Virus record (IMG/VR): IMGVR_UViG_3300034257_000034
Coordinates: 1-44,065 of that record
DNA: 44,065 bases
Strand: one strand, 5' to 3'
Origin: a virus
Shown here piece by piece: positions 1-44,065 of this stretch (position 1 is its first letter; every line of letters starts with the position of its first letter). The translations under genes were made by a program, and so were the position numbers. The notes under the pieces were generated by a model. The model worked only from the letters and a program-made list of their open reading frames with translations. It did not search any database and had not been told where the DNA came from.

Positions 1-96
1 AAGTGCAAGAACTGCGATCTATTCTACCCCAACACTTGCTCACTAGAGTCATGGCTGACCGGTGAGCCTGATGAGGATCTCTCAGATGACTTCTGA
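1..96 (+). CDS. Partial small zinc-ribbon protein, 3' end (second copy of cassette gene)
   Basis: Last 31 codons of a gene identical to the 3' end of the cassette gene at 42831-43094. It holds a CxxC pair (KCKNCDLF), a later Cys and an acidic tail ending in DDF. Its 5' part lies beyond the window edge and, if the molecule is circular, in the 180 bp missing between the two ends. It belongs to the attI-proximal cassette, the one nearest to intI. Function is unknown; a small zinc-binding protein is the most that can be said. Confidence 0.75.
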   Translation, partial: KCKNCDLFYPNTCSLESWLTGEPDEDLSDDF

Positions 97-126
97 CGAA
101 AACGCCACGGCCGAGGGCAGGCCCAA
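1..126 (-). mobile_element. attI-proximal end of duplicated cassette (cassette 13, right part)
   Basis: Bases 1-127 are identical to 42999-43125 and diverge exactly after the box GCCCAAC (121-127). The rest of this copy is at 43952-44065, with 180 bp missing between. The match stopping at this box, instead of running on through the attC stem that follows the first copy, marks the right edge of the mobile unit. The strand given is the inferred recombination direction, reading away from intI. Confidence 0.8.
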
Positions 127-157
127 CAGGGATTAGGCGGAAAGTTTTCTGCATAAC
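121..157 (-). other. attI: Putative attI site of the phage integron
   Basis: On the minus strand the sequence just upstream of intI reads into the core box G|TTGGGC (127-121), which fits the integron core GTTRRRY. This is the normal place for attI: next to the 5' end of intI with cassettes leading away. Only 30 bp separate the box from the intI start codon, so any further integrase-binding boxes must sit in this stretch or inside the gene. The box is perfectly complementary to the R' box of the neighbouring cassette (44029-44035). Confidence 0.7.
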
Positions 158-1198
158 ATGGACAAACCCGACATTGCTGCTGAGGTGTGGGAAAAAGTTC
201 GCGCTGCTGGTCGCGTGCGCCGTCTCGCCTGCAATACCCAGAAGGCGTATCGCGATGGCATCCTCGCCTACCGGGCCTGGTTGCTGACCCGGCGCGACCT
301 CTGGGGGGCCACCAACGAGGAGAAGGTCCGGGCCCATCTTGATGCGGTCGCGCAAAAGCGCAGCGCATCGACGCAGAATCAACGACTCTGTGCCCTGCTT
401 TTCTGGCACGACGCCTGCAAGAGAAAGCCGCTGGGCGAGCTGGGGAAGTGGGCCCGCGCCAAGGTGCCCAAACGGCTGCCGGTCTGGCTCACCGAGAACG
501 AAACCGACCGGCTGCTCGCGCAACTCGACGGCACCTGGGAAACCATCGCGCGTCTGTGCTACGGTTCCGGGTTGCGCTTGATGGAGGTGATGCGGCTGCG
601 GATCCAGCATGTCGACATTGAGTCGTGCGCCGTGTTCGTGATCGGCGGGAAAGGCGACAAGGACCGCACGACCATTCTTCCGCGATCGCTGGTGCCGGCG
701 CTGGCCCGGCACATCGAGCGGGTGCGCGGGCTGTGGGAGCATGACCAGGCCGAGCGTCGACCGCCGGTGTTTGTGCCCAACGGGCTGGAGGTGAAGTATC
801 CACGCGCCGGATCAGAGTGGCCGTGGTTCTGGCTCTTCCCCGCGCGCGGCCTGTCCCGTGATCCAGATACGGGCATCGTGCGCCGGCATCACGTGCACGA
901 AGACGGTTTCGGTAAGGTCCTGAAGGCCGCGGCCGCGCGCGCGCGGATCGACAAGCGCGTGAAGGTGCACACGCTCCGGCACAGTTTCGCGACCCATCTG
1001 GTGGACGCCGGCACGCCGCTCCCGAAGGTGCAGAAACTTCTCGGGCATGCGCACCTGGATACCACTGAGATTTATACGCACTGCGCCCCGAAGGAAATCG
1101 CGTCCGTGCAAAGTCCGCTCGATCGCCGCGTGGGCGTGGTCGTGCCGTTTCCGGCCGCGGCAAAGAGTCAATCGCCTGAGGCTCACCGCACCGGCTGA
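158..1198 (+). CDS. intI: Integron integrase IntI (tyrosine recombinase)
   Basis: A 346-aa tyrosine recombinase that should join attI and attC sites. Catalytic residues are visible: Arg140 (GSGLR), His271 and Arg274 (HTLRHSFATH), His297 (LLGHAHL) and Tyr306 (EIYTH). The block at about 213-245, with KYPRAG, WPWFW and VRRHH, is the additional domain found in integron integrases and absent from ordinary phage integrases; it is the deciding feature. A weak purine-rich stretch (GGAAAG) lies 13 bp before the ATG. The gene reads in the same direction as the cassette genes, so it can be the last gene of the array transcript and the first of the replication block. A second, ordinary integrase is at 28786-29742, so IntI is not needed for lysogeny. 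Confidence 0.95.
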   Translation: MDKPDIAAEVWEKVRAAGRVRRLACNTQKAYRDGILAYRAWLLTRRDLWGATNEEKVRAHLDAVAQKRSASTQNQRLCALLFWHDACKRKPLGELGKWARAKVPKRLPVWLTENETDRLLAQLDGTWETIARLCYGSGLRLMEVMRLRIQHVDIESCAVFVIGGKGDKDRTTILPRSLVPALARHIERVRGLWEHDQAERRPPVFVPNGLEVKYPRAGSEWPWFWLFPARGLSRDPDTGIVRRHHVHEDGFGKVLKAAAARARIDKRVKVHTLRHSFATHLVDAGTPLPKVQKLLGHAHLDTTEIYTHCAPKEIASVQSPLDRRVGVVVPFPAAAKSQSPEAHRTG

Positions 1199-1225
1199 TG
1201 CACCCAAGAAACCACTACAAGTCTC

Positions 1226-3394
1226 GTGGACCAAACCCCAATCTCTCCTGACACCGGACCCCCTACGGATCCGGTGTCTTCAATTTTGACCGCCCTCGGC
1301 GGCCGCCCGGTGCTGGTCCCAATCTGGCTCGGGATGAAAAAGCCGCTCTTCGACGACTGGCAGAAGCTCACGTTCGAGCAGACTCAGAATCGCGATCTGC
1401 CGTTGGTCTGGTCGAAGCCGATAGAGGGGTCGAAGGAGAGAGAAACGTATCGCCGCGGCACGTATGGCTCGGAACTGGATCGGGTGCGGCGCGAGGGCGG
1501 TAATCTTGGTGTGATCTTGGGCCGGCCGAGTGCGATGGAGGTGCCGCTCACCGGCGCGCGCTACGTGCTGGCCTCAATCGACGTCGACCGCGACGACGTC
1601 GTCGACGCATTTCTCGCCCTGAATCCACGGCTCGGCCGCACGCTGCGCACGCGTGGCCGGCGAGGCTGCAATTTCTGGCTGTGGGTGGAAGCGGACGCCT
1701 ACGTCGCCGGGGTGAAGCATATTTTCGACGCGTTACCGGACGGCACGCCGTCAAAGGTGAAGTGGGGCGAGTGGCGCACCGATGGCGGACAAACCGTCGT
1801 CTATGGAGTCCACCCCGACACGGGTGGGCGCTATCAGCGCATCAGCGAATCGCCGACGCCGGTGAATCTCGCGTTTGCCGACATCGTGTGGCCGGCTGGT
1901 CTGTCGCTCCCCTGGATGCCGACGCCAGCGGAGCAGCTCGTGGCCCGAGTGGGCCCGGGGTGGATGATCAGCGAGAAGGGCGCGATCTCGATCAACCAAC
2001 CTTACTTCGCGGCCAAGTATTCGATGGAGCATCACGTGCTCTTCGAGCCGGACGAGGCGGCTTTTTACCTCTACGAGGCAGCACGCGGCCTCTGGATCAA
2101 AACCAGCGATGACACGATCCAGACTGCGATTGAGGATGACATCAAGACGATCTCCGACGCCGAAAAGATCCCGCAGCTGATCACGATGCGAAGCAGTTCT
2201 TTCCTTCGGGGCTGCGTGCAGATCCTGCGTGGCCGCGTAGAAAAAAGGGACGCGTTCCGGCGCGAAGCGGGACTCATTCATCTCCGGAACTGCATGCTCG
2301 ATCTTCGCGGCGGCGAACTAAAAATCCATCCGTTCGGTCCGAAGCACTATTCACGCAACCAGGTGCCGGTCGACTTCGACGCCGCGGCGACGTGCGCGCA
2401 ATTCATCAGTGCTCTTGTGGGGCAGTCCGTATTGTCCGCGGAGCGGGCTGATCTGCTGCAACGTTGGGCCGGATCGCTGCTCCTCGGACCCAATGTGCTG
2501 CAGCGTTTCGTGTTGCTCTACGGCACCTCGGGCGGCGGCAAATCGACCTTTGTCGGACTGATGCGAAAAATGATCGGAGAAGCAAACTGCACGCAACTGC
2601 GCACCAAGCACCTCGAGGAACGCTTCGAGATGTTTTTTTACGTGGGCAAGTCGCTCCTCATCGCGCCAGACGTCAACGGCGATTTCCTGCAACAGGATGG
2701 GGCCCACGTGCTCAAGGCCCTCGTGGGCGGAGATCCGCTCTCCGCCGAGCGCAAACAGGGTGGGGCGGCCATCCAGATCACGGGCGACTTCCACATCGCG
2801 ATCACGTGCAACTCCCGACTACTGATAAAACTCGAGGGCGACGCCGATGCGTTCCGTCGTCGTATGTTGCCCATCCACTACTGTCTTCCCAAGCCCGCCA
2901 AGCGCATCGACGATTTCCAGTCCATTCTTTTTTCGTCCGAGGCCTCCGGCATCCTAAACTGGATGCTCGCCGGCGCGCGGCGTGTGCTCGAGCAAAAGCA
3001 GTCCCACGGCGACTACATCCTGTCGGCCGTGCAACAGGAGGAAATCGACTCTCTCCTGGCCGAGTCCGACAGCGTGCGGCATTTCATTAGCCACGCTGTC
3101 GAACGTTCTGAGGCGGGCGACACTCTCACTATCCACGAGCTTTGCGAAGCCTACGTGCTTTACTGCGATGACAAAGGTTGGCGGGCCGAAACGTTCAAAC
3201 GCGCGATGAATGCGATGCCGGACGCGGTCTCGGAGTTTTGGCACATGACGCCGCGCAACGATATTAAGCGCGGGGCCGCCGAAGACGGGAAACCAAAACA
3301 GCAGCGTGGATACAAGGGCCTGCGACTCATCAAGGCCGAGCCCGAGCTGGTGGTGAGCGCCGCAACGGGGGGCACTGGTGAAGACCGCTATTGA
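1226..3394 (+). CDS. Primase-polymerase / D5-like superfamily 3 helicase fusion
   Basis: A 722-aa replication protein with a GTG start. The N-terminal third resembles the bifunctional primase-polymerase domain: an acidic IDVD pair near 118-121, followed by a GEWRTDGG...GVHPDTG segment near 181-200. The C-terminal half is a D5/P4-type phage primase-helicase with Walker A GTSGGGKST (433-441) and a Walker B-like LLIAPDVNGD segment further on. It probably unwinds and primes phage DNA at the origin. It overlaps the next gene by 17 bp and follows intI by 27 bp, which suggests one transcript. Confidence 0.9.
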   Translation: MDQTPISPDTGPPTDPVSSILTALGGRPVLVPIWLGMKKPLFDDWQKLTFEQTQNRDLPLVWSKPIEGSKERETYRRGTYGSELDRVRREGGNLGVILGRPSAMEVPLTGARYVLASIDVDRDDVVDAFLALNPRLGRTLRTRGRRGCNFWLWVEADAYVAGVKHIFDALPDGTPSKVKWGEWRTDGGQTVVYGVHPDTGGRYQRISESPTPVNLAFADIVWPAGLSLPWMPTPAEQLVARVGPGWMISEKGAISINQPYFAAKYSMEHHVLFEPDEAAFYLYEAARGLWIKTSDDTIQTAIEDDIKTISDAEKIPQLITMRSSSFLRGCVQILRGRVEKRDAFRREAGLIHLRNCMLDLRGGELKIHPFGPKHYSRNQVPVDFDAAATCAQFISALVGQSVLSAERADLLQRWAGSLLLGPNVLQRFVLLYGTSGGGKSTFVGLMRKMIGEANCTQLRTKHLEERFEMFFYVGKSLLIAPDVNGDFLQQDGAHVLKALVGGDPLSAERKQGGAAIQITGDFHIAITCNSRLLIKLEGDADAFRRRMLPIHYCLPKPAKRIDDFQSILFSSEASGILNWMLAGARRVLEQKQSHGDYILSAVQQEEIDSLLAESDSVRHFISHAVERSEAGDTLTIHELCEAYVLYCDDKGWRAETFKRAMNAMPDAVSEFWHMTPRNDIKRGAAEDGKPKQQRGYKGLRLIKAEPELVVSAATGGTGEDRY

Positions 3395-4118
3395 CCGGGC
3401 GCGGGCCTACATCGCGAAGATGCCGGACGCTGTCGCCGGTCAGAACGGCCATGGGGCGACCTTCAACGTCGCGCGCGTGCTGCTGCATTTTTTCGAGCTC
3501 AATCGCGAGGACGCGGCGAAACTGCTCGACGAATACAACGGCCGTTGCGCCCCGGCATGGTCGGCAAAGGAACTCAATCACAAGCTGAACAGCGCGGCTA
3601 AATCGAATTGGGAAGGGCCGAGGGCGAAGGACAATGACAGGCTCCGTCAGGGCAACACTGGTAAGACAGGCAAGGCCAGCGTTGAAACCCGGACGCTTCG
3701 GATGGGTTTTGCCAAGTCGGTTTCGGCTGCGTCCGCAGAAATTTACCAATCCCGGACGTTACGGATGGATTTTCTCGATAACTACATTATGTGTGCGCAG
3801 GCGCACACGCATGAAGCTGTAGGGACTTGTTCGGAAAACCCATCCGAATCATCCGGGGCAGAATCGGATTCAAAGCGGGAAAGGAATATAACTCAACCTC
3901 GGGCCGATACGTCGCTCCCTTCCGGCGAAGCGGCTGCGGGTGAGATCAATCAGGTGCTCAAGCTCGTGCACACCGATCAATCGGTCGCTCGGGATACAAG
4001 CCAGGGCTTCGCCACCTGGGTCAAGCGTGACGGCGCCAGCTTTCGCGCCGAAGTCCGGCCCGGCGAGATCCGCATCGGTCGCCAACTGGGCCGCGGTGGG
4101 GGCGAGGTGAAGCGATGA
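3378..4118 (+). CDS. Primase-associated protein
   Basis: 246 aa. The first ~75 residues resemble the small helical domain that follows the primase in many phage and plasmid primase proteins (GHGATFNVARVLL..., then NGRCAPAWSAKELNHKL). The remaining ~170 residues are low in recognisable motifs; two short direct repeats (RTLRMGF / RTLRMDF, about 105-130) suggest a local duplication. Overlap with the helicase gene suggests coupled expression and a role in replication. The exact activity is unknown. Confidence 0.7.
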   Translation: MKTAIDRARAYIAKMPDAVAGQNGHGATFNVARVLLHFFELNREDAAKLLDEYNGRCAPAWSAKELNHKLNSAAKSNWEGPRAKDNDRLRQGNTGKTGKASVETRTLRMGFAKSVSAASAEIYQSRTLRMDFLDNYIMCAQAHTHEAVGTCSENPSESSGAESDSKRERNITQPRADTSLPSGEAAAGEINQVLKLVHTDQSVARDTSQGFATWVKRDGASFRAEVRPGEIRIGRQLGRGGGEVKR

Positions 4119-4549
4119 GAGGCATGCGGCGCAAGGCCACCGGCTGGTGGGACAACAAGGTGCCGTTCGACCACGCGCACATCGAGGATCAGAGGCCCTT
4201 CGCCGAAGACCTGCGCGTGCCTGGCGCGATCAGCGCTATCCGCGCCGCGATGCAAGCGTGCGTTCCCGCGGCCACGAACAACGGCGGCCTGCGACGCTAT
4301 CGCGCTGGCTTCGTGCGATTCCTCGCCCTTGCGTGGGTCTGCAACCGAGAGGGCTTTCAGGAGCGCAACGAAAAGGAGTTTGCGCGGTCGATGGGCCTGA
4401 CGCAACAGTGCTTCGATCATCACGTCGGCCATTGGAGACGGATGTTCGCCGGCGAGCACCGAAACCAAATGAAGCTCCCGATCCCGGGCGGGTCCTTCCC
4501 GGGGGATTCCCGTGCGAAGGTTCCGCCAAGGGCCGCGGTGCGTTCGTGA
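4115..4549 (+). CDS. Hypothetical protein of the replication block
   Basis: 144 aa, starting with an ATGA overlap on the previous stop. A segment near 88-108 (KEFARSMGLTQQCFDHH) has the look of a helix-turn-helix, so DNA binding is possible. No family recognised. It is the last gene of the replication block; a 63-bp gap with a repeated motif separates it from the packaging genes. Confidence 0.6.
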   Translation: MRGMRRKATGWWDNKVPFDHAHIEDQRPFAEDLRVPGAISAIRAAMQACVPAATNNGGLRRYRAGFVRFLALAWVCNREGFQERNEKEFARSMGLTQQCFDHHVGHWRRMFAGEHRNQMKLPIPGGSFPGDSRAKVPPRAAVRS

Positions 4550-4586
4550 GGCGGTTTTTCGTTTCGTGCTTACGGAGAAGTTACGC

Positions 4587-4605
4587 GGTTTTGTTCGCGC
4601 GGGCA
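4587..4605 (+). promoter_or_regulatory. Conserved motif, copy 1 (before small terminase gene)
   Basis: GGTTTTGTTCGCGCGGGCA lies 8 bp before the likely GTG start at 4613 and is followed by an A/T-rich step (TAAGTA). Two close relatives occur at 7211-7230 and 10125-10144, each ahead of a structural-gene start. The repetition suggests a phage-specific control element, perhaps a promoter part or a translation signal, but its role is not shown by the sequence. Confidence 0.4.
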
Positions 4606-4612
4606 TAAGTAG

Positions 4613-5314
4613 GTGCCCGCGATTCCGACCAAAGCGTTAGCCGACCACTGGCATACCTCGACGGCTTACATTCGAGGCCTGCGGACCCGCAAGGCGGGTC
4701 CGCAGCTGCCGGCGTTTGAGGATCGCGGCGCCGAGCAGGCGGCGCGGTTCGCGGAGGCGGACGCCTGGCGCGCGATCCATGCGCCGGCGCGACCAGGGCG
4801 GGTGGAGACGCGGCCGCCGGACGGCGCGGACACTGGAAAATTTGAGGAAGGAGCGGGGGGCGAGGAAACGGTGGATACGGCGAAGTTTCTCGTCGAAACC
4901 GAGGACTTCGACGGCTGGGTGATCGAGCAGGCGGAGGAGGTGGTGAAGATCCAGATCGGCCTGTATCGGCGCGCGTGCGCAACGGGTGATCAATACCGGA
5001 TCCGCCAGGCGCTCGATAACTGGGAAGTCGCGGCGCGGCGCTGCGCGGAACTGCGCAAGCGATTCCTCGAGCTGCAGGAGAGCGCGACCAACATGATTCC
5101 GCTCGACCGCGCGTCGGACATCGTGGGGCGCGAGCTCGGGCTGCTGCAGCAGCTGCTCGATGATTTCGGGGTGCGGGTCGGGGCGCTCGCGAATCCCGAG
5201 CGCCCCGAGGTGGGCACGGCCGCGATCAACGCGGCGGTCGATGAACTTTACCGGCAGATCCAGAATGCGAATGCCGCGATCACGCACGCGACGGCGGAAA
5301 AGCAGGTGGCGTGA
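4613..5314 (+). CDS. terS: Putative small terminase subunit
   Basis: 233 aa with a GTG start. The N-terminus (TKALADHWHTSTAYIRGLRTRK, about 6-27) looks like a helix-turn-helix that could recognise the packaging site. The rest is helical and charged. The assignment rests on position: it ends in a GTGA overlap with the large terminase gene, the usual TerS-TerL order. The large subunit would cut and translocate DNA brought to it by this protein. Confidence 0.65.
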   Translation: MPAIPTKALADHWHTSTAYIRGLRTRKAGPQLPAFEDRGAEQAARFAEADAWRAIHAPARPGRVETRPPDGADTGKFEEGAGGEETVDTAKFLVETEDFDGWVIEQAEEVVKIQIGLYRRACATGDQYRIRQALDNWEVAARRCAELRKRFLELQESATNMIPLDRASDIVGRELGLLQQLLDDFGVRVGALANPERPEVGTAAINAAVDELYRQIQNANAAITHATAEKQVA

Positions 5315-7206
5315 TCGGTGGCGACAATTTGTTCGCCCGGTTTGTGCGCGGGTTCTTCCGCGTGCCGGAGCGGCTGGCGCCGGCGGAGTGGGTGGAGAAA
5401 TACATCCGGCTGCCGGCGGGGCAGCATGAGCGGTCGCCGGGCCCGGTGCGGTTGCGGCGCTGGATGCGCGAGATTCTGAACTGCCTGGCGGAACTCGGGG
5501 TCGTCGATATTCTTTTCTCGGGGCCGACGCAGGAGGGAAAAACCTTCCTGCTGCGCATGGCGGTGGCGTTCAAGATTGCCGGCCGGCCAGGGCCGGCGAT
5601 GTGGCTGGATTCGACGGTGCCAAAGGTGCGGTCGATCTTCAAAAAGCAGATCCGCCCGCTGGTGGAGGCGAACCCGATCCTCGCGAAGCGCCTGCCGCGT
5701 GACCGCCACCACATTACGAATACAGAGATCCTATTCCCGGGTGCGGCGCTCAACGGCTACGGGGCGAACTCCGACAAGCAGGTCGCGGGTGACACGGCCG
5801 AATGCGTGTTCGGCAACGAGGGTGCGAAGTGGAAACTCGAGACGGATGACGAGGCCGCGATCCTGGAGCTGGTGCGCCACCGCACCGAGCAGTATGGGGA
5901 CACGCGAAAGCATCTCTTCTCGAGCACGCCGCGCACGGAGGCGAATCTGTTCTGGAAGGAAGTCGAGAAAGGGGACAAGCGCCGGTGGTTTGTGCCGTGC
6001 CCGCACTGTGGGCACATGCAGGCGCTGGAGTGGGGCGACGAGAGTTCGCGCCACGGCGTGAAGTGGGATCCGGCGGCAAAGCTGCCGGATGGGTCGTGGG
6101 ATCTCGACCGCGTGAAGGCCTCGGCGCGCTACCGCTGCGCGAATGCCGCGTGCCCCGGCGCGCCGTGGGATGACGCCGCGCGGCTGGCGGCCGTCGAGGA
6201 TCCGCGCGCGGAGTGGCGGGGCTCGAAGCGCGCGGCGCCGGGTTATCGCTCGTACTGCCTGAATGGGCTGTATGGCCGCAACGACTCGCGCCGGCTCGGC
6301 AACCTCGCGGTGAAGTTCCTCTCGTCGCGGCTCACCGGTTTCCTGATGGACCGGCAGGATTTCTGGAACTCCGACATGGGCGAGGTGTGGCGCCGCACGA
6401 TCGAGTCGGTGAACGTGAAGAAGCTCGCGCACCTCGAGGCCGACTATCTGCGCGGCGAACTGCCGGCGGGATTCAAGCCCGACCTGTTGATCATGGGCGT
6501 CGACGTGCAGCGCGACCGGCTGCGTTTCGTGCTGCGCGCGCTCGCGTGGAACGGGCAGTCGTATCTCGTCGATTTCGGCTGGCGGCCGACGTGGAAGGAT
6601 CTGGATACGGTCGAGAAAGACTATCGCGCCCTCGGCGGCCACTGGCACGCGATCGTCGACATCAACTTCGAGGATCGCCGCCAGGAGGTGCGCGAGCAGG
6701 TCTACGCGCGCCGCGGCCGCGGCTGGATGCTGGCCGATGGTCAGGAGTTCACCGACGAGGGCGTGAAGCTCGACCGCGAGAATGTTTTCCTCGGCGGCAA
6801 GGGCGCCGGCGCGCAGCACTACGCGCTCCGCCTAATCATCTCGACGTATGATTTCAAGTGCGAGCTCGAGGCGAAGCGCAGCGGCGAGGTGAAGAACTGG
6901 TGGCTGTGCCGGCTGCCGACCGCGCTGGAGCGGCTCGCGGTCGGCGAGGATCCGCGCGAGATCGAGGAATACGCGGAATACAAAAAAGAGATCCTCGACG
7001 AAAAACGCCAGCCGCGCGCGCGCCGCCAGAAGAGCCTGCCCGACGATGAGTTTGTCGCGCGCACCGGCGCCAACCACGCGTGGGACTGTGAGGTCTACAT
7101 CCTGGCGCTGTTCCGGGCGCTGTGGTTGCGGCGGTCGGCGAAGCAGCGGCAGAAAGACCGCGCGGCCGGCGGGGCGCGTACGGTGGCGGAAGTGGCGAAG
7201 ACCTGA
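5311..7206 (+). CDS. terL: Large terminase subunit, GpA family
   Basis: 631 aa, the usual size for lambda GpA-like terminases. The Walker A-like motif GPTQEGKT is at 71-78 of the ATPase half, and a CPxCG zinc-knuckle-like pair lies near 230. The C-terminal half holds acidic motifs expected for the nuclease (LLIMGVDVQRDRL, VDINFEDRR). It packages the genome into the prohead through the portal. It begins with GTG overlapping the stop of the putative small subunit. Third codon positions favour G here, unlike the C preference that begins with the next gene. Confidence 0.93.
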   Translation: MIGGDNLFARFVRGFFRVPERLAPAEWVEKYIRLPAGQHERSPGPVRLRRWMREILNCLAELGVVDILFSGPTQEGKTFLLRMAVAFKIAGRPGPAMWLDSTVPKVRSIFKKQIRPLVEANPILAKRLPRDRHHITNTEILFPGAALNGYGANSDKQVAGDTAECVFGNEGAKWKLETDDEAAILELVRHRTEQYGDTRKHLFSSTPRTEANLFWKEVEKGDKRRWFVPCPHCGHMQALEWGDESSRHGVKWDPAAKLPDGSWDLDRVKASARYRCANAACPGAPWDDAARLAAVEDPRAEWRGSKRAAPGYRSYCLNGLYGRNDSRRLGNLAVKFLSSRLTGFLMDRQDFWNSDMGEVWRRTIESVNVKKLAHLEADYLRGELPAGFKPDLLIMGVDVQRDRLRFVLRALAWNGQSYLVDFGWRPTWKDLDTVEKDYRALGGHWHAIVDINFEDRRQEVREQVYARRGRGWMLADGQEFTDEGVKLDRENVFLGGKGAGAQHYALRLIISTYDFKCELEAKRSGEVKNWWLCRLPTALERLAVGEDPREIEEYAEYKKEILDEKRQPRARRQKSLPDDEFVARTGANHAWDCEVYILALFRALWLRRSAKQRQKDRAAGGARTVAEVAKT

Positions 7207-7210
7207 CGCC

Positions 7211-7230
7211 CGTTTTGTTTCCGCGGGCAA
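7211..7230 (+). promoter_or_regulatory. Conserved motif, copy 2 (before connector gene)
   Basis: CGTTTTGTTTCCGCGGGCAA, two mismatches from the copy at 10125, ends 7 bp before the ATG of the small connector gene. It fills nearly all of the 31-bp gap after the large terminase. Confidence 0.4.
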
Positions 7231-7237
7231 CTGGTGG

Positions 7238-7504
7238 ATGCCCACTGCCACCGGAGCCGAGACGATTGCCGAACGCCTGCTGCGCAAGCGCACCGAGCTT
7301 GCCGCCGTGCGGACCGCGCTCGCGCGCTCCACCGTCAACGGCGAATCGTTCAACCTCACCGGCGCCGCCGTGACCCAGGTGGCCTTTGAAAAACTCGAGG
7401 CCCGCGAGGTCCGCCTCGCCGCCGAAGTCCGCCGCCTCGAGGCGCGGGCCGCCGGCGCCGGCTTTCCGACCGCGCTGGCGCACACGCAGACCCGCGTCGC
7501 ATGA
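7238..7504 (+). CDS. Small head-tail connector protein (gpW-like)
   Basis: 88 aa. The ATG at 7238 is preferred over longer in-frame openings because upstream sequence overlaps the large terminase in an Arg-rich shadow frame. The pattern AERLLRKRTELAAVRTAL...VAFEKLEAREVRLAAEVRRLE gives two helices with a short strand between, like gpW-type joining proteins, which lie between terminase and portal in lambda-like phages. It overlaps the portal start by ATGA. Confidence 0.7.
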   Translation: MPTATGAETIAERLLRKRTELAAVRTALARSTVNGESFNLTGAAVTQVAFEKLEAREVRLAAEVRRLEARAAGAGFPTALAHTQTRVA

Positions 7505-9264
7505 CTCCCGCCGGCCTCCGTACCACCGTGGCTCGCCGCGCGCCGTCCCCGAACTCCGGGGAGTCCCGCCGGCTGATCGTCGCGGCCGCCGCCGTCACCG
7601 GCCTCGGCGCGAGCTACTACGACGCTGCGGCCTCGGGGCGCGACGTCGACTGGCAGGCGCCCGCGTCCGGCGGCTTCGAGGATTTCCTGTTCAACGGCGC
7701 GACGCGCCGGATCGTGACCGCGCGTTTCCGCCAGGAGGTCTACAACAACCCGTATCTCTGCGGCCTCGTCGAGAAATGGCCGGAGGCGATCGGCTGCAGC
7801 GCGCTGCGCAGCCGCACGGGCGACCGCCGCTACAACCTGCTCAAGGAGGCCCTCTGGTATCGCTGGGCGAAGGAGTGTACCTTCGACGGCGCCGCGCTCG
7901 CGACCGTCGAAGAGATCCTTGCGGTGGAGCTGTTGCTCGCCGGCGAACTTTTTCTCGTCAAGCTCGCCGGCGGCACGCTGCAGTTGATCGCCTCGGAGTT
8001 CTGCGGCTCGCCCGGCGGCACCTCGCGCTTCGGCGAGCGCGAGGTCAACGGCATCGTGCGCGACGCGACGGGCCGCCCCGTGGCCTTCCGGTTCGGCCGG
8101 CTCTCCCGCTGGGGATCCATCGAGATCACCGGCACCGACGCCGAGCTCGTGCGTGCCGACCAGGTGATCCACGTCTACAGCCGCAAGCGCGTGCTCATGG
8201 GCCGCGGCCTCCCCTGGCTCCTGGCCAGCGCGAAGACCGCGCGTTCCCTTTACGAGATCACGCAGGCCAAGACGAAGCAGATCAAAGACGTGACCTCCAT
8301 CACCGGCGCGATCGAGACCGAGGGCGTCGAGGACTGGCTGCAGAACAACGCGGCCGATCTCCCGGTCGACGCCGAGGCGACCACGACGGGCGAGACCGCC
8401 GACTCGCCGGCGGACCGGACGCCGACCGACCACCGCCCGCTCAAGATCGAGCTCGCGCCCGGCACGTTCATTTTCCTGAAGCCCGGCGAGAAACTCCACC
8501 AGCTCGTCAACGACTACAAGGCGACGGACTACAAGGAGCTCATCATGCTCATGCTCCACGCCATCGCCACGCCGGTCGGCCTGCCGGTCGAGCTCTGGTT
8601 CAGCGGGCTCGGCGACGTGAACTATTCCGGCTTCAAGGGCCTCGGCCTGCAGTGGAAGGCGCGGCGCGCGCGCATCTGCGAATTTCTCGAGCGCGCCTTC
8701 CTCGAGCCGCTGCACGGCTGGCGCATCCAGCTCGCGCACGATCTCGACGAGCTGCCGAGCGCGCCGCCCTCGGCGGAGACGGCCGTGCCGGCGGGCGCCC
8801 TGTATCAGCCGACTGAGGACGAGCTGATCCAGTGGGGCTGGAAGCGCGCCGCCGTGCTCGACGATGAAAAAGCCGCGCAGGCCAACGTCCGGCGCCTGGA
8901 GAGTGGCGAATGTTCCCTCGGCGACATCTGGGCGGAAAACGGCCAGTTCGCCGAGGAGGTTTTCACCGCGCGCCGCCAGCTCTGGATCCAGCTGCAGGTC
9001 GCGGCCGGCGAACTCCCGGCCGACGGCGATCACGCCGCCATCAAGGTGCCGCTCGGCTTCCTGCTCAAGGGCCAGCTGCCCGGCGAAGCGCCGGCGCCAC
9101 GGCTGCCCTCCGCCGCCCTCGCGCCCGAGAATATGCACGAAGACGCGGAGGACGATGACGACGCCCAGGACGACGACCAGGAGGATGACGACGCCCAGGA
9201 CGACGACCAGGAAAAGGATGACGACCAGGACAAAAAAGGCCGCGACAAAAAGAAAGCCGCATGA
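7501..9264 (+). CDS. Portal protein, lambda family
   Basis: 587 aa. It forms the dodecameric ring at the capsid vertex through which DNA passes. Family features include the N-terminal YDAA region, RARFRQEVYNNPY-like core, a later PVGLPVELWFSGLGDVNYSG segment (about 358-378) and WKARRARICEF. The last ~45 residues are a low-complexity acidic tail with a direct repeat of DDDAQDDDQE followed by Lys-rich residues, encoded by a tandem repeat at about 9149-9220. The tail may bind the scaffold or protect basic surfaces. It overlaps the protease gene by ATGA. Confidence 0.9.
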   Translation: MTPAGLRTTVARRAPSPNSGESRRLIVAAAAVTGLGASYYDAAASGRDVDWQAPASGGFEDFLFNGATRRIVTARFRQEVYNNPYLCGLVEKWPEAIGCSALRSRTGDRRYNLLKEALWYRWAKECTFDGAALATVEEILAVELLLAGELFLVKLAGGTLQLIASEFCGSPGGTSRFGEREVNGIVRDATGRPVAFRFGRLSRWGSIEITGTDAELVRADQVIHVYSRKRVLMGRGLPWLLASAKTARSLYEITQAKTKQIKDVTSITGAIETEGVEDWLQNNAADLPVDAEATTTGETADSPADRTPTDHRPLKIELAPGTFIFLKPGEKLHQLVNDYKATDYKELIMLMLHAIATPVGLPVELWFSGLGDVNYSGFKGLGLQWKARRARICEFLERAFLEPLHGWRIQLAHDLDELPSAPPSAETAVPAGALYQPTEDELIQWGWKRAAVLDDEKAAQANVRRLESGECSLGDIWAENGQFAEEVFTARRQLWIQLQVAAGELPADGDHAAIKVPLGFLLKGQLPGEAPAPRLPSAALAPENMHEDAEDDDDAQDDDQEDDDAQDDDQEKDDDQDKKGRDKKKAA

Positions 9265-10739
9265 ATCCCGCCGATCCCTTTCCCGCCCACTGGGCGATCA
9301 CGCCCGAGCAGCTCCCCGATCTCTACGCGGCGCGCGGTGCGCCCTGTGCCTTCAGCCTGCAGGAGCGCGAAGCCGCCGTCGCCGCGCTGCTGGCGCCGGT
9401 GCTCGTCGCCGGTCCCGGGTTGGGCGCCGACGCCGGGCCCGGCGCCATCGCCGTCATCCCGATCCGCGGCGCCCTCACCAAGCGCGCCCGCTATTACGCG
9501 CTCGGCATGGACGACTATGAGCGCGCGCTGCGCGCCGCCGCCGAGCGGCCCGACATCGCGGCCATCGTCCTGGCCATCGACTCGCCCGGTGGCACGGTCG
9601 ACGGCACGCCGCGCCTCGCCGCCGTCGTGCGCGAGATCGCCGCGCAGAAACCCGTCGTCGCCTTCGCCGACGGGCTCATGGCCAGCGCGGCCTACTGGAT
9701 CGGCTCGCAGGCGCACGCCATCGTCGCCTCGCCCGCGGCGTTCATCGGCTCGATCGGCACGATGCTGATCCACGCGGACCTTTCCGTGATGCTGCAACAG
9801 TCCGGCATCAAGATCACGCTGCTCACCGCGCCCGCCTCCACCGAAAAGGGCGAAGGCAATCCGTTCGAGCCGCTCGGCAAGGAAGTGAAGTCGAAGCTCA
9901 CCGCCGAACTCGGCTCGATCAACGACACCTTCATCGCCGCCGTGCGCGCCGCGCGCCCCGCGATCGCCGACGGCGGCTTCACCGGCGCCGCCTGGGTCGT
10001 GGAAAACGCGCCCGCGGGTTTTGTCGACGAGGTCGGCCAGCTCGAGGCCGCGGTCGCGCGCGCCGCCGGCATGGTCGCCGCGCGGCGCAAAAACGCCGCC
10101 GGTTTCGGGCGCGCATCCGCGGCCGGTTTTGTTCGCGCGGGCAATAGTATCACCACGGCGCCCAGCGCCACCTCACCCTCGTCCGATGATCCTCACATGA
10201 GCAAGCTCTCCGACCTCAAAGCCAGATTCGGTGCCGACGCGAAGCGTTTCGCGCGCGCCCTCGGTTTCTTCGCCGCCGATCCCGAACAGTCCGTCGAAAA
10301 GATCGAAGCCAACCTCACCGCGGAAGACACCGCCGCCGCGGCCGCGTCACCCGATGCCGAAGAGGCGACCTTCGGCGCGCTCACGAAGGCGTTCAGCGCC
10401 GACAAGCCGCGCCTCAGCCGCGCCCTGGCCCACTTCGCCGCCGACAGCAAGCTCACCGTCGAAGCGATCGCGGCGAAGCTCCAGGCCGAAGACGCCGCCG
10501 CGCTGACCACGGCACAGACCGATCTCGCCGCGGAAAAGACCGCGCGCGTCGCCGCCGAAAAGAAACTCGCCGCCTTCCAGGCCTCCGGCCGCGCCGCGCC
10601 CCTCGATCTCGGCGCCGCGGGCGGCGCCGGTGGCGCCACGCAGACCGCGGCCGCCACCACCGCGCCCTACGGCCTCAACCGGGTGATCGCGGCGTTCCGC
10701 GCCGACCCGAAGAACCCCGCCAACTTCGCCAACAACTGA
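9261..10739 (+). CDS. S49 (SppA/ClpP-like) prohead protease with C-terminal scaffold
   Basis: 492 aa. Residues ~60-270 form an S49 serine protease domain with DSPGG (108-112), nucleophile Ser142 in LMASAAYW, and the likely general base Lys196 before NPFEP. The C-terminal ~180 residues are Ala- and charge-rich, with two diverged copies of a repeat (FGADAKRFARALGFFAAD and FSADKPRLSRALAHFAAD), and look like a scaffold. This is the lambda C/Nu3 arrangement: the protease matures the prohead and removes the scaffold. It follows the portal and precedes the capsid gene. Confidence 0.88.
   Translation: MNPADPFPAHWAITPEQLPDLYAARGAPCAFSLQEREAAVAALLAPVLVAGPGLGADAGPGAIAVIPIRGALTKRARYYALGMDDYERALRAAAERPDIAAIVLAIDSPGGTVDGTPRLAAVVREIAAQKPVVAFADGLMASAAYWIGSQAHAIVASPAAFIGSIGTMLIHADLSVMLQQSGIKITLLTAPASTEKGEGNPFEPLGKEVKSKLTAELGSINDTFIAAVRAARPAIADGGFTGAAWVVENAPAGFVDEVGQLEAAVARAAGMVAARRKNAAGFGRASAAGFVRAGNSITTAPSATSPSSDDPHMSKLSDLKARFGADAKRFARALGFFAADPEQSVEKIEANLTAEDTAAAAASPDAEEATFGALTKAFSADKPRLSRALAHFAADSKLTVEAIAAKLQAEDAAALTTAQTDLAAEKTARVAAEKKLAAFQASGRAAPLDLGAAGGAGGATQTAAATTAPYGLNRVIAAFRADPKNPANFANN
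10125..10144 (+). promoter_or_regulatory. Conserved motif, copy 3 (inside protease gene, before scaffold start)
   Basis: GGTTTTGTTCGCGCGGGCAA, matching 4587-4605 over the shared 19 bases. It lies 52 bp before the internal ATG at 10197 and encodes AGFVRAGN in the protease frame. Its place before a possible nested scaffold gene parallels the two intergenic copies. Confidence 0.4.
10197..10739 (+). CDS. Possible nested scaffold protein (internal start in protease gene)
   Basis: In-frame ATG at residue 313 of the protease-scaffold fusion, just after a Pro/Ser/Thr linker, would give a 180-aa scaffold alone. The product starts MSKLSDLKARFGADAKRF and holds both scaffold repeats and a coiled-coil-like stretch (AAEKTARVAAEKKLAAFQ). 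Nested starts of this kind are known for lambda C/Nu3. There is no strong ribosome site, so this remains an inference. Confidence 0.4.
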   Translation: MSKLSDLKARFGADAKRFARALGFFAADPEQSVEKIEANLTAEDTAAAAASPDAEEATFGALTKAFSADKPRLSRALAHFAADSKLTVEAIAAKLQAEDAAALTTAQTDLAAEKTARVAAEKKLAAFQASGRAAPLDLGAAGGAGGATQTAAATTAPYGLNRVIAAFRADPKNPANFANN

Positions 10740-10791
10740 GGCATCCGCCCGCTCCCTTCCGCATCTCACCTCCCAACTTTTTTCACTCCCC

Positions 10792-11772
10792 ATGCCCTCC
10801 GTCAACCTGCTCGACATCGCCAAGCTCAACGGCAACGACGCCAGCGTCGGCCTCATTGAGGAAAACCTCCGCTTCACCCCGGAAATGGAAGTGTTCCCCA
10901 TGCGCCCGCCCATCCGCGGCACGACCTACACCACCGGCGTGCGCACCGGCCTGCCCACCGTGGGCTTCCGGGCCGCCAACACCGGCGTCACGCCCAGCAA
11001 ATCCACCTTCAAGAAGCAGCTCGTCGAGTGCTTCATCATCGACGCGCAGATCAAGGCCGACAAAGCCGTGGCCGACGCGTTCGAAGATGGCGCCCCCGCC
11101 TGGCAGGCCATCGAAGCCTCCGGTGTCGCCAAGGCTGCCCTACGCAAGGTCGGCACGCAGATCTTCTACGGCAACGTGGCCGGCGCGGGCGGCGACGTCC
11201 TGGGCTTCCCCGGCCTGAAGGCCTTTCTGCCGAAAGGCGGAGTCACGGCCAACGGCGATGCGCTCACCATCGACGCCACCGGCGCCGCCGCCCTCACCGC
11301 CAGCTCCGTCTACGCCGTCGTCTTCGGCATGAAGGACGCCATCCTCGTCCCCGGCAACGGCACCACCCCGCTCGAGCTCGGCGAGTGGCGCACCCAGGCC
11401 GTCGCCGACGAGGCCGACGCCACCAAGCAGTTCACGGCCTACGTCAACGGCCTCACGGGCTGGATCGGCCTGCAGCTCGGCAACGAAAACTGCGCCCGCC
11501 GCATCCTCAACCTCACCGCCGAGACCGGCAAGGGCCTCACCGACGCGCTCCTGGGCGCCCTCCTGGAGACCTTCCCCGCCGGCGTCGTGCCCGACGCGAT
11601 CTTCATGAGCCGGCGCTCGCGCCGCCAGCTGCAGCTCACCCGCACCGTCACGCTCTTCGGCAGCGGTTCCGTGCGCGTCAACCAGCCGGCCCTCGCCGTC
11701 ATGCCCACCGAATACGAGGGCGTCCCGATCATCGCCACCGACTCCATCCTCAACACCGATGCGATCGAATAA
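10792..11772 (+). CDS. Major capsid protein
   Basis: 326 aa, a usual size for HK97-fold capsid proteins lacking a fused delta domain. Its position right after protease/scaffold and before a small decoration-like gene identifies it. Family-type features are the N-terminal MEVFPMRPPIRGTTYTT region, a central helix with LGFPGLKAF, and a C-terminal VNQPALAVMPTEYEGVPIIATDSI strand pattern. It builds the icosahedral shell. A 52-bp gap follows on each side. Confidence 0.85.
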   Translation: MPSVNLLDIAKLNGNDASVGLIEENLRFTPEMEVFPMRPPIRGTTYTTGVRTGLPTVGFRAANTGVTPSKSTFKKQLVECFIIDAQIKADKAVADAFEDGAPAWQAIEASGVAKAALRKVGTQIFYGNVAGAGGDVLGFPGLKAFLPKGGVTANGDALTIDATGAAALTASSVYAVVFGMKDAILVPGNGTTPLELGEWRTQAVADEADATKQFTAYVNGLTGWIGLQLGNENCARRILNLTAETGKGLTDALLGALLETFPAGVVPDAIFMSRRSRRQLQLTRTVTLFGSGSVRVNQPALAVMPTEYEGVPIIATDSILNTDAIE

Positions 11773-11824
11773 GCCGCGGCGCGGCACCACCTCCTCCCAC
11801 CTCCCTGCAACCAGGAAACGAAAA

Positions 11825-12226
11825 ATGAATCGCACCCGCCAGGACGCCAAGCTCACCGTCACCACCGCGCTCCCCGCGCAGAACACCACCGGCAACGGCA
11901 CCTCGATCGATCTCGAGGCCGTCACCGCCGCCAACCTGCCCGAAGCCATCCAGCTCGAGGTGTCGGTCCCCGCCACCGCGGCTCTGGCGGACGGCCAGAC
12001 CATCACCGTCGCCCTCCACGACAGTGCCGACAACTCCAGCTTCGCGGCCATCGCCGGCCTCTCCACGCTCGTCATCACCGGGGCTGGTGGCGTCGGGGCC
12101 GCCGCCGCGAGCCGCAAAGTCCCGCTCCCGAACGCCACGCGCCGGTATGTGCGCGCCGTCTACGCCATGAGTGCCACCACCGGCGACAACACCGCCGTGT
12201 CGGCCAAGCTCAAGATCTTGACCTGA
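11825..12226 (+). CDS. Putative head decoration / virion structural protein
   Basis: 133 aa. The ATG at 11825 follows GGAAACGAAAA and avoids an Arg-rich upstream extension. The sequence is beta-rich (TTALPAQNTTGNGTSIDL, then VPLPNATRRYVRAVY) and resembles small capsid-associated proteins encoded after the major capsid gene. It is followed by a hairpin terminator, so it probably closes the head transcript. Confidence 0.65.
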   Translation: MNRTRQDAKLTVTTALPAQNTTGNGTSIDLEAVTAANLPEAIQLEVSVPATAALADGQTITVALHDSADNSSFAAIAGLSTLVITGAGGVGAAAASRKVPLPNATRRYVRAVYAMSATTGDNTAVSAKLKILT

Positions 12227-12266
12227 TTTCGATTCGGTTCGGTTTCCTTCCTCCTCGCCAAAACTC

Positions 12267-12327
12267 GGGCGCCGGGGCGCGTCGGCTCGCCTCCGCGAGT
12301 GACCGCTCCGGCGCCCGTTTACTTTTC
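12267..12327 (+). terminator. Rho-independent terminator after the head genes
   Basis: Arms GGGCGCCGG (12267-12275) and CCGGCGCCC (12308-12316) pair over 9 bp, with a loop of 32 nt that can form an inner stem. A T-rich run (GTTTACTTTT) follows directly. Confidence 0.6.
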
Positions 12328-12336
12328 CGGTTCTGC

Positions 12337-12374
12337 TCAATCGGCAATCCTCAATCGCCAATCGAAAATCCTCT
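12337..12374. repeat. Dispersed repeat, CAATCG-type
   Basis: Tandem variants of TCAATCGGCAATCC / TCAATCGCCAATCG sit directly before the ATG at 12376. Relatives are at 12693-12803, 19309-19362, 21264-21299, 23963-24075 and 28316-28361. Confidence 0.65.
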
Positions 12375-12375
12375 C

Positions 12376-12690
12376 ATGGACTCCGCCCTCATCGCCGAAC
12401 AATTCGCCGGCATCACCGACTACGTCGGCGGCGCCTTCGGCGACTTCGTCTTCGCGGGGCAGGGCGCCGTCGTTGCCGCCACGCTCAAAGGACCGTGCAC
12501 CGCCCTGCAGCCCGACGATCCCCGCCTCGCCGGCAGCTCCGACCGCCTCTTCGCCCTCACCGTGCCCACGCCCACCGTGCCCGCCGGCCTCACCGCCGGC
12601 CACGAGCTCACCAACCGCGGCCGCATCCGGCGTATCCAACGCCTGGATGACGTGCCCAACGGCCTCACCGAAATCGTGCTCACCGCATGA
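12376..12690 (+). CDS. Putative head completion / head-tail joining protein
   Basis: 104 aa, acidic and beta-rich, starting MDSALIAEQFAGITDYVGG and ending with a TNRGRIRRIQRLDDVPNGLTEIVL segment. Size, composition and place between the head genes and the tail module suit a head-completion protein. No family is firmly recognised. Confidence 0.55.
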   Translation: MDSALIAEQFAGITDYVGGAFGDFVFAGQGAVVAATLKGPCTALQPDDPRLAGSSDRLFALTVPTPTVPAGLTAGHELTNRGRIRRIQRLDDVPNGLTEIVLTA

Positions 12691-12692
12691 CA

Positions 12693-12803
12693 TGATTGCC
12701 GATTGCCAATTGCCAATTGCCGATTGGGGCGCCGCTGGCTCCGCTACCCGGCGCTCCGCGCCGCCAATCGAAAATCCTCAATCGGAAATCAAAAATCTCC
12801 GCC
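12693..12803. repeat. Composite dispersed element, copy 1
   Basis: A 110-bp element: GATTGCCAATTGCC-type repeats on the left, a GC-rich hairpin core (GGCGCCGCTGG...CCGGCGC) and CCAATCGAAAATCC-type repeats on the right, the flanks being roughly inverted to each other. A second copy with the same plan is at 23963-24075. It fills the gap between two structural genes. Confidence 0.65.
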
Positions 12804-12804
12804 C

Positions 12805-13383
12805 ATGAGCACCGTCGCCACCACGCACGAAATCTGGCTCCGGATCGATCTCGACCACCCCTCGGCCGTCCCGCTCGACGTTGGCCGCTTCGCTCACCCC
12901 ACCTTCTTCCTCGGCGTGCCCACCACGCTGCGCCTGGCCTTCTACCAGCGCGGCGTCCTGGCCGACGTCTCCTCGCTCCTGCGCGTCGCCGTCGAGCTCA
13001 AAGCCCAGGCCACGGGTGGGGGAGCCCCCGCCCAGGATGCCGTGCCCCTCGCCGCGCCCGATCCCGTCACCGCCCTCGACGATGCCCTCCTTGTCGCCGC
13101 CTGGCTCGGCCGCACCGGCCAGCATGCCACCGTCGAATTCACCGCCGCCGACCTCACCTTCACCCTGCCCACCGCCGGCCGCGCCTGGCTCGTCATCGCC
13201 CTCGAACACGCCGACCTCCCCGGCATCTACCGCGTCGTCTCCGCCGCGCCCTGCACCATCGCGCTCCCCGGCTTCGCCTCCCCGGGTGTCGTGCCGGATA
13301 CGCAGGACATCATCGACGGCGGCACAGCCAGTTCGATCTACGAAACCGTCCAATCCCTCGACGGCGGTGGCGCCGCCGCCTGA
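12805..13383 (+). CDS. Hypothetical virion protein
   Basis: 192 aa from the ATG at 12805, chosen because longer openings read through the composite repeat. Sequence is beta-strand-rich (EIWLRIDLD, FFLGVPTTLRLAFYQRG, ATVEFTAADLTFTLP) and ends in a Gly/Ala tail. It lies 3 bp before the fibre gene, so an adaptor or fibre-associated structural role is possible. Not recognised. Confidence 0.55.
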   Translation: MSTVATTHEIWLRIDLDHPSAVPLDVGRFAHPTFFLGVPTTLRLAFYQRGVLADVSSLLRVAVELKAQATGGGAPAQDAVPLAAPDPVTALDDALLVAAWLGRTGQHATVEFTAADLTFTLPTAGRAWLVIALEHADLPGIYRVVSAAPCTIALPGFASPGVVPDTQDIIDGGTASSIYETVQSLDGGGAAA

Positions 13384-13386
13384 ACC

Positions 13387-15171
13387 ATGGCCACCCGCAT
13401 TCAATTCCGCCGCGACTCCGCAGCCAACTGGACCTCCACCAACCCCGTCCTCGCCTCCGGCGAATTTGGCGTCGAGCTCGAGGCCCCGCGCAAATTCAAA
13501 ATTGGCGACGGCGTCACCGCCTGGGCCAGCCTCCCCTACGCCCTGAGCGACCAGGATCTCAGCGGCTACGTGCCGACCACGCGCACCGTCAACGGCCACG
13601 CCCTCAGCGCCAACGTTACCGTCACCGCCGCCGACCTCGCCCTCGGCTCCGTCGACAACACCGCCGACACCGCCAAGCCCGTATCCACCGCGCAACAGAC
13701 CGCCCTCGACCTCAAGGCCCCGCTCGCCTCCCCCACCTTCACCGGCGTCCCCGCCGCGCCCACCGCCGCCGCGGCCACCAACACCACCCAGCTCGCCACC
13801 ACGGCCTTTGTCCGCGCAGAGCTCACTGCGCTCATCGCCAGTTCGCCGGCTGCGCTTGACACCCTCAACGAGCTCGCCGCCGCCCTGGGCAACGACGCCG
13901 CCTTCGCCACCACCGTCACCAACGCGCTCGCGGGCAAGATCAACACCTCCGCCGCGACCACCGCGGGCCTCGCGCTGCTCGGCCTGGCCAATCCGGGGGC
14001 GGTCACGTTCCTCCGTATCAACGCAGACAATACTGTAAGCGCGCTCGCCGGGGCGGATTTCCGCGCCGCGATCGGGGCGGGTACTGGTAGCGGAAGCGGC
14101 GACGCCCTCGTCGCCAACCCGATCACGCAATTCTTCGGCGTCACGACGATCGGCGCGGCGGTGGCCAATTCGGCCAACCCGGGCGCCGTCGCCTTCCTGC
14201 GCGCGAACGCAGACAATACGGTTACTTGGCTTAATCAGGCCGACCAGCGCACCGCGCTGGGCGTGGGCACGGGCGACAGCCCGGTGTTCACGGCAGTTGG
14301 CATCGGCACGGGTGTGAGCGCGCTGGCCACAGCTTTTCACGTCGCGTCTGCGCTGACGACCAGCCCGCGCGGCATCATGTCGTCGCAGCACAACGACGGC
14401 ACGGACGGGGCGCGGCTGCACATGCGCAAGTCGCGCGGCACGCTGGCAGCACCGACGGTGATCGTATCCGGCGACAATCTTGGTCGTCTGGTCGCAAGCG
14501 GCTACGACGGCAGCAATTATCTGGAGATGGCCGGGATCATCTTCGGCACTGAGGGCACGATCGCGGCGACGCGGGTGCCCACGAATATACTTTTTCAGAC
14601 GGCTACGGATGCGGCCCCGAGCGTGCTGATGACGCGGCTCACGATCAGTTCCACGGGCCGCTGCACGATTGCTTCGACGGAGGGCAGCAGCTCGACCACG
14701 ACCGGCGCGCTGGTGGTCGCGGGGGGCGTGGGGGCTAGTGGAAGTATTTATTCGGGTGGCCTAGTGTGGGCACTGGCGCTCAACGGGAACCAATATATAA
14801 CAGGCGCTACCTCCACGAGATCACTGGCCGCGTGGGGTGTGTCAGGTGCTAAATTTGGCCTCGGCGGAACGGCAATCACCGACTCTTCCACCGCTACATC
14901 TGGCACCGCAGCCTCCGCCGTCTTCTCCAGCTTCGCCGCCCCGACCCTAGCCGCGACGAACGCCAGCGTTACCACGACCGACGCGGCCAATGTCTACATC
15001 GCGGGTGCGCCGATCGCGGGCACGAATCAAACCCTCACGCGCAGTCACGCGCTCTGGGTCGTGGGTGCGATGCGCTGGGACCAGACCGTGACGACCGAAA
15101 CGGTCGTGAGCGACAGAACCATTCCGATCAATATCAACGGGACCGCCTACAAGGTCTGCATCAAGTCGTAA
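13387..15171 (+). CDS. Tail fibre / receptor-binding protein
   Basis: 594 aa. The N-terminus (IQFRRDSAANWTSTNPVLASGE...KFKIGDGVTAW, about 5-48) matches the short fibre-attachment domain found at the start of many phage fibres and tropism determinants. Further on is a LDTLNELAAALGNDAAFATTV repeat-type segment near 160, then Gly/Ala/Thr-rich fibre sequence and a C-terminal beta region. It should bind the host surface. Third codon positions change from mostly C to mostly G at about 13,990, suggesting an exchanged C-terminal part. Confidence 0.8.
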   Translation: MATRIQFRRDSAANWTSTNPVLASGEFGVELEAPRKFKIGDGVTAWASLPYALSDQDLSGYVPTTRTVNGHALSANVTVTAADLALGSVDNTADTAKPVSTAQQTALDLKAPLASPTFTGVPAAPTAAAATNTTQLATTAFVRAELTALIASSPAALDTLNELAAALGNDAAFATTVTNALAGKINTSAATTAGLALLGLANPGAVTFLRINADNTVSALAGADFRAAIGAGTGSGSGDALVANPITQFFGVTTIGAAVANSANPGAVAFLRANADNTVTWLNQADQRTALGVGTGDSPVFTAVGIGTGVSALATAFHVASALTTSPRGIMSSQHNDGTDGARLHMRKSRGTLAAPTVIVSGDNLGRLVASGYDGSNYLEMAGIIFGTEGTIAATRVPTNILFQTATDAAPSVLMTRLTISSTGRCTIASTEGSSSTTTGALVVAGGVGASGSIYSGGLVWALALNGNQYITGATSTRSLAAWGVSGAKFGLGGTAITDSSTATSGTAASAVFSSFAAPTLAATNASVTTTDAANVYIAGAPIAGTNQTLTRSHALWVVGAMRWDQTVTTETVVSDRTIPININGTAYKVCIKS

Positions 15172-15193
15172 CCATACTCAAACTACACCCCCC

Positions 15194-15484
15194 ATGGCCC
15201 GCAACATCGACTCCGCCGACCTCATCAAAATCCGCCGCAAGCGGTTTAACTACCGCGTCGAGTGCGAATTCGACGACAACGGCATCCTCGTCAGTGCCCG
15301 CTGCCATCGCGTCGAACAGACGCGGCAGAACGGTACCGTCCTCAGCAAACGCTACGACCTCAAGCCGATCGACCTGTCGCTCGCCGAACTGGTCGCCGCC
15401 GCTCCACAGATCCAGACGCGCATCGAGTCGCTGGACGGGCTGGCCGACGCGAAGGAGATCCTGCTCGAAACGCCTGCACCATGA
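15194..15484 (+). CDS. Hypothetical small protein after fibre gene
   Basis: 96 aa, charged, ending KEILLETPAP. It is 22 bp downstream of the fibre gene and overlaps the next small frame by ATGA. Possibly a fibre chaperone or accessory protein from its position; no family recognised. Confidence 0.55.
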   Translation: MARNIDSADLIKIRRKRFNYRVECEFDDNGILVSARCHRVEQTRQNGTVLSKRYDLKPIDLSLAELVAAAPQIQTRIESLDGLADAKEILLETPAP

Positions 15485-15561
15485 AAGAACTCCCCAACAA
15501 GCAGACCGGCCTCGCCAAGGGCCTCGATTCCCACGTCGCGATCATCCGCAGCGCGCTCTGA
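15481..15561 (+). CDS. Very small hypothetical protein (26 aa)
   Basis: A 26-codon frame, MKELPNKQTGLAKGLDSHVA followed by IIRSAL, joined to the gene before it by ATGA and ending 6 bp before the next ATG. The tight fit between neighbours is the main support. Confidence 0.45.
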   Translation: MKELPNKQTGLAKGLDSHVAIIRSAL

Positions 15562-15567
15562 CTCTCC

Positions 15568-15972
15568 ATGAAACTCAAGCTCTCCGCAATTTTCCCGCTG
15601 ATCAACGCCCACACCGCACTTGGTAAAGGTGACGAGGTGGCGACCAAGACCATCTGGAACGCGGCCAAAAACCTCGTACTTCTGAAGCGCGAGTGGGAAA
15701 CCTTTCAGGAGACACGCAAGCAGGTCATCTTAAAGATTTCTGGTGGAAAATATTCCGACAATCCTCCGGAACCAGCGACGCCCGCTGAAAAAGCCACAGT
15801 AACCGAGGAACTCCGCTTGGCCAACCTTGCGATAAATGACATGCTGGCCACCGAGACGGAGATCGAAAACCTTCTGCGGTTTGATGCCAAGCTCCTCAAG
15901 ATCGGGAAAAACAAGCTGGCACCCGAGGACCTCGCTACCCTCATGCCGCTGATCGACGGCGAGCCGGAGTAA
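15568..15972 (+). CDS. Hypothetical helical protein
   Basis: 134 aa, mostly helical and charged (MKLKLSAIFPLINAHTALGKGDE, later EIENLLRFDAKLLKIGKNKLAPEDLATL). Codon use is less GC-biased than in its neighbours. Small helical proteins of this type occur near phage tail and fibre genes, but the role is unknown. Confidence 0.6.
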   Translation: MKLKLSAIFPLINAHTALGKGDEVATKTIWNAAKNLVLLKREWETFQETRKQVILKISGGKYSDNPPEPATPAEKATVTEELRLANLAINDMLATETEIENLLRFDAKLLKIGKNKLAPEDLATLMPLIDGEPE

Positions 15973-15974
15973 AC

Positions 15975-16619
15975 ATGGTCGCCACCGCCACCGAACGCGC
16001 CCGCTCCGCCGCCGCCTTTGCGCCGCGCCGCGAGCTGCGCAGCTACGAATCGCTCGATGAACGCGAGCGGTCGCCGCGCGCGCCGCTCTACCGCGCCGTC
16101 CTCGCGGATTGGGAGCGCCGTCCCTCCTGGTCTTGTTCGCACCACTGCCGACAGCACAGCGTGCCGATCTGGTCGTGCCAGGCCTGGGCGCGGCGCAATC
16201 AGCCCGCGAGATACGCGGCGGCACTCGCGACCTCGCGCGAGGTCCGTCGCGTGCGACCTAAATGGCCCCCGCGCGCGGAACGCTACGCCCGCTACCTCGA
16301 GTTGTTCGAAACGTGGGAGCGCACGCCCGAAATCTCGTTTGCGCGGTTCTGCCGGGCGCATGGGGTGCTTCAGCCGACCCTCTACCTGTGGGTGCATCGC
16401 ACCGGTCTGGCCGATCGCTACCGCGTGCGTAATGCCGCCGCCACCACCCTCGCGCACCGCGCCCTGCGCTGGCTGGCTACTCACCCTTCCGCATCGCTAT
16501 CCGCCGCCGGCCGCGCCGTCGGCGCATCTCACAACCTGCTCCACCGAGCGATCGAAGAACACCCGCATCTTCGCCAGCACGTCGAAGCGATCCGCGCCCA
16601 ACAAAAATCCGCCGCATGA
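15975..16619 (+). CDS. Putative DNA-binding protein with repeated HTH-like units
   Basis: 214 aa, Arg-rich. Two internal segments share the plan WERxPxxSxxxxCRxHxV...W: about 46-72 and 103-129. The C-terminal SLSAAGRAVGASHNLLHRAI is also helix-turn-helix-like. This suggests repeated DNA-binding units and a possible late regulator. It overlaps the next gene by ATGA. Confidence 0.5.
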   Translation: MVATATERARSAAAFAPRRELRSYESLDERERSPRAPLYRAVLADWERRPSWSCSHHCRQHSVPIWSCQAWARRNQPARYAAALATSREVRRVRPKWPPRAERYARYLELFETWERTPEISFARFCRAHGVLQPTLYLWVHRTGLADRYRVRNAAATTLAHRALRWLATHPSASLSAAGRAVGASHNLLHRAIEEHPHLRQHVEAIRAQQKSAA

Positions 16620-17365
16620 AATCCCTCCTGATCCTCCTTTGTGCCTCTGTGCCTCTGTGGTTAACTCCGCCCGCCTCCGCCGCCGACCTGCCCCTGCAAT
16701 GGCAGGACAACTCCGGCAACGAAGATGGCTTCATCCTCGAGCGCCAGATCGGCACCGGCCTGTGGATCCGCGTCGCGACCATCCCCTCGATTGGCCCTGC
16801 CCGCGCCCTCATGGGCACCCGCACCTACACCGACGCCACCGCTCCGGTGGCGGTTGACCTCCGCTACCGCATGTTGGCAAAAAACAGCACCGGAGAAACC
16901 GGATACAGCAACGTCCTCGAGTTGCGGATCGATCCCGCCGACTCGCTCCCCGCGCTCCCCTCTGCGCTTGGAGACGCGCGGCCGAGTCGTCTTCTGAACA
17001 TCTCGGCGCGCGCCGAAGTTCTGACCGGCGCGGGCATCCTCATCGGCGGGTTCGTCGTCGGTCCCGGTCGCGGGGCAACCGTGCTGATCCAGGGTGTCGG
17101 CCCTGCGCTGGCGGCCCATGGCATCAGCGCGCCGCTCACGGACCCCCGGATCGAAGTCATCGGCGTCGCCGGCGCGACCAACGACAACTGGTCGGGCGCG
17201 GACATCGTCGCGGCCGCCGCGGCCGTCCAGGCGGTGGTCTTGCCCGCCGGCAGCAAAGATGCGGCCCTCCTGATCACCCTGCCGCCCGGTGTCTACACCG
17301 TGCACCTCACCGGCGTCGGCGCTACCACCGGCATCGCCCTGCTCGAGATCTACCAACTGCCGTAA
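16616..17365 (+). CDS. Secreted protein with Verrucomicrobia-type C-terminal domain
   Basis: 249 aa. A signal peptide (MKSLLILLCASVPLWLTPPASA) is followed by a fibronectin-III-like domain (about 26-105) and a domain at ~115-249 with RLLNISARAEVLTGAGILI, VLIQGVGPALAAHG, NDNWSG and GVYTVHLTGVG. That C-terminal domain is one I associate with secreted proteins of Opitutaceae and related bacteria, so the gene may be host-derived and alter the lysogen surface. Most of the signal peptide is encoded by a dispersed repeat (16636-16668). Confidence 0.7.
   Translation: MKSLLILLCASVPLWLTPPASAADLPLQWQDNSGNEDGFILERQIGTGLWIRVATIPSIGPARALMGTRTYTDATAPVAVDLRYRMLAKNSTGETGYSNVLELRIDPADSLPALPSALGDARPSRLLNISARAEVLTGAGILIGGFVVGPGRGATVLIQGVGPALAAHGISAPLTDPRIEVIGVAGATNDNWSGADIVAAAAAVQAVVLPAGSKDAALLITLPPGVYTVHLTGVGATTGIALLEIYQLP
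16636..16668 (+). repeat. CTTTGTGCCTCTGTG-type dispersed repeat encoding a signal peptide
   Basis: Two tandem GTGCCTCTGT units followed by GGTTAACT, a type of repeat known from many bacterial genomes. Here it is read in frame as LCASVPLWLT, the hydrophobic core of the signal peptide at 16616. Confidence 0.6.
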
Positions 17366-17366
17366 T

Positions 17367-17400
17367 CCGAGTCTCGCGTTCTCGCGTTCTCTCCCGTCTT
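17367..17400 (+). repeat. CTCGCGTTCT-type dispersed repeat
   Basis: TCTCGCGTTCTCGCGTTCT plus a CCCGTCTT tail, starting 2 bp after the stop at 17365 and filling part of the gap to the next gene. First of the main repeat family, which also occurs at 18559, 19591, 20753, 22351, 26362, 28451, 34419 and 34967-35071. Confidence 0.7.
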
Positions 17401-17423
17401 ACCCGTCTTCCTTTCCCTTCCCC

Positions 17424-17762
17424 ATGAACATCACCCGTCAAAGCCTCCGCCAGTGGGTCGACTACGCGACGATCGTCCTCCTCGCGCTCACGGGCCTCGC
17501 CCAGCTCTCCTACGATCTCGGCACCATCTCCACGCTCTTCCCCGATGCGTGGCGGCCCTACATCACCGCCATCTGCGGCTCCATGGCTGCCATCGGCGCC
17601 TTCGCCCGTACCCTCCTCACCAAAATCTCCTCCCTCCCGCCGCCCGCCGACCTCGCGCCGCTCACCGCCGACCTCAAAAACTCCACCGACACCCTCACCG
17701 CGGCCGTCGCCGCCAATCAACCACAGATTCCGTCCAACCCAAAAAACACACCCGTCTCATGA
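17424..17762 (+). CDS. Putative holin-like membrane protein
   Basis: 112 aa from the ATG at 17424. Two hydrophobic segments (YATIVLLALTGLAQLSY, about 14-30, and YITAICGSMAAIGAFARTLL, about 46-65) are separated by a short loop and followed by a polar tail. This is a plan of small phage holins. It overlaps the next gene by ATGA. Placed in a run of small membrane proteins (17424-19953) that may form the lysis region. Confidence 0.5.
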   Translation: MNITRQSLRQWVDYATIVLLALTGLAQLSYDLGTISTLFPDAWRPYITAICGSMAAIGAFARTLLTKISSLPPPADLAPLTADLKNSTDTLTAAVAANQPQIPSNPKNTPVS

Positions 17763-17998
17763 ATCCCATCATCGAAAACCTCCGCGCCGAAATCGCCCGC
17801 AACACCGCCGTCGACGCCTCCGCCGTCCTTCTCATCAACGGCATCGCCGCCCGCGTCCAGGCCGCCGTCGACAAGGCGATCGCCAACGGCGCCACCGCCG
17901 CCGAGCTCGCGCCCATCACCGCCGAACTCGCCGCCCTCGCCGCCTCCAACACCGAGCTCGCCGCCGCCGTCGCCGCCAACACCCCGGCCGAAGAATAA
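17759..17998 (+). CDS. Small Ala-rich coiled-coil protein
   Basis: 79 aa starting MNPIIENLRAEIARNTAVDA, with a long amphipathic helix (ITAELAALAASNTELAAAV). Coupled by ATGA to the putative holin. No enzymatic motif is visible. Function unknown. Confidence 0.55.
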   Translation: MNPIIENLRAEIARNTAVDASAVLLINGIAARVQAAVDKAIANGATAAELAPITAELAALAASNTELAAAVAANTPAEE

Positions 17999-18058
17999 TC
18001 CGCCACCCCGCGCACTCCGGGCTCGTGCCCGGTGCGCGCGGAGTCTGCTCCCTGCTGA

Positions 18059-18481
18059 ATGTCCGACCTCCCCATCGTCCCCACGGAACTTGTCGACCCG
18101 GCCGCCAAAGCCGGGCCGTCTCCGTCCCTGGTCACAGAGCAAGGCACCTCCAGCACCAAAACCACGGGCGGCACCGTCGTCACGCCTGCCGGGTTCCTGG
18201 TCGCATCACCCACCTCCACCGAAGAAGAAGACCGCGGCACCGCCGGCCAGCGCACCGTCAACCTCATCTGGGAAAACACCCAGATGCGCGTCGCGCTCTC
18301 CGTCATCTGGAGTTCGCTCATCGTCGCCGTCGTTCTTTCCGTCTGGGGCCGCCGACTGGGGTCACCTGAGCTTCAACTCGCGGCCGTCGTCTTCATTTTC
18401 GGTGTGGCCAACCTCGTCACCGGTTTCTACTTCGGCCGCACCAACCACCAGAAAGTCGGCGGCGTAATGCAGGGCCGCTGA
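18059..18481 (+). CDS. Membrane protein with two transmembrane segments
   Basis: 140 aa. A polar N-terminal ~75 residues precedes two hydrophobic segments (VALSVIWSSLIVAVVLSVW and LQLAAVVFIFGVANLVTGFYFG). It could be a second holin or an antiholin given the neighbours, but no family is recognised. A 60-bp gap precedes it. Confidence 0.5.
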   Translation: MSDLPIVPTELVDPAAKAGPSPSLVTEQGTSSTKTTGGTVVTPAGFLVASPTSTEEEDRGTAGQRTVNLIWENTQMRVALSVIWSSLIVAVVLSVWGRRLGSPELQLAAVVFIFGVANLVTGFYFGRTNHQKVGGVMQGR

Positions 18482-18483
18482 AG

Positions 18484-18530
18484 TCCTGACTACGTTACTG
18501 ATTACTGAATACTGCTCACTGACAACCTCC
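18484..18530. repeat. TTACTGATTACTGAATACTG-type dispersed repeat
   Basis: Short imperfect units of the TACTGA type fill the gap between two membrane/lipoprotein genes. Only one copy of this type is seen here. Confidence 0.5.
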
Positions 18531-18540
18531 GTCCTCTCCC

Positions 18541-19017
18541 ATGCAAACACCTGTCTCCCTCTCTCGCGTTCTTCCCGTTCTCGCCGTTCTCGCGTTCTTC
18601 CTATCCGGCTGCACTCCAGGCCAGCTCACCCTTGAGCCCGGCGGCGTCTACACCGATCCCGTCGCCGCGCAGGCCGACCTCGCCATCGACGAGGCCAAGA
18701 CCACCCTCGAAGACTTTGTCGCCTACGAGCTCGCCAATCGCACCGCGCTCGCACGCTGGCCCGCTTTCCGGTCGATCGCCGACCGCATCAGCGCCGGAAA
18801 AGACGAGTGGATCCGCGACGCCTACAAAGCCCGCGACGCCTACTACACCGCCGCCCAGGCGTGGAAAGCCGCGCTCGCTGTCGCGACGCCGTCCTATCCC
18901 GCCGATCCCGCCGCCGAAACCGAGCGCAACCGCCAGCGCGCCCTGCTCAAGGCCGCCCTCGCCGTCATCACCAGCATCACCACCCAGATCACCCAGGCCC
19001 GCGACTCCCTCCCGTGA
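18541..19017 (+). CDS. Lipoprotein, possible outer-membrane spanin (Rz1-like role)
   Basis: 158 aa with a type II signal peptide and lipobox LSGC (Cys24). The mature part is helical with many Ala and charged residues. A lipoprotein within a cluster of small membrane proteins fits an outer-membrane spanin, but Rz1 proteins are usually smaller, so this is tentative. Residues 7-22 (LSRVLPVLAVLAFFLS) are encoded by the CTCGCGTTCT dispersed repeat. It overlaps the next gene by GTGA. Confidence 0.6.
   Translation: MQTPVSLSRVLPVLAVLAFFLSGCTPGQLTLEPGGVYTDPVAAQADLAIDEAKTTLEDFVAYELANRTALARWPAFRSIADRISAGKDEWIRDAYKARDAYYTAAQAWKAALAVATPSYPADPAAETERNRQRALLKAALAVITSITTQITQARDSLP
18559..18604 (+). repeat. 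CTCGCGTTCT repeat forming a lipoprotein signal peptide
   Basis: Four variants of the unit C[TG]CGCGTTCTTCC / CGTTCTCG are read in frame as the h-region of the lipoprotein at 18541. Elsewhere the same family lies between genes. Confidence 0.65.
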
Positions 19018-19304
19018 AAACACTCTCCACCGCTCCCGCGTCAAAATCCCTCTCCGTCGCCGTCACCGCCGACGAAATCCTCGAAACCGTCAACACCCTC
19101 GGCAGCCTCGTCGCCGCGCTCGTGCCTGGCTCCGCCGCTGTCGTCGCCGCCGCCTCCGGCGCCGTCTTCCTCATCGAGCGACTTGTCGCGCGCCTGCGCC
19201 GCATGGGCAGCGTGCACCTCACCATCGCCGCCCAGGCGCTACTCAAGGCCCGCTCCGACGCCAACCGCCTCGCCGTCGGCGCCCGGCCCTCACCCGGAGA
19301 GTGA
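19014..19304 (+). CDS. Small protein with one hydrophobic segment
   Basis: 96 aa with a GTG start overlapping the stop before it. A hydrophobic stretch LVAALVPGSAAVVAAASGAVFLI (about 30-52) is followed by a basic region (ERLVARLRRMGS). Probably membrane-bound; possible part of the lysis cluster. Confidence 0.5.
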   Translation: MKTLSTAPASKSLSVAVTADEILETVNTLGSLVAALVPGSAAVVAAASGAVFLIERLVARLRRMGSVHLTIAAQALLKARSDANRLAVGARPSPGE

Positions 19305-19308
19305 TCCG

Positions 19309-19362
19309 ATAAATTTCAAGATTTTCGATTTCACGATTCCCGATTCCAAGATTCCCAGTCCG
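19309..19362. repeat. Dispersed repeat of AAGATTTTCGATTTC type
   Basis: Tandem units such as ATTTCAAG, ATTTTCG, ATTTCACG and ATTCCCG fill the gap between 19304 and 19385. Related to the CAATCG family. Confidence 0.5.
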
Positions 19363-19384
19363 TCGCCGAAACCGCCCCTCCGCC

Positions 19385-19585
19385 ATGTCCCTCCTCTCCG
19401 TCATCCTCACCCTCATCTTCGTCGGCGTCTGTCTCCTCCTCGTCAACCGCTTCGTCCCGATGGACGCCAAAATCAAGACCATCCTCAACTGGCTCGTCGT
19501 CCTAGTCGTCGTCCTCTGGCTCCTCTCCGCCATGGGCGTCTTCGGCGACGGCCGCCTCGAAAACATCCAGCTCCCCCGCCTCTAA
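19385..19585 (+). CDS. Small two-TM membrane protein (Thivi_2564-like)
   Basis: 66 aa with two transmembrane segments (LLSVILTLIFVGVCLLLVN and ILNWLVVLVVVLWLLSAMG) around the conserved-looking FVPMDAKIK loop. This pattern matches small bacterial membrane proteins of the Thivi_2564 type. It may be a host-derived gene or part of the lysis cluster. Confidence 0.6.
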   Translation: MSLLSVILTLIFVGVCLLLVNRFVPMDAKIKTILNWLVVLVVVLWLLSAMGVFGDGRLENIQLPRL

Positions 19586-19590
19586 TCACC

Positions 19591-19652
19591 AATCTCGCGT
19601 TCTCGCGTTCTTCTGCCTCTCGCGTTCTTCCCTATCTCGCGTTCTTCCCTAT
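19591..19652 (+). repeat. CTCGCGTTCT-type dispersed repeat (4 units)
   Basis: Four CTCGCGTTCT units with CTATC spacers lie between the stop at 19585 and the ATG at 19657. In one frame they would read SRVLPYLAFFP, close to the signal peptide at 18541. Confidence 0.7.
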
Positions 19653-19656
19653 CCCC

Positions 19657-19953
19657 ATGCCTCTCCCTGTCGAAAAACTCACCTGGGGCGCCGCCGCCCT
19701 CATCATCGGCTTCGTCGCCTCCTTTGCCGGCTGGCGCGCCTCCGTGGGCGGCGATCTCGACCGCCTCCGGATCGACACCGAGGCCACCCGCCGCGACATG
19801 CGCGAGGTGCAGAAACAGGCCGCCGACACCGCGCAGGCCCTCGCCGTCACCATTGCCGTATCCGACAAACAGACGCAGTGGATCATGCTCAGCCTCGAAC
19901 GCCTCCAGGTCGACCGCGGCCTCACCCCGTATCCCATCCCCCGCACCCCCTGA
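19657..19953 (+). CDS. Membrane-anchored coiled-coil protein
   Basis: 98 aa. One N-terminal transmembrane helix (WGAAALIIGFVASFAGWRA, about 9-27) is followed by a charged helix (DLDRLRIDTEATRRDMREVQK). This matches the plan of an inner-membrane spanin or a membrane-bound accessory protein; with the lipoprotein at 18541 it could form a spanin pair. Not proven by motif. Confidence 0.5.
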   Translation: MPLPVEKLTWGAAALIIGFVASFAGWRASVGGDLDRLRIDTEATRRDMREVQKQAADTAQALAVTIAVSDKQTQWIMLSLERLQVDRGLTPYPIPRTP

Positions 19954-19995
19954 TTATAGGCTATAGGCTATAAGCTATAGGCATTAAGCTATATC
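19954..19995. repeat. GGCTATAGGCTATA-type dispersed repeat
   Basis: Tandem CTATAGG/CTATAAG units follow the stop at 19953. A shorter relative (AAGCTATAGG) is at about 21825-21850. Confidence 0.6.
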
Positions 19996-20034
19996 AGAGC
20001 CTTCGGCCTACCGCCTAAAGCCTCCCGCCTCCCC

Positions 20035-20739
20035 GTGAATCTGGAGATCAAATCCAACCTGGCCCGCTTCAACAGCGCCCTCCGCCGCTACGCCGACTTG
20101 CGCGAAAAGCCCATGGACGAAGTCACCGCCCACAAAGGCCGCGACCTCGGCATCCGCCTCTATCGCGGCTTCCGCGCCGTCCGCTGGGGTGGGGGCAACC
20201 AGACCGGCAGCAAGCTCGCGTTCGCCGAGCTCGCCGCCCGCACCAAGGCGGGCCGCGGCACCAAAGTCCGCGCCTCCCTGCGCGAAAAATTCGCCAGCGA
20301 ACGCTCGCAACTCCTCAAGACTCTCCTCGGCCTCAACGCCGCCAAAGTCCGCCAGGGCGGCCTTTCCAAATACGCGCAAAAGCTCGATCGCAAGCTCCGC
20401 CGCAATCGATCCAACCTCTGGCGCATCATCGTCGGCGCTGAAGTCCGCGCCCGCGGCCGCGGCATCGGCGTCCTCGCCGCCTCCTTCCTCTGGTTCCGCC
20501 GCGCCAGCAACAGCGTCCTCGGCGAGCACTTCGTGGCCAACCGCACCGGCCATCCCCTCGGCGGCGTCGAAGTCATCCCCGGCGGCCTCCGCATCGTCGG
20601 CTTCACCGAGGGCCTCGACCTCGTCGACGCCCGCAACAACATTGTGAATACCGCCATCGTCGAAGCCCTCGCCGACACCCAGCAATACCTCGACCGCTAC
20701 GACCAGGCGTTCGCCCTCGCCTTCGGCGGCGCGGCCTAG
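20035..20739 (+). CDS. Putative tail completion / minor tail protein
   Basis: 234 aa with a GTG start (MNLEIKSNLARFNSALRRYA). Basic N-terminal half and later FVANRTGHPLGGVEVIPGG. Size and place before the tail-terminator-like and tail-tube-like genes suit an HK97 gp10-like or tail completion protein. The family is not certain. Confidence 0.5.
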   Translation: MNLEIKSNLARFNSALRRYADLREKPMDEVTAHKGRDLGIRLYRGFRAVRWGGGNQTGSKLAFAELAARTKAGRGTKVRASLREKFASERSQLLKTLLGLNAAKVRQGGLSKYAQKLDRKLRRNRSNLWRIIVGAEVRARGRGIGVLAASFLWFRRASNSVLGEHFVANRTGHPLGGVEVIPGGLRIVGFTEGLDLVDARNNIVNTAIVEALADTQQYLDRYDQAFALAFGGAA

Positions 20740-20752
20740 GCCCTCGCAACGT

Positions 20753-20790
20753 CTTCCTCTCTCGCGTTCTCACTTTCTCGCGTTCTTCCC
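20753..20790 (+). repeat. CTCGCGTTCT-type dispersed repeat
   Basis: Units CTCTCGCGTTCTCAC and TTTCTCGCGTTCTTCCC, ending directly at the TTG start at 20792. Confidence 0.65.
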
Positions 20791-20791
20791 T

Positions 20792-21229
20792 TTGCAGCTC
20801 GACACCATCCAGACCCTCATCGTCTCCCGCGTTGCCGCCGTCCCCGCGCTCGCCGCCCTCGGCTCCGTCCTCGTCTTCGACCCCCTGGCCGACGCCAACG
20901 ACCCCACCACCGGCGCGAAAAAACTCATCGCCGACCGCCTGCGCGACCCCGGCGTCTGCCTCGAGATCGGCCTCCCCCAGATCCCCCTCGCGGAAAATTC
21001 CGACACCGGCGCCACCGACGCCGATGTCGAAGTCGAGCTCTACCTCGCCGAAAGTCCCGTCAAGCCCCACACCCCCACCGGCCTCGCCCTCGTCCAGCGC
21101 GTCATCACCGCCGTCCGCGTCCCCGCCGACCGGCACGACATCACCCTCATCGGCTACGACACCGCCAAGCACGAAAGCGGCTACATCCTGCATGTGCTCA
21201 CCTTCCGACTCAAGACGGTGTTGCGATAG
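20792..21229 (+). CDS. Putative tail terminator protein
   Basis: 145 aa, starting with TTG directly after a repeat (MQLDTIQTLIVSRVAAV). Alpha/beta pattern and length, plus its place between the tail-completion-like gene and the tail-tube-like gene, suit a tail terminator. A downstream start is possible. Confidence 0.5.
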   Translation: MQLDTIQTLIVSRVAAVPALAALGSVLVFDPLADANDPTTGAKKLIADRLRDPGVCLEIGLPQIPLAENSDTGATDADVEVELYLAESPVKPHTPTGLALVQRVITAVRVPADRHDITLIGYDTAKHESGYILHVLTFRLKTVLR

Positions 21230-21299
21230 CCCTCAGCCCTCAGCAATCAGCTCTCAGCCTTCCGCCAATCCAAAATCGTCAATCGAAAATCCAAAATAG
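21229..21299. repeat. Two adjacent dispersed repeats (CAGCCCTCAG and CAATCG types)
   Basis: 21229-21259 holds CAGCCCTCAGCAATCAGCTC-type units and 21264-21299 holds CAATCCAAAATCGTC-type units. Two families stand side by side in one gap. Confidence 0.55.
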
Positions 21300-21311
21300 A
21301 AATACACCGCC

Positions 21312-21809
21312 ATGCCCTACGTCACCTTGATGCCCACCATCGCCGCCGACCCGACCAAGACGCTCGCCGGCCGCCGCTTCATCCTCGGCCTCACCATCGC
21401 CACCGTCGCCACCAACTTTCGCGGCGTCATCGTCGGCCACACCCGCAACCAGCAGGAGCCCCTCAAGAACATCGACATCGACGCCAACAACTCCCTCGTC
21501 GTCAACCGCACCGTCCGCAAAGGCGGAGCCAACGACGTCCTCAACGTCACCTTCAACGAGCCCAAGGGCTCCGGCGTCCTCGCCCAGTTCCTGAACAAAG
21601 CCGACATCAAATCCACCAGCTCCCGCCTCTGGATCCAGGATGCCGACGACGCTGCGGGCGTGGCCTCCATGATGTCCGGCGACTTCCTCGCCACCTGCTA
21701 CTTCGGCGGCACCATCACCTACGATCACAACGGCTTCGCCCAGCTCCCCGTCCAGATCCACGTCGACGGTATCCTCACCTTCACCACCGACGTCGACGTC
21801 TCCAGCTAA
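21312..21809 (+). CDS. Putative major tail tube protein
   Basis: 165 aa, beta-rich (RFILGLTIATVATNFRGVIVG, YFGGTITYDHNGFAQLPVQIHVDG, ILTFTTDVDVSS). Size and position upstream of the tape-measure gene suit the tail tube subunit that polymerises around it. A strong hairpin follows the gene. Confidence 0.6.
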   Translation: MPYVTLMPTIAADPTKTLAGRRFILGLTIATVATNFRGVIVGHTRNQQEPLKNIDIDANNSLVVNRTVRKGGANDVLNVTFNEPKGSGVLAQFLNKADIKSTSSRLWIQDADDAAGVASMMSGDFLATCYFGGTITYDHNGFAQLPVQIHVDGILTFTTDVDVSS

Positions 21810-21859
21810 CCCAGGGGGGAAGCTATCAGCAGTAAGCTATAGGCCGTAGGCTCGATCAG

Positions 21860-21888
21860 CCCAGCCGCGCGCTCCGCCCGCGGCTGGG
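21860..21888. other. Strong hairpin after tail tube gene
   Basis: CCCAGCCGCG (21860-21869) pairs with CGCGGCTGGG (21879-21888) over 10 bp around a 9-nt loop. No T-run follows, so it may slow or stabilise mRNA 3' ends rather than act as a full intrinsic terminator. Confidence 0.5.
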
Positions 21889-21948
21889 GGCCGCCTAGTG
21901 TAGGGCCGGACCTTGCGTCCGCGCCGCCACCGCTTCCTCGATCGCCCG

Positions 21949-22350
21949 ATGTTCTTCAAAGCCGTCACCTACGCCACCATCACCCTCGTCGACGCCGGCC
22001 GCCTCGAGGGCGCCGCGCCCGACCAGGTCGACGGCCGCCAGATCACCGATACCATCGCCCCGTGGCTGGCGGCCCGCTCCTCTCCGCTCGCCCGCGGCAA
22101 CCGCACCAAGCGCTTCCCCCTCACCGTCCCACGCTACTTCGACACCGCCGAACTCGCCGCCATCTTCCTCCTCGAGCACTACGACGACCTCCCCGACACC
22201 GGCCAGCTCAGCTTCACCTGTGGCGCCCCCGGCGACACCTCCACCCGCGTCGCCGATGCCGTCCTCGAATCCTGCGTCTGCGCCTTCGCCCCCGGCTCCC
22301 CAACCACCGTCATCGTGGATTACATGTTCCTCATCGGCGAAGTCTCATGA
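21949..22350 (+). CDS. Hypothetical tail assembly protein
   Basis: 133 aa from the ATG at 21949 (MFFKAVTYATITL), preferred over an Arg-rich upstream extension. It lies between the tail-tube-like gene and the tape measure, where tail assembly chaperones are usually found, but no frameshift partner is visible. Function is inferred from position only. Confidence 0.5.
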   Translation: MFFKAVTYATITLVDAGRLEGAAPDQVDGRQITDTIAPWLAARSSPLARGNRTKRFPLTVPRYFDTAELAAIFLLEHYDDLPDTGQLSFTCGAPGDTSTRVADAVLESCVCAFAPGSPTTVIVDYMFLIGEVS

Positions 22351-22454
22351 AGAACGCTTTCGAAGAACGCGAGACATCCAAGAACGCAAGACGGGCAAGA
22401 CTCGGATTCCGAAGTCTCCCTATCTCGCGTTCTTCCAAGTCTCGCGTTCTTCCC
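22351..22454. repeat. CTCGCGTTCT-type repeats in both orientations
   Basis: Inverted-strand copies (AAGAACGCGAGA) at 22351-22400 are followed by forward copies (CTCGCGTTCTTCC) at about 22424-22453. The 104-bp gap is almost all repeat and could fold on itself. It ends at the ATG at 22455. Confidence 0.7.
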
Positions 22455-23231
22455 ATGATCGCCACCCTCCTCTTCGGCCCCGATCCCGACGGCACCCATC
22501 GCCGCATGCTCGAATCCTGGCTCGCCAGCCTCCGCGCCGCCGGCATCGCCGCCACCCCCGTCGTCCTCTCCGATGCGAGCGCACCGGCCGCCCCGGAGGT
22601 CCGCCAGATCCGTCTTCTGTCGTCCGTCCTCCGTCCTCTGTCCTCTGCCCTCTGCCCGCCGCCCGCGCATCCCTTCGACCTCAAAGGCCTCCTCCTCTGT
22701 GCCGCCGCGCAGCAGCTCGGCCCCTTCCTCTACACCGATCTCGACACCCGCTTCCTCCGCGACCCCGCCCCGTTCCTCGCGAGCCTCCCGGCCACCACCG
22801 TCCTCGGCCTGCCCATCAACCTCGGCTCCATCCGCGACCCGCTCTTCGACTGTCCCACCCGCCCCGAGCTCCACGTCGTCCTCAAGCGCTGCGCCGGCGT
22901 CATCTGGTTCGGCGACGCCCGCCCCGCCGTCCGCGCCGCCCTCGCGCTCGCCTACCACGCCGCCTTCACCGAAATCGCCGCCGCCCTGCTCGCCGGCGAA
23001 CTCCACGAACCCCGCCACCTCCTCGAGCAATGGGCCTGGTCCCTCGTCTGGCACCGCCTCGCCCAGACCGGGGCCGGCCGCGCCGCCCATCTCCCCGACA
23101 CCTTCAACTTCCCTGCCGGGGTGCGTCCGCCTCAAGCGGACACCTTCATCGAGCACTGGTGTGGCCCGCAAAAACTCCAGCGCCTCTGGGGCGAGCGCGA
23201 CCCCCGGCCCGGCGTCCTCGTCCCCGCGTAA
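22455..23231 (+). CDS. Putative glycosyltransferase (GT-A-like)
   Basis: 258 aa. A FLYTDLDTRFLRDP segment carries a DxD motif (Asp-Leu-Asp) expected for metal and nucleotide-sugar binding in GT-A enzymes, followed by GVIWFGDARPAV and an HLLEQWAWS segment. It could modify virion or host surface sugars. Residues ~53-68 (IRLLSSVLRPLSSALCP) are encoded by a dispersed repeat inserted in frame. It forms a pair with the methyltransferase gene that follows and is unusual between tail tube and tape measure. Confidence 0.6.
   Translation: MIATLLFGPDPDGTHRRMLESWLASLRAAGIAATPVVLSDASAPAAPEVRQIRLLSSVLRPLSSALCPPPAHPFDLKGLLLCAAAQQLGPFLYTDLDTRFLRDPAPFLASLPATTVLGLPINLGSIRDPLFDCPTRPELHVVLKRCAGVIWFGDARPAVRAALALAYHAAFTEIAAALLAGELHEPRHLLEQWAWSLVWHRLAQTGAGRAAHLPDTFNFPAGVRPPQADTFIEHWCGPQKLQRLWGERDPRPGVLVPA
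22611..22657 (+). repeat. GTCCTCTGTCCTCTG-type repeat inserted in glycosyltransferase gene
   Basis: Tandem variants of CCGTCCT / CCTCTG read in frame as LLSSVLRPLSSALCP. The gene stays open across it. Confidence 0.6.
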
Positions 23232-23272
23232 AACTCGCTTCGCTCGTCACGCGGCAGGCCGCCACCGACAAC

Positions 23273-24079
23273 ATGAAACTCACATCCCTCATCCGACCCG
23301 AAGTCGCGTGGGCGCATGGCGCCTCTACGCGATTCGATCCCGCGCCTTACGCCCACCTCTACGCCCACGAGTGGGCCGTCGACCTCCGGCATGCGCAGGT
23401 CCTCTTCGCCGTCTGTGCCTGGGCCCGGCCGCGCGTTGTCGTCGAGATCGGCTCCCACCGCGGCGCCTCCACCGCCGCCTTCGTTGAGGCCATCCGCGCC
23501 GGGTTTGTTGAGCAGCTCCACTGCATCGAGCCGCGGCCCAGGCCCCAGCTGTTCCAGGTCTGCGCGCGGGCCGCAGGCCGGGTTACCATTCACCGCCGCC
23601 CCCTGGGCCCGGAGCTCGTCCGCTTCGTCCTGCGCCCCGCGGCCATGGTCCTCATCGACGGCGATCACGGCGCCCCCGCGCTCACCGATCTCGCCGCCTT
23701 CCTGCGCGAAAACACCGCCATCATCGCCCTCCACGACACCAATCCCCTCTCGCCGCACGCCGCCGCCTGTTGGGGTGCCATCCGCGCCGCCGAGCAACTC
23801 CGCAGTCACGATCACGGCGCCTATGCCATCGCCCACGACCAGGCGCTGCGCCCGGGCGAGCGCACCCACCGCGGCCTCACCCTCGGCTTCCTCCGCGACC
23901 CCGCGCTCGCCGATCGTACGCAAGCCCTCATGCTGCACTCCGCCCCCTGGTGGCCGCCTGACATGATTTCCGATTGCCAATTTCCAATTGCCGATTTGGG
24001 CGCTGCGCCGCTACCCGGCCGCACCAGGCGCGGCCGCCAATCGAAAATCCTCAATCGCCAATCGGCAATTCCACTCTGA
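23273..24079 (+). CDS. Putative class I SAM-dependent methyltransferase
   Basis: 268 aa. VVVEIGSHRGASTAAFVEAI (about 50-69) is the glycine-rich SAM-binding motif I; CIEPRPR follows as the acidic end of the second strand, then VLIDGDHGAP and ALHDTNPLSPHA. The pattern fits the Methyltransf_24-like group. The last ~38 residues are encoded by the composite dispersed element at 23963-24075 and are probably not part of the fold. It overlaps the tape-measure start (TGATG). Confidence 0.65.
   Translation: MKLTSLIRPEVAWAHGASTRFDPAPYAHLYAHEWAVDLRHAQVLFAVCAWARPRVVVEIGSHRGASTAAFVEAIRAGFVEQLHCIEPRPRPQLFQVCARAAGRVTIHRRPLGPELVRFVLRPAAMVLIDGDHGAPALTDLAAFLRENTAIIALHDTNPLSPHAAACWGAIRAAEQLRSHDHGAYAIAHDQALRPGERTHRGLTLGFLRDPALADRTQALMLHSAPWWPPDMISDCQFPIADLGAAPLPGRTRRGRQSKILNRQSAIPL
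23963..24075. repeat. Composite dispersed element, copy 2 (inside methyltransferase 3' end)
   Basis: Same plan as 12693-12803: GATTGCCAATT-type units, a GC-rich core with CCGCTACCCGG, then CCAATCGAAAATCCTCAATCG. Here it is translated as the C-terminus of the methyltransferase. Confidence 0.65.
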
Positions 24080-26364
24080 TGTCCGACCAAAAACGCCGCA
24101 TTGAAATCGAACTCGTCGGCAAAGCCGACACCGCCACCGCGGCCGCCCTCGCCGTTGAGAAAGCCTTCGAGAAAGTCATCGCCAAACAAAAGGCTGCCGG
24201 CCAGGAGACCGCCACGATGGAGGCGCACCTTGCCGCGCTCAAGCAAGGCAACGCCCAGGCCTGGACCGCCGAATACGCCAAAGGCCTCGAAGACGTCATC
24301 ACCCAGGAAAAGGCCGCCGGCCGCGAGACCGCCGCCCTCGAACAGACCCTCACCGGCCTCCGCGCGTCGATGGCGGGTGGCACCGCCGCCCCTGGCACCA
24401 TGGTCGCTCTCGGCGCAGCCACCGCCAAAACCAACGTCGAACTCCGCGACCTCTCAAAATTCGGCGCCGCCGGCACCCAGATCATCTCCAGCCTCGAACG
24501 CGCCAGCCAGGGCGGCACCCAGGCCATCTTCGGCCTCGCCGGCGCCGTGCGCGGCGTCATCGGCATCGTTACCGCAGGCACTGGCGCCATCGGCTTGGCC
24601 GTCGCCGCGGCTGGCCTGGCCATCGGCGCATTCCTCGCGTTTACGCGCAAAGAAACCAAGGAGACCAAGCTAACTCTCGATGAGGCGAAAACCGCGGCCG
24701 AGAACCTTGGTAAAGCAAAACTCGACGCCTTCAAAACCGAACTCAAAGAGATCAACCGCGAAGCCGACGCGACTGTCACGAAGCTTAACGACATCCTTGC
24801 ATTGCAGGCGCGCGTCCGGGCCGCCCAGCTGGGCTCTGCCGCCGCGCAACGAGATCTCGATCCCAGCCTTACCCCCGAAGCCCGCGATCTTGCCGCCGCG
24901 CAGGACAAATTCACCGCCCGCAATGCCGCCATCGACGCCAGGCGAGAGCCCGTCCTCGCGGCCGCCGAAGCCGCTCAAACCGAAGCCGCCGCGGCCCGGC
25001 GGCAGGATCTGGACGCCACCGATTCCGCTCAGCGCGCCAAAGCCGCCGCGGAGAAAGCCCGCCGCGACAACGCCGAACTGCCGCGCCTCCAGGCCCTGCG
25101 CCTCCAGGAGCAGGCGGAATCAGTCGCCACCGGCACCATCGTCGAGCGCCTCACTCCCGAAGAGCGACGCCGACTGCGCGACCTCTCCGATCCCCGAGCC
25201 GTCGCCGAACGTGAGCGCGCCCTCACCCGCGAAAAACCCTTCGCCGATACCGCCAAGGACCGGGCGGCCGCGGCTGAAGACGCAGCCCGCAAAGCGGCCG
25301 ATGCCGCGGCCCGCGCTGCCCAAGAAGAAATCGCCGTCGCGGCCGAACGCCAGCAAGCCGCCGACGAACTCAAGCGAGATCAGGAAAAGATCAGACGCGC
25401 CGCTGCCACCCGCCAGGCGAAAAGCGCCGTCGACCGTGCGCAGAAGGCGCACGAAGAGCAGCGCAAGGCCGACCTCGACGCGCTGAAAGCACAGGCTTCG
25501 GACTTCGGCGAATCCGCCGTGCGCAAGGCGCGCCAACTGGCGGCCGACCCGCGCGTGCAGGCGGATCCCCGTTTCGAAAAACTCGTCAGCGCGCTCGAAA
25601 AGGCCGGCGAGCGCCTGGCGAAAAATCCCTCCGAGGAAAATCTCGCCGCCCTCAAGGAGCCCACCAGAGAACTTTTTGCCGAAGCCAAGGAAGCCGGCAT
25701 CGTTCTCGCCGACCAACTCCAGGGCGCCGCCGACGCCATCAGCGCCCTCCTCAACCAATTCGGCGCGGTCGGCGCCCCCGAGCCCCGCGCCCGCGGCGGC
25801 CGCGCCCCCGCGAAAAAACGCCTCCTCGTCGGCGAAGAAGGCCCCGAGATCGTCGAATTCGACCAGCCCTCCACCGTCATCCCCGCCCCCGAAACCGCCC
25901 GCGCCCTCGCCACCCCGCAAGCCACCGCCACGCCAAAGGCCACTGCCACCCCGCAGGCCGCGCCCACGCCCACCGCCACCGATCCGTCCGCTTCGGCCGA
26001 TCCGTCCGACGGCATCATCCGTTCCAACGCCCAGGCCCTCGCACAAAACACCGCGCAGCCCCCCATCATCCGCTCCAACGCCGAAGCCCTCAGACGCAGC
26101 AGCGAGCTGAGCGACGATTTTCGCGCGCGGGCCGACAATCCCAACACGGCCCAGCGTGAAGCCGCCCAGGCCCGCATCGAACTTCGCGGCATCGTTCAAT
26201 CCCTCCCGCGCTCGGCATCCGCCGCCGATATCGGATCCGCCGTCGGCGGTCAGATCCGCACCGTGTTGCAATCCCACACCGCCGCCCTGCAGGGCGAACT
26301 CTCCCAGATCCGCTCCCTCCTCCAGGATCAGGCCGACCGCCGCCCCCGCACCTCGCGCGTCTAG
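24079..26364 (+). CDS. Tape measure protein
   Basis: 761 aa, the longest frame in the tail module. A long charged N-terminal helix region is followed by hydrophobic segments (IFGLAGAVRGVIGIVTAGTGAIGLAVAAAGLAIGAFLAF, about 155-193), long coiled-coil stretches rich in Ala, Lys, Glu and Arg, and a C-terminal KKRLLVGEEGPEIVEF motif common in tape measures. At about 0.15 nm per residue it would set a tail of roughly 110 nm. It starts 1 bp into the preceding stop. Confidence 0.85.
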   Translation: MSDQKRRIEIELVGKADTATAAALAVEKAFEKVIAKQKAAGQETATMEAHLAALKQGNAQAWTAEYAKGLEDVITQEKAAGRETAALEQTLTGLRASMAGGTAAPGTMVALGAATAKTNVELRDLSKFGAAGTQIISSLERASQGGTQAIFGLAGAVRGVIGIVTAGTGAIGLAVAAAGLAIGAFLAFTRKETKETKLTLDEAKTAAENLGKAKLDAFKTELKEINREADATVTKLNDILALQARVRAAQLGSAAAQRDLDPSLTPEARDLAAAQDKFTARNAAIDARREPVLAAAEAAQTEAAAARRQDLDATDSAQRAKAAAEKARRDNAELPRLQALRLQEQAESVATGTIVERLTPEERRRLRDLSDPRAVAERERALTREKPFADTAKDRAAAAEDAARKAADAAARAAQEEIAVAAERQQAADELKRDQEKIRRAAATRQAKSAVDRAQKAHEEQRKADLDALKAQASDFGESAVRKARQLAADPRVQADPRFEKLVSALEKAGERLAKNPSEENLAALKEPTRELFAEAKEAGIVLADQLQGAADAISALLNQFGAVGAPEPRARGGRAPAKKRLLVGEEGPEIVEFDQPSTVIPAPETARALATPQATATPKATATPQAAPTPTATDPSASADPSDGIIRSNAQALAQNTAQPPIIRSNAEALRRSSELSDDFRARADNPNTAQREAAQARIELRGIVQSLPRSASAADIGSAVGGQIRTVLQSHTAALQGELSQIRSLLQDQADRRPRTSRV

Positions 26365-26437
26365 CGTTCTCGCGTTCTTCTGCCTCCGAGTCTCGCGTTC
26401 TCGCGTTCTTCCGTTCCGCATCTTGCGTTCTTCCTAC
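26362..26437 (+). repeat. CTCGCGTTCT-type dispersed repeat (4-5 units)
   Basis: Units begin within the stop of the tape-measure gene and end at the GTG start of the next gene at 26439, so this repeat is the entire intergenic spacer. Confidence 0.7.
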
Positions 26438-26438
26438 C

Positions 26439-27050
26439 GTGCCCACTCCCAACTTAACCACCGCGCAGCTCCTCACCGTCGATCCGATCGAATACCCGAT
26501 CCCGCGCGCTCCCACGGCCAAGGTGCTGCGCGAACGCTGGTGGATCAACCACACCAGCTACAGCCGCGTCGCCCTCGATACCGCGCACCCCAACACCACC
26601 GACTTTCCCAGCTTCTACCTCGTCGACGAGCAACCCTACCGCCGCACCGAAGAGCACACCTTCTTCGAGCGCGTCTATGCCACCGTCCCCTCCAGCGTCC
26701 CCGACGACGTCGACATCATCACGTATCCGTTCCCTGAACTTGCCGGCGCCACCTACCGCCCCCCCCTCACCAAACCCGTCAAAGCCCGCATCGCCCGCGT
26801 CTTTTCCCTCAACGCCACCCCCGCGCACCCCACCACCGGCCTCACCATCACGCCGCGCTTCAAAATCGTCATCGACACCTTCCCCATCTACGAAGTCCCC
26901 TACGTTGCCGGCACCGTCACCGATCCCACCCTCACCGAGTACCTCGCCGCCGTCACCGCCGGCGATGAACTCGTCGCGGAAGAAAGCTCCATCGTGCCCT
27001 ACCTCGGCAACATCTGGGAAGTCCGCACCCCCTACGTCGTCGCGCAATGA
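26439..27050 (+). CDS. Hypothetical distal tail protein
   Basis: 203 aa with a GTG start (MPTPNLTTAQLLTVDPIEYP). Rich in Thr, Pro and aromatic residues, with beta-type segments. Placed directly after the tape measure, where distal tail or baseplate proteins are encoded. Overlaps the next gene by ATGA. Confidence 0.55.
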   Translation: MPTPNLTTAQLLTVDPIEYPIPRAPTAKVLRERWWINHTSYSRVALDTAHPNTTDFPSFYLVDEQPYRRTEEHTFFERVYATVPSSVPDDVDIITYPFPELAGATYRPPLTKPVKARIARVFSLNATPAHPTTGLTITPRFKIVIDTFPIYEVPYVAGTVTDPTLTEYLAAVTAGDELVAEESSIVPYLGNIWEVRTPYVVAQ

Positions 27051-27340
27051 AACGCCTCCGCCTCGCCGCGCCCGGCACCACCGTCGAGCTCAGCGCCGAA
27101 ACCTACAACGAACTCGCCGCCGCCGTCGACGAGTGGCGCAACCTCCGCGTCCTCCTCCGCGAAAGTAATACCGGCATCACCCGCCTCGCTCGCGCCCCCG
27201 GTGGGTCCGTGCTCGACATCGTCATCCCCCCCGCCGCCGCCGCCGGCATCGACCTCAGCACCTACAGCGAGCTCGCAATCACCTTCTGCGACGACACCGA
27301 CACCGAAATCACCAAAGTTTTTCTCGTCCGCGACCCATGA
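27047..27340 (+). CDS. Hypothetical small tail-region protein
   Basis: 97 aa, MKRLRLAAPGTTVELSAETYNELAAAVDEW at the start and a beta-rich end (ELAITFCDDTDTEITKVFLVRDP). Coupled on both sides by ATGA overlaps. Not recognised. Confidence 0.55.
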   Translation: MKRLRLAAPGTTVELSAETYNELAAAVDEWRNLRVLLRESNTGITRLARAPGGSVLDIVIPPAAAAGIDLSTYSELAITFCDDTDTEITKVFLVRDP

Positions 27341-28314
27341 AATTCCGCCAGAAATGCGGCGCCGCCGACTGCCCGCCGTGTGCTCCCACCCCGACGATCA
27401 CCGGCTTCGCCTGCGTCTCCCGCACCGGCAGCGGCAACCTCCGCGGCTGGTCGCTCTTCCAAAATTTCAATGCGCAGGTCGATTGGAACCGGCGCAAGAT
27501 GACCGGGCTCATCGTGGGCGGGGATCTTGCACCAGAAGTCATCGCGCTGGAGGCGTTCACCAACGCTGATTGCACGGCGGAGAACTATTTTCAGACCACC
27601 ACCCGCGTCATGCAGCAGCTCACCGCGTTGTGGAACGTCGCCGCAAACTCTTTGGCGCAGGATTTCGACGGCGGCAACTCGTGCGCTCCGTGCGGTGCCT
27701 TTGTCTCCTTTGTCCCGACCCTGTCGGCTACAAATCCAGAAGCTGTCATGGCGGTCGGTTCCACCTCCATCAGCTTCCCCTCCGATTGGGTGCGGCTCAC
27801 CGCCGCCGCCGGATTGGGCACGCTCGCCTGCAGCATAGGCGGCTGCACCTCCAGCAACGCCCCATGCGGGCCTCCGGTCAATTGTCCAAGCGGGCAGAAA
27901 TACCAGTCGCGCACCTCGGCGTATCCGGCAAAAAATGTCACCGTTTCCGCGATCTCATTTGATACCGTCGCGGCGGCTCAGGCGCGTGGAACTCCTACGG
28001 TCGGCTCCTCCTGTCAGACCCTCCCGGGCACCATTGGGTCGACCAGTGCCAGATCCACCACCCAGCTCGCGATCACCAACCCCACCTCCGTCGTCTCCAC
28101 CATCACCTGCGGCGATCTCGTCAACGGCTCCACCTACGAAATCACCGCTACCCTGACCCGACGCGCCTCCGCCGACAACGCCTTCATCTCGACCAACACC
28201 GTCACCATCACCTTCACCGCCGACGGCACCACCGACACCGTCGACTACCCCGTACCCGTCGAAACCGGCGTGAAGGTCAACTTCGACAGCGCCGACTCCA
28301 TCGTCGCCGTCTGA
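27337..28314 (+). CDS. Cys-rich tail or adsorption protein
   Basis: 325 aa with about 12 Cys, many as close pairs (CGAADCPPC, CAPCGAF, CSIGGCTSSNAPC, CPSG). The C-terminal 120 residues are Thr-rich and beta-like (YEITATLTRRAS...TVTITFTADGTTDTVDYPV), similar to immunoglobulin-like tail decorations. Probably a surface-exposed virion protein at the tail tip; no precise family. Confidence 0.55.
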   Translation: MKFRQKCGAADCPPCAPTPTITGFACVSRTGSGNLRGWSLFQNFNAQVDWNRRKMTGLIVGGDLAPEVIALEAFTNADCTAENYFQTTTRVMQQLTALWNVAANSLAQDFDGGNSCAPCGAFVSFVPTLSATNPEAVMAVGSTSISFPSDWVRLTAAAGLGTLACSIGGCTSSNAPCGPPVNCPSGQKYQSRTSAYPAKNVTVSAISFDTVAAAQARGTPTVGSSCQTLPGTIGSTSARSTTQLAITNPTSVVSTITCGDLVNGSTYEITATLTRRASADNAFISTNTVTITFTADGTTDTVDYPVPVETGVKVNFDSADSIVAV

Positions 28315-28315
28315 G

Positions 28316-28361
28316 TTGGAAATCTAAAATCGGTCATCGTGAAATCGAGAATCTGAAATTG
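28316..28361. repeat. Dispersed repeat, GGAAATCTAAAATCGG type
   Basis: GAAATC / AAAATCG / GAGAATCTG units fill the gap between 28314 and 28375. Related to the CAATCG family. Confidence 0.5.
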
Positions 28362-28374
28362 TCAGAGTCCGGCC

Positions 28375-28671
28375 ATGGCAAAGATCACCCGAGTCACCGA
28401 ACGCGACGCGCAGGGCAACATCCTCACCGACTACCACCCCGGCGCAGTGTCTTCCCCGTCTCGCGTTCTCGCGTTCTCTCCCGTCTCGCGTTCTTCAGTA
28501 GGCCTCGGCGACCTCGTCGCCCGCCTCGCCGATCCCATCGCCCGCCTCGCCGACCGCCACCTGCGCACCAAACTCGCCGGCTGCAGTGCGTGTTCACGCC
28601 GCCGCGCCTGGCTCAACCGCCTCCTCCCCGACCTCCGCCGCCCGTGGCGGCTCCACTGGCCTTTCAAATAA
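28375..28671 (+). CDS. Small basic protein with CxxC motif
   Basis: 98 aa, MAKITRVTERDAQGNILTDY followed by a block encoded by the CTCGCGTTCT repeat (PSRVLAFSPVSRSS, about 28-41) and then a helical, basic C-terminus with CSACSRRRAW. The repeat separates two otherwise normal-looking halves, so it may be an in-frame insertion. Last plus-strand gene before the integrase. Confidence 0.5.
   Translation: MAKITRVTERDAQGNILTDYHPGAVSSPSRVLAFSPVSRSSVGLGDLVARLADPIARLADRHLRTKLAGCSACSRRRAWLNRLLPDLRRPWRLHWPFK
28451..28498 (+). repeat. CTCGCGTTCT repeat inserted in frame in 28375-28671
   Basis: CCGTCTCGCGTTCTCGCGTTCTCTCCCGTCTCGCGTTCTTC-type tandem units, described here by positions. The frame stays open through it. 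Confidence 0.65.
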
Positions 28672-28785
28672 GCGGCCGCAGCGCAAAAAACGCCCGTGCT
28701 TCCGCCGCTGCGGACCCACTGGACCGCAGCGCGCCTCGCCAGCGTTCTTCGCGGTCGCGCGAAAACGCGAGAGATGGCCAGGCAT

Positions 28786-29742
28786 TCAAGGCCGCAAGGC
28801 AAAGAATGCCTGGGCTTCCTTTTCGGATACATGCACATTCCGGTAATGCCGGTAGAGCACCCGCTGGTCCCCCTCGTGCCGCAGCCACAGCGCCACCTGC
28901 CCCGGATCCCGCGTAAAGTGCGTCGCGTAGCTCGCAAACGTATGCCGCGTCACATCCTTCGGCCATTGCGCCAGCCCCAGCACCTCGCGCCCCCGCCGCG
29001 CGATCTGGCGAAACCGTGACCGCGTCACAAACGTCCCGCGCTCCGTCACCGTCGCCAGCCAGGCCCAGAGCGCATCCGGCAGCCCCGTCAGCACCCCGGG
29101 CCGGCGCGTCTTCGCCAGCGCCGCGCTGATCGCGATCGTCCGCTCCGCCTCATTGATCGCGCTCCAGCGCAGCCACTCCTTCGTCGACCCCGCGATCTCC
29201 TCCGGCCGCAGCCCCGCAAACAACGCCAGTGCCAGCCCCGCGCGAAACGGCCCGGCGGCCGCCAGCAGCGTGCGGCACTGGTCCACCGACAGCACCGCGA
29301 TCGCCACATCGCGCCGCGGCGGGGAAAACTTCATCCCCCGCGTCGGATCCACCGCCAGCCACGGCGGTTCCTGCTGCAGGGCGAAGCGGCACAGGGCGCG
29401 CACCACACGAAACACCGCCGGCCGCACCCCGGCCACGCGGGACTCCAGATACTCCCGCAGCTCGCGCCGCGTCAGCCCGTCGATCGCGCGGTCGGGCCAT
29501 CGATCCAGCACCTTGGTCAGCTCCCGGAAATACCAATCCAGCGTACTCGCGCGCAGTCCGCCCTCGCGACGACGTCGCAGAAAAGTGGACACCGCTTCGT
29601 CCAGGGGCACCGCGCGTTCCGCCTTCTGAGCGGTGGCCAGGGCGCGGCGTGCGGCCGACTCCAGGGACACCCCCGTGCCCTCGAGCAGGGAAAGAGCGGC
29701 GCGGGCATCCATCCGCTGAAAAGCCGACAGCGCAAAATCCAT
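28786..29742 (-). CDS. int: Phage integrase (tyrosine recombinase)
   Basis: 318 aa from the ATG at 29742, chosen because GGGAAAAG lies just upstream; a TTG at 29793 would add 17 residues. The N-terminal core-binding domain contains STFLRRRREGGLRASTLDWYF. Catalytic-domain landmarks are GLRPEE (Arg near 179), VTRHTFASY (Arg near 266), RHEGDQ (His near 289) and VLYRHY (Tyr near 297 or 300). It should insert the phage at a tRNA-Leu gene; the attP core is 150 bp upstream. It lacks the integron-specific domain of the other recombinase. Confidence 0.88.
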   Translation of the reverse strand: MDFALSAFQRMDARAALSLLEGTGVSLESAARRALATAQKAERAVPLDEAVSTFLRRRREGGLRASTLDWYFRELTKVLDRWPDRAIDGLTRRELREYLESRVAGVRPAVFRVVRALCRFALQQEPPWLAVDPTRGMKFSPPRRDVAIAVLSVDQCRTLLAAAGPFRAGLALALFAGLRPEEIAGSTKEWLRWSAINEAERTIAISAALAKTRRPGVLTGLPDALWAWLATVTERGTFVTRSRFRQIARRGREVLGLAQWPKDVTRHTFASYATHFTRDPGQVALWLRHEGDQRVLYRHYRNVHVSEKEAQAFFALRP

Positions 29743-29807
29743 TCTTTTCCCATTCACGGCGTCGAGATTGTCGTCTCGTGTGTCGTGTATCAACCCGCAA
29801 CTTCAGG

Positions 29808-29828
29808 CCACAACCTGCCACAAACTGC
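29808..29828. other. Possible integrase arm-type binding repeats
   Basis: CCACAACCTGC (29808-29818) and CCACAAACTGC (29818-29828) are direct repeats between the integrase gene and the attP core. Short direct repeats of this kind serve as arm sites in many integrases. No protein-binding proof. Confidence 0.45.
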
Positions 29829-29890
29829 GACCAACTTAGGCCTTTTGCCTGCCCATCTGAAAACCATCAAACGACCTAACTCCTTGACAT

Positions 29891-29942
29891 TGCCCGGGAC
29901 AGGACTCGAACCTGCACGCCTTGCGGCACGAGATCCTAAGTC
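29891..29942 (-). other. attP: attP core: 3' part of tRNA-Leu (anticodon UAG)
   Basis: On the minus strand this reads from the anticodon loop (CTTAGGA with anticodon TAG) through a long class II variable arm and a T-arm with TTCGAGT loop to the acceptor end CCCGGGCA. The 5' half of the tRNA is absent: upstream sequence does not pair with the anticodon stem. A partial tRNA 3' end next to an integrase is the typical attP, so the phage would insert into tRNA-Leu(UAG) and rebuild it. CCA is not encoded. Confidence 0.8.
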
Positions 29943-30040
29943 TTTTTCCAGTCGTTGAAGATCAACGACGCATTTTCAGAACCGGCCACGGGTCGGCGGT
30001 TTTCCCGCGATTTCCCGGCGATGTTCGCCGGCGAGCATGA

Positions 30041-30448
30041 TCACTCTTTGCTCCGCTCCGCGAGGTCGAAGACCGCGCTCGCCAGCGCTCCCAAGGCCAC
30101 GGCGCCAGCGATCAGGCTCAACCAAGCCAGCCAGGCCCATACTCTGTCGCGCACACCCTCCAGCGCGAACGGTCCGAGGATCGTGATCAACACCGCCGGG
30201 CTCCAGGCCGCGACCCGGTGGTTCCAATACGCCCCGATGGGTGCCAGTTCCTGCGCGGCGGCCGGTTGATTGCCGGTTTCGCGGAGGGCGGTCGCAGGCA
30301 CGATTCGCTCGCGGCGATGGGCGGTGAACCAGTCCGCTTGCTCTTGGAAGGTAAGTGACGTCCAGTTTGTCGGATACGGGGCGTCGACCAGGTCGCGCGT
30401 GTGGTCGTCGCAATTGACGGGATCGAAAGTGCTCATGGGTGTTTCCAT
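30041..30448 (-). CDS. Membrane protein of the lysogeny region
   Basis: 135 aa. A polar N-terminal half (TFQEQADWFTAHRRERIVPA) is followed by two hydrophobic segments (SPAVLITILGPFALEGV and AWLAWLSLIAGAVALGALASAVFDL). An ATG at 30436 preceded by GGAAA is an alternative start. Minus-strand genes near a phage repressor are often expressed in the lysogen, so a superinfection-exclusion role is possible but unproven. Confidence 0.6.
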   Translation of the reverse strand: METPMSTFDPVNCDDHTRDLVDAPYPTNWTSLTFQEQADWFTAHRRERIVPATALRETGNQPAAAQELAPIGAYWNHRVAAWSPAVLITILGPFALEGVRDRVWAWLAWLSLIAGAVALGALASAVFDLAERSKE

Positions 30449-30519
30449 CGAGGGACGGGGAGCGTCCGGTCTGCTTCGGCAGTCGAGGGGTGGTTATTTG
30501 GGCAAGACGAACGGGATGA

Positions 30520-30783
30520 TCATCCGTTGGTCCCGGTAGCCTGGTCGCTCGGCGGCGATTTGGAGGGGCCTCCGTAATCGGTTTTCGATTCTTCGACGAC
30601 GCGGTGCGCGGCCCGGTCCACTTCAGAAAAGATGCCGCGGCGATGGTGCCAGTCGTCGAGGATCAGGGCGAGTTGTTTCGACACGGTGGAGCCTTTGGCT
30701 TTCGCGAACGCTTTGAGGTAGTTGGCGACCTCGACGGGGACCTGGCCCCCGACCACTTTGAAGCCTGTTTTGACGGCGCCCAC
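30520..30783 (-). CDS. Ribbon-helix-helix regulator, leftward (repressor candidate)
   Basis: 87 aa with a GTG start. Residues ~8-50 (FKVVGGQVPVEVANYLKAFA, then STVSKQLALILDDWHHRR) follow the strand-helix-helix plan of Arc/MetJ-type regulators. It is divergent from a second RHH gene at 30875 with a 91-bp operator region between, and the two share VVxGxVPxxVA, a K..SVS-like turn and an IxxxWxxRR end. This is the arrangement of a lysogeny switch, with this one probably the lysogenic repressor because it reads toward the integrase side. Confidence 0.65.
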   Translation of the reverse strand: MGAVKTGFKVVGGQVPVEVANYLKAFAKAKGSTVSKQLALILDDWHHRRGIFSEVDRAAHRVVEESKTDYGGPSKSPPSDQATGTNG

Positions 30784-30874
30784 GTGGGGGATATTCCTTT
30801 AAGACTGAAAAGAACGCAAGGATTCCTCTTGACCGGAATCTTTTCATTCTTTAAAGCCTTTAAGTGTTTCCCGG
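30784..30874. promoter_or_regulatory. Divergent promoter-operator region of the RHH switch
   Basis: Rightward promoter: TTGACC (30829-30834), 17 bp, TAAAGC (30852-30857). It lies within an inverted repeat: AAGGATTCC (30818-30826) and GGAATCTTT (30835-30843) flank the -35 box. CTTTAA boxes recur at about 30797-30803, 30849-30855 and 30857-30863 and may be further operators. A leftward promoter is less clear (TTGCGT, 17 bp, GAATAT on the minus strand). A/T content is well above the surroundings. Confidence 0.6.
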
Positions 30875-31099
30875 ATGATAGAGCAAGCTACAGTCGAAGA
30901 GAATCCCAAGTCAGCGGTTGTCGCTGGCTCGGTTCCGCATGCGGTGGCCCGCGCGATCAGGGACGAAGCCGCGACAAAGGATCGCTCGGTCAGCTGGGTG
31001 GTTAATCAGATCCTGACGGAGTGGTATCGCCGGCAGCCGGGAGCGCAGGTGGAGCTGAAGCTGGTGCCGGAGACCGACGAGCGCGGAGGTGGGCGATGA
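30875..31099 (+). CDS. Ribbon-helix-helix regulator, rightward (Cro-like role)
   Basis: 74 aa (MIEQATVEENPK...). Residues ~13-53 (SAVVAGSVPHAVARAIRDEA, then RSVSWVVNQILTEWYRRQ) form a ribbon-helix-helix domain paralogous to the leftward regulator. It is the first gene of the early operon and probably controls the shared operator region, as Cro does in lambda, though by a different fold. It ends in an ATGA overlap. Confidence 0.65.
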   Translation: MIEQATVEENPKSAVVAGSVPHAVARAIRDEAATKDRSVSWVVNQILTEWYRRQPGAQVELKLVPETDERGGGR

Positions 31100-31344
31100 A
31101 CCCGTCGACAGGCTCAGGGCAGGCTCCTTCGACCGGCTCGGGGCAGGGCGGCTTCGTGATGCACGGAGTGCCCGGTGGCAAGGCAACGTTCGTCGCGCTC
31201 ATGCGCGAGCTGATCGGTGAGTTCGGGCCGCTGCAGATCAAACTCGAGGGCGATGTGAATACGTATCGCCGCGGGCTGCAGCTCACGAAGCCGGAGGGTC
31301 CAGACGGTTCCGCAGGTCCCGCACAAACCCATCCAACGAAATGA
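31096..31344 (+). CDS. Small early protein with repeat-encoded N-terminus
   Basis: 82 aa. Residues 3-18 (PSTGSGQAPSTGSGQG) are encoded by two tandem copies of a dispersed repeat. The following part (FVMHGVPGGKATFVALMREL, LQIKLEGDVNTYRRGLQL) looks like a compact alpha/beta domain and is probably the original start region. Its end overlaps a convergent minus-strand frame by 62 bp. Function unknown. Confidence 0.55.
   Translation: MNPSTGSGQAPSTGSGQGGFVMHGVPGGKATFVALMRELIGEFGPLQIKLEGDVNTYRRGLQLTKPEGPDGSAGPAQTHPTK
31101..31148 (+). repeat. CCTTCGACAGGCTCAGG-type dispersed repeat, two units
   Basis: GTCGACAGGCTCAGGGCAGG and CTTCGACCGGCTCGGGGCAG in tandem. Other copies: 36215-36240 and 37931-37957. 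Confidence 0.7.
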
Positions 31345-31510
31345 TTGTGCCCCCACCATTGGCTTTGGCGATGGCCTCGAAGGCGCACTCGATGGCCTTG
31401 CTCAGGACGGAGGCGACGATCTTGTCTTCCTCGGAGGGCTCGGCCTCGCCGACCTGGACGTCGGCGTATGGCATCCTGGACGCGTCGATCACGATCGTGA
31501 TGCGAATCAT
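31283..31510 (-). CDS. Possible antisense small protein
   Basis: 75 aa, MIRITIVIDASRMPYADVQV followed by an acidic helix (EPSEEDKIVASVLSKAIECAF). Its residue mix is far more protein-like than the overlapping plus-strand frame 31341-31526, which is Ser/Met-rich and probably a shadow. No ribosome site is obvious on the minus strand and an inverted gene inside an early operon is unusual. Confidence 0.5.
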   Translation of the reverse strand: MIRITIVIDASRMPYADVQVGEAEPSEEDKIVASVLSKAIECAFEAIAKANGGGTIISLDGFVRDLRNRLDPPAS

Positions 31511-31522
31511 GGGGGTGCGGCC

Positions 31523-32173
31523 ATGAGCGCACAAGACACCGCCCTGGTCAAGCTGTCGGCCGCGCGCACGGCGCTGGCGGAGTGCCGCACGGTGATGGGG
31601 GCGAAGCAGATCGCTGCGGCGGCGGAGGCCGCGCGGGTGTATCTGGAGCGCACGCACGCGAGCGCGGCGACGGTGAATGAGGCGACGGAGATTCGCCTGC
31701 TCGCGGAAAAACAGATGGGGGAGTTTCTGGCTGTGTCGCCGAAGCATCCGCCGGGGCCTGAAACACAAAAAGAGATCCCTGCCGCCAGGGTAGGGATCTC
31801 CCCGCCGACTCTTGCGGAAATCGGAATCACCTACAAGGAATCCGCATCTGCGCAGAAGCTGGCCGCGATCCCGACGCCGGAGTTTCACGCGCGGATCGAG
31901 GCGATCAAGGAGGCAGGCGAGAAGCTGAGCACGGCGAAGGTGTTGCAGTCGCGGAAGCGCCGCCCCGCGCCCTCGCCGCGGATGCTGTCGACCGCGACGG
32001 CCGTCGACCTGATGCAGTTTGAAGTCGATTTGCGTGAGGCGCTGGAGCCGTTCACGTCCGGCGCCCGCGAAAGGCAGCGCGCGGAGGTTGTCCGCGTGTT
32101 GCGCAAGGTGATCGAGGAACTGGAGGAAAAATCATGGAATCCAAATCTGAGGGTAATCCCGACCACGGCCTAA
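31523..32173 (+). CDS. Early helical phage protein
   Basis: 216 aa, almost all helical: LSAARTALAECRTVMGAKQIAAAAEAARVYLERTH near the start and EATEIRLLAEKQMGEFL later. This pattern is common in phage early proteins encoded beside ParB/DGQHR-type or methyltransferase genes. The C-terminus has a basic segment (QSRKRRPAPSPR) and a long helix. It overlaps the next gene by 40 bp, whose ribosome site GGAGGAA lies inside it. Confidence 0.65.
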   Translation: MSAQDTALVKLSAARTALAECRTVMGAKQIAAAAEAARVYLERTHASAATVNEATEIRLLAEKQMGEFLAVSPKHPPGPETQKEIPAARVGISPPTLAEIGITYKESASAQKLAAIPTPEFHARIEAIKEAGEKLSTAKVLQSRKRRPAPSPRMLSTATAVDLMQFEVDLREALEPFTSGARERQRAEVVRVLRKVIEELEEKSWNPNLRVIPTTA

Positions 32174-33093
32174 GCTGTGAGATCGTGTTTGTGACGCCGG
32201 AACTCGCGGCCGAGTGGCTCGAGTTGATGGTCGACCGGCAACGCAATATCTCGCGCACGAATCTGCGCGCGATGGAGCGACAGTTTAGCGAGGGCCGGAT
32301 GACCCTGAACGGCCAGGCCCTCATCTTCGGGAAGAGTGGTGCCTGCCTTGATGGCCAGCATCGCCTGACCGCGTGCCTCAACACCCGCCGCGGGTGGTGG
32401 ACGGTGGTGGTCCGCGGGGTGGAGGATGAGTTGTTTGCGACGATCGACTCGGGGATCAGCCGCCGCCTGCGCGATACCTTGAAGATCGGCGGGCGCCTCT
32501 CGACGAGCGATCTCGTGAGTTCCCTCCAACGCCTCGACGACTATCTGCACCGCCGCCTGTATGCGCCGGGTTCGGAGCGCCTCGCGAATTTCGAGGGCAT
32601 CATGCTCTTGGACCGGCACCCGCGCCTGCTCGATTCTGTGCATGCCTGCAACAACCGCCTCCTCAAAGCTGTGGTCGCCACGGGCCGGGTCGCCTGGTTG
32701 CACTATCTGGGCACAGAGAAGTGTGCGGCTCCGACGGAGTATTTTTTTGCGCGGCTCGGCGATGGTGCGCGCATGGAGATCGACGATCCGATCTATCTCC
32801 TGCGCGGCCGTTTGCTGGCGGAAAGAGCAGCCAAGAGCCGCCTGCCGTTGAACGAGGTGCTCGCTTTGCTCGTGAAGGCATGGAACGCACATCTCGCCGG
32901 CGAGCGAATGAAGCAGTTGAAGTGGAATTCGGAACGCGGGGAAAAATTCCCTACGGTGCGATTCCCCAAGGCCGCGGCGCCGGATGAGGATGCGCCTCCC
33001 GAGGCCGATGGTGTGGTTGCATTCCCTCGGAAGCCAACGCCCGTGGGCCAGGACTCCGCATCGTCGGAGAACATGAAAGCGGCGGCGCGATGA
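32134..33093 (+). CDS. DGQHR/ParB-fold-like protein
   Basis: 319 aa with a good ribosome site (GGAGGAAAAATC before ATG). LIFGKSGACLDGQHRLTAC carries the DGQHR motif at 73-80, typical of a ParB/sulfiredoxin-like fold found in many phage and mobile-element proteins. The substrate or DNA role is unknown. The C-terminal 60 residues are Pro/Ala/Glu-rich and probably flexible. Confidence 0.7.
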   Translation: MESKSEGNPDHGLSCEIVFVTPELAAEWLELMVDRQRNISRTNLRAMERQFSEGRMTLNGQALIFGKSGACLDGQHRLTACLNTRRGWWTVVVRGVEDELFATIDSGISRRLRDTLKIGGRLSTSDLVSSLQRLDDYLHRRLYAPGSERLANFEGIMLLDRHPRLLDSVHACNNRLLKAVVATGRVAWLHYLGTEKCAAPTEYFFARLGDGARMEIDDPIYLLRGRLLAERAAKSRLPLNEVLALLVKAWNAHLAGERMKQLKWNSERGEKFPTVRFPKAAAPDEDAPPEADGVVAFPRKPTPVGQDSASSENMKAAAR

Positions 33094-33278
33094 ACCCGCT
33101 CACTGAAATCCGCGTGAAGTGGTGGATCGTCGACTGCCGGCGCCGGCGCGGCGTGCGCTGGCGCAAGGCCTTTCTGATCCATCGCCGACCCGCGGGCGCG
33201 GTCGACGCGTGCGTGCCGGGCTTCACCGGCGCCCGCGGCGGCATGGTGCACCGCAGCCGCCACGAATGGCGGCACTGA
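33090..33278 (+). CDS. Small basic protein
   Basis: 62 aa, rich in Arg and Trp (EIRVKWWIVDCRRRRGVRWRK). Coupled to the DGQHR gene by ATGA. Not recognised. Confidence 0.5.
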   Translation: MNPLTEIRVKWWIVDCRRRRGVRWRKAFLIHRRPAGAVDACVPGFTGARGGMVHRSRHEWRH

Positions 33279-33305
33279 GCGCCTACCGCCTTCCGCATTT
33301 TCCCC

Positions 33306-33611
33306 ATGCACTATTACCCTGCCAAAAAGTTTCCGGTTCAGTATTCGCTCCAAGACCGGCGGCCGGCCACGGGGGCGGCCGCCGAAAATCCCGCTTCACC
33401 CATCCATCGCGCGGCCGCAATGTCGCCCCCGTATCGGCGCCGGCACTTCACGCGCGTGGGCAACTACGTCGGCGCGGCGGCGCGTTTTGTCTGGGGGTGT
33501 GTCGCGACGCTGGCCGGCGCGGCTGCCTTGGTGCTGGTCGCCGCGTGCGTGGCGTGGGTGCTGCTCTGGGAGTGGGTGTGTGGGATGCGGCCGGAGGGCG
33601 ACGAGTCATGA
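33306..33611 (+). CDS. Small membrane protein
   Basis: 101 aa with one long hydrophobic segment near the C-terminus (FVWGCVATLAGAAALVLVAACVAWVLLW, about 62-89) after a basic N-terminal region. Overlaps the next membrane-protein gene by ATGA. Confidence 0.5.
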   Translation: MHYYPAKKFPVQYSLQDRRPATGAAAENPASPIHRAAAMSPPYRRRHFTRVGNYVGAAARFVWGCVATLAGAAALVLVAACVAWVLLWEWVCGMRPEGDES

Positions 33612-33865
33612 TTGCCTTGCTGCTCGCCATGCTGGTCGGGCTCGGGGCCGGCGCGATCCTGGCCGGTGCGTGGACGCGGCGCCGCTGGCAGGCCGAGGTG
33701 CGCGCGCTGAAGGTCGACCGCGTCGGCGATTGGGCCGGCCATTTTCGAGCCATGGAAAAGGCGCGGCTGCAACTGCAGCTCTGCCAGGGCGAGGCGAAGC
33801 ACTGGCGGCGCCGGGCGTCGGCGCTCAACGGGGTGGTGAGTGCAACCGGGCGGCACGATGACTGA
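33608..33865 (+). CDS. Small membrane-anchored protein
   Basis: 85 aa. The start at 33608 gives an N-terminal transmembrane helix (IALLLAMLVGLGAGAILAGAW) and a charged helical tail. With the gene before it, it forms a two-gene membrane pair inside the early operon. Role unknown. Confidence 0.55.
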   Translation: MIALLLAMLVGLGAGAILAGAWTRRRWQAEVRALKVDRVGDWAGHFRAMEKARLQLQLCQGEAKHWRRRASALNGVVSATGRHDD

Positions 33866-34100
33866 GCCGGGCGGCATGCAGCTGAACGAGGCGACGCTCG
33901 AGGCGATCGCCGAGCGGGTGGCCGAGAAGCTGGCGCTGCGCGCGCACCCGCCGGCGGAGGTGACGGTGGAGCAGGCCTGCTGTATCACGAATCACGCGAC
34001 GCCATCCACGTTTTATCGCTGGTGCAAGCGCAAGCATGTGCGGCCGCTCTCGCGCGGCCGCTACTCCCGCCGCCGCCTGGAGGCGGCGCTCACGGCATGA
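33858..34100 (+). CDS. Excisionase-like / HTH DNA-binding protein
   Basis: 80 aa from the ATG at 33858. Residues ~38-78 (VTVEQACCITNHATPSTFYR then WCKRKHVRPLSRGRYSRR) fit a MerR/excisionase-type winged helix with its basic C-terminal wing. It may direct excision with the phage integrase or control the early operon. Overlaps its neighbours on both sides. Confidence 0.6.
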   Translation: MTEPGGMQLNEATLEAIAERVAEKLALRAHPPAEVTVEQACCITNHATPSTFYRWCKRKHVRPLSRGRYSRRRLEAALTA

Positions 34101-34417
34101 ACCAAGTCGCACCATGCGTGCTGGCGGATCGGCACCTGCCGCAGCCGTTCGGGGTGTTGCGGGTGGAGTCGCCGCTCGCGCGGCTGTGGCGCAACCGCCT
34201 GGTGCCGCTGAAGACGGTGCAGCCGATCGCGACACTGGACGATCTCGGGCACCAGCCGGCGAAGCGCGCGCATGTGGCGGACCTGGCAGACTGCACGCCG
34301 GAGGATTTTGCGGCGATCGCGGCGCTGCTGCCGGAGCTGGCCGCGGCGTCGGCCGTGATGTTCACGACGGTGCGGGAGCTGTGGATCGATGAATCGCATT
34401 TCGAGGCAGTCGTCTGA
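34097..34417 (+). CDS. Hypothetical early protein
   Basis: 106 aa (MNQVAPCVLADRHLPQPFGV), helical C-terminal half (TPEDFAAIAALLPELAAASA). ATGA overlap at the start and TGATG at the end. Not recognised. Confidence 0.55.
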   Translation: MNQVAPCVLADRHLPQPFGVLRVESPLARLWRNRLVPLKTVQPIATLDDLGHQPAKRAHVADLADCTPEDFAAIAALLPELAAASAVMFTTVRELWIDESHFEAVV

Positions 34418-34995
34418 TGAAGAACTCGAGACGAGAGAGAACGCGAGTGAGGGAGACGCAGAGCCCGCGGCGGGTGATGCTCGACCTGGAGACGCTGGGC
34501 ACGGCGCCTGGGTCGGTGATTTTGTCGATCGGGGCGTGCGACATCGATTGCCTGAGCGACGATTTCTTGCGGTTCATCGATCCGGCGTCGGCCTTGGCCG
34601 CGGGGCTTACGTGTGATCTGGAGACGCTCACGTGGTGGTTGCGGCAGCCGGCGTATGTGCGCGCGCAACTGAGTCGCGAGGGCGAGCCACTGACGGGGGT
34701 GCTGCGGTCGTTTGCCCGCTGGCTGGGCCCGGAGCCGGTCGACGAGATCTGGGCGAAAGGCGCGTCGTTTGATTTTCCGCTGTTGCTGGCGGCGTATCAT
34801 GCGGTGCAGGAGAGGTCGCCGTGGGTGTATAGTCGGGAGCGGTGTTTCCGGACGATGGCGGCACAGTTCCCCGGGCTCGAGCCGAAGCGCGCGGGCATGG
34901 TGCTGCATTTCGCGCGCGATGATGCGCTGCACCAGGCGCACTGGCTGCGGCGCATCGAGCGGAGGGTGAAGAACGCGAGACGTTTAAGAACGTGA
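34417..34995 (+). CDS. 3'-5' exonuclease (DnaQ-like fold)
   Basis: 192 aa. VMLDLETLGTAPGSVILSIGA carries the ExoI motif Asp23-x-Glu25; WAKGASFDFPLL holds the ExoII Asp, and HQAHWLRRI near the end is the likely ExoIII region. Similar exonucleases are common in phages. Both ends (MKNSRRERTRVRETQ and VKNARRLRT) are encoded by minus-strand copies of the CTCGCGTTCT repeat, so the termini have been replaced or extended by repeats. Confidence 0.7.
   Translation: MKNSRRERTRVRETQSPRRVMLDLETLGTAPGSVILSIGACDIDCLSDDFLRFIDPASALAAGLTCDLETLTWWLRQPAYVRAQLSREGEPLTGVLRSFARWLGPEPVDEIWAKGASFDFPLLLAAYHAVQERSPWVYSRERCFRTMAAQFPGLEPKRAGMVLHFARDDALHQAHWLRRIERRVKNARRLRT
34419..34454 (-). repeat. CTCGCGTTCT-type repeat, reverse orientation, encoding a protein N-terminus
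   Basis: GAAGAACTCGAGACGAGAGA and GAACGCGAGTGAG units at the start of the exonuclease gene. Confidence 0.6.
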
Positions 34996-35071
34996 GAACG
35001 CAAGACGCACCAATCTCACGCGGCTCCGAGGTCTCGCGTTCTCGCGTTCTTGCGCCCTCGCGTTCTTCAAG
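34967..35071. repeat. CTCGCGTTCT-type repeats, inverted pair over a gene junction
   Basis: Reverse units (GAAGAACGCGAGACG, GAGAACGCAAGACG) at 34967-35007 and forward units (TCTCGCGTTCTCGCGTTCT, CCTCGCGTTCTTC) at 35030-35069 face each other. They encode the C-terminus of one gene and the N-terminus of the next, and can form a long hairpin over the stop-start junction. Confidence 0.65.
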
Positions 35072-35336
35072 CGTGTTCGGGGTGCTGAAGCCGACCAGCG
35101 ACCTGTGCGCGGTGTGGCCGGAGCGGCTGGTGGCCCTGCGCACGCAGCGCGCGCGGATTCTGGCGAGCCAGTCGTGCCTGAGTGTGGAGGCCGCGGGGCT
35201 GTCGGGGCCGCAACTGCGGCGGCTGTGCCTGGCGCTGAGCGTGGGGCTCCGCTTCGCGCAGCATATCGCCGCCCGCGGGCACCTCTGGGTGCCGAAGGCG
35301 CATTTTCGGAAGATCGTGGAGGAAGAGGCGCAATGA
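34992..35336 (+). CDS. Hypothetical early protein with repeat-encoded N-terminus
   Basis: 114 aa with a GTG start. Residues ~1-28 come from the repeat; the conserved-looking part begins near FGVLKPTSDLCAVWPERLVA. The rest is helical and basic and might bind nucleic acid. It lies between an exonuclease and an ExoX-C-like gene. Confidence 0.5.
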   Translation: MRTQDAPISRGSEVSRSRVLAPSRSSSVFGVLKPTSDLCAVWPERLVALRTQRARILASQSCLSVEAAGLSGPQLRRLCLALSVGLRFAQHIAARGHLWVPKAHFRKIVEEEAQ

Positions 35337-35791
35337 CCACGACCGCCGCCCGCCACCTCGAGGAACTTCCCGGGGCCGGGAAGAAGTTTTTCATCGACGA
35401 CTATCCGCCGGGATGGCCGGAGATGCTGTGGACGGTGAAGCTGTCGTGGTTGCAGGCGCACACTTCCCCGCGGGCGAGCTACAGCGAGGCGGCGCAGATC
35501 CTCGGGGCGCACCGCGCGGCGCAACAGCGGGCGGCGCACGAGCACAGTGTGAAGCGCGCGGCGGCCGAGCAGGTGGACCATGCCGCGTCGCGGATGACGG
35601 TGGAAACGGCGGCGGCGCTGCCGGTGCAGTTCGGCAAGCACAAGGGCAAGACGTTGGGCCAGGTGGCCGCGGATGACTTGATGTATCTCGACTGGATGGC
35701 GGGGCAGGCCTGGCTGAAGGGCACGCTGCTGGATGGCGTGTTGACGCTGTGCAAGCTGCACGAGCGGGAGATTGAAAGGCGCGTTCGATGA
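35333..35791 (+). CDS. ExoX C-terminal-like domain protein
   Basis: 152 aa. Residues ~97-140 (PVQFGKHKGKTLGQVAADDL, then YLDWMAGQ) match the small domain found at the C-terminus of exodeoxyribonuclease X and in stand-alone phage proteins. The N-terminal part is helical and unrecognised. It may work with the exonuclease two genes upstream in DNA processing or recombination. Confidence 0.65.
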   Translation: MTTTAARHLEELPGAGKKFFIDDYPPGWPEMLWTVKLSWLQAHTSPRASYSEAAQILGAHRAAQQRAAHEHSVKRAAAEQVDHAASRMTVETAAALPVQFGKHKGKTLGQVAADDLMYLDWMAGQAWLKGTLLDGVLTLCKLHEREIERRVR

Positions 35792-36036
35792 CTCGCCTTC
35801 GGAGCAGGGGGCAGGGAGCAGGGGGCAGGATACGGAGCTGTCGCGTGTGCGGTTGCACCGAGGCTGACTGCACCGGCTGCATCGAACGCACCGGCGGGCC
35901 GTGCTCGTGGGTGGAGGCGGATCTCTGTTCGGCGTGCGCTCCGGCCGCGGCGGTGATGCACCGGTCGGCCGTGCCGGAGCATCCCGCGGAGCGCACGCGG
36001 TGCCTGCGGTTTGAACGGCCGGAGGCGTTTGTATGA
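35788..36036 (+). CDS. Small Cys-rich zinc-binding protein
   Basis: 82 aa. CRVCGCTEADCTGC, then CSWVEADLCSAC form a compact zinc-binding site like that of many small phage proteins. The first ~14 residues are encoded by a GGAGCAGGGGGCAGG repeat. ATGA overlaps join it to both neighbours. Confidence 0.6.
   Translation: MTRLRSRGQGAGGRIRSCRVCGCTEADCTGCIERTGGPCSWVEADLCSACAPAAAVMHRSAVPEHPAERTRCLRFERPEAFV
35801..35830. repeat. GGAGCAGGGGGCAGG-type repeat, two units
   Basis: Tandem copies at the 5' end of the Cys-rich gene. The reverse complement of the same type is at 36332-36362 inside the ParB-like gene. Confidence 0.6.
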
Positions 36037-36215
36037 GCAAACGCTATCTCACCGACGAACAGATCCGGCGCCTGGCGACGGCGCGCGAGGTGATCGTCGC
36101 GCTGAAGGCGGAGGTCGACGGCGATCGTACGGCGACGGACCGGAAGTCGCCGGCACACCTTACGGCGCTTGATCTCGAATACGCAATCCGCTGGCTGGAC
36201 GCGGCGGCGGAGTGA
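36033..36215 (+). CDS. Small hypothetical protein
   Basis: 60 aa, charged and helical (MSKRYLTDEQIRRLATAREV). Ends just where a dispersed repeat begins. Not recognised. Confidence 0.5.
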   Translation: MSKRYLTDEQIRRLATAREVIVALKAEVDGDRTATDRKSPAHLTALDLEYAIRWLDAAAE

Positions 36216-36240
36216 GCCCTTCGACACGCTCACGGCAGGC
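36215..36240 (+). repeat. CCTTCGACACGCTCACGG-type dispersed repeat
   Basis: One unit of the CCTTCGACAGGCTCAGG family right after the stop at 36215, in the 100-bp gap before the ParB-like gene. Confidence 0.6.
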
Positions 36241-36315
36241 CGCCCGAAAACGGAATTTTTGCACAGAAGGTAACGAATGCACGCCGCAGCGGCGTGGAGA
36301 AAACGAAGAGGAACC

Positions 36316-38019
36316 ATGACAACAGAAACAGCCCTTGCCCCCTGCTCCCTGCCCCTTGCCCCGGTCGAGACCTATTTTGCCGACATCAGCGTGGAGCTGA
36401 TCGCGCGCAACCCGCGGCAGCCACGGCGCCAGTTTGCGCCCGAGGCGCTGCAGGAACTGGCGGACTCCCTGGTCGCGCACGGGCAGCTGCAGCCGATCGC
36501 GCTGCGCGCGGTGGATTTGATCGACCCGGATGATCCGGCGCGGCCGTGTCGGTATGCGCTGATCATGGGGGAGCGGCGATGGCGGGCGGCGCGGGCGATC
36601 CCCTGGGCCTCCATCCAGGCGAAGGTTTATGCCGGCGTCGACGAGGCCACCGCGCACGAGATGGCGCTGGTGGAGAACCTGGAGCGCGCCGCGCTGAACC
36701 CGATGGAGGAGGCGGAGGCGCTGGCCGACCTGAAGTCGGTCCACCACTACACGCAGGAGCAGATCGCCGACCGGGTGTATCACGGGAAGAAGTCGCGGGG
36801 GCGCGTGGCGAATCTCTTGCGGCTGCTCGAGCTGCCGGCCGCGGCGCAGGCGCACGTGCGCGCCGGCGCGCTCACCCAGAAGCACGCGGAGGCGCTGCTG
36901 CGGTTTCGCGAGTTCCCCGCGGTGATCGAGGCGATGGCCGATCTCGCGGTGAAGCGCGGCACCGCCGCCGGCGAGCTCGGCAAGGGCCTGCCGTTTGACC
37001 AGGAGCTGGACAAGGCGGGCGTCGTGGTCGCGATCGACTACGACGCGTTCGAGGGCACTGGCCTGATGTTCGACGACAAGCGGGTGTTCGACGAATTGAA
37101 GGCGCAGCCGTGGATCTGCGTCGTCAAGGGGGCGAACACCTTCAGCAACGACCACGTGTATGCGCTGGATGCGGCGCAGTGGGAGGGGTGGATCGGCGCG
37201 AAGCGCGCCGCCTACCAGGAGCGCGTGAAAAAAGAGGCGGCCAAGAAGCAGGCGGAACTCGACCTGCGGGCCGCGGAGAAAACCGAGGAAGTGGCGGCCG
37301 TGAAGGCTGGAGCGAAGACCAAGGCGGCGGCGAAGCTCGAGCTGCGCGGGCCGGTGGACCTGTCGAAACTCGCGCACGGATCCTTCGCGGAGCTCGACGA
37401 ACTGCCGGCGGCGATCCGCAAGCAGATCCCCGCGGAGAAGATCGAGCTGGGGATCGCCCGGTGGGGCTCGGAAAAGCACAAGCAGGGCGACGTGATCGAG
37501 TTCACGCGCGACGTAAACCTGGTGCGCTCGCTGCAGGCGCGGGCGGCGGCGAAGAAAAACAAGCTCGTGCGCGCGCAACTCGACGCGGCGTTGGACGTGA
37601 TGCTCGAGACGGTCGGCGCGATCAAGACCGTCAACGCCGGGGATCTCGCCCTGATCGCGGGCTATGCGATCGCCACGGGTTATCCGGGTGATTTTGCCGA
37701 CGAGGATTTCGAGGCGATCGGGGAAAATCCCACGGAGGAGCTGCACAAGCTGGAGCCGGTGCAGATCATCAAGCTGACGCTGGTGCACAAGCTGCGCGGC
37801 GAGTGGTATCAGGCTCGTCGCGACGCGAAGGCGATCCCGGGCAACCTGGAGGCCTACGCCCAGGGCTACGAGCAGCGCCTCGAGCAGAAGCAGGCGGCCG
37901 CGGAAAAGGCGCAGGCCGCCAAGCTTGCGAAGCCTTCGACCAGCTCAGGCCAGGGGGAGGGGCCGGCCGCGGACAAGAAAACCACCCGGCGGCCGAAGGG
38001 AAAGGCGAAGAAGAAGTGA
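36316..38019 (+). CDS. ParB-family protein
   Basis: 567 aa from the ATG at 36316, which has an AGAGGAA ribosome site; an upstream ATG at 36277 lacks one. ParB/Spo0J landmarks: PRQPRR (33-38), GERRWRA (86-92) and ENLER (120-124), then a YTQEQIADRV helix-turn-helix near 145-155. Longer than typical ParB (about 300 aa); the C-terminal half is unrecognised and Lys-rich. Residues ~8-15 and an internal AKPSTSSGQG come from dispersed repeats. No ParA or clear parS site is seen. It is the last early gene before the cassette array. Confidence 0.75.
   Translation: MTTETALAPCSLPLAPVETYFADISVELIARNPRQPRRQFAPEALQELADSLVAHGQLQPIALRAVDLIDPDDPARPCRYALIMGERRWRAARAIPWASIQAKVYAGVDEATAHEMALVENLERAALNPMEEAEALADLKSVHHYTQEQIADRVYHGKKSRGRVANLLRLLELPAAAQAHVRAGALTQKHAEALLRFREFPAVIEAMADLAVKRGTAAGELGKGLPFDQELDKAGVVVAIDYDAFEGTGLMFDDKRVFDELKAQPWICVVKGANTFSNDHVYALDAAQWEGWIGAKRAAYQERVKKEAAKKQAELDLRAAEKTEEVAAVKAGAKTKAAAKLELRGPVDLSKLAHGSFAELDELPAAIRKQIPAEKIELGIARWGSEKHKQGDVIEFTRDVNLVRSLQARAAAKKNKLVRAQLDAALDVMLETVGAIKTVNAGDLALIAGYAIATGYPGDFADEDFEAIGENPTEELHKLEPVQIIKLTLVHKLRGEWYQARRDAKAIPGNLEAYAQGYEQRLEQKQAAAEKAQAAKLAKPSTSSGQGEGPAADKKTTRRPKGKAKKK
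36332..36362. repeat. CCCTGCTCCCTGCCCC-type repeat in ParB-like N-terminus
   Basis: Read in frame as LAPCSLPLAPV. Reverse complement type of the repeat at 35801-35830. Confidence 0.55.
37931..37957 (+). repeat. CCTTCGACCAGCTCAGG-type repeat in ParB-like C-terminus
   Basis: One unit, read in frame as PSTSSGQG close to the end of the protein. Confidence 0.6.
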
Positions 38020-38084
38020 GCCGCCACAGGGGCACGCGTACGCCGGCGGACCTGGTCGACACGATCGTCGCGCCGTATGCCTAG
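38016..38084 (+). CDS. 22-codon remnant frame at the distal end of the array
   Basis: GTG start overlapping the ParB-like stop; product MSRHRGTRTPADLVDTIVAP then YA. Its end (CCG TAT GCC TAG) mirrors the usual cassette-gene ending in an attC (CCG AAC GCC TGA) with AAC changed to TAT. It may be the last codons of a lost cassette gene fused to the ParB end. Confidence 0.35.
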   Translation: MSRHRGTRTPADLVDTIVAPYA

Positions 38085-38176
38085 CTGATGAACGCCGCTG
38101 AAAACTCCAAGCCTGCTACTGACCTCCCGATTTCGGAGGGCGTAACTGGCGTTCATAATCCAGCGCCTGGTTCGGC
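38072..38176 (-). other. attC: attC 1 (array-distal, core damaged)
   Basis: R' GTTCGGC (38170-38176). The box expected as R'' reads GCCGTAT (38072-38078), with the essential AAC changed. Stem: GCTGATGAACGCC (38085-38097 region) against CCAGC and GGCGTTCAT on the right, with an extra G on the right side. The start codon at 38088 is in the stem. The damaged core probably fixes the end of the array. Confidence 0.6.
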
Positions 38177-38630
38177 GCGCTTGCCGTTCAAACTCAAAAT
38201 CTACGACGAGAGCGGTGAGCACACGGTCGGCCCGCTGTGGCTCGACGTGCCGCACGAAGGCGCATGGGAGCCAGTGCCCGCCGACTTTCCGGGCGGCCAT
38301 TGGGAACACATCGCGCGCATGGAGAAGTGGGTAAAGACACAGATACTCACCGGAGACATCCAGTGCTCGCTCGACACCGACGCGCTCATGGGTCCGCCGC
38401 CCGCCGGGGCTGACGGTCCCAACGCGCTTGCGTCGGGCGACTGGGTGGCCGTGGCTCGCGGGCGCATTGCTGGTGCAGTGGAGGTCGTTGTAAATCGCGG
38501 GGAAAGAACCCGACTCTGCTCCTGCTCTTGTTCAGACAGATGCCCGCTTGGAAAAAGCGGAAGCGAGGTGCGATGCACGGTGCACGAACTCAACGCATTC
38601 ATCGTGGCCAACACCAAGGCTGAGCAATGA
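38088..38630 (+). CDS. Cassette 1 protein, unknown
   Basis: 180 aa. Start codon is 3 bp after the preceding stop, inside attC 1; the frame crosses R' as APGSA (residues ~27-31). It then reads as a compact domain (LPFKLKIYDESGEHTVGPLW, HWEHIARMEKWVKTQIL) and has a Cys cluster near the C-terminus (LCSCSCSDRCPLG). It ends inside attC 2 with NTKAEQ and overlaps the next start by ATGA. A TTG just after R' is a possible alternative start. Confidence 0.6.
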   Translation: MNAAENSKPATDLPISEGVTGVHNPAPGSARLPFKLKIYDESGEHTVGPLWLDVPHEGAWEPVPADFPGGHWEHIARMEKWVKTQILTGDIQCSLDTDALMGPPPAGADGPNALASGDWVAVARGRIAGAVEVVVNRGERTRLCSCSCSDRCPLGKSGSEVRCTVHELNAFIVANTKAEQ

Positions 38631-38739
38631 GCACCACGAGCACGGACGACATGCGCCAACACTTTGAGCCGGACGGCAGCCCTGCGCGACCGCCGGTCGG
38701 TGACGTGGGTGCTCATTGCGCTCCAGCCTCTGGTTCTGC
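38606..38739 (-). other. attC: attC 2
   Basis: R'' GGCCAAC (38606-38612), 6-nt spacer, L arm GCTGAGC; right side GCTGGAGC arm (reverse complement) with one extra G, 5-nt spacer, R' GTTCTGC (38733-38739). The long stem includes AATGAGCACC on both arms. Start codon of the next gene at 38627. Confidence 0.75.
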
Positions 38740-38992
38740 TGCTTATCTTTCGCAGGACCACGGCCGCGCGCTTCGTGAAGCGGCGGAGACAATCGCATGG
38801 ATGAGTGACACGCTGCGTATGGCCTACCTGCACGCGCTCGATGAGGCTGCATACTCGCAAGCGGATCATCCGCCGCGGCTCTCGCCCGCTGAGGAGAAGG
38901 AACTCGGCCGCCGACTCGCGGAACACTGGCACGTCGGCGAATACTGGCGAGCGCGTCGGCAGAACGCTCCAGTGGACCGAACGCCGCAATGA
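38627..38992 (+). CDS. Cassette 2 protein, unknown
   Basis: 121 aa. ATGA overlap with the cassette 1 gene, start inside attC 2. The frame crosses R' as CAPASGSAAY. No ATG, GTG or TTG is in frame between R' and Met59, so the domain (SQDHGRALREAAETIAWMSD, LSPAEEKELGRRLAEHW) needs the attC start. It ends QNAPVDRTPQ inside attC 3. Confidence 0.6.
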   Translation: MSTTSTDDMRQHFEPDGSPARPPVGDVGAHCAPASGSAAYLSQDHGRALREAAETIAWMSDTLRMAYLHALDEAAYSQADHPPRLSPAEEKELGRRLAEHWHVGEYWRARRQNAPVDRTPQ

Positions 38993-39065
38993 GCACTCAG
39001 TCTGCAATGCCGCTTCTCAAATCTCCGGGCGCGTCACCGGCGTTCGGTCGCACGCGTGGTTCTGC
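38959..39065 (-). other. attC: attC 3
   Basis: R'' GCAGAAC (38959-38965) and R' GTTCTGC (39059-39065) are perfect complements. Left arm after a 6-nt spacer is GTGGACCGAACGCCG; the right arm, as its complement, is GTGCGACCGAACGCCG after a 5-nt spacer, so one extrahelical C lies on the right side. Confidence 0.85.
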
Positions 39066-39453
39066 TCCGAGGTCTTTCGTCCGGCTTTTCAAACCGCGAT
39101 TCGCGGCGCTGGTAGAAGCGGGGACGAAAACGCAGACCGTGCGGCCGACACCGAAGCGGATGCCGAAGCCAGGCGACATAATCAGCCTGCGCACATGGAC
39201 CGGCAAGCCCTACCGCAGTAAGCAACGCACGCTGCGAGAGTCCGTGATTACGCGCGTCGCGCTGATGCGTATCGACGCGAAACGATACATCTGGACGCAG
39301 GTCAATCCGCTGAAGTGGCAAACTGAAGACAGCACCTTCGCACGACTGGATGGCTTCGCGGACGAAGCGGAAATGTGCGATTGGTTCGCTCACGAGCACG
39401 GCCTGCCTTTCGCGGGCGTGCTCATCTGCTGGCAGAACACCAAAGCTGACTGA
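38989..39453 (+). CDS. ASCH/PUA-like domain protein (cassette 3)
   Basis: 154 aa, ATGA overlap with the gene before it and start in attC 3. The domain begins right after R': LFKPRFAALVEAGTKTQTVR, PKPGDIISLRTWTGKPYR, ending ICWQNTKAD. This matches ASCH/PUA-like phage proteins thought to bind RNA or modified nucleotides. No start codon lies between R' and the domain, so translation must begin in the attC. It overlaps the next start by TGATG. Confidence 0.7.
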   Translation: MSTQSAMPLLKSPGASPAFGRTRGSAPRSFVRLFKPRFAALVEAGTKTQTVRPTPKRMPKPGDIISLRTWTGKPYRSKQRTLRESVITRVALMRIDAKRYIWTQVNPLKWQTEDSTFARLDGFADEAEMCDWFAHEHGLPFAGVLICWQNTKAD

Positions 39454-39519
39454 TGCAAACCACCGGTCCCAAGAGTGACGTTCCGCGTCCCCGGCATTCA
39501 GTCGAGCGATTTGTTCGGC
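39432..39519 (-). other. attC: attC 4
   Basis: R'' GCAGAAC (39432-39438), 6-nt spacer ACCAAA, arm GCTGACTGATGC; right arm complement GCTCGACTGAATGC with an extra C, 5-nt spacer, R' GTTCGGC (39513-39519). Confidence 0.8.
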
Positions 39520-39788
39520 GGTTTTTGGAGCGCCCGGTGTGGCTTCAGAGCATCGACACAATGACCACCTATGCCCGCGTGCACGACGATAACGATGGCG
39601 ACCGGAGGCAACGCCTAGTCTTGACCTTTGGCCCAGATGGAGACGCGCATCTATGGGTCGAAGGCGAGAGTCCGTCACCCGCGCTCCGCTTCCGCAACTA
39701 CAGCGGCGGCGGGCGAAGTCTACGAACACATGCGGCGCTGATGATCCTCGCCGAAGCAATGAGACTAGATGCGGAACAATCACCATGA
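39453..39788 (+). CDS. Cassette 4 protein A, unknown
   Basis: 111 aa from the attC start at 39453 (TGATG overlap). The frame crosses R' as ERFVRRF, a frame different from most cassettes. An ATG at 39561 (MTTYARVHDDNDGD) gives 75 aa and may be the ancestral start. LVLTFGPDGDAHLWVEG and LRTHAALMILAEAMRL are its clearest segments. Coupled by ATGA to the next gene in the same cassette. Confidence 0.55.
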   Translation: MQTTGPKSDVPRPRHSVERFVRRFLERPVWLQSIDTMTTYARVHDDNDGDRRQRLVLTFGPDGDAHLWVEGESPSPALRFRNYSGGGRSLRTHAALMILAEAMRLDAEQSP

Positions 39789-40015
39789 CACCGACAATAC
39801 CAATCTTCCCGCGCGACTCCAAAGGGCGCGCTGTGCGACGCGACTGCTCGGACTGTGGCAACGGCACGCTACAATATGAGGGCGACGGCATCTGGCGCTG
39901 CGATGGACTGGCCGACCCCGGCCACGACGACAAGCCACTGATCGCCTGTCCGCGCATCCACATCGACGGTGAGGATGATCCGCCGAACGACCCAGCTCAG
40001 CCACCTCGGGGCTGA
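39785..40015 (+). CDS. Cassette 4 protein B, zinc ribbon
   Basis: 76 aa. CSDCGNGTLQYEGDGIWRCDG, then HDDKPLIACP gives four Cys of a zinc ribbon-like fold. It ends in attC 5 with NDPAQPPRG. Small zinc ribbons also occur in cassettes 8, 9 and 11. Confidence 0.6.
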   Translation: MTPTIPIFPRDSKGRAVRRDCSDCGNGTLQYEGDGIWRCDGLADPGHDDKPLIACPRIHIDGEDDPPNDPAQPPRG

Positions 40016-40112
40016 GTGCGACCGCAAAATCTATGACGACCAAAAACGAAAATCTTCCGCCGCAACCTGCGGCTCCCGTCCCCGAGGTTGCCGCTGGAGC
40101 GCCTGGTTCGGC
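39982..40112 (-). other. attC: attC 5
   Basis: R'' GCCGAAC (39982-39988) and R' GTTCGGC (40106-40112) are perfect complements. Left: spacer then GCTCAGC and ACCTCGGGG; right arm complement: 5-nt spacer CAGGC, GCTCCAGC with an extra C, then AACCTCGGGG. A long stem with clear asymmetry, the best-formed site in the array. Confidence 0.88.
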
Positions 40113-40383
40113 GGTCTGGTGCTTCGCCGCAAACGATGATGAAGAAGTCTGGCAATACGGAGGGACCACACGCGAGGCGGCAATCGCTGCCGGCTACTTG
40201 GAGCTGAGCAAATGGACCGACGAGCCAGAGGACCGCACCGACTTCTGCGTAGCGCCGACAAAACCGGCGACGCAACAGGACGTGGAAGAATACACGGGGG
40301 ACGAAGAGATCGAAGTGGACTGGCCCATGATCGACATGGACCGCATCGAATACATCCCGTATCCGCCTCCGCCGAACGCCTGA
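40033..40383 (+). CDS. Cassette 5 acidic protein, unknown
   Basis: 116 aa. Start in attC 5, 17 bp after the preceding stop; the frame crosses R' as GAPGSAVW. No start codon between R' and the domain (FAANDDEEVWQYGGTTREAA, LSKWTDEPEDRTDFCVAP). Strongly acidic C-terminal half. It ends PPPNA in attC 6. Acidic small phage proteins can mimic DNA, but no such role is shown here. Confidence 0.6.
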   Translation: MTTKNENLPPQPAAPVPEVAAGAPGSAVWCFAANDDEEVWQYGGTTREAAIAAGYLELSKWTDEPEDRTDFCVAPTKPATQQDVEEYTGDEEIEVDWPMIDMDRIEYIPYPPPPNA

Positions 40384-40456
40384 GCCGACCGATGCTCCCA
40401 CTGGCTCACAGAGCGCCGTTGCGCACCCCGGCATTCGGTCGGGCGATTTGTTCTGT
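40371..40456 (-). other. attC: attC 6
   Basis: R'' GCCGAAC (40371-40377), 6-nt spacer, arm GCCGACCGATGC; right arm complement GCCCGACCGAATGCC with an extra C, 5-nt spacer, R' GTTCTGT (40450-40456). Confidence 0.8.
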
Positions 40457-40490
40457 GGCCTCTCCAACGACTTACGACAATGCGAAATAA
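40392..40490 (+). CDS. attC 6 leader peptide (32 aa)
   Basis: Starts in attC 6, 8 bp after the preceding stop, crosses R' and ends with TAA overlapping the ATG at 40480. It gives a reinitiation bridge where the cassette gene starts outside the attC. The peptide (MLPLAHRAPLRTPAFGRAIC then SVASPTTYDNAK) is not recognised. Confidence 0.4.
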   Translation: MLPLAHRAPLRTPAFGRAICSVASPTTYDNAK

Positions 40491-40821
40491 ATTCGTTTTC
40501 GGGGTTGACGTGAGCGAAATAAATTCGCACAGTGAGCGCGTGAAAAACGAGACATACTACCACCTGGCTTACACCCGCCGCAACGGCGAGCGGGCCGAAA
40601 TGACCTTCACTTCTCGCGAGAAGCTCGAAACGGCTCTCGTGAAAGCAAAGGCTGCGAATCCGGGGCACGACATGGCCGAAGTCGTGACACCCTACGAAGT
40701 CACCATCCGCGAAGTCACGGTGCCGGAACGCCTCGAAAAACCGATGACCGCGCACGAACGCCGAGTGGGCATGGCTGCCGAACGCGAGAGCCGCACGCTT
40801 GGACGACTCCACCACGGCTGA
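40480..40821 (+). CDS. Cassette 6 protein A, unknown
   Basis: 113 aa (MRNKFVFGVDVSEINSHSER). A GTG near 40540 (VKNETYYHLAYTRRNGERAE) is a reasonable alternative start, because two GCGAAATAAATTCG motifs sit in the first 17 codons. Helical C-terminal half. First of three genes in the longest cassette. Confidence 0.55.
   Translation: MRNKFVFGVDVSEINSHSERVKNETYYHLAYTRRNGERAEMTFTSREKLETALVKAKAANPGHDMAEVVTPYEVTIREVTVPERLEKPMTAHERRVGMAAERESRTLGRLHHG
40482..40527. promoter_or_regulatory. Pair of GCGAAATAAATTCG motifs in cassette 6
   Basis: Two exact 14-bp copies at 40482-40495 and 40514-40527, start to start 32 bp (about three helical turns). Each has CGAA/TTCG inverted arms. A TTGACG hexamer lies between (40505-40510), without a clear -10. 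May be an operator or promoter inside this cassette. Confidence 0.4.
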
Positions 40822-40834
40822 AAAAAACACCAAA

Positions 40835-41020
40835 ATGAACTACCGAGTCCAAGACACTACGACAGACGACCCCAACGCGTTCGAGCTGAAGGCCGACGGC
40901 GAGGCCCGCCCGCGCAATGACGGCACAACACCCGCGCGCTTCTCGTCGCTGGAAGACGCTGAGGCCAAAGCCAAGGAGTTCCGCGGCATGGACGTCGTAG
41001 CTGACTACGAGGGCGTATGA
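40835..41020 (+). CDS. Cassette 6 protein B, small
   Basis: 61 aa (MNYRVQDTTTDDPNAFELKA), acidic, ending in an ATGA overlap. A TTG at 40799 would add 12 residues. Not recognised. Confidence 0.5.
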   Translation: MNYRVQDTTTDDPNAFELKADGEARPRNDGTTPARFSSLEDAEAKAKEFRGMDVVADYEGV

Positions 41021-41226
41021 GCTTCGCGACCGATCTGCGAAAAATGTGTGACCGCCTCGGGACTGCCGAGGCGGCTCGCGCCTGCGAAGTCACGCCGCGC
41101 TCGCTGCAACTCTGGATGAGTGGCGCGCGCGAACCTTGCCGCGCGATGCGCGTCGGAGTGCTTGCCGTGCTGCGCGCTCAAAAGCGAACCACGCTCCGTG
41201 GTCCACAGAACGCTCCGCGTGACTGA
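41017..41226 (+). CDS. Cassette 6 protein C, HTH DNA-binding
   Basis: 69 aa. TAEAARACEVTPRSLQLWMSGAREP (about 16-40) is a helix-turn-helix of the phage regulator type. It ends QNAPRD in attC 7. With the paired motif at 40482-40527 it could form a self-regulated cassette. Confidence 0.6.
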   Translation: MSFATDLRKMCDRLGTAEAARACEVTPRSLQLWMSGAREPCRAMRVGVLAVLRAQKRTTLRGPQNAPRD

Positions 41227-41312
41227 ACCCCGGCCTGTGATGTCCACCAAAAATCAACCTTCCCGAATTTCTCGCCGCCTCCAACGGGGTTCAGTCGACG
41301 CGGTGGTTCTGC
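41205..41312 (-). other. attC: attC 7
   Basis: R'' ACAGAAC (41205-41211), 6-nt spacer GCTCCG, arm CGTGACTGAACCCCG; right arm complement CGTCGACTGAACCCCG with one extra C after a 5-nt spacer, R' GTTCTGC (41306-41312). The stem is otherwise perfect for 15 bp. Confidence 0.88.
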
Positions 41313-41335
41313 GTGTCTTTTCTGACTCTCGATGA
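41240..41335 (+). CDS. attC 7 leader peptide (31 aa)
   Basis: Begins ATGTCCACC in the attC loop, crosses R' and ends with an ATGA overlap on the cassette 7 gene. Product MSTKNQPSRISRRLQRGSVD then AVVLRVFSDSR. Second example of an attC leader bridging to a downstream gene. Confidence 0.45.
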   Translation: MSTKNQPSRISRRLQRGSVDAVVLRVFSDSR

Positions 41336-41583
41336 AACCAAAACATTCACCTTTCGAGCGAATCGTCCACATCGACTGCAAGAGCATCCGCGCGATATTC
41401 GATCCTGACTACGGCCGCGGGACTATCCACGGCAACGACGGCCCGCTGAACATCGGGGCCGCGCTCATCTGCGACGGAAAGAAACACTTCGTCGTGCAGG
41501 TCGAACCATCGCCAGACTCCCCCGAATATCTTGTGAACTTCAGGACGCAACCTGATCCGCAGAACACGGAGGTGAGCGGCTGA
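41332..41583 (+). CDS. Cassette 7 protein, unknown
   Basis: 83 aa, MKPKHSPFERIVHIDCKSIR at the start, beta-rich, with ALICDGKKHFVVQVEPSPDS. It ends QNTEVSG in attC 8. Not recognised. Confidence 0.55.
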   Translation: MKPKHSPFERIVHIDCKSIRAIFDPDYGRGTIHGNDGPLNIGAALICDGKKHFVVQVEPSPDSPEYLVNFRTQPDPQNTEVSG

Positions 41584-41647
41584 CGGAGAGTAAGACGCGC
41601 TTGGCGCGGCTGAAGCGACGACAGCGCGCTCCAGCGACTGGTTGGGC
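41559..41647 (-). other. attC: attC 8
   Basis: R'' GCAGAAC (41559-41565), arm around GTGAGCGGCTG; right arm complement GCTGGAGCGCGCTG after the 5-nt spacer, R' GTTGGGC (41641-41647). Stem less perfect than in the other sites. Confidence 0.7.
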
Positions 41648-41689
41648 CCGCCCGGCGTGGCTCACGCTGGTGCGCTGAAATACTCGACG

Positions 41690-42001
41690 ATGGCGGACAC
41701 TGCCCATCACGAAATCAAGGCGAAGGAGACTGATATGCCAATGGACCAAATACTCGTCGCTCGAAAAGCGATCATCGAAGAACTCAAACGCCGCGCGCTC
41801 GCGAAAGAAGGCAACGTGATCGCGCTCAACCCATCGGACGCGCACCGCTGGCACAAGCCGCAGGATAACTACTATGCGGGCCAAGGCACGATGAACTGCC
41901 CGGTGTGCGGCACCGGCAAACTGCGCTACTCTCGCGCGAGCTACAACGGCCACGTCCACGCACAATGCACCACCGAGGGCTGCGTGGCGTGGATGGAATG
42001 A
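41690..42001 (+). CDS. Cassette 8 zinc-ribbon protein
   Basis: 103 aa from the ATG at 41690; ATG 41735 is an alternative. Helical N-terminal half (MDQILVARKAIIEELKRRAL) and a C-terminal zinc ribbon (CPVCGTGKLRYS, then CTTEGC). Here the start is outside the attC and the stop is just before R'' of attC 9. Confidence 0.6.
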   Translation: MADTAHHEIKAKETDMPMDQILVARKAIIEELKRRALAKEGNVIALNPSDAHRWHKPQDNYYAGQGTMNCPVCGTGKLRYSRASYNGHVHAQCTTEGCVAWME

Positions 42002-42115
42002 GCCGAACGCTGAGGTCAGACACGCTCGGGCGGCAGCGGATGCGGCCCCGAGCGTTGAAGGCCCTCACAAATCTCGGCCCGGTCCCGAGCGTTGATCTGA
42101 ACCGACTGGTTAGCG
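42002..42115 (-). other. attC: attC 9
   Basis: R'' GCCGAAC (42002-42008), arm GGTCAGACACGCTCGGG; right arm complement GGTTCAGATCAACGCTCGGG with an extra T, 5-nt spacer CAGTC, R' GTTAGCG (42109-42115). Confidence 0.8.
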
Positions 42116-42124
42116 AACCATCTT

Positions 42125-42388
42125 ATGCAAACTATAGGAACATGCGGAAACTGCGGCGGCCCTGTGCAGGTGCCGGAATTTTGGGGCGGCTCCGTGCCGC
42201 CGACGCCGACGTGCGCTAGATGCCACGCTGAGGCTGCGAATCCATACGGACACACGATCCCAATGAAGCCGCGACAAACTCGCGATGGGAAACCGATCAT
42301 CGAACTCTGCGGCGAGACCATCGTGCTGGAGAAGCTCCGCTTCGCTAACGACCCAGTGGAGCGGACCCGGCGGAAAGGACACGAGTGA
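42125..42388 (+). CDS. Cassette 9 zinc-ribbon protein
   Basis: 87 aa. CGNCGGPVQVPEFWGG and CARCHAEAANPYG give four Cys of a zinc ribbon. The start is 9 bp after R'. The end (ANDPVERTRRKGHE) is encoded by attC 10 and overlaps the next GTG start. Confidence 0.6.
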   Translation: MQTIGTCGNCGGPVQVPEFWGGSVPPTPTCARCHAEAANPYGHTIPMKPRQTRDGKPIIELCGETIVLEKLRFANDPVERTRRKGHE

Positions 42389-42447
42389 AATCGGCTTCTC
42401 ACATTTCGGGGCGCGCTAACCGGGTTCGCTCTCACGCCTGGTTGGGA
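42343..42447 (-). other. attC: attC 10
   Basis: R'' CGCTAAC (42343-42349), 6-nt spacer GACCCA, arm GTGGAGCGGACCCGG; right arm complement GTGAGAGCGAACCCGG with an extra A, 5-nt spacer CAGGC, R' GTTGGGA (42441-42447). Confidence 0.85.
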
Positions 42448-42744
42448 CCTCTTTGGCGCGCAGTGGAAAACCCGCGCAACTCTGAGTGCGGCTCCGCGCG
42501 CCTCTCCGATCTGGACTGGTCGAATTGGTGGATGGACGGATCGCTTGGCGGATGCTACGTGCACGTCCGCCGAAACCATCCAGACCTCGACGGCGACCGG
42601 CCCGGCGACGAAACATGGCACCGTGTGCACTGCCGGCTCTCCGACAAACCGCGCCTCGCGCTCCGCGATGGCAAGCTATGGTGGCTCGTCGCACGCAGTC
42701 CCAACACTCAGATGTGCCGCGAGGAGAGCGGAGAGACCGCGTAG
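42385..42744 (+). CDS. Cassette 10 protein, unknown
   Basis: 119 aa with a GTG start in attC 10 (GTGA overlap). The frame crosses R' as HAWLGPLW. Trp-rich domain (LSDLDWSNWWMDGSLGGCYV, GKLWWLVAR). Its end NTQMCREESGETA comes from attC 11 and is identical to the end of the cassette 12 protein, because the two attC stems are the same. Confidence 0.6.
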   Translation: MKSASHISGRANRVRSHAWLGPLWRAVENPRNSECGSARLSDLDWSNWWMDGSLGGCYVHVRRNHPDLDGDRPGDETWHRVHCRLSDKPRLALRDGKLWWLVARSPNTQMCREESGETA

Positions 42745-42788
42745 CGGGCTCATAGCGCTGCCGAGACGGCACTATCGCCTGGTTGGGC
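42699..42788 (-). other. attC: attC 11
   Basis: R'' TCCCAAC (42699-42705), arm GATGTGCCG; right arm complement GATAGTGCCG with an extra A, 5-nt spacer CAGGC, R' GTTGGGC (42782-42788). Identical to attC 13 from the AAC of R'' onward. Confidence 0.85.
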
Positions 42789-43124
42789 CTGCTTCGGTGG
42801 ACCCACGAAAACGAGAAAGAGAACCACACCATGGAAGACGATCAAAACCGGACAACGACAGGGCAGGACCAATCAGGTGATAGCGCACCAGCGCATCTGA
42901 GTGTTGGGCCTGCCCGCCCCTCAACACCGCTAGAAGGGGCGGCTGTGGCGCGGACGTGCGAGGGCAGCCATGACTTCGTTGAGCAATACTACGGGTGGAA
43001 GTGCAAGAACTGCGATCTATTCTACCCCAACACTTGCTCACTAGAGTCATGGCTGACCGGTGAGCCTGATGAGGATCTCTCAGATGACTTCTGACGAAAA
43101 CGCCACGGCCGAGGGCAGGCCCAA
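42705..43124 (-). mobile_element. Duplicated cassette, first copy (cassette 11)
   Basis: This 420-bp unit runs from the last C of R'' 11 to the AA of R'' 12. The visible parts of the second copy (43952-44065 and 1-126) are identical to it. Flanking bases differ at both edges. It carries attC 11 at its left and the zinc-ribbon gene. Confidence 0.8.
42831..43094 (+). CDS. Cassette 11 small zinc-ribbon protein (first copy)
   Basis: 87 aa from the ATG at 42831, preceded by GAGAAAGAG. An earlier TTG at 42783 would add 16 residues. CEGSHDFVEQYYGWKCKNCD and a later Cys suggest a zinc ribbon; the end is acidic (EPDEDLSDDF). The second copy is split over the window ends. A recently copied cassette may indicate present or recent usefulness. 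Confidence 0.65.
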   Translation: MEDDQNRTTTGQDQSGDSAPAHLSVGPARPSTPLEGAAVARTCEGSHDFVEQYYGWKCKNCDLFYPNTCSLESWLTGEPDEDLSDDF

Positions 43125-43207
43125 CGACCAAGATCAGAGATGAGCACCGTTGCGCCCACATCGACCTCTGCGCGTCCAAGCGAATTCTCTGAATCGCCTG
43201 GTTCGCC
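43119..43207 (-). other. attC: attC 12
   Basis: R'' GCCCAAC (43119-43125), 6-nt spacer GACCAA, arm GATCAGAGA; right arm complement GATTCAGAGA with an extra T, 5-nt spacer CAGGC, R' GTTCGCC (43201-43207). Confidence 0.85.
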
Positions 43208-43991
43208 TCTGTTTCTTTTCGCGGGCAGACGCATCTGCTGGTTCTCGTGCGGCGCTGCCAGTGCCGTGGCTGCGATGCTCGCCGCAAAGAGCGGACCCAT
43301 CGAACTAGTCTACTGCGACACGTCGCGAAGTGAACACCCCGACAACTTCCGCTTTCGCGCTGACGTGGAAAGATGGCTCGGCGTGAAGGTGCAAGTGATC
43401 GCCTCGAGGAAGTATGCGACCGTCGATGAAGTCTTCGAGGTCGAGCGATACATGAGCGGGATCGGCGGCGCCAAATGCACTGCGGAGATGAAGAAAAAGC
43501 CGCGCTACCGATTCCAGAACCCGGAAGACATCCACATCTTCGGACTCACGGCCGACGAGGGAAGGCGCATCGCTCAATTCGAGGCGAACAATCACGATCT
43601 GCGGCTCGTGTGGCCGCTGCGCGATGCGGGCCTGACGAAATCGGACACCCTGCGCATCGTGTCAGAAGCCGGCATCGAACTCCCGGTGATGTATCGACTC
43701 GGCTACTCGAACAACAACTGTCTGGGGTGCGTAAAAGCGACGAGCCCGCACTACTGGAACAAGGTCCGGGAGGACTTCCCGGAGACGTTCGCCAGGCGAG
43801 CAGAGCAAAGCCGAAGGCTCGGCGTGCGATTGGTGCGCTACAAGGGCGAGCGCATCTATCTCGATGAACTACCGCCCAACGCCGCCGAAGTTGTGAATGA
43901 GGATCTGTCATGTGGGCCAGCGTGCGCAGTGACGACCACTGACGAGGCGAACACTCAGATGTGCCGCGAGGAGAGCGGAGAGACCGCGTAG
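43140..43991 (+). CDS. PAPS reductase-family (adenine nucleotide alpha hydrolase) protein, cassette 12
   Basis: 283 aa. The start is in attC 12 and the frame crosses R' as SPGSPL; no ATG, GTG or TTG lies between R' and the domain. CWFSCGAASAVAA (34-46) is the PP-loop motif, followed by VYCDTSRSEHPDN, a CTAEMKKKPR segment and NNNCLGCVKA. Related phage proteins are annotated as phosphoadenosine phosphosulfate reductase family and may act on nucleotides or sulfur in DNA/RNA modification. The last 13 residues come from attC 13. Confidence 0.78.
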   Translation: MSTVAPTSTSARPSEFSESPGSPLFLFAGRRICWFSCGAASAVAAMLAAKSGPIELVYCDTSRSEHPDNFRFRADVERWLGVKVQVIASRKYATVDEVFEVERYMSGIGGAKCTAEMKKKPRYRFQNPEDIHIFGLTADEGRRIAQFEANNHDLRLVWPLRDAGLTKSDTLRIVSEAGIELPVMYRLGYSNNNCLGCVKATSPHYWNKVREDFPETFARRAEQSRRLGVRLVRYKGERIYLDELPPNAAEVVNEDLSCGPACAVTTTDEANTQMCREESGETA

Positions 43992-44035
43992 CGGGCTCAT
44001 AGCGCTGCCGAGACGGCACTATCGCCTGGTTGGGC
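43946..44035 (-). other. attC: attC 13
   Basis: R'' GGCGAAC (43946-43952), then identical to attC 11 through R' GTTGGGC (44029-44035). Its R'' pairs exactly with R' of attC 12 (GTTCGCC), not with its own R'. Confidence 0.85.
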
Positions 44036-44065
44036 CTGCTTCGGTGGACCCACGAAAACGAGAAA
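43952..44065 (-). mobile_element. Duplicated cassette, second copy, left part (cassette 13)
   Basis: Same as 42705-42818. It runs off the window end, and the rest is expected to join to base 1 (equal to 42999) after 180 missing bases. It is the attI-proximal and so probably most recently inserted cassette. Confidence 0.75.

Follow-up and report, generated by a model that had tools for sequence, protein, structure and literature searches.

The viral DNA analysed here (IMG/VR record IMGVR_UViG_3300034257_000034; 44,065 nucleotides, hereafter the window) very probably carries a standing integron module of a tailed phage, which would belong to a phage-specific IntI/attI lineage with cassettes built backward. 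To all appearance, the integron is complete, comprising the integrase IntI, an attI site and an array of attC sites (Table 1). The sequence-only reading, which had raised the idea of an integron as a regular phage module, is borne out by the same layout on many IMG/VR contigs, several of them with phage structural genes. At least two clades of phage IntI, each having a conserved attI of its own, occur in IMG/VR and are spread over several phage backbones.

Table 1. Features of the integron module and its phage surroundings (positions in the window; CM, attC covariance model).
Feature	Position	Strand	Basis or remark
attI: box GCCCAAC (minus G^TTGGGC), then AGGGATTAGGC	~121..138	-	array start, intI side
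intI, integron integrase, 346 aa	158..1198	+	TIGR02249; IntI4 structure match
primase, adjoins intI	1226..3394	+	PHROGs; 66% identical in phage contig L006
terminase large subunit	5311..7206	+	phrog_15, E 2e-74
portal protein	7501..9264	+	phrog_21
major head protein	10792..11772	+	phrog_212
ParB-like gene, far end of array	36277..38019	+	TIGR00180 123 bits; phrog_3264
attC 1	38079..38176	-	weakest site; boxes and stem only; no CM match
cassette 1 gene, start within attC 1	38088..38630	+	ORF; coding-composition score
attC 2	38606..38739	-	stem and exact box match to next site; no CM match
attC 3	38959..39065	-	CM 20.2 bits
cassette 3 gene, ASCH-like (weak)	38989..39453	+	PF04266 18.0 bits, under Pfam cut-off 21.2
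attC 4	39432..39519	-	CM 26.6 bits
attC 5	39982..40112	-	CM 22.9 bits
attC 6	40371..40456	-	CM 28.4 bits
attC 7	41205..41312	-	CM 17.8 bits
attC 8	41559..41647	-	CM 11.5 bits
attC 9	42002..42115	-	CM 14.0 bits
attC 10	42343..42447	-	CM 21.6 bits
attC 11	42699..42788	-	CM 15.6 bits
duplicated cassette (attC and gene)	42703..43125		stretches of 100% identity, bounded by left boxes (self-comparison)
attC 12	43119..43207	-	CM 19.9 bits
cassette 12 gene, PAPS-reductase-like / SspD-like	43140..43991	+	PF01507 26.5 bits, cut-off 22.5; PADLOC SspD model
attC 13	43946..44035	-	CM 10.4 bits; body identical to attC 11 body (self-comparison)

The proposed integrase scored 306.7 bits with TIGR02249 (cut-off 265), and its alignment with IntI1 and others contained the IntI-specific region as well as R140, K168, H271, R274, H297 and Y306, which we take to be the catalytic residues. 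The solved structure closest to it by sequence is IntI4 (2a3v, E 1e-56). The putative attI adjoins intI on its 5′ side; related phage loci show its motif AACANNGATTA again, likewise ahead of intI.

The tree of integron integrases suggested earlier placed the window IntI in a cluster that further comprises 27 viral IntIs and one MAG contig. All relatives are metagenomic contigs. Queries with TerL and ParB against viral contigs returned no relative. The grouping of the window IntI argues against chance capture of an ordinary bacterial integron by one phage, as in phages of Vibrio anguillarum and Shewanella, with nothing phage-specific about it. Such captures exist (PMC9892861), the window IntI lies near chromosomal IntIs of Opitutaceae in the tree, and no convincing integron was seen in the prophage-like relatives from Verrucomicrobiota; yet the viral loci of the cluster share a conserved attI and reversed cassette genes, which are absent from bacterial arrays, and we consider the capture unlikely.

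Integrons in phages have already been reported, namely in P1, Vibrio Va_90-11-286_p16 and Shewanella M16-3, together with CALINs in virulent phages (Qi et al., 2023; PMC9892861). The earlier statement that no well-described integron is known as a regular module of a temperate phage thus has to be qualified, although the IntI-bearing cases of that report are captured bacterial integrons (class 1, Vibrio, Shewanella). Like the window, these phages have an integron or attC array in their genomes, whereas the window represents a phage lineage distinguished by an attI of its own and by reversed cassettes; by coding-composition score, the Shewanella phage array has the normal gene strand. The phage Rctr41k (virus record KX853513) likewise encodes an integron integrase with a strong score (383 bits; annotated as xerD) but falls into a different IntI clade, and its array is uncertain, as a chain score was obtained downstream of intI but no CM match.

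The array of thirteen attC sites with R″/R′ boxes, as first proposed, spans positions 38,079–44,035. Since a palindrome-only scan proved unspecific, a chain score and a covariance model were used instead. The model, trained on 30 bacterial attC sites only, matched 11 of the 13 sites with agreeing boundaries and all on the minus strand, besides two weak matches elsewhere; scores in the window were modest (10–28 bits) and sites 1 and 2 were missed. The chained attC score reached 103.2, far above the maximum of 23.8 among 200 dinucleotide shuffles. Moreover, the right box (R″) is the exact complement of the box at the far end of the cassette in 11 of 13 cassettes, a number that none of 100,000 permutations gave. 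The arms of attC 6 have AACAAATCGC and CTCAGGCGTT in common with the attC of a class 1 cassette. An Rfam scan of the window gave no match. Two hairpins with high palindrome scores (22,362–22,452 and 34,968–35,068) were rejected as attC sites, being part of dispersed CTCGCGTTCTT repeats.

Comparison of close relatives, also suggested at the outset, revealed nearly identical phage contigs that differ by recent gain or loss of cassettes, with breakpoints precisely at attI and the attC boxes (L102/L104, L135/L136 and L097/L099/L100). Together with the full-length IntI, its retained conserved residues and the duplicated cassette, whose copies are free of mismatches in the parts seen, these changes make it improbable that the module is a relic with a defunct integrase and a frozen array, even though the IntI match in L126 is restricted to the C-terminal part.

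Of special interest is the orientation of the cassette genes, the most unusual feature of the module and one overlooked by the sequence-only reading. By sequence, attI and attC have normal polarity, but the genes of the cassettes lie antiparallel to attC and face attI. A PSSM from bacterial arrays placed 13 of 13 window attC sites on the minus strand, the longer arm was the right one at eight of the nine sites with unequal arms, and CM matches in 19 other loci were on the minus strand in 71 of 72 cases, with a single deviating match in a locus that is recorded the other way round. Because longest-ORF strand calls proved noisy in G+C-rich DNA, gene strand was assigned by a coding-composition score and a two-strand Pfam control. 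Accordingly scored, 132 of 145 decided viral cassettes lay on the intI strand, vs. 26 of 110 bacterial and control cassettes, and gene-strand cassette proteins matched 33 Pfam families against two for ORFs of the other strand.

That this polarity has been misjudged, with each gene owning the attC downstream of it as in bacteria, the array beginning on the ParB side and intI merely sitting at its far end, is very unlikely: the attC sites are almost symmetric and many ORFs stop a few codons into the following attC, as bacterial cassettes do, but CM, PSSM, arm asymmetry, the duplicated unit, the attI motif and the intI-adjacent indel breakpoints all indicate the opposite, and attC 1 would be left without a gene and the intI-adjacent gene without an attC.

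Compared with bacterial integrons (class 1 mobile and sedentary chromosomal), the window agrees in the IntI family, in the position of attI upstream of intI, in attC sites with R″/R′ boxes and extrahelical bases, and in the attC polarity relative to intI; it differs in its phage location, in its own IntI clades and attI motifs, and in cassette genes that run antiparallel to attC toward attI. The canonical Pc-driven arrangement, i.e., cassette genes parallel to attC and leading away from attI, was not found in the window, and a Pc at attI would consequently be unable to drive these genes. In Treponema, where intI and the cassette genes also read in one direction, intI transcription runs towards attI (PMC3607928); in the window, by contrast, the intI/attI relation is normal with attI 5′ of intI, and it is the cassette genes that are flipped relative to attC.

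The phage nature of the molecule, claimed earlier, is confirmed by terminase, portal and major head genes of a tailed phage on one contig, along with the primase, the ParB-like gene and protease and tail fibre genes (PHROGs). A tape measure gene was not confirmed. The “ordinary integrase” reported beside IntI was not found either, as a PF00589 search for tyrosine recombinases in the record matched IntI alone, so that the label “temperate” is unsupported; a 335-aa minus-strand ORF (28,786–29,793) was checked and is not an integrase. The ParB-like gene could serve plasmid-like maintenance.

The module straddles the contig ends, with the array at the right end and attI and intI at the left. As these ends fall within the two copies of a single duplicated cassette, the second of which is split over them (43,950–44,065 and 1–127; approximately 180 bp missing), ParB, array, attI, intI and primase probably join in a circle of about 44.25 kb. 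A chimera of a phage and an integron from another molecule, conceivable for a metagenome assembly ending within a repeat, is hardly credible, given phage genes on both sides of the module (ParB flanking the array on the left, the primase flanking intI on the right), an attC site directly upstream of the primase in L006 too, the recurrence of the order ParB-array-intI in L098 and the company of intI with phage structural genes on other phage contigs.

With anatomy, attC polarity, gene strand and the cassette gain and loss in relatives taken from sequence, we infer IntI activity, expression route and role for the phage module as follows. IntI would cut the folded bottom strand of attC, here the plus and also the coding strand, which would be joined to double-stranded attI so that new cassettes come in beside intI. 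Each cassette unit would consist of an attC followed by a gene reading toward attI and intI. As the cassette genes share this direction with the adjoining phage genes, ParB through primase, their expression probably depends on phage transcripts that run across the array or on promoters of their own, and not on an attI promoter. Stop/start overlaps of successive genes within several attC sites suggest that translation is partly coupled. The array would act as a quickly exchanged stock of small accessory genes, some of which would serve DNA modification and counter-defence.

A wider reading, for and against which we see about equal chances, is that an integron class particular to phages arose more than once, having a dedicated IntI and attI and genes reversed vs. 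attC; phage transcription would then express the array and leave the recombinogenic strand as free non-template strand, and the array would be a fast-reshuffled counter-defence deck exchanged among phages.

Integrons have been studied as gene-stockpiling devices of bacteria, foremost for antibiotic resistance. In the literature covered, i.e., without bioRxiv and most subscription papers, three observations appear to be new: at least two phage IntI clades with their own attI on several backbones, normal attI/attC polarity with cassette genes antiparallel to attC, and near-identical phage contigs differing by cassettes at attI/attC boxes. A reversed-cassette phage lineage would mean that viruses have a cassette pool of their own, that cassette expression does not generally follow the Pc-driven model, and that site-specific recombination may let phages shuffle anti-restriction and other counter-defence genes. 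Natural before-and-after arrays and defined sets of IntI, attI and attC are available from the relatives.

A cargo role could be assigned for a minority of cassettes only. The phage integron family carries, among others, DNA methyltransferase, Mom, PAPS-reductase-like and Acb2/Tad1-domain genes, and some of the captured genes may act against bacterial defences. One cassette gene of the window is also present in another phage integron (L193). The PAPS-like gene has homologues in other phages, most of them without attC flanks, which marks it as an ordinary phage gene as well.

Against the integron-integrase model, whose cut-off is 265 bits, the integrase scored 306.7, and the solved structure closest to it by sequence is IntI4. 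The 13 attC-like sites of the window were scored as a chain on their palindromes and box matches together; the score was 103.2, whereas 200 dinucleotide shuffles peaked at 23.8. As expected if each cassette was once a circle, 11 of 13 cassettes have an attC right box exactly complementary to the box at their opposite end, a count reached in 0 of 100,000 permutations; the two boxes within one hairpin match exactly at only 2/13 sites. A covariance model (CM) was built from 30 bacterial attC sites, taken from class 1, Shewanella and other arrays. Run filter-free across the whole window, it recovered 11 of 13 sites with unchanged boundaries, every one on the minus strand; its other matches numbered two and were weak. 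For sites 1 and 2 the evidence consists of boxes and stems. The last box lies outside any hairpin; it belongs to a motif that is also conserved in related phages, upstream of their intI, and that we infer to be attI.

Coordinates of features in the window and in compared contigs
Feature	Position	Strand
Last box, attI motif	121-127	
intI	158-1198	+
Gene with relatives beside intI elsewhere	3378-4118	
Tail-region repeat pair	12683-12790, 23954-24063	
Tail-fibre-like protein	13387-15171	
Dispersed repeat	17366, 18553, 19593, 20750, 22362-22452, 26358, 28457, 34418, 34967-35068	
attC-like sites (13)	38079-44035	minus
Duplicated unit	42703-43125	
Identical segments	1-127, 42999-43125	
Identical segments	43950-44065, 42703-42818	
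PAPS-reductase domain	43140-43991	+
Seemingly fused ORF, L126	5239-6141	
xerD, L005	4680-5678	
attC upstream of primase, L006	1-848 (= site L012:18443-18501)	
Opitutaceae locus, L013	931-3001	

Because attC sites are nearly symmetric, their strand needs separate evidence. CM matches in 19 other loci lay on the minus strand in 71 of 72 cases, the single exception being a locus held in reverse orientation, and a PSSM trained on bacterial arrays only (correct for 120/146 held-out sites) placed the attC top strand on minus at 13/13 window sites. Among the nine sites with unequal arms the right arm is longer in eight, as expected for an R''/L'' arm bearing extrahelical bases, and the duplicated unit comprises an attC and the gene to its right, with left boxes at its limits. 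Together with the attI motif, this argues for the usual attI-intI relation, with cassettes predicted to enter beside intI.

The cassette genes of the window, in contrast to its attC sites, lie on the plus strand. Cassette genes shared the intI strand in 59/67 and 60/64 decided cases in the two viral IntI clades (I and II) and in 13/14 at one other locus, vs. 22/91 in bacterial loci and 4/19 in class 1 and Shewanella controls (Fisher p 8e-30; single calls are noisy and the group contrast carries the weight). As a control for composition artefacts, ORFs of both strands in the same cassettes were compared with Pfam: 98 gene-strand proteins, two of them from the window, matched 33 families, and 95 opposite-strand ORFs matched two, both helix-turn-helix models. 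The predicted genes thus run antiparallel to attC, unlike in Treponema integrons, whose flipped element is intI (PMC3607928). At the window sites, ORFs end inside attC in 10/13 and start there in 8/13 cases, stop and start codons overlap at several sites (ATGA, GTGA, TGATG), and the left-box AAC falls in one codon phase above chance (window 8/12, clade I 56/93, clade II 43/87). This layout could reflect translational coupling over cassette junctions.

In integrons, the folded attC bottom strand is recombined by IntI with double-stranded attI (PMC11023631). In the window, the recombining strand would be the one that codes for the cassette genes, so that it would be the non-template strand while the array is transcribed. 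For a transcript arriving from the ParB side, new cassettes would be added at its distal end, whereas in bacterial integrons they land beside Pc.

Cassette content was compared between close relatives, as the sequence-only reading had proposed, and arrays differ from attI on. Contigs L102 and L104 are 99.6-100% identical, yet in L102 the cassette ending GTCAGAGAAC is directly joined to attI (AGTGATTATCC), while about 1.8 kb of other cassettes separates this end from attI in L104, with junctions at the AAC box; L135 and L136 differ likewise at AACTTAAATTC. Contigs L097, L099 and L100 are ~98% identical from downstream of intI to attI (-77 to -81), beyond which their arrays differ. The PAPS-like cassette protein of the window has a counterpart (63% identity) encoded in another phage integron, L193, which has its own intI; there the gene has matching boxes, and the nucleotide similarity falls inside the cassette. 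The 98 proteins include methyltransferases (five C5, three N6/N4, Dam and D12), Mom (array of L125), two PAPS-reductase-like proteins, the Acb2/Tad1 hairpin domain (an array cassette of L104; also matched just upstream of intI in L118), H-NS, repressor-like HTH proteins and an RNA ligase. Counter-defence is a reasonable reading of this cargo, the assignments covering a minority of cassettes.

The 44,065-bp window, a virus record from IMG/VR, encodes primase, terminase, portal, head protease, major head protein, tail fibre and a ParB-like protein. Self-comparison revealed two pairs of identical segments, most simply explained by a circular molecule of about 44,246 bp that contains one cassette twice; the assembly would have split the second copy, with the loss of about 180 bp. 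The tail-fibre-like protein has a Major tropism determinant N-terminal domain (Mtd_N) at its start. A short dispersed repeat, about TCTCGCGTTCTTC, is intergenic throughout the late region and forms long inverted repeats at two of its places; another repeat pair, 83% identical and CCAATCG/CGATTGG-rich, lies upstream of two tail-region genes.

In IMG/VR, 114 relatives were identified by IntI alignment, all metagenomic contigs, of which 80 were retained. In the tree, the window IntI falls in a group (SH-aLRT 81) whose other members are 27 viral IntIs and that of one Opitutaceae MAG contig, adjoined by chromosomal IntIs from Opitutaceae; another viral clade (n = 16) has support of 98, and further viral IntIs lie elsewhere. 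Phage_portal occurs in 11 of 50 records and phrog_15 terminase in seven others, besides a head protein (L106), another terminase family (L136) and tape measure (L150). The same module was sought in related phage contigs, and the order ParB-like gene, array, intI recurs in L098; intI also adjoins a ParB-like gene in L130-L132 and relatives of the window's 3378-4118 gene in L126, L149, L163 and L164. Backbone relatives occur in Verrucomicrobiota genomes (TerL 46-47%, primase 38-42%), in which no convincing integron was found, suggesting a host in this phylum and a module that is gained and lost.

The sequence-only reading knew of no well-described integron that forms a regular module of a temperate phage. 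Integrons and CALINs in phage genomes have already been described, but the IntI-bearing cases were class 1, Vibrio and Shewanella integrons (Qi et al., 2023; PMC9892861). In the searchable literature, which leaves aside preprints and most subscription papers, neither reversed cassettes nor an IntI/attI lineage specific to phages was found to have been described. Virus Rctr41k (L005, KX853513.1) carries a strong integron integrase (383 bits) annotated as xerD, which falls in a different IntI clade and is absent from that account.

Single loci gave further observations. In L126, one ORF seemingly runs from a C5-methyltransferase-like beginning into the C-terminal portion of IntI, which would reflect either a disrupted intI or the assembly. 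In the related phage L006, an attC lies directly upstream of primase with no intI between, and none was found in this 34-kb fragment. The Opitutaceae MAG contig L013 encodes the IntI closest to the window's in the bacterial collection (51%), with a clade I attI and co-oriented cassettes beside a gene for 3215 aa, and is perhaps a mobile element.
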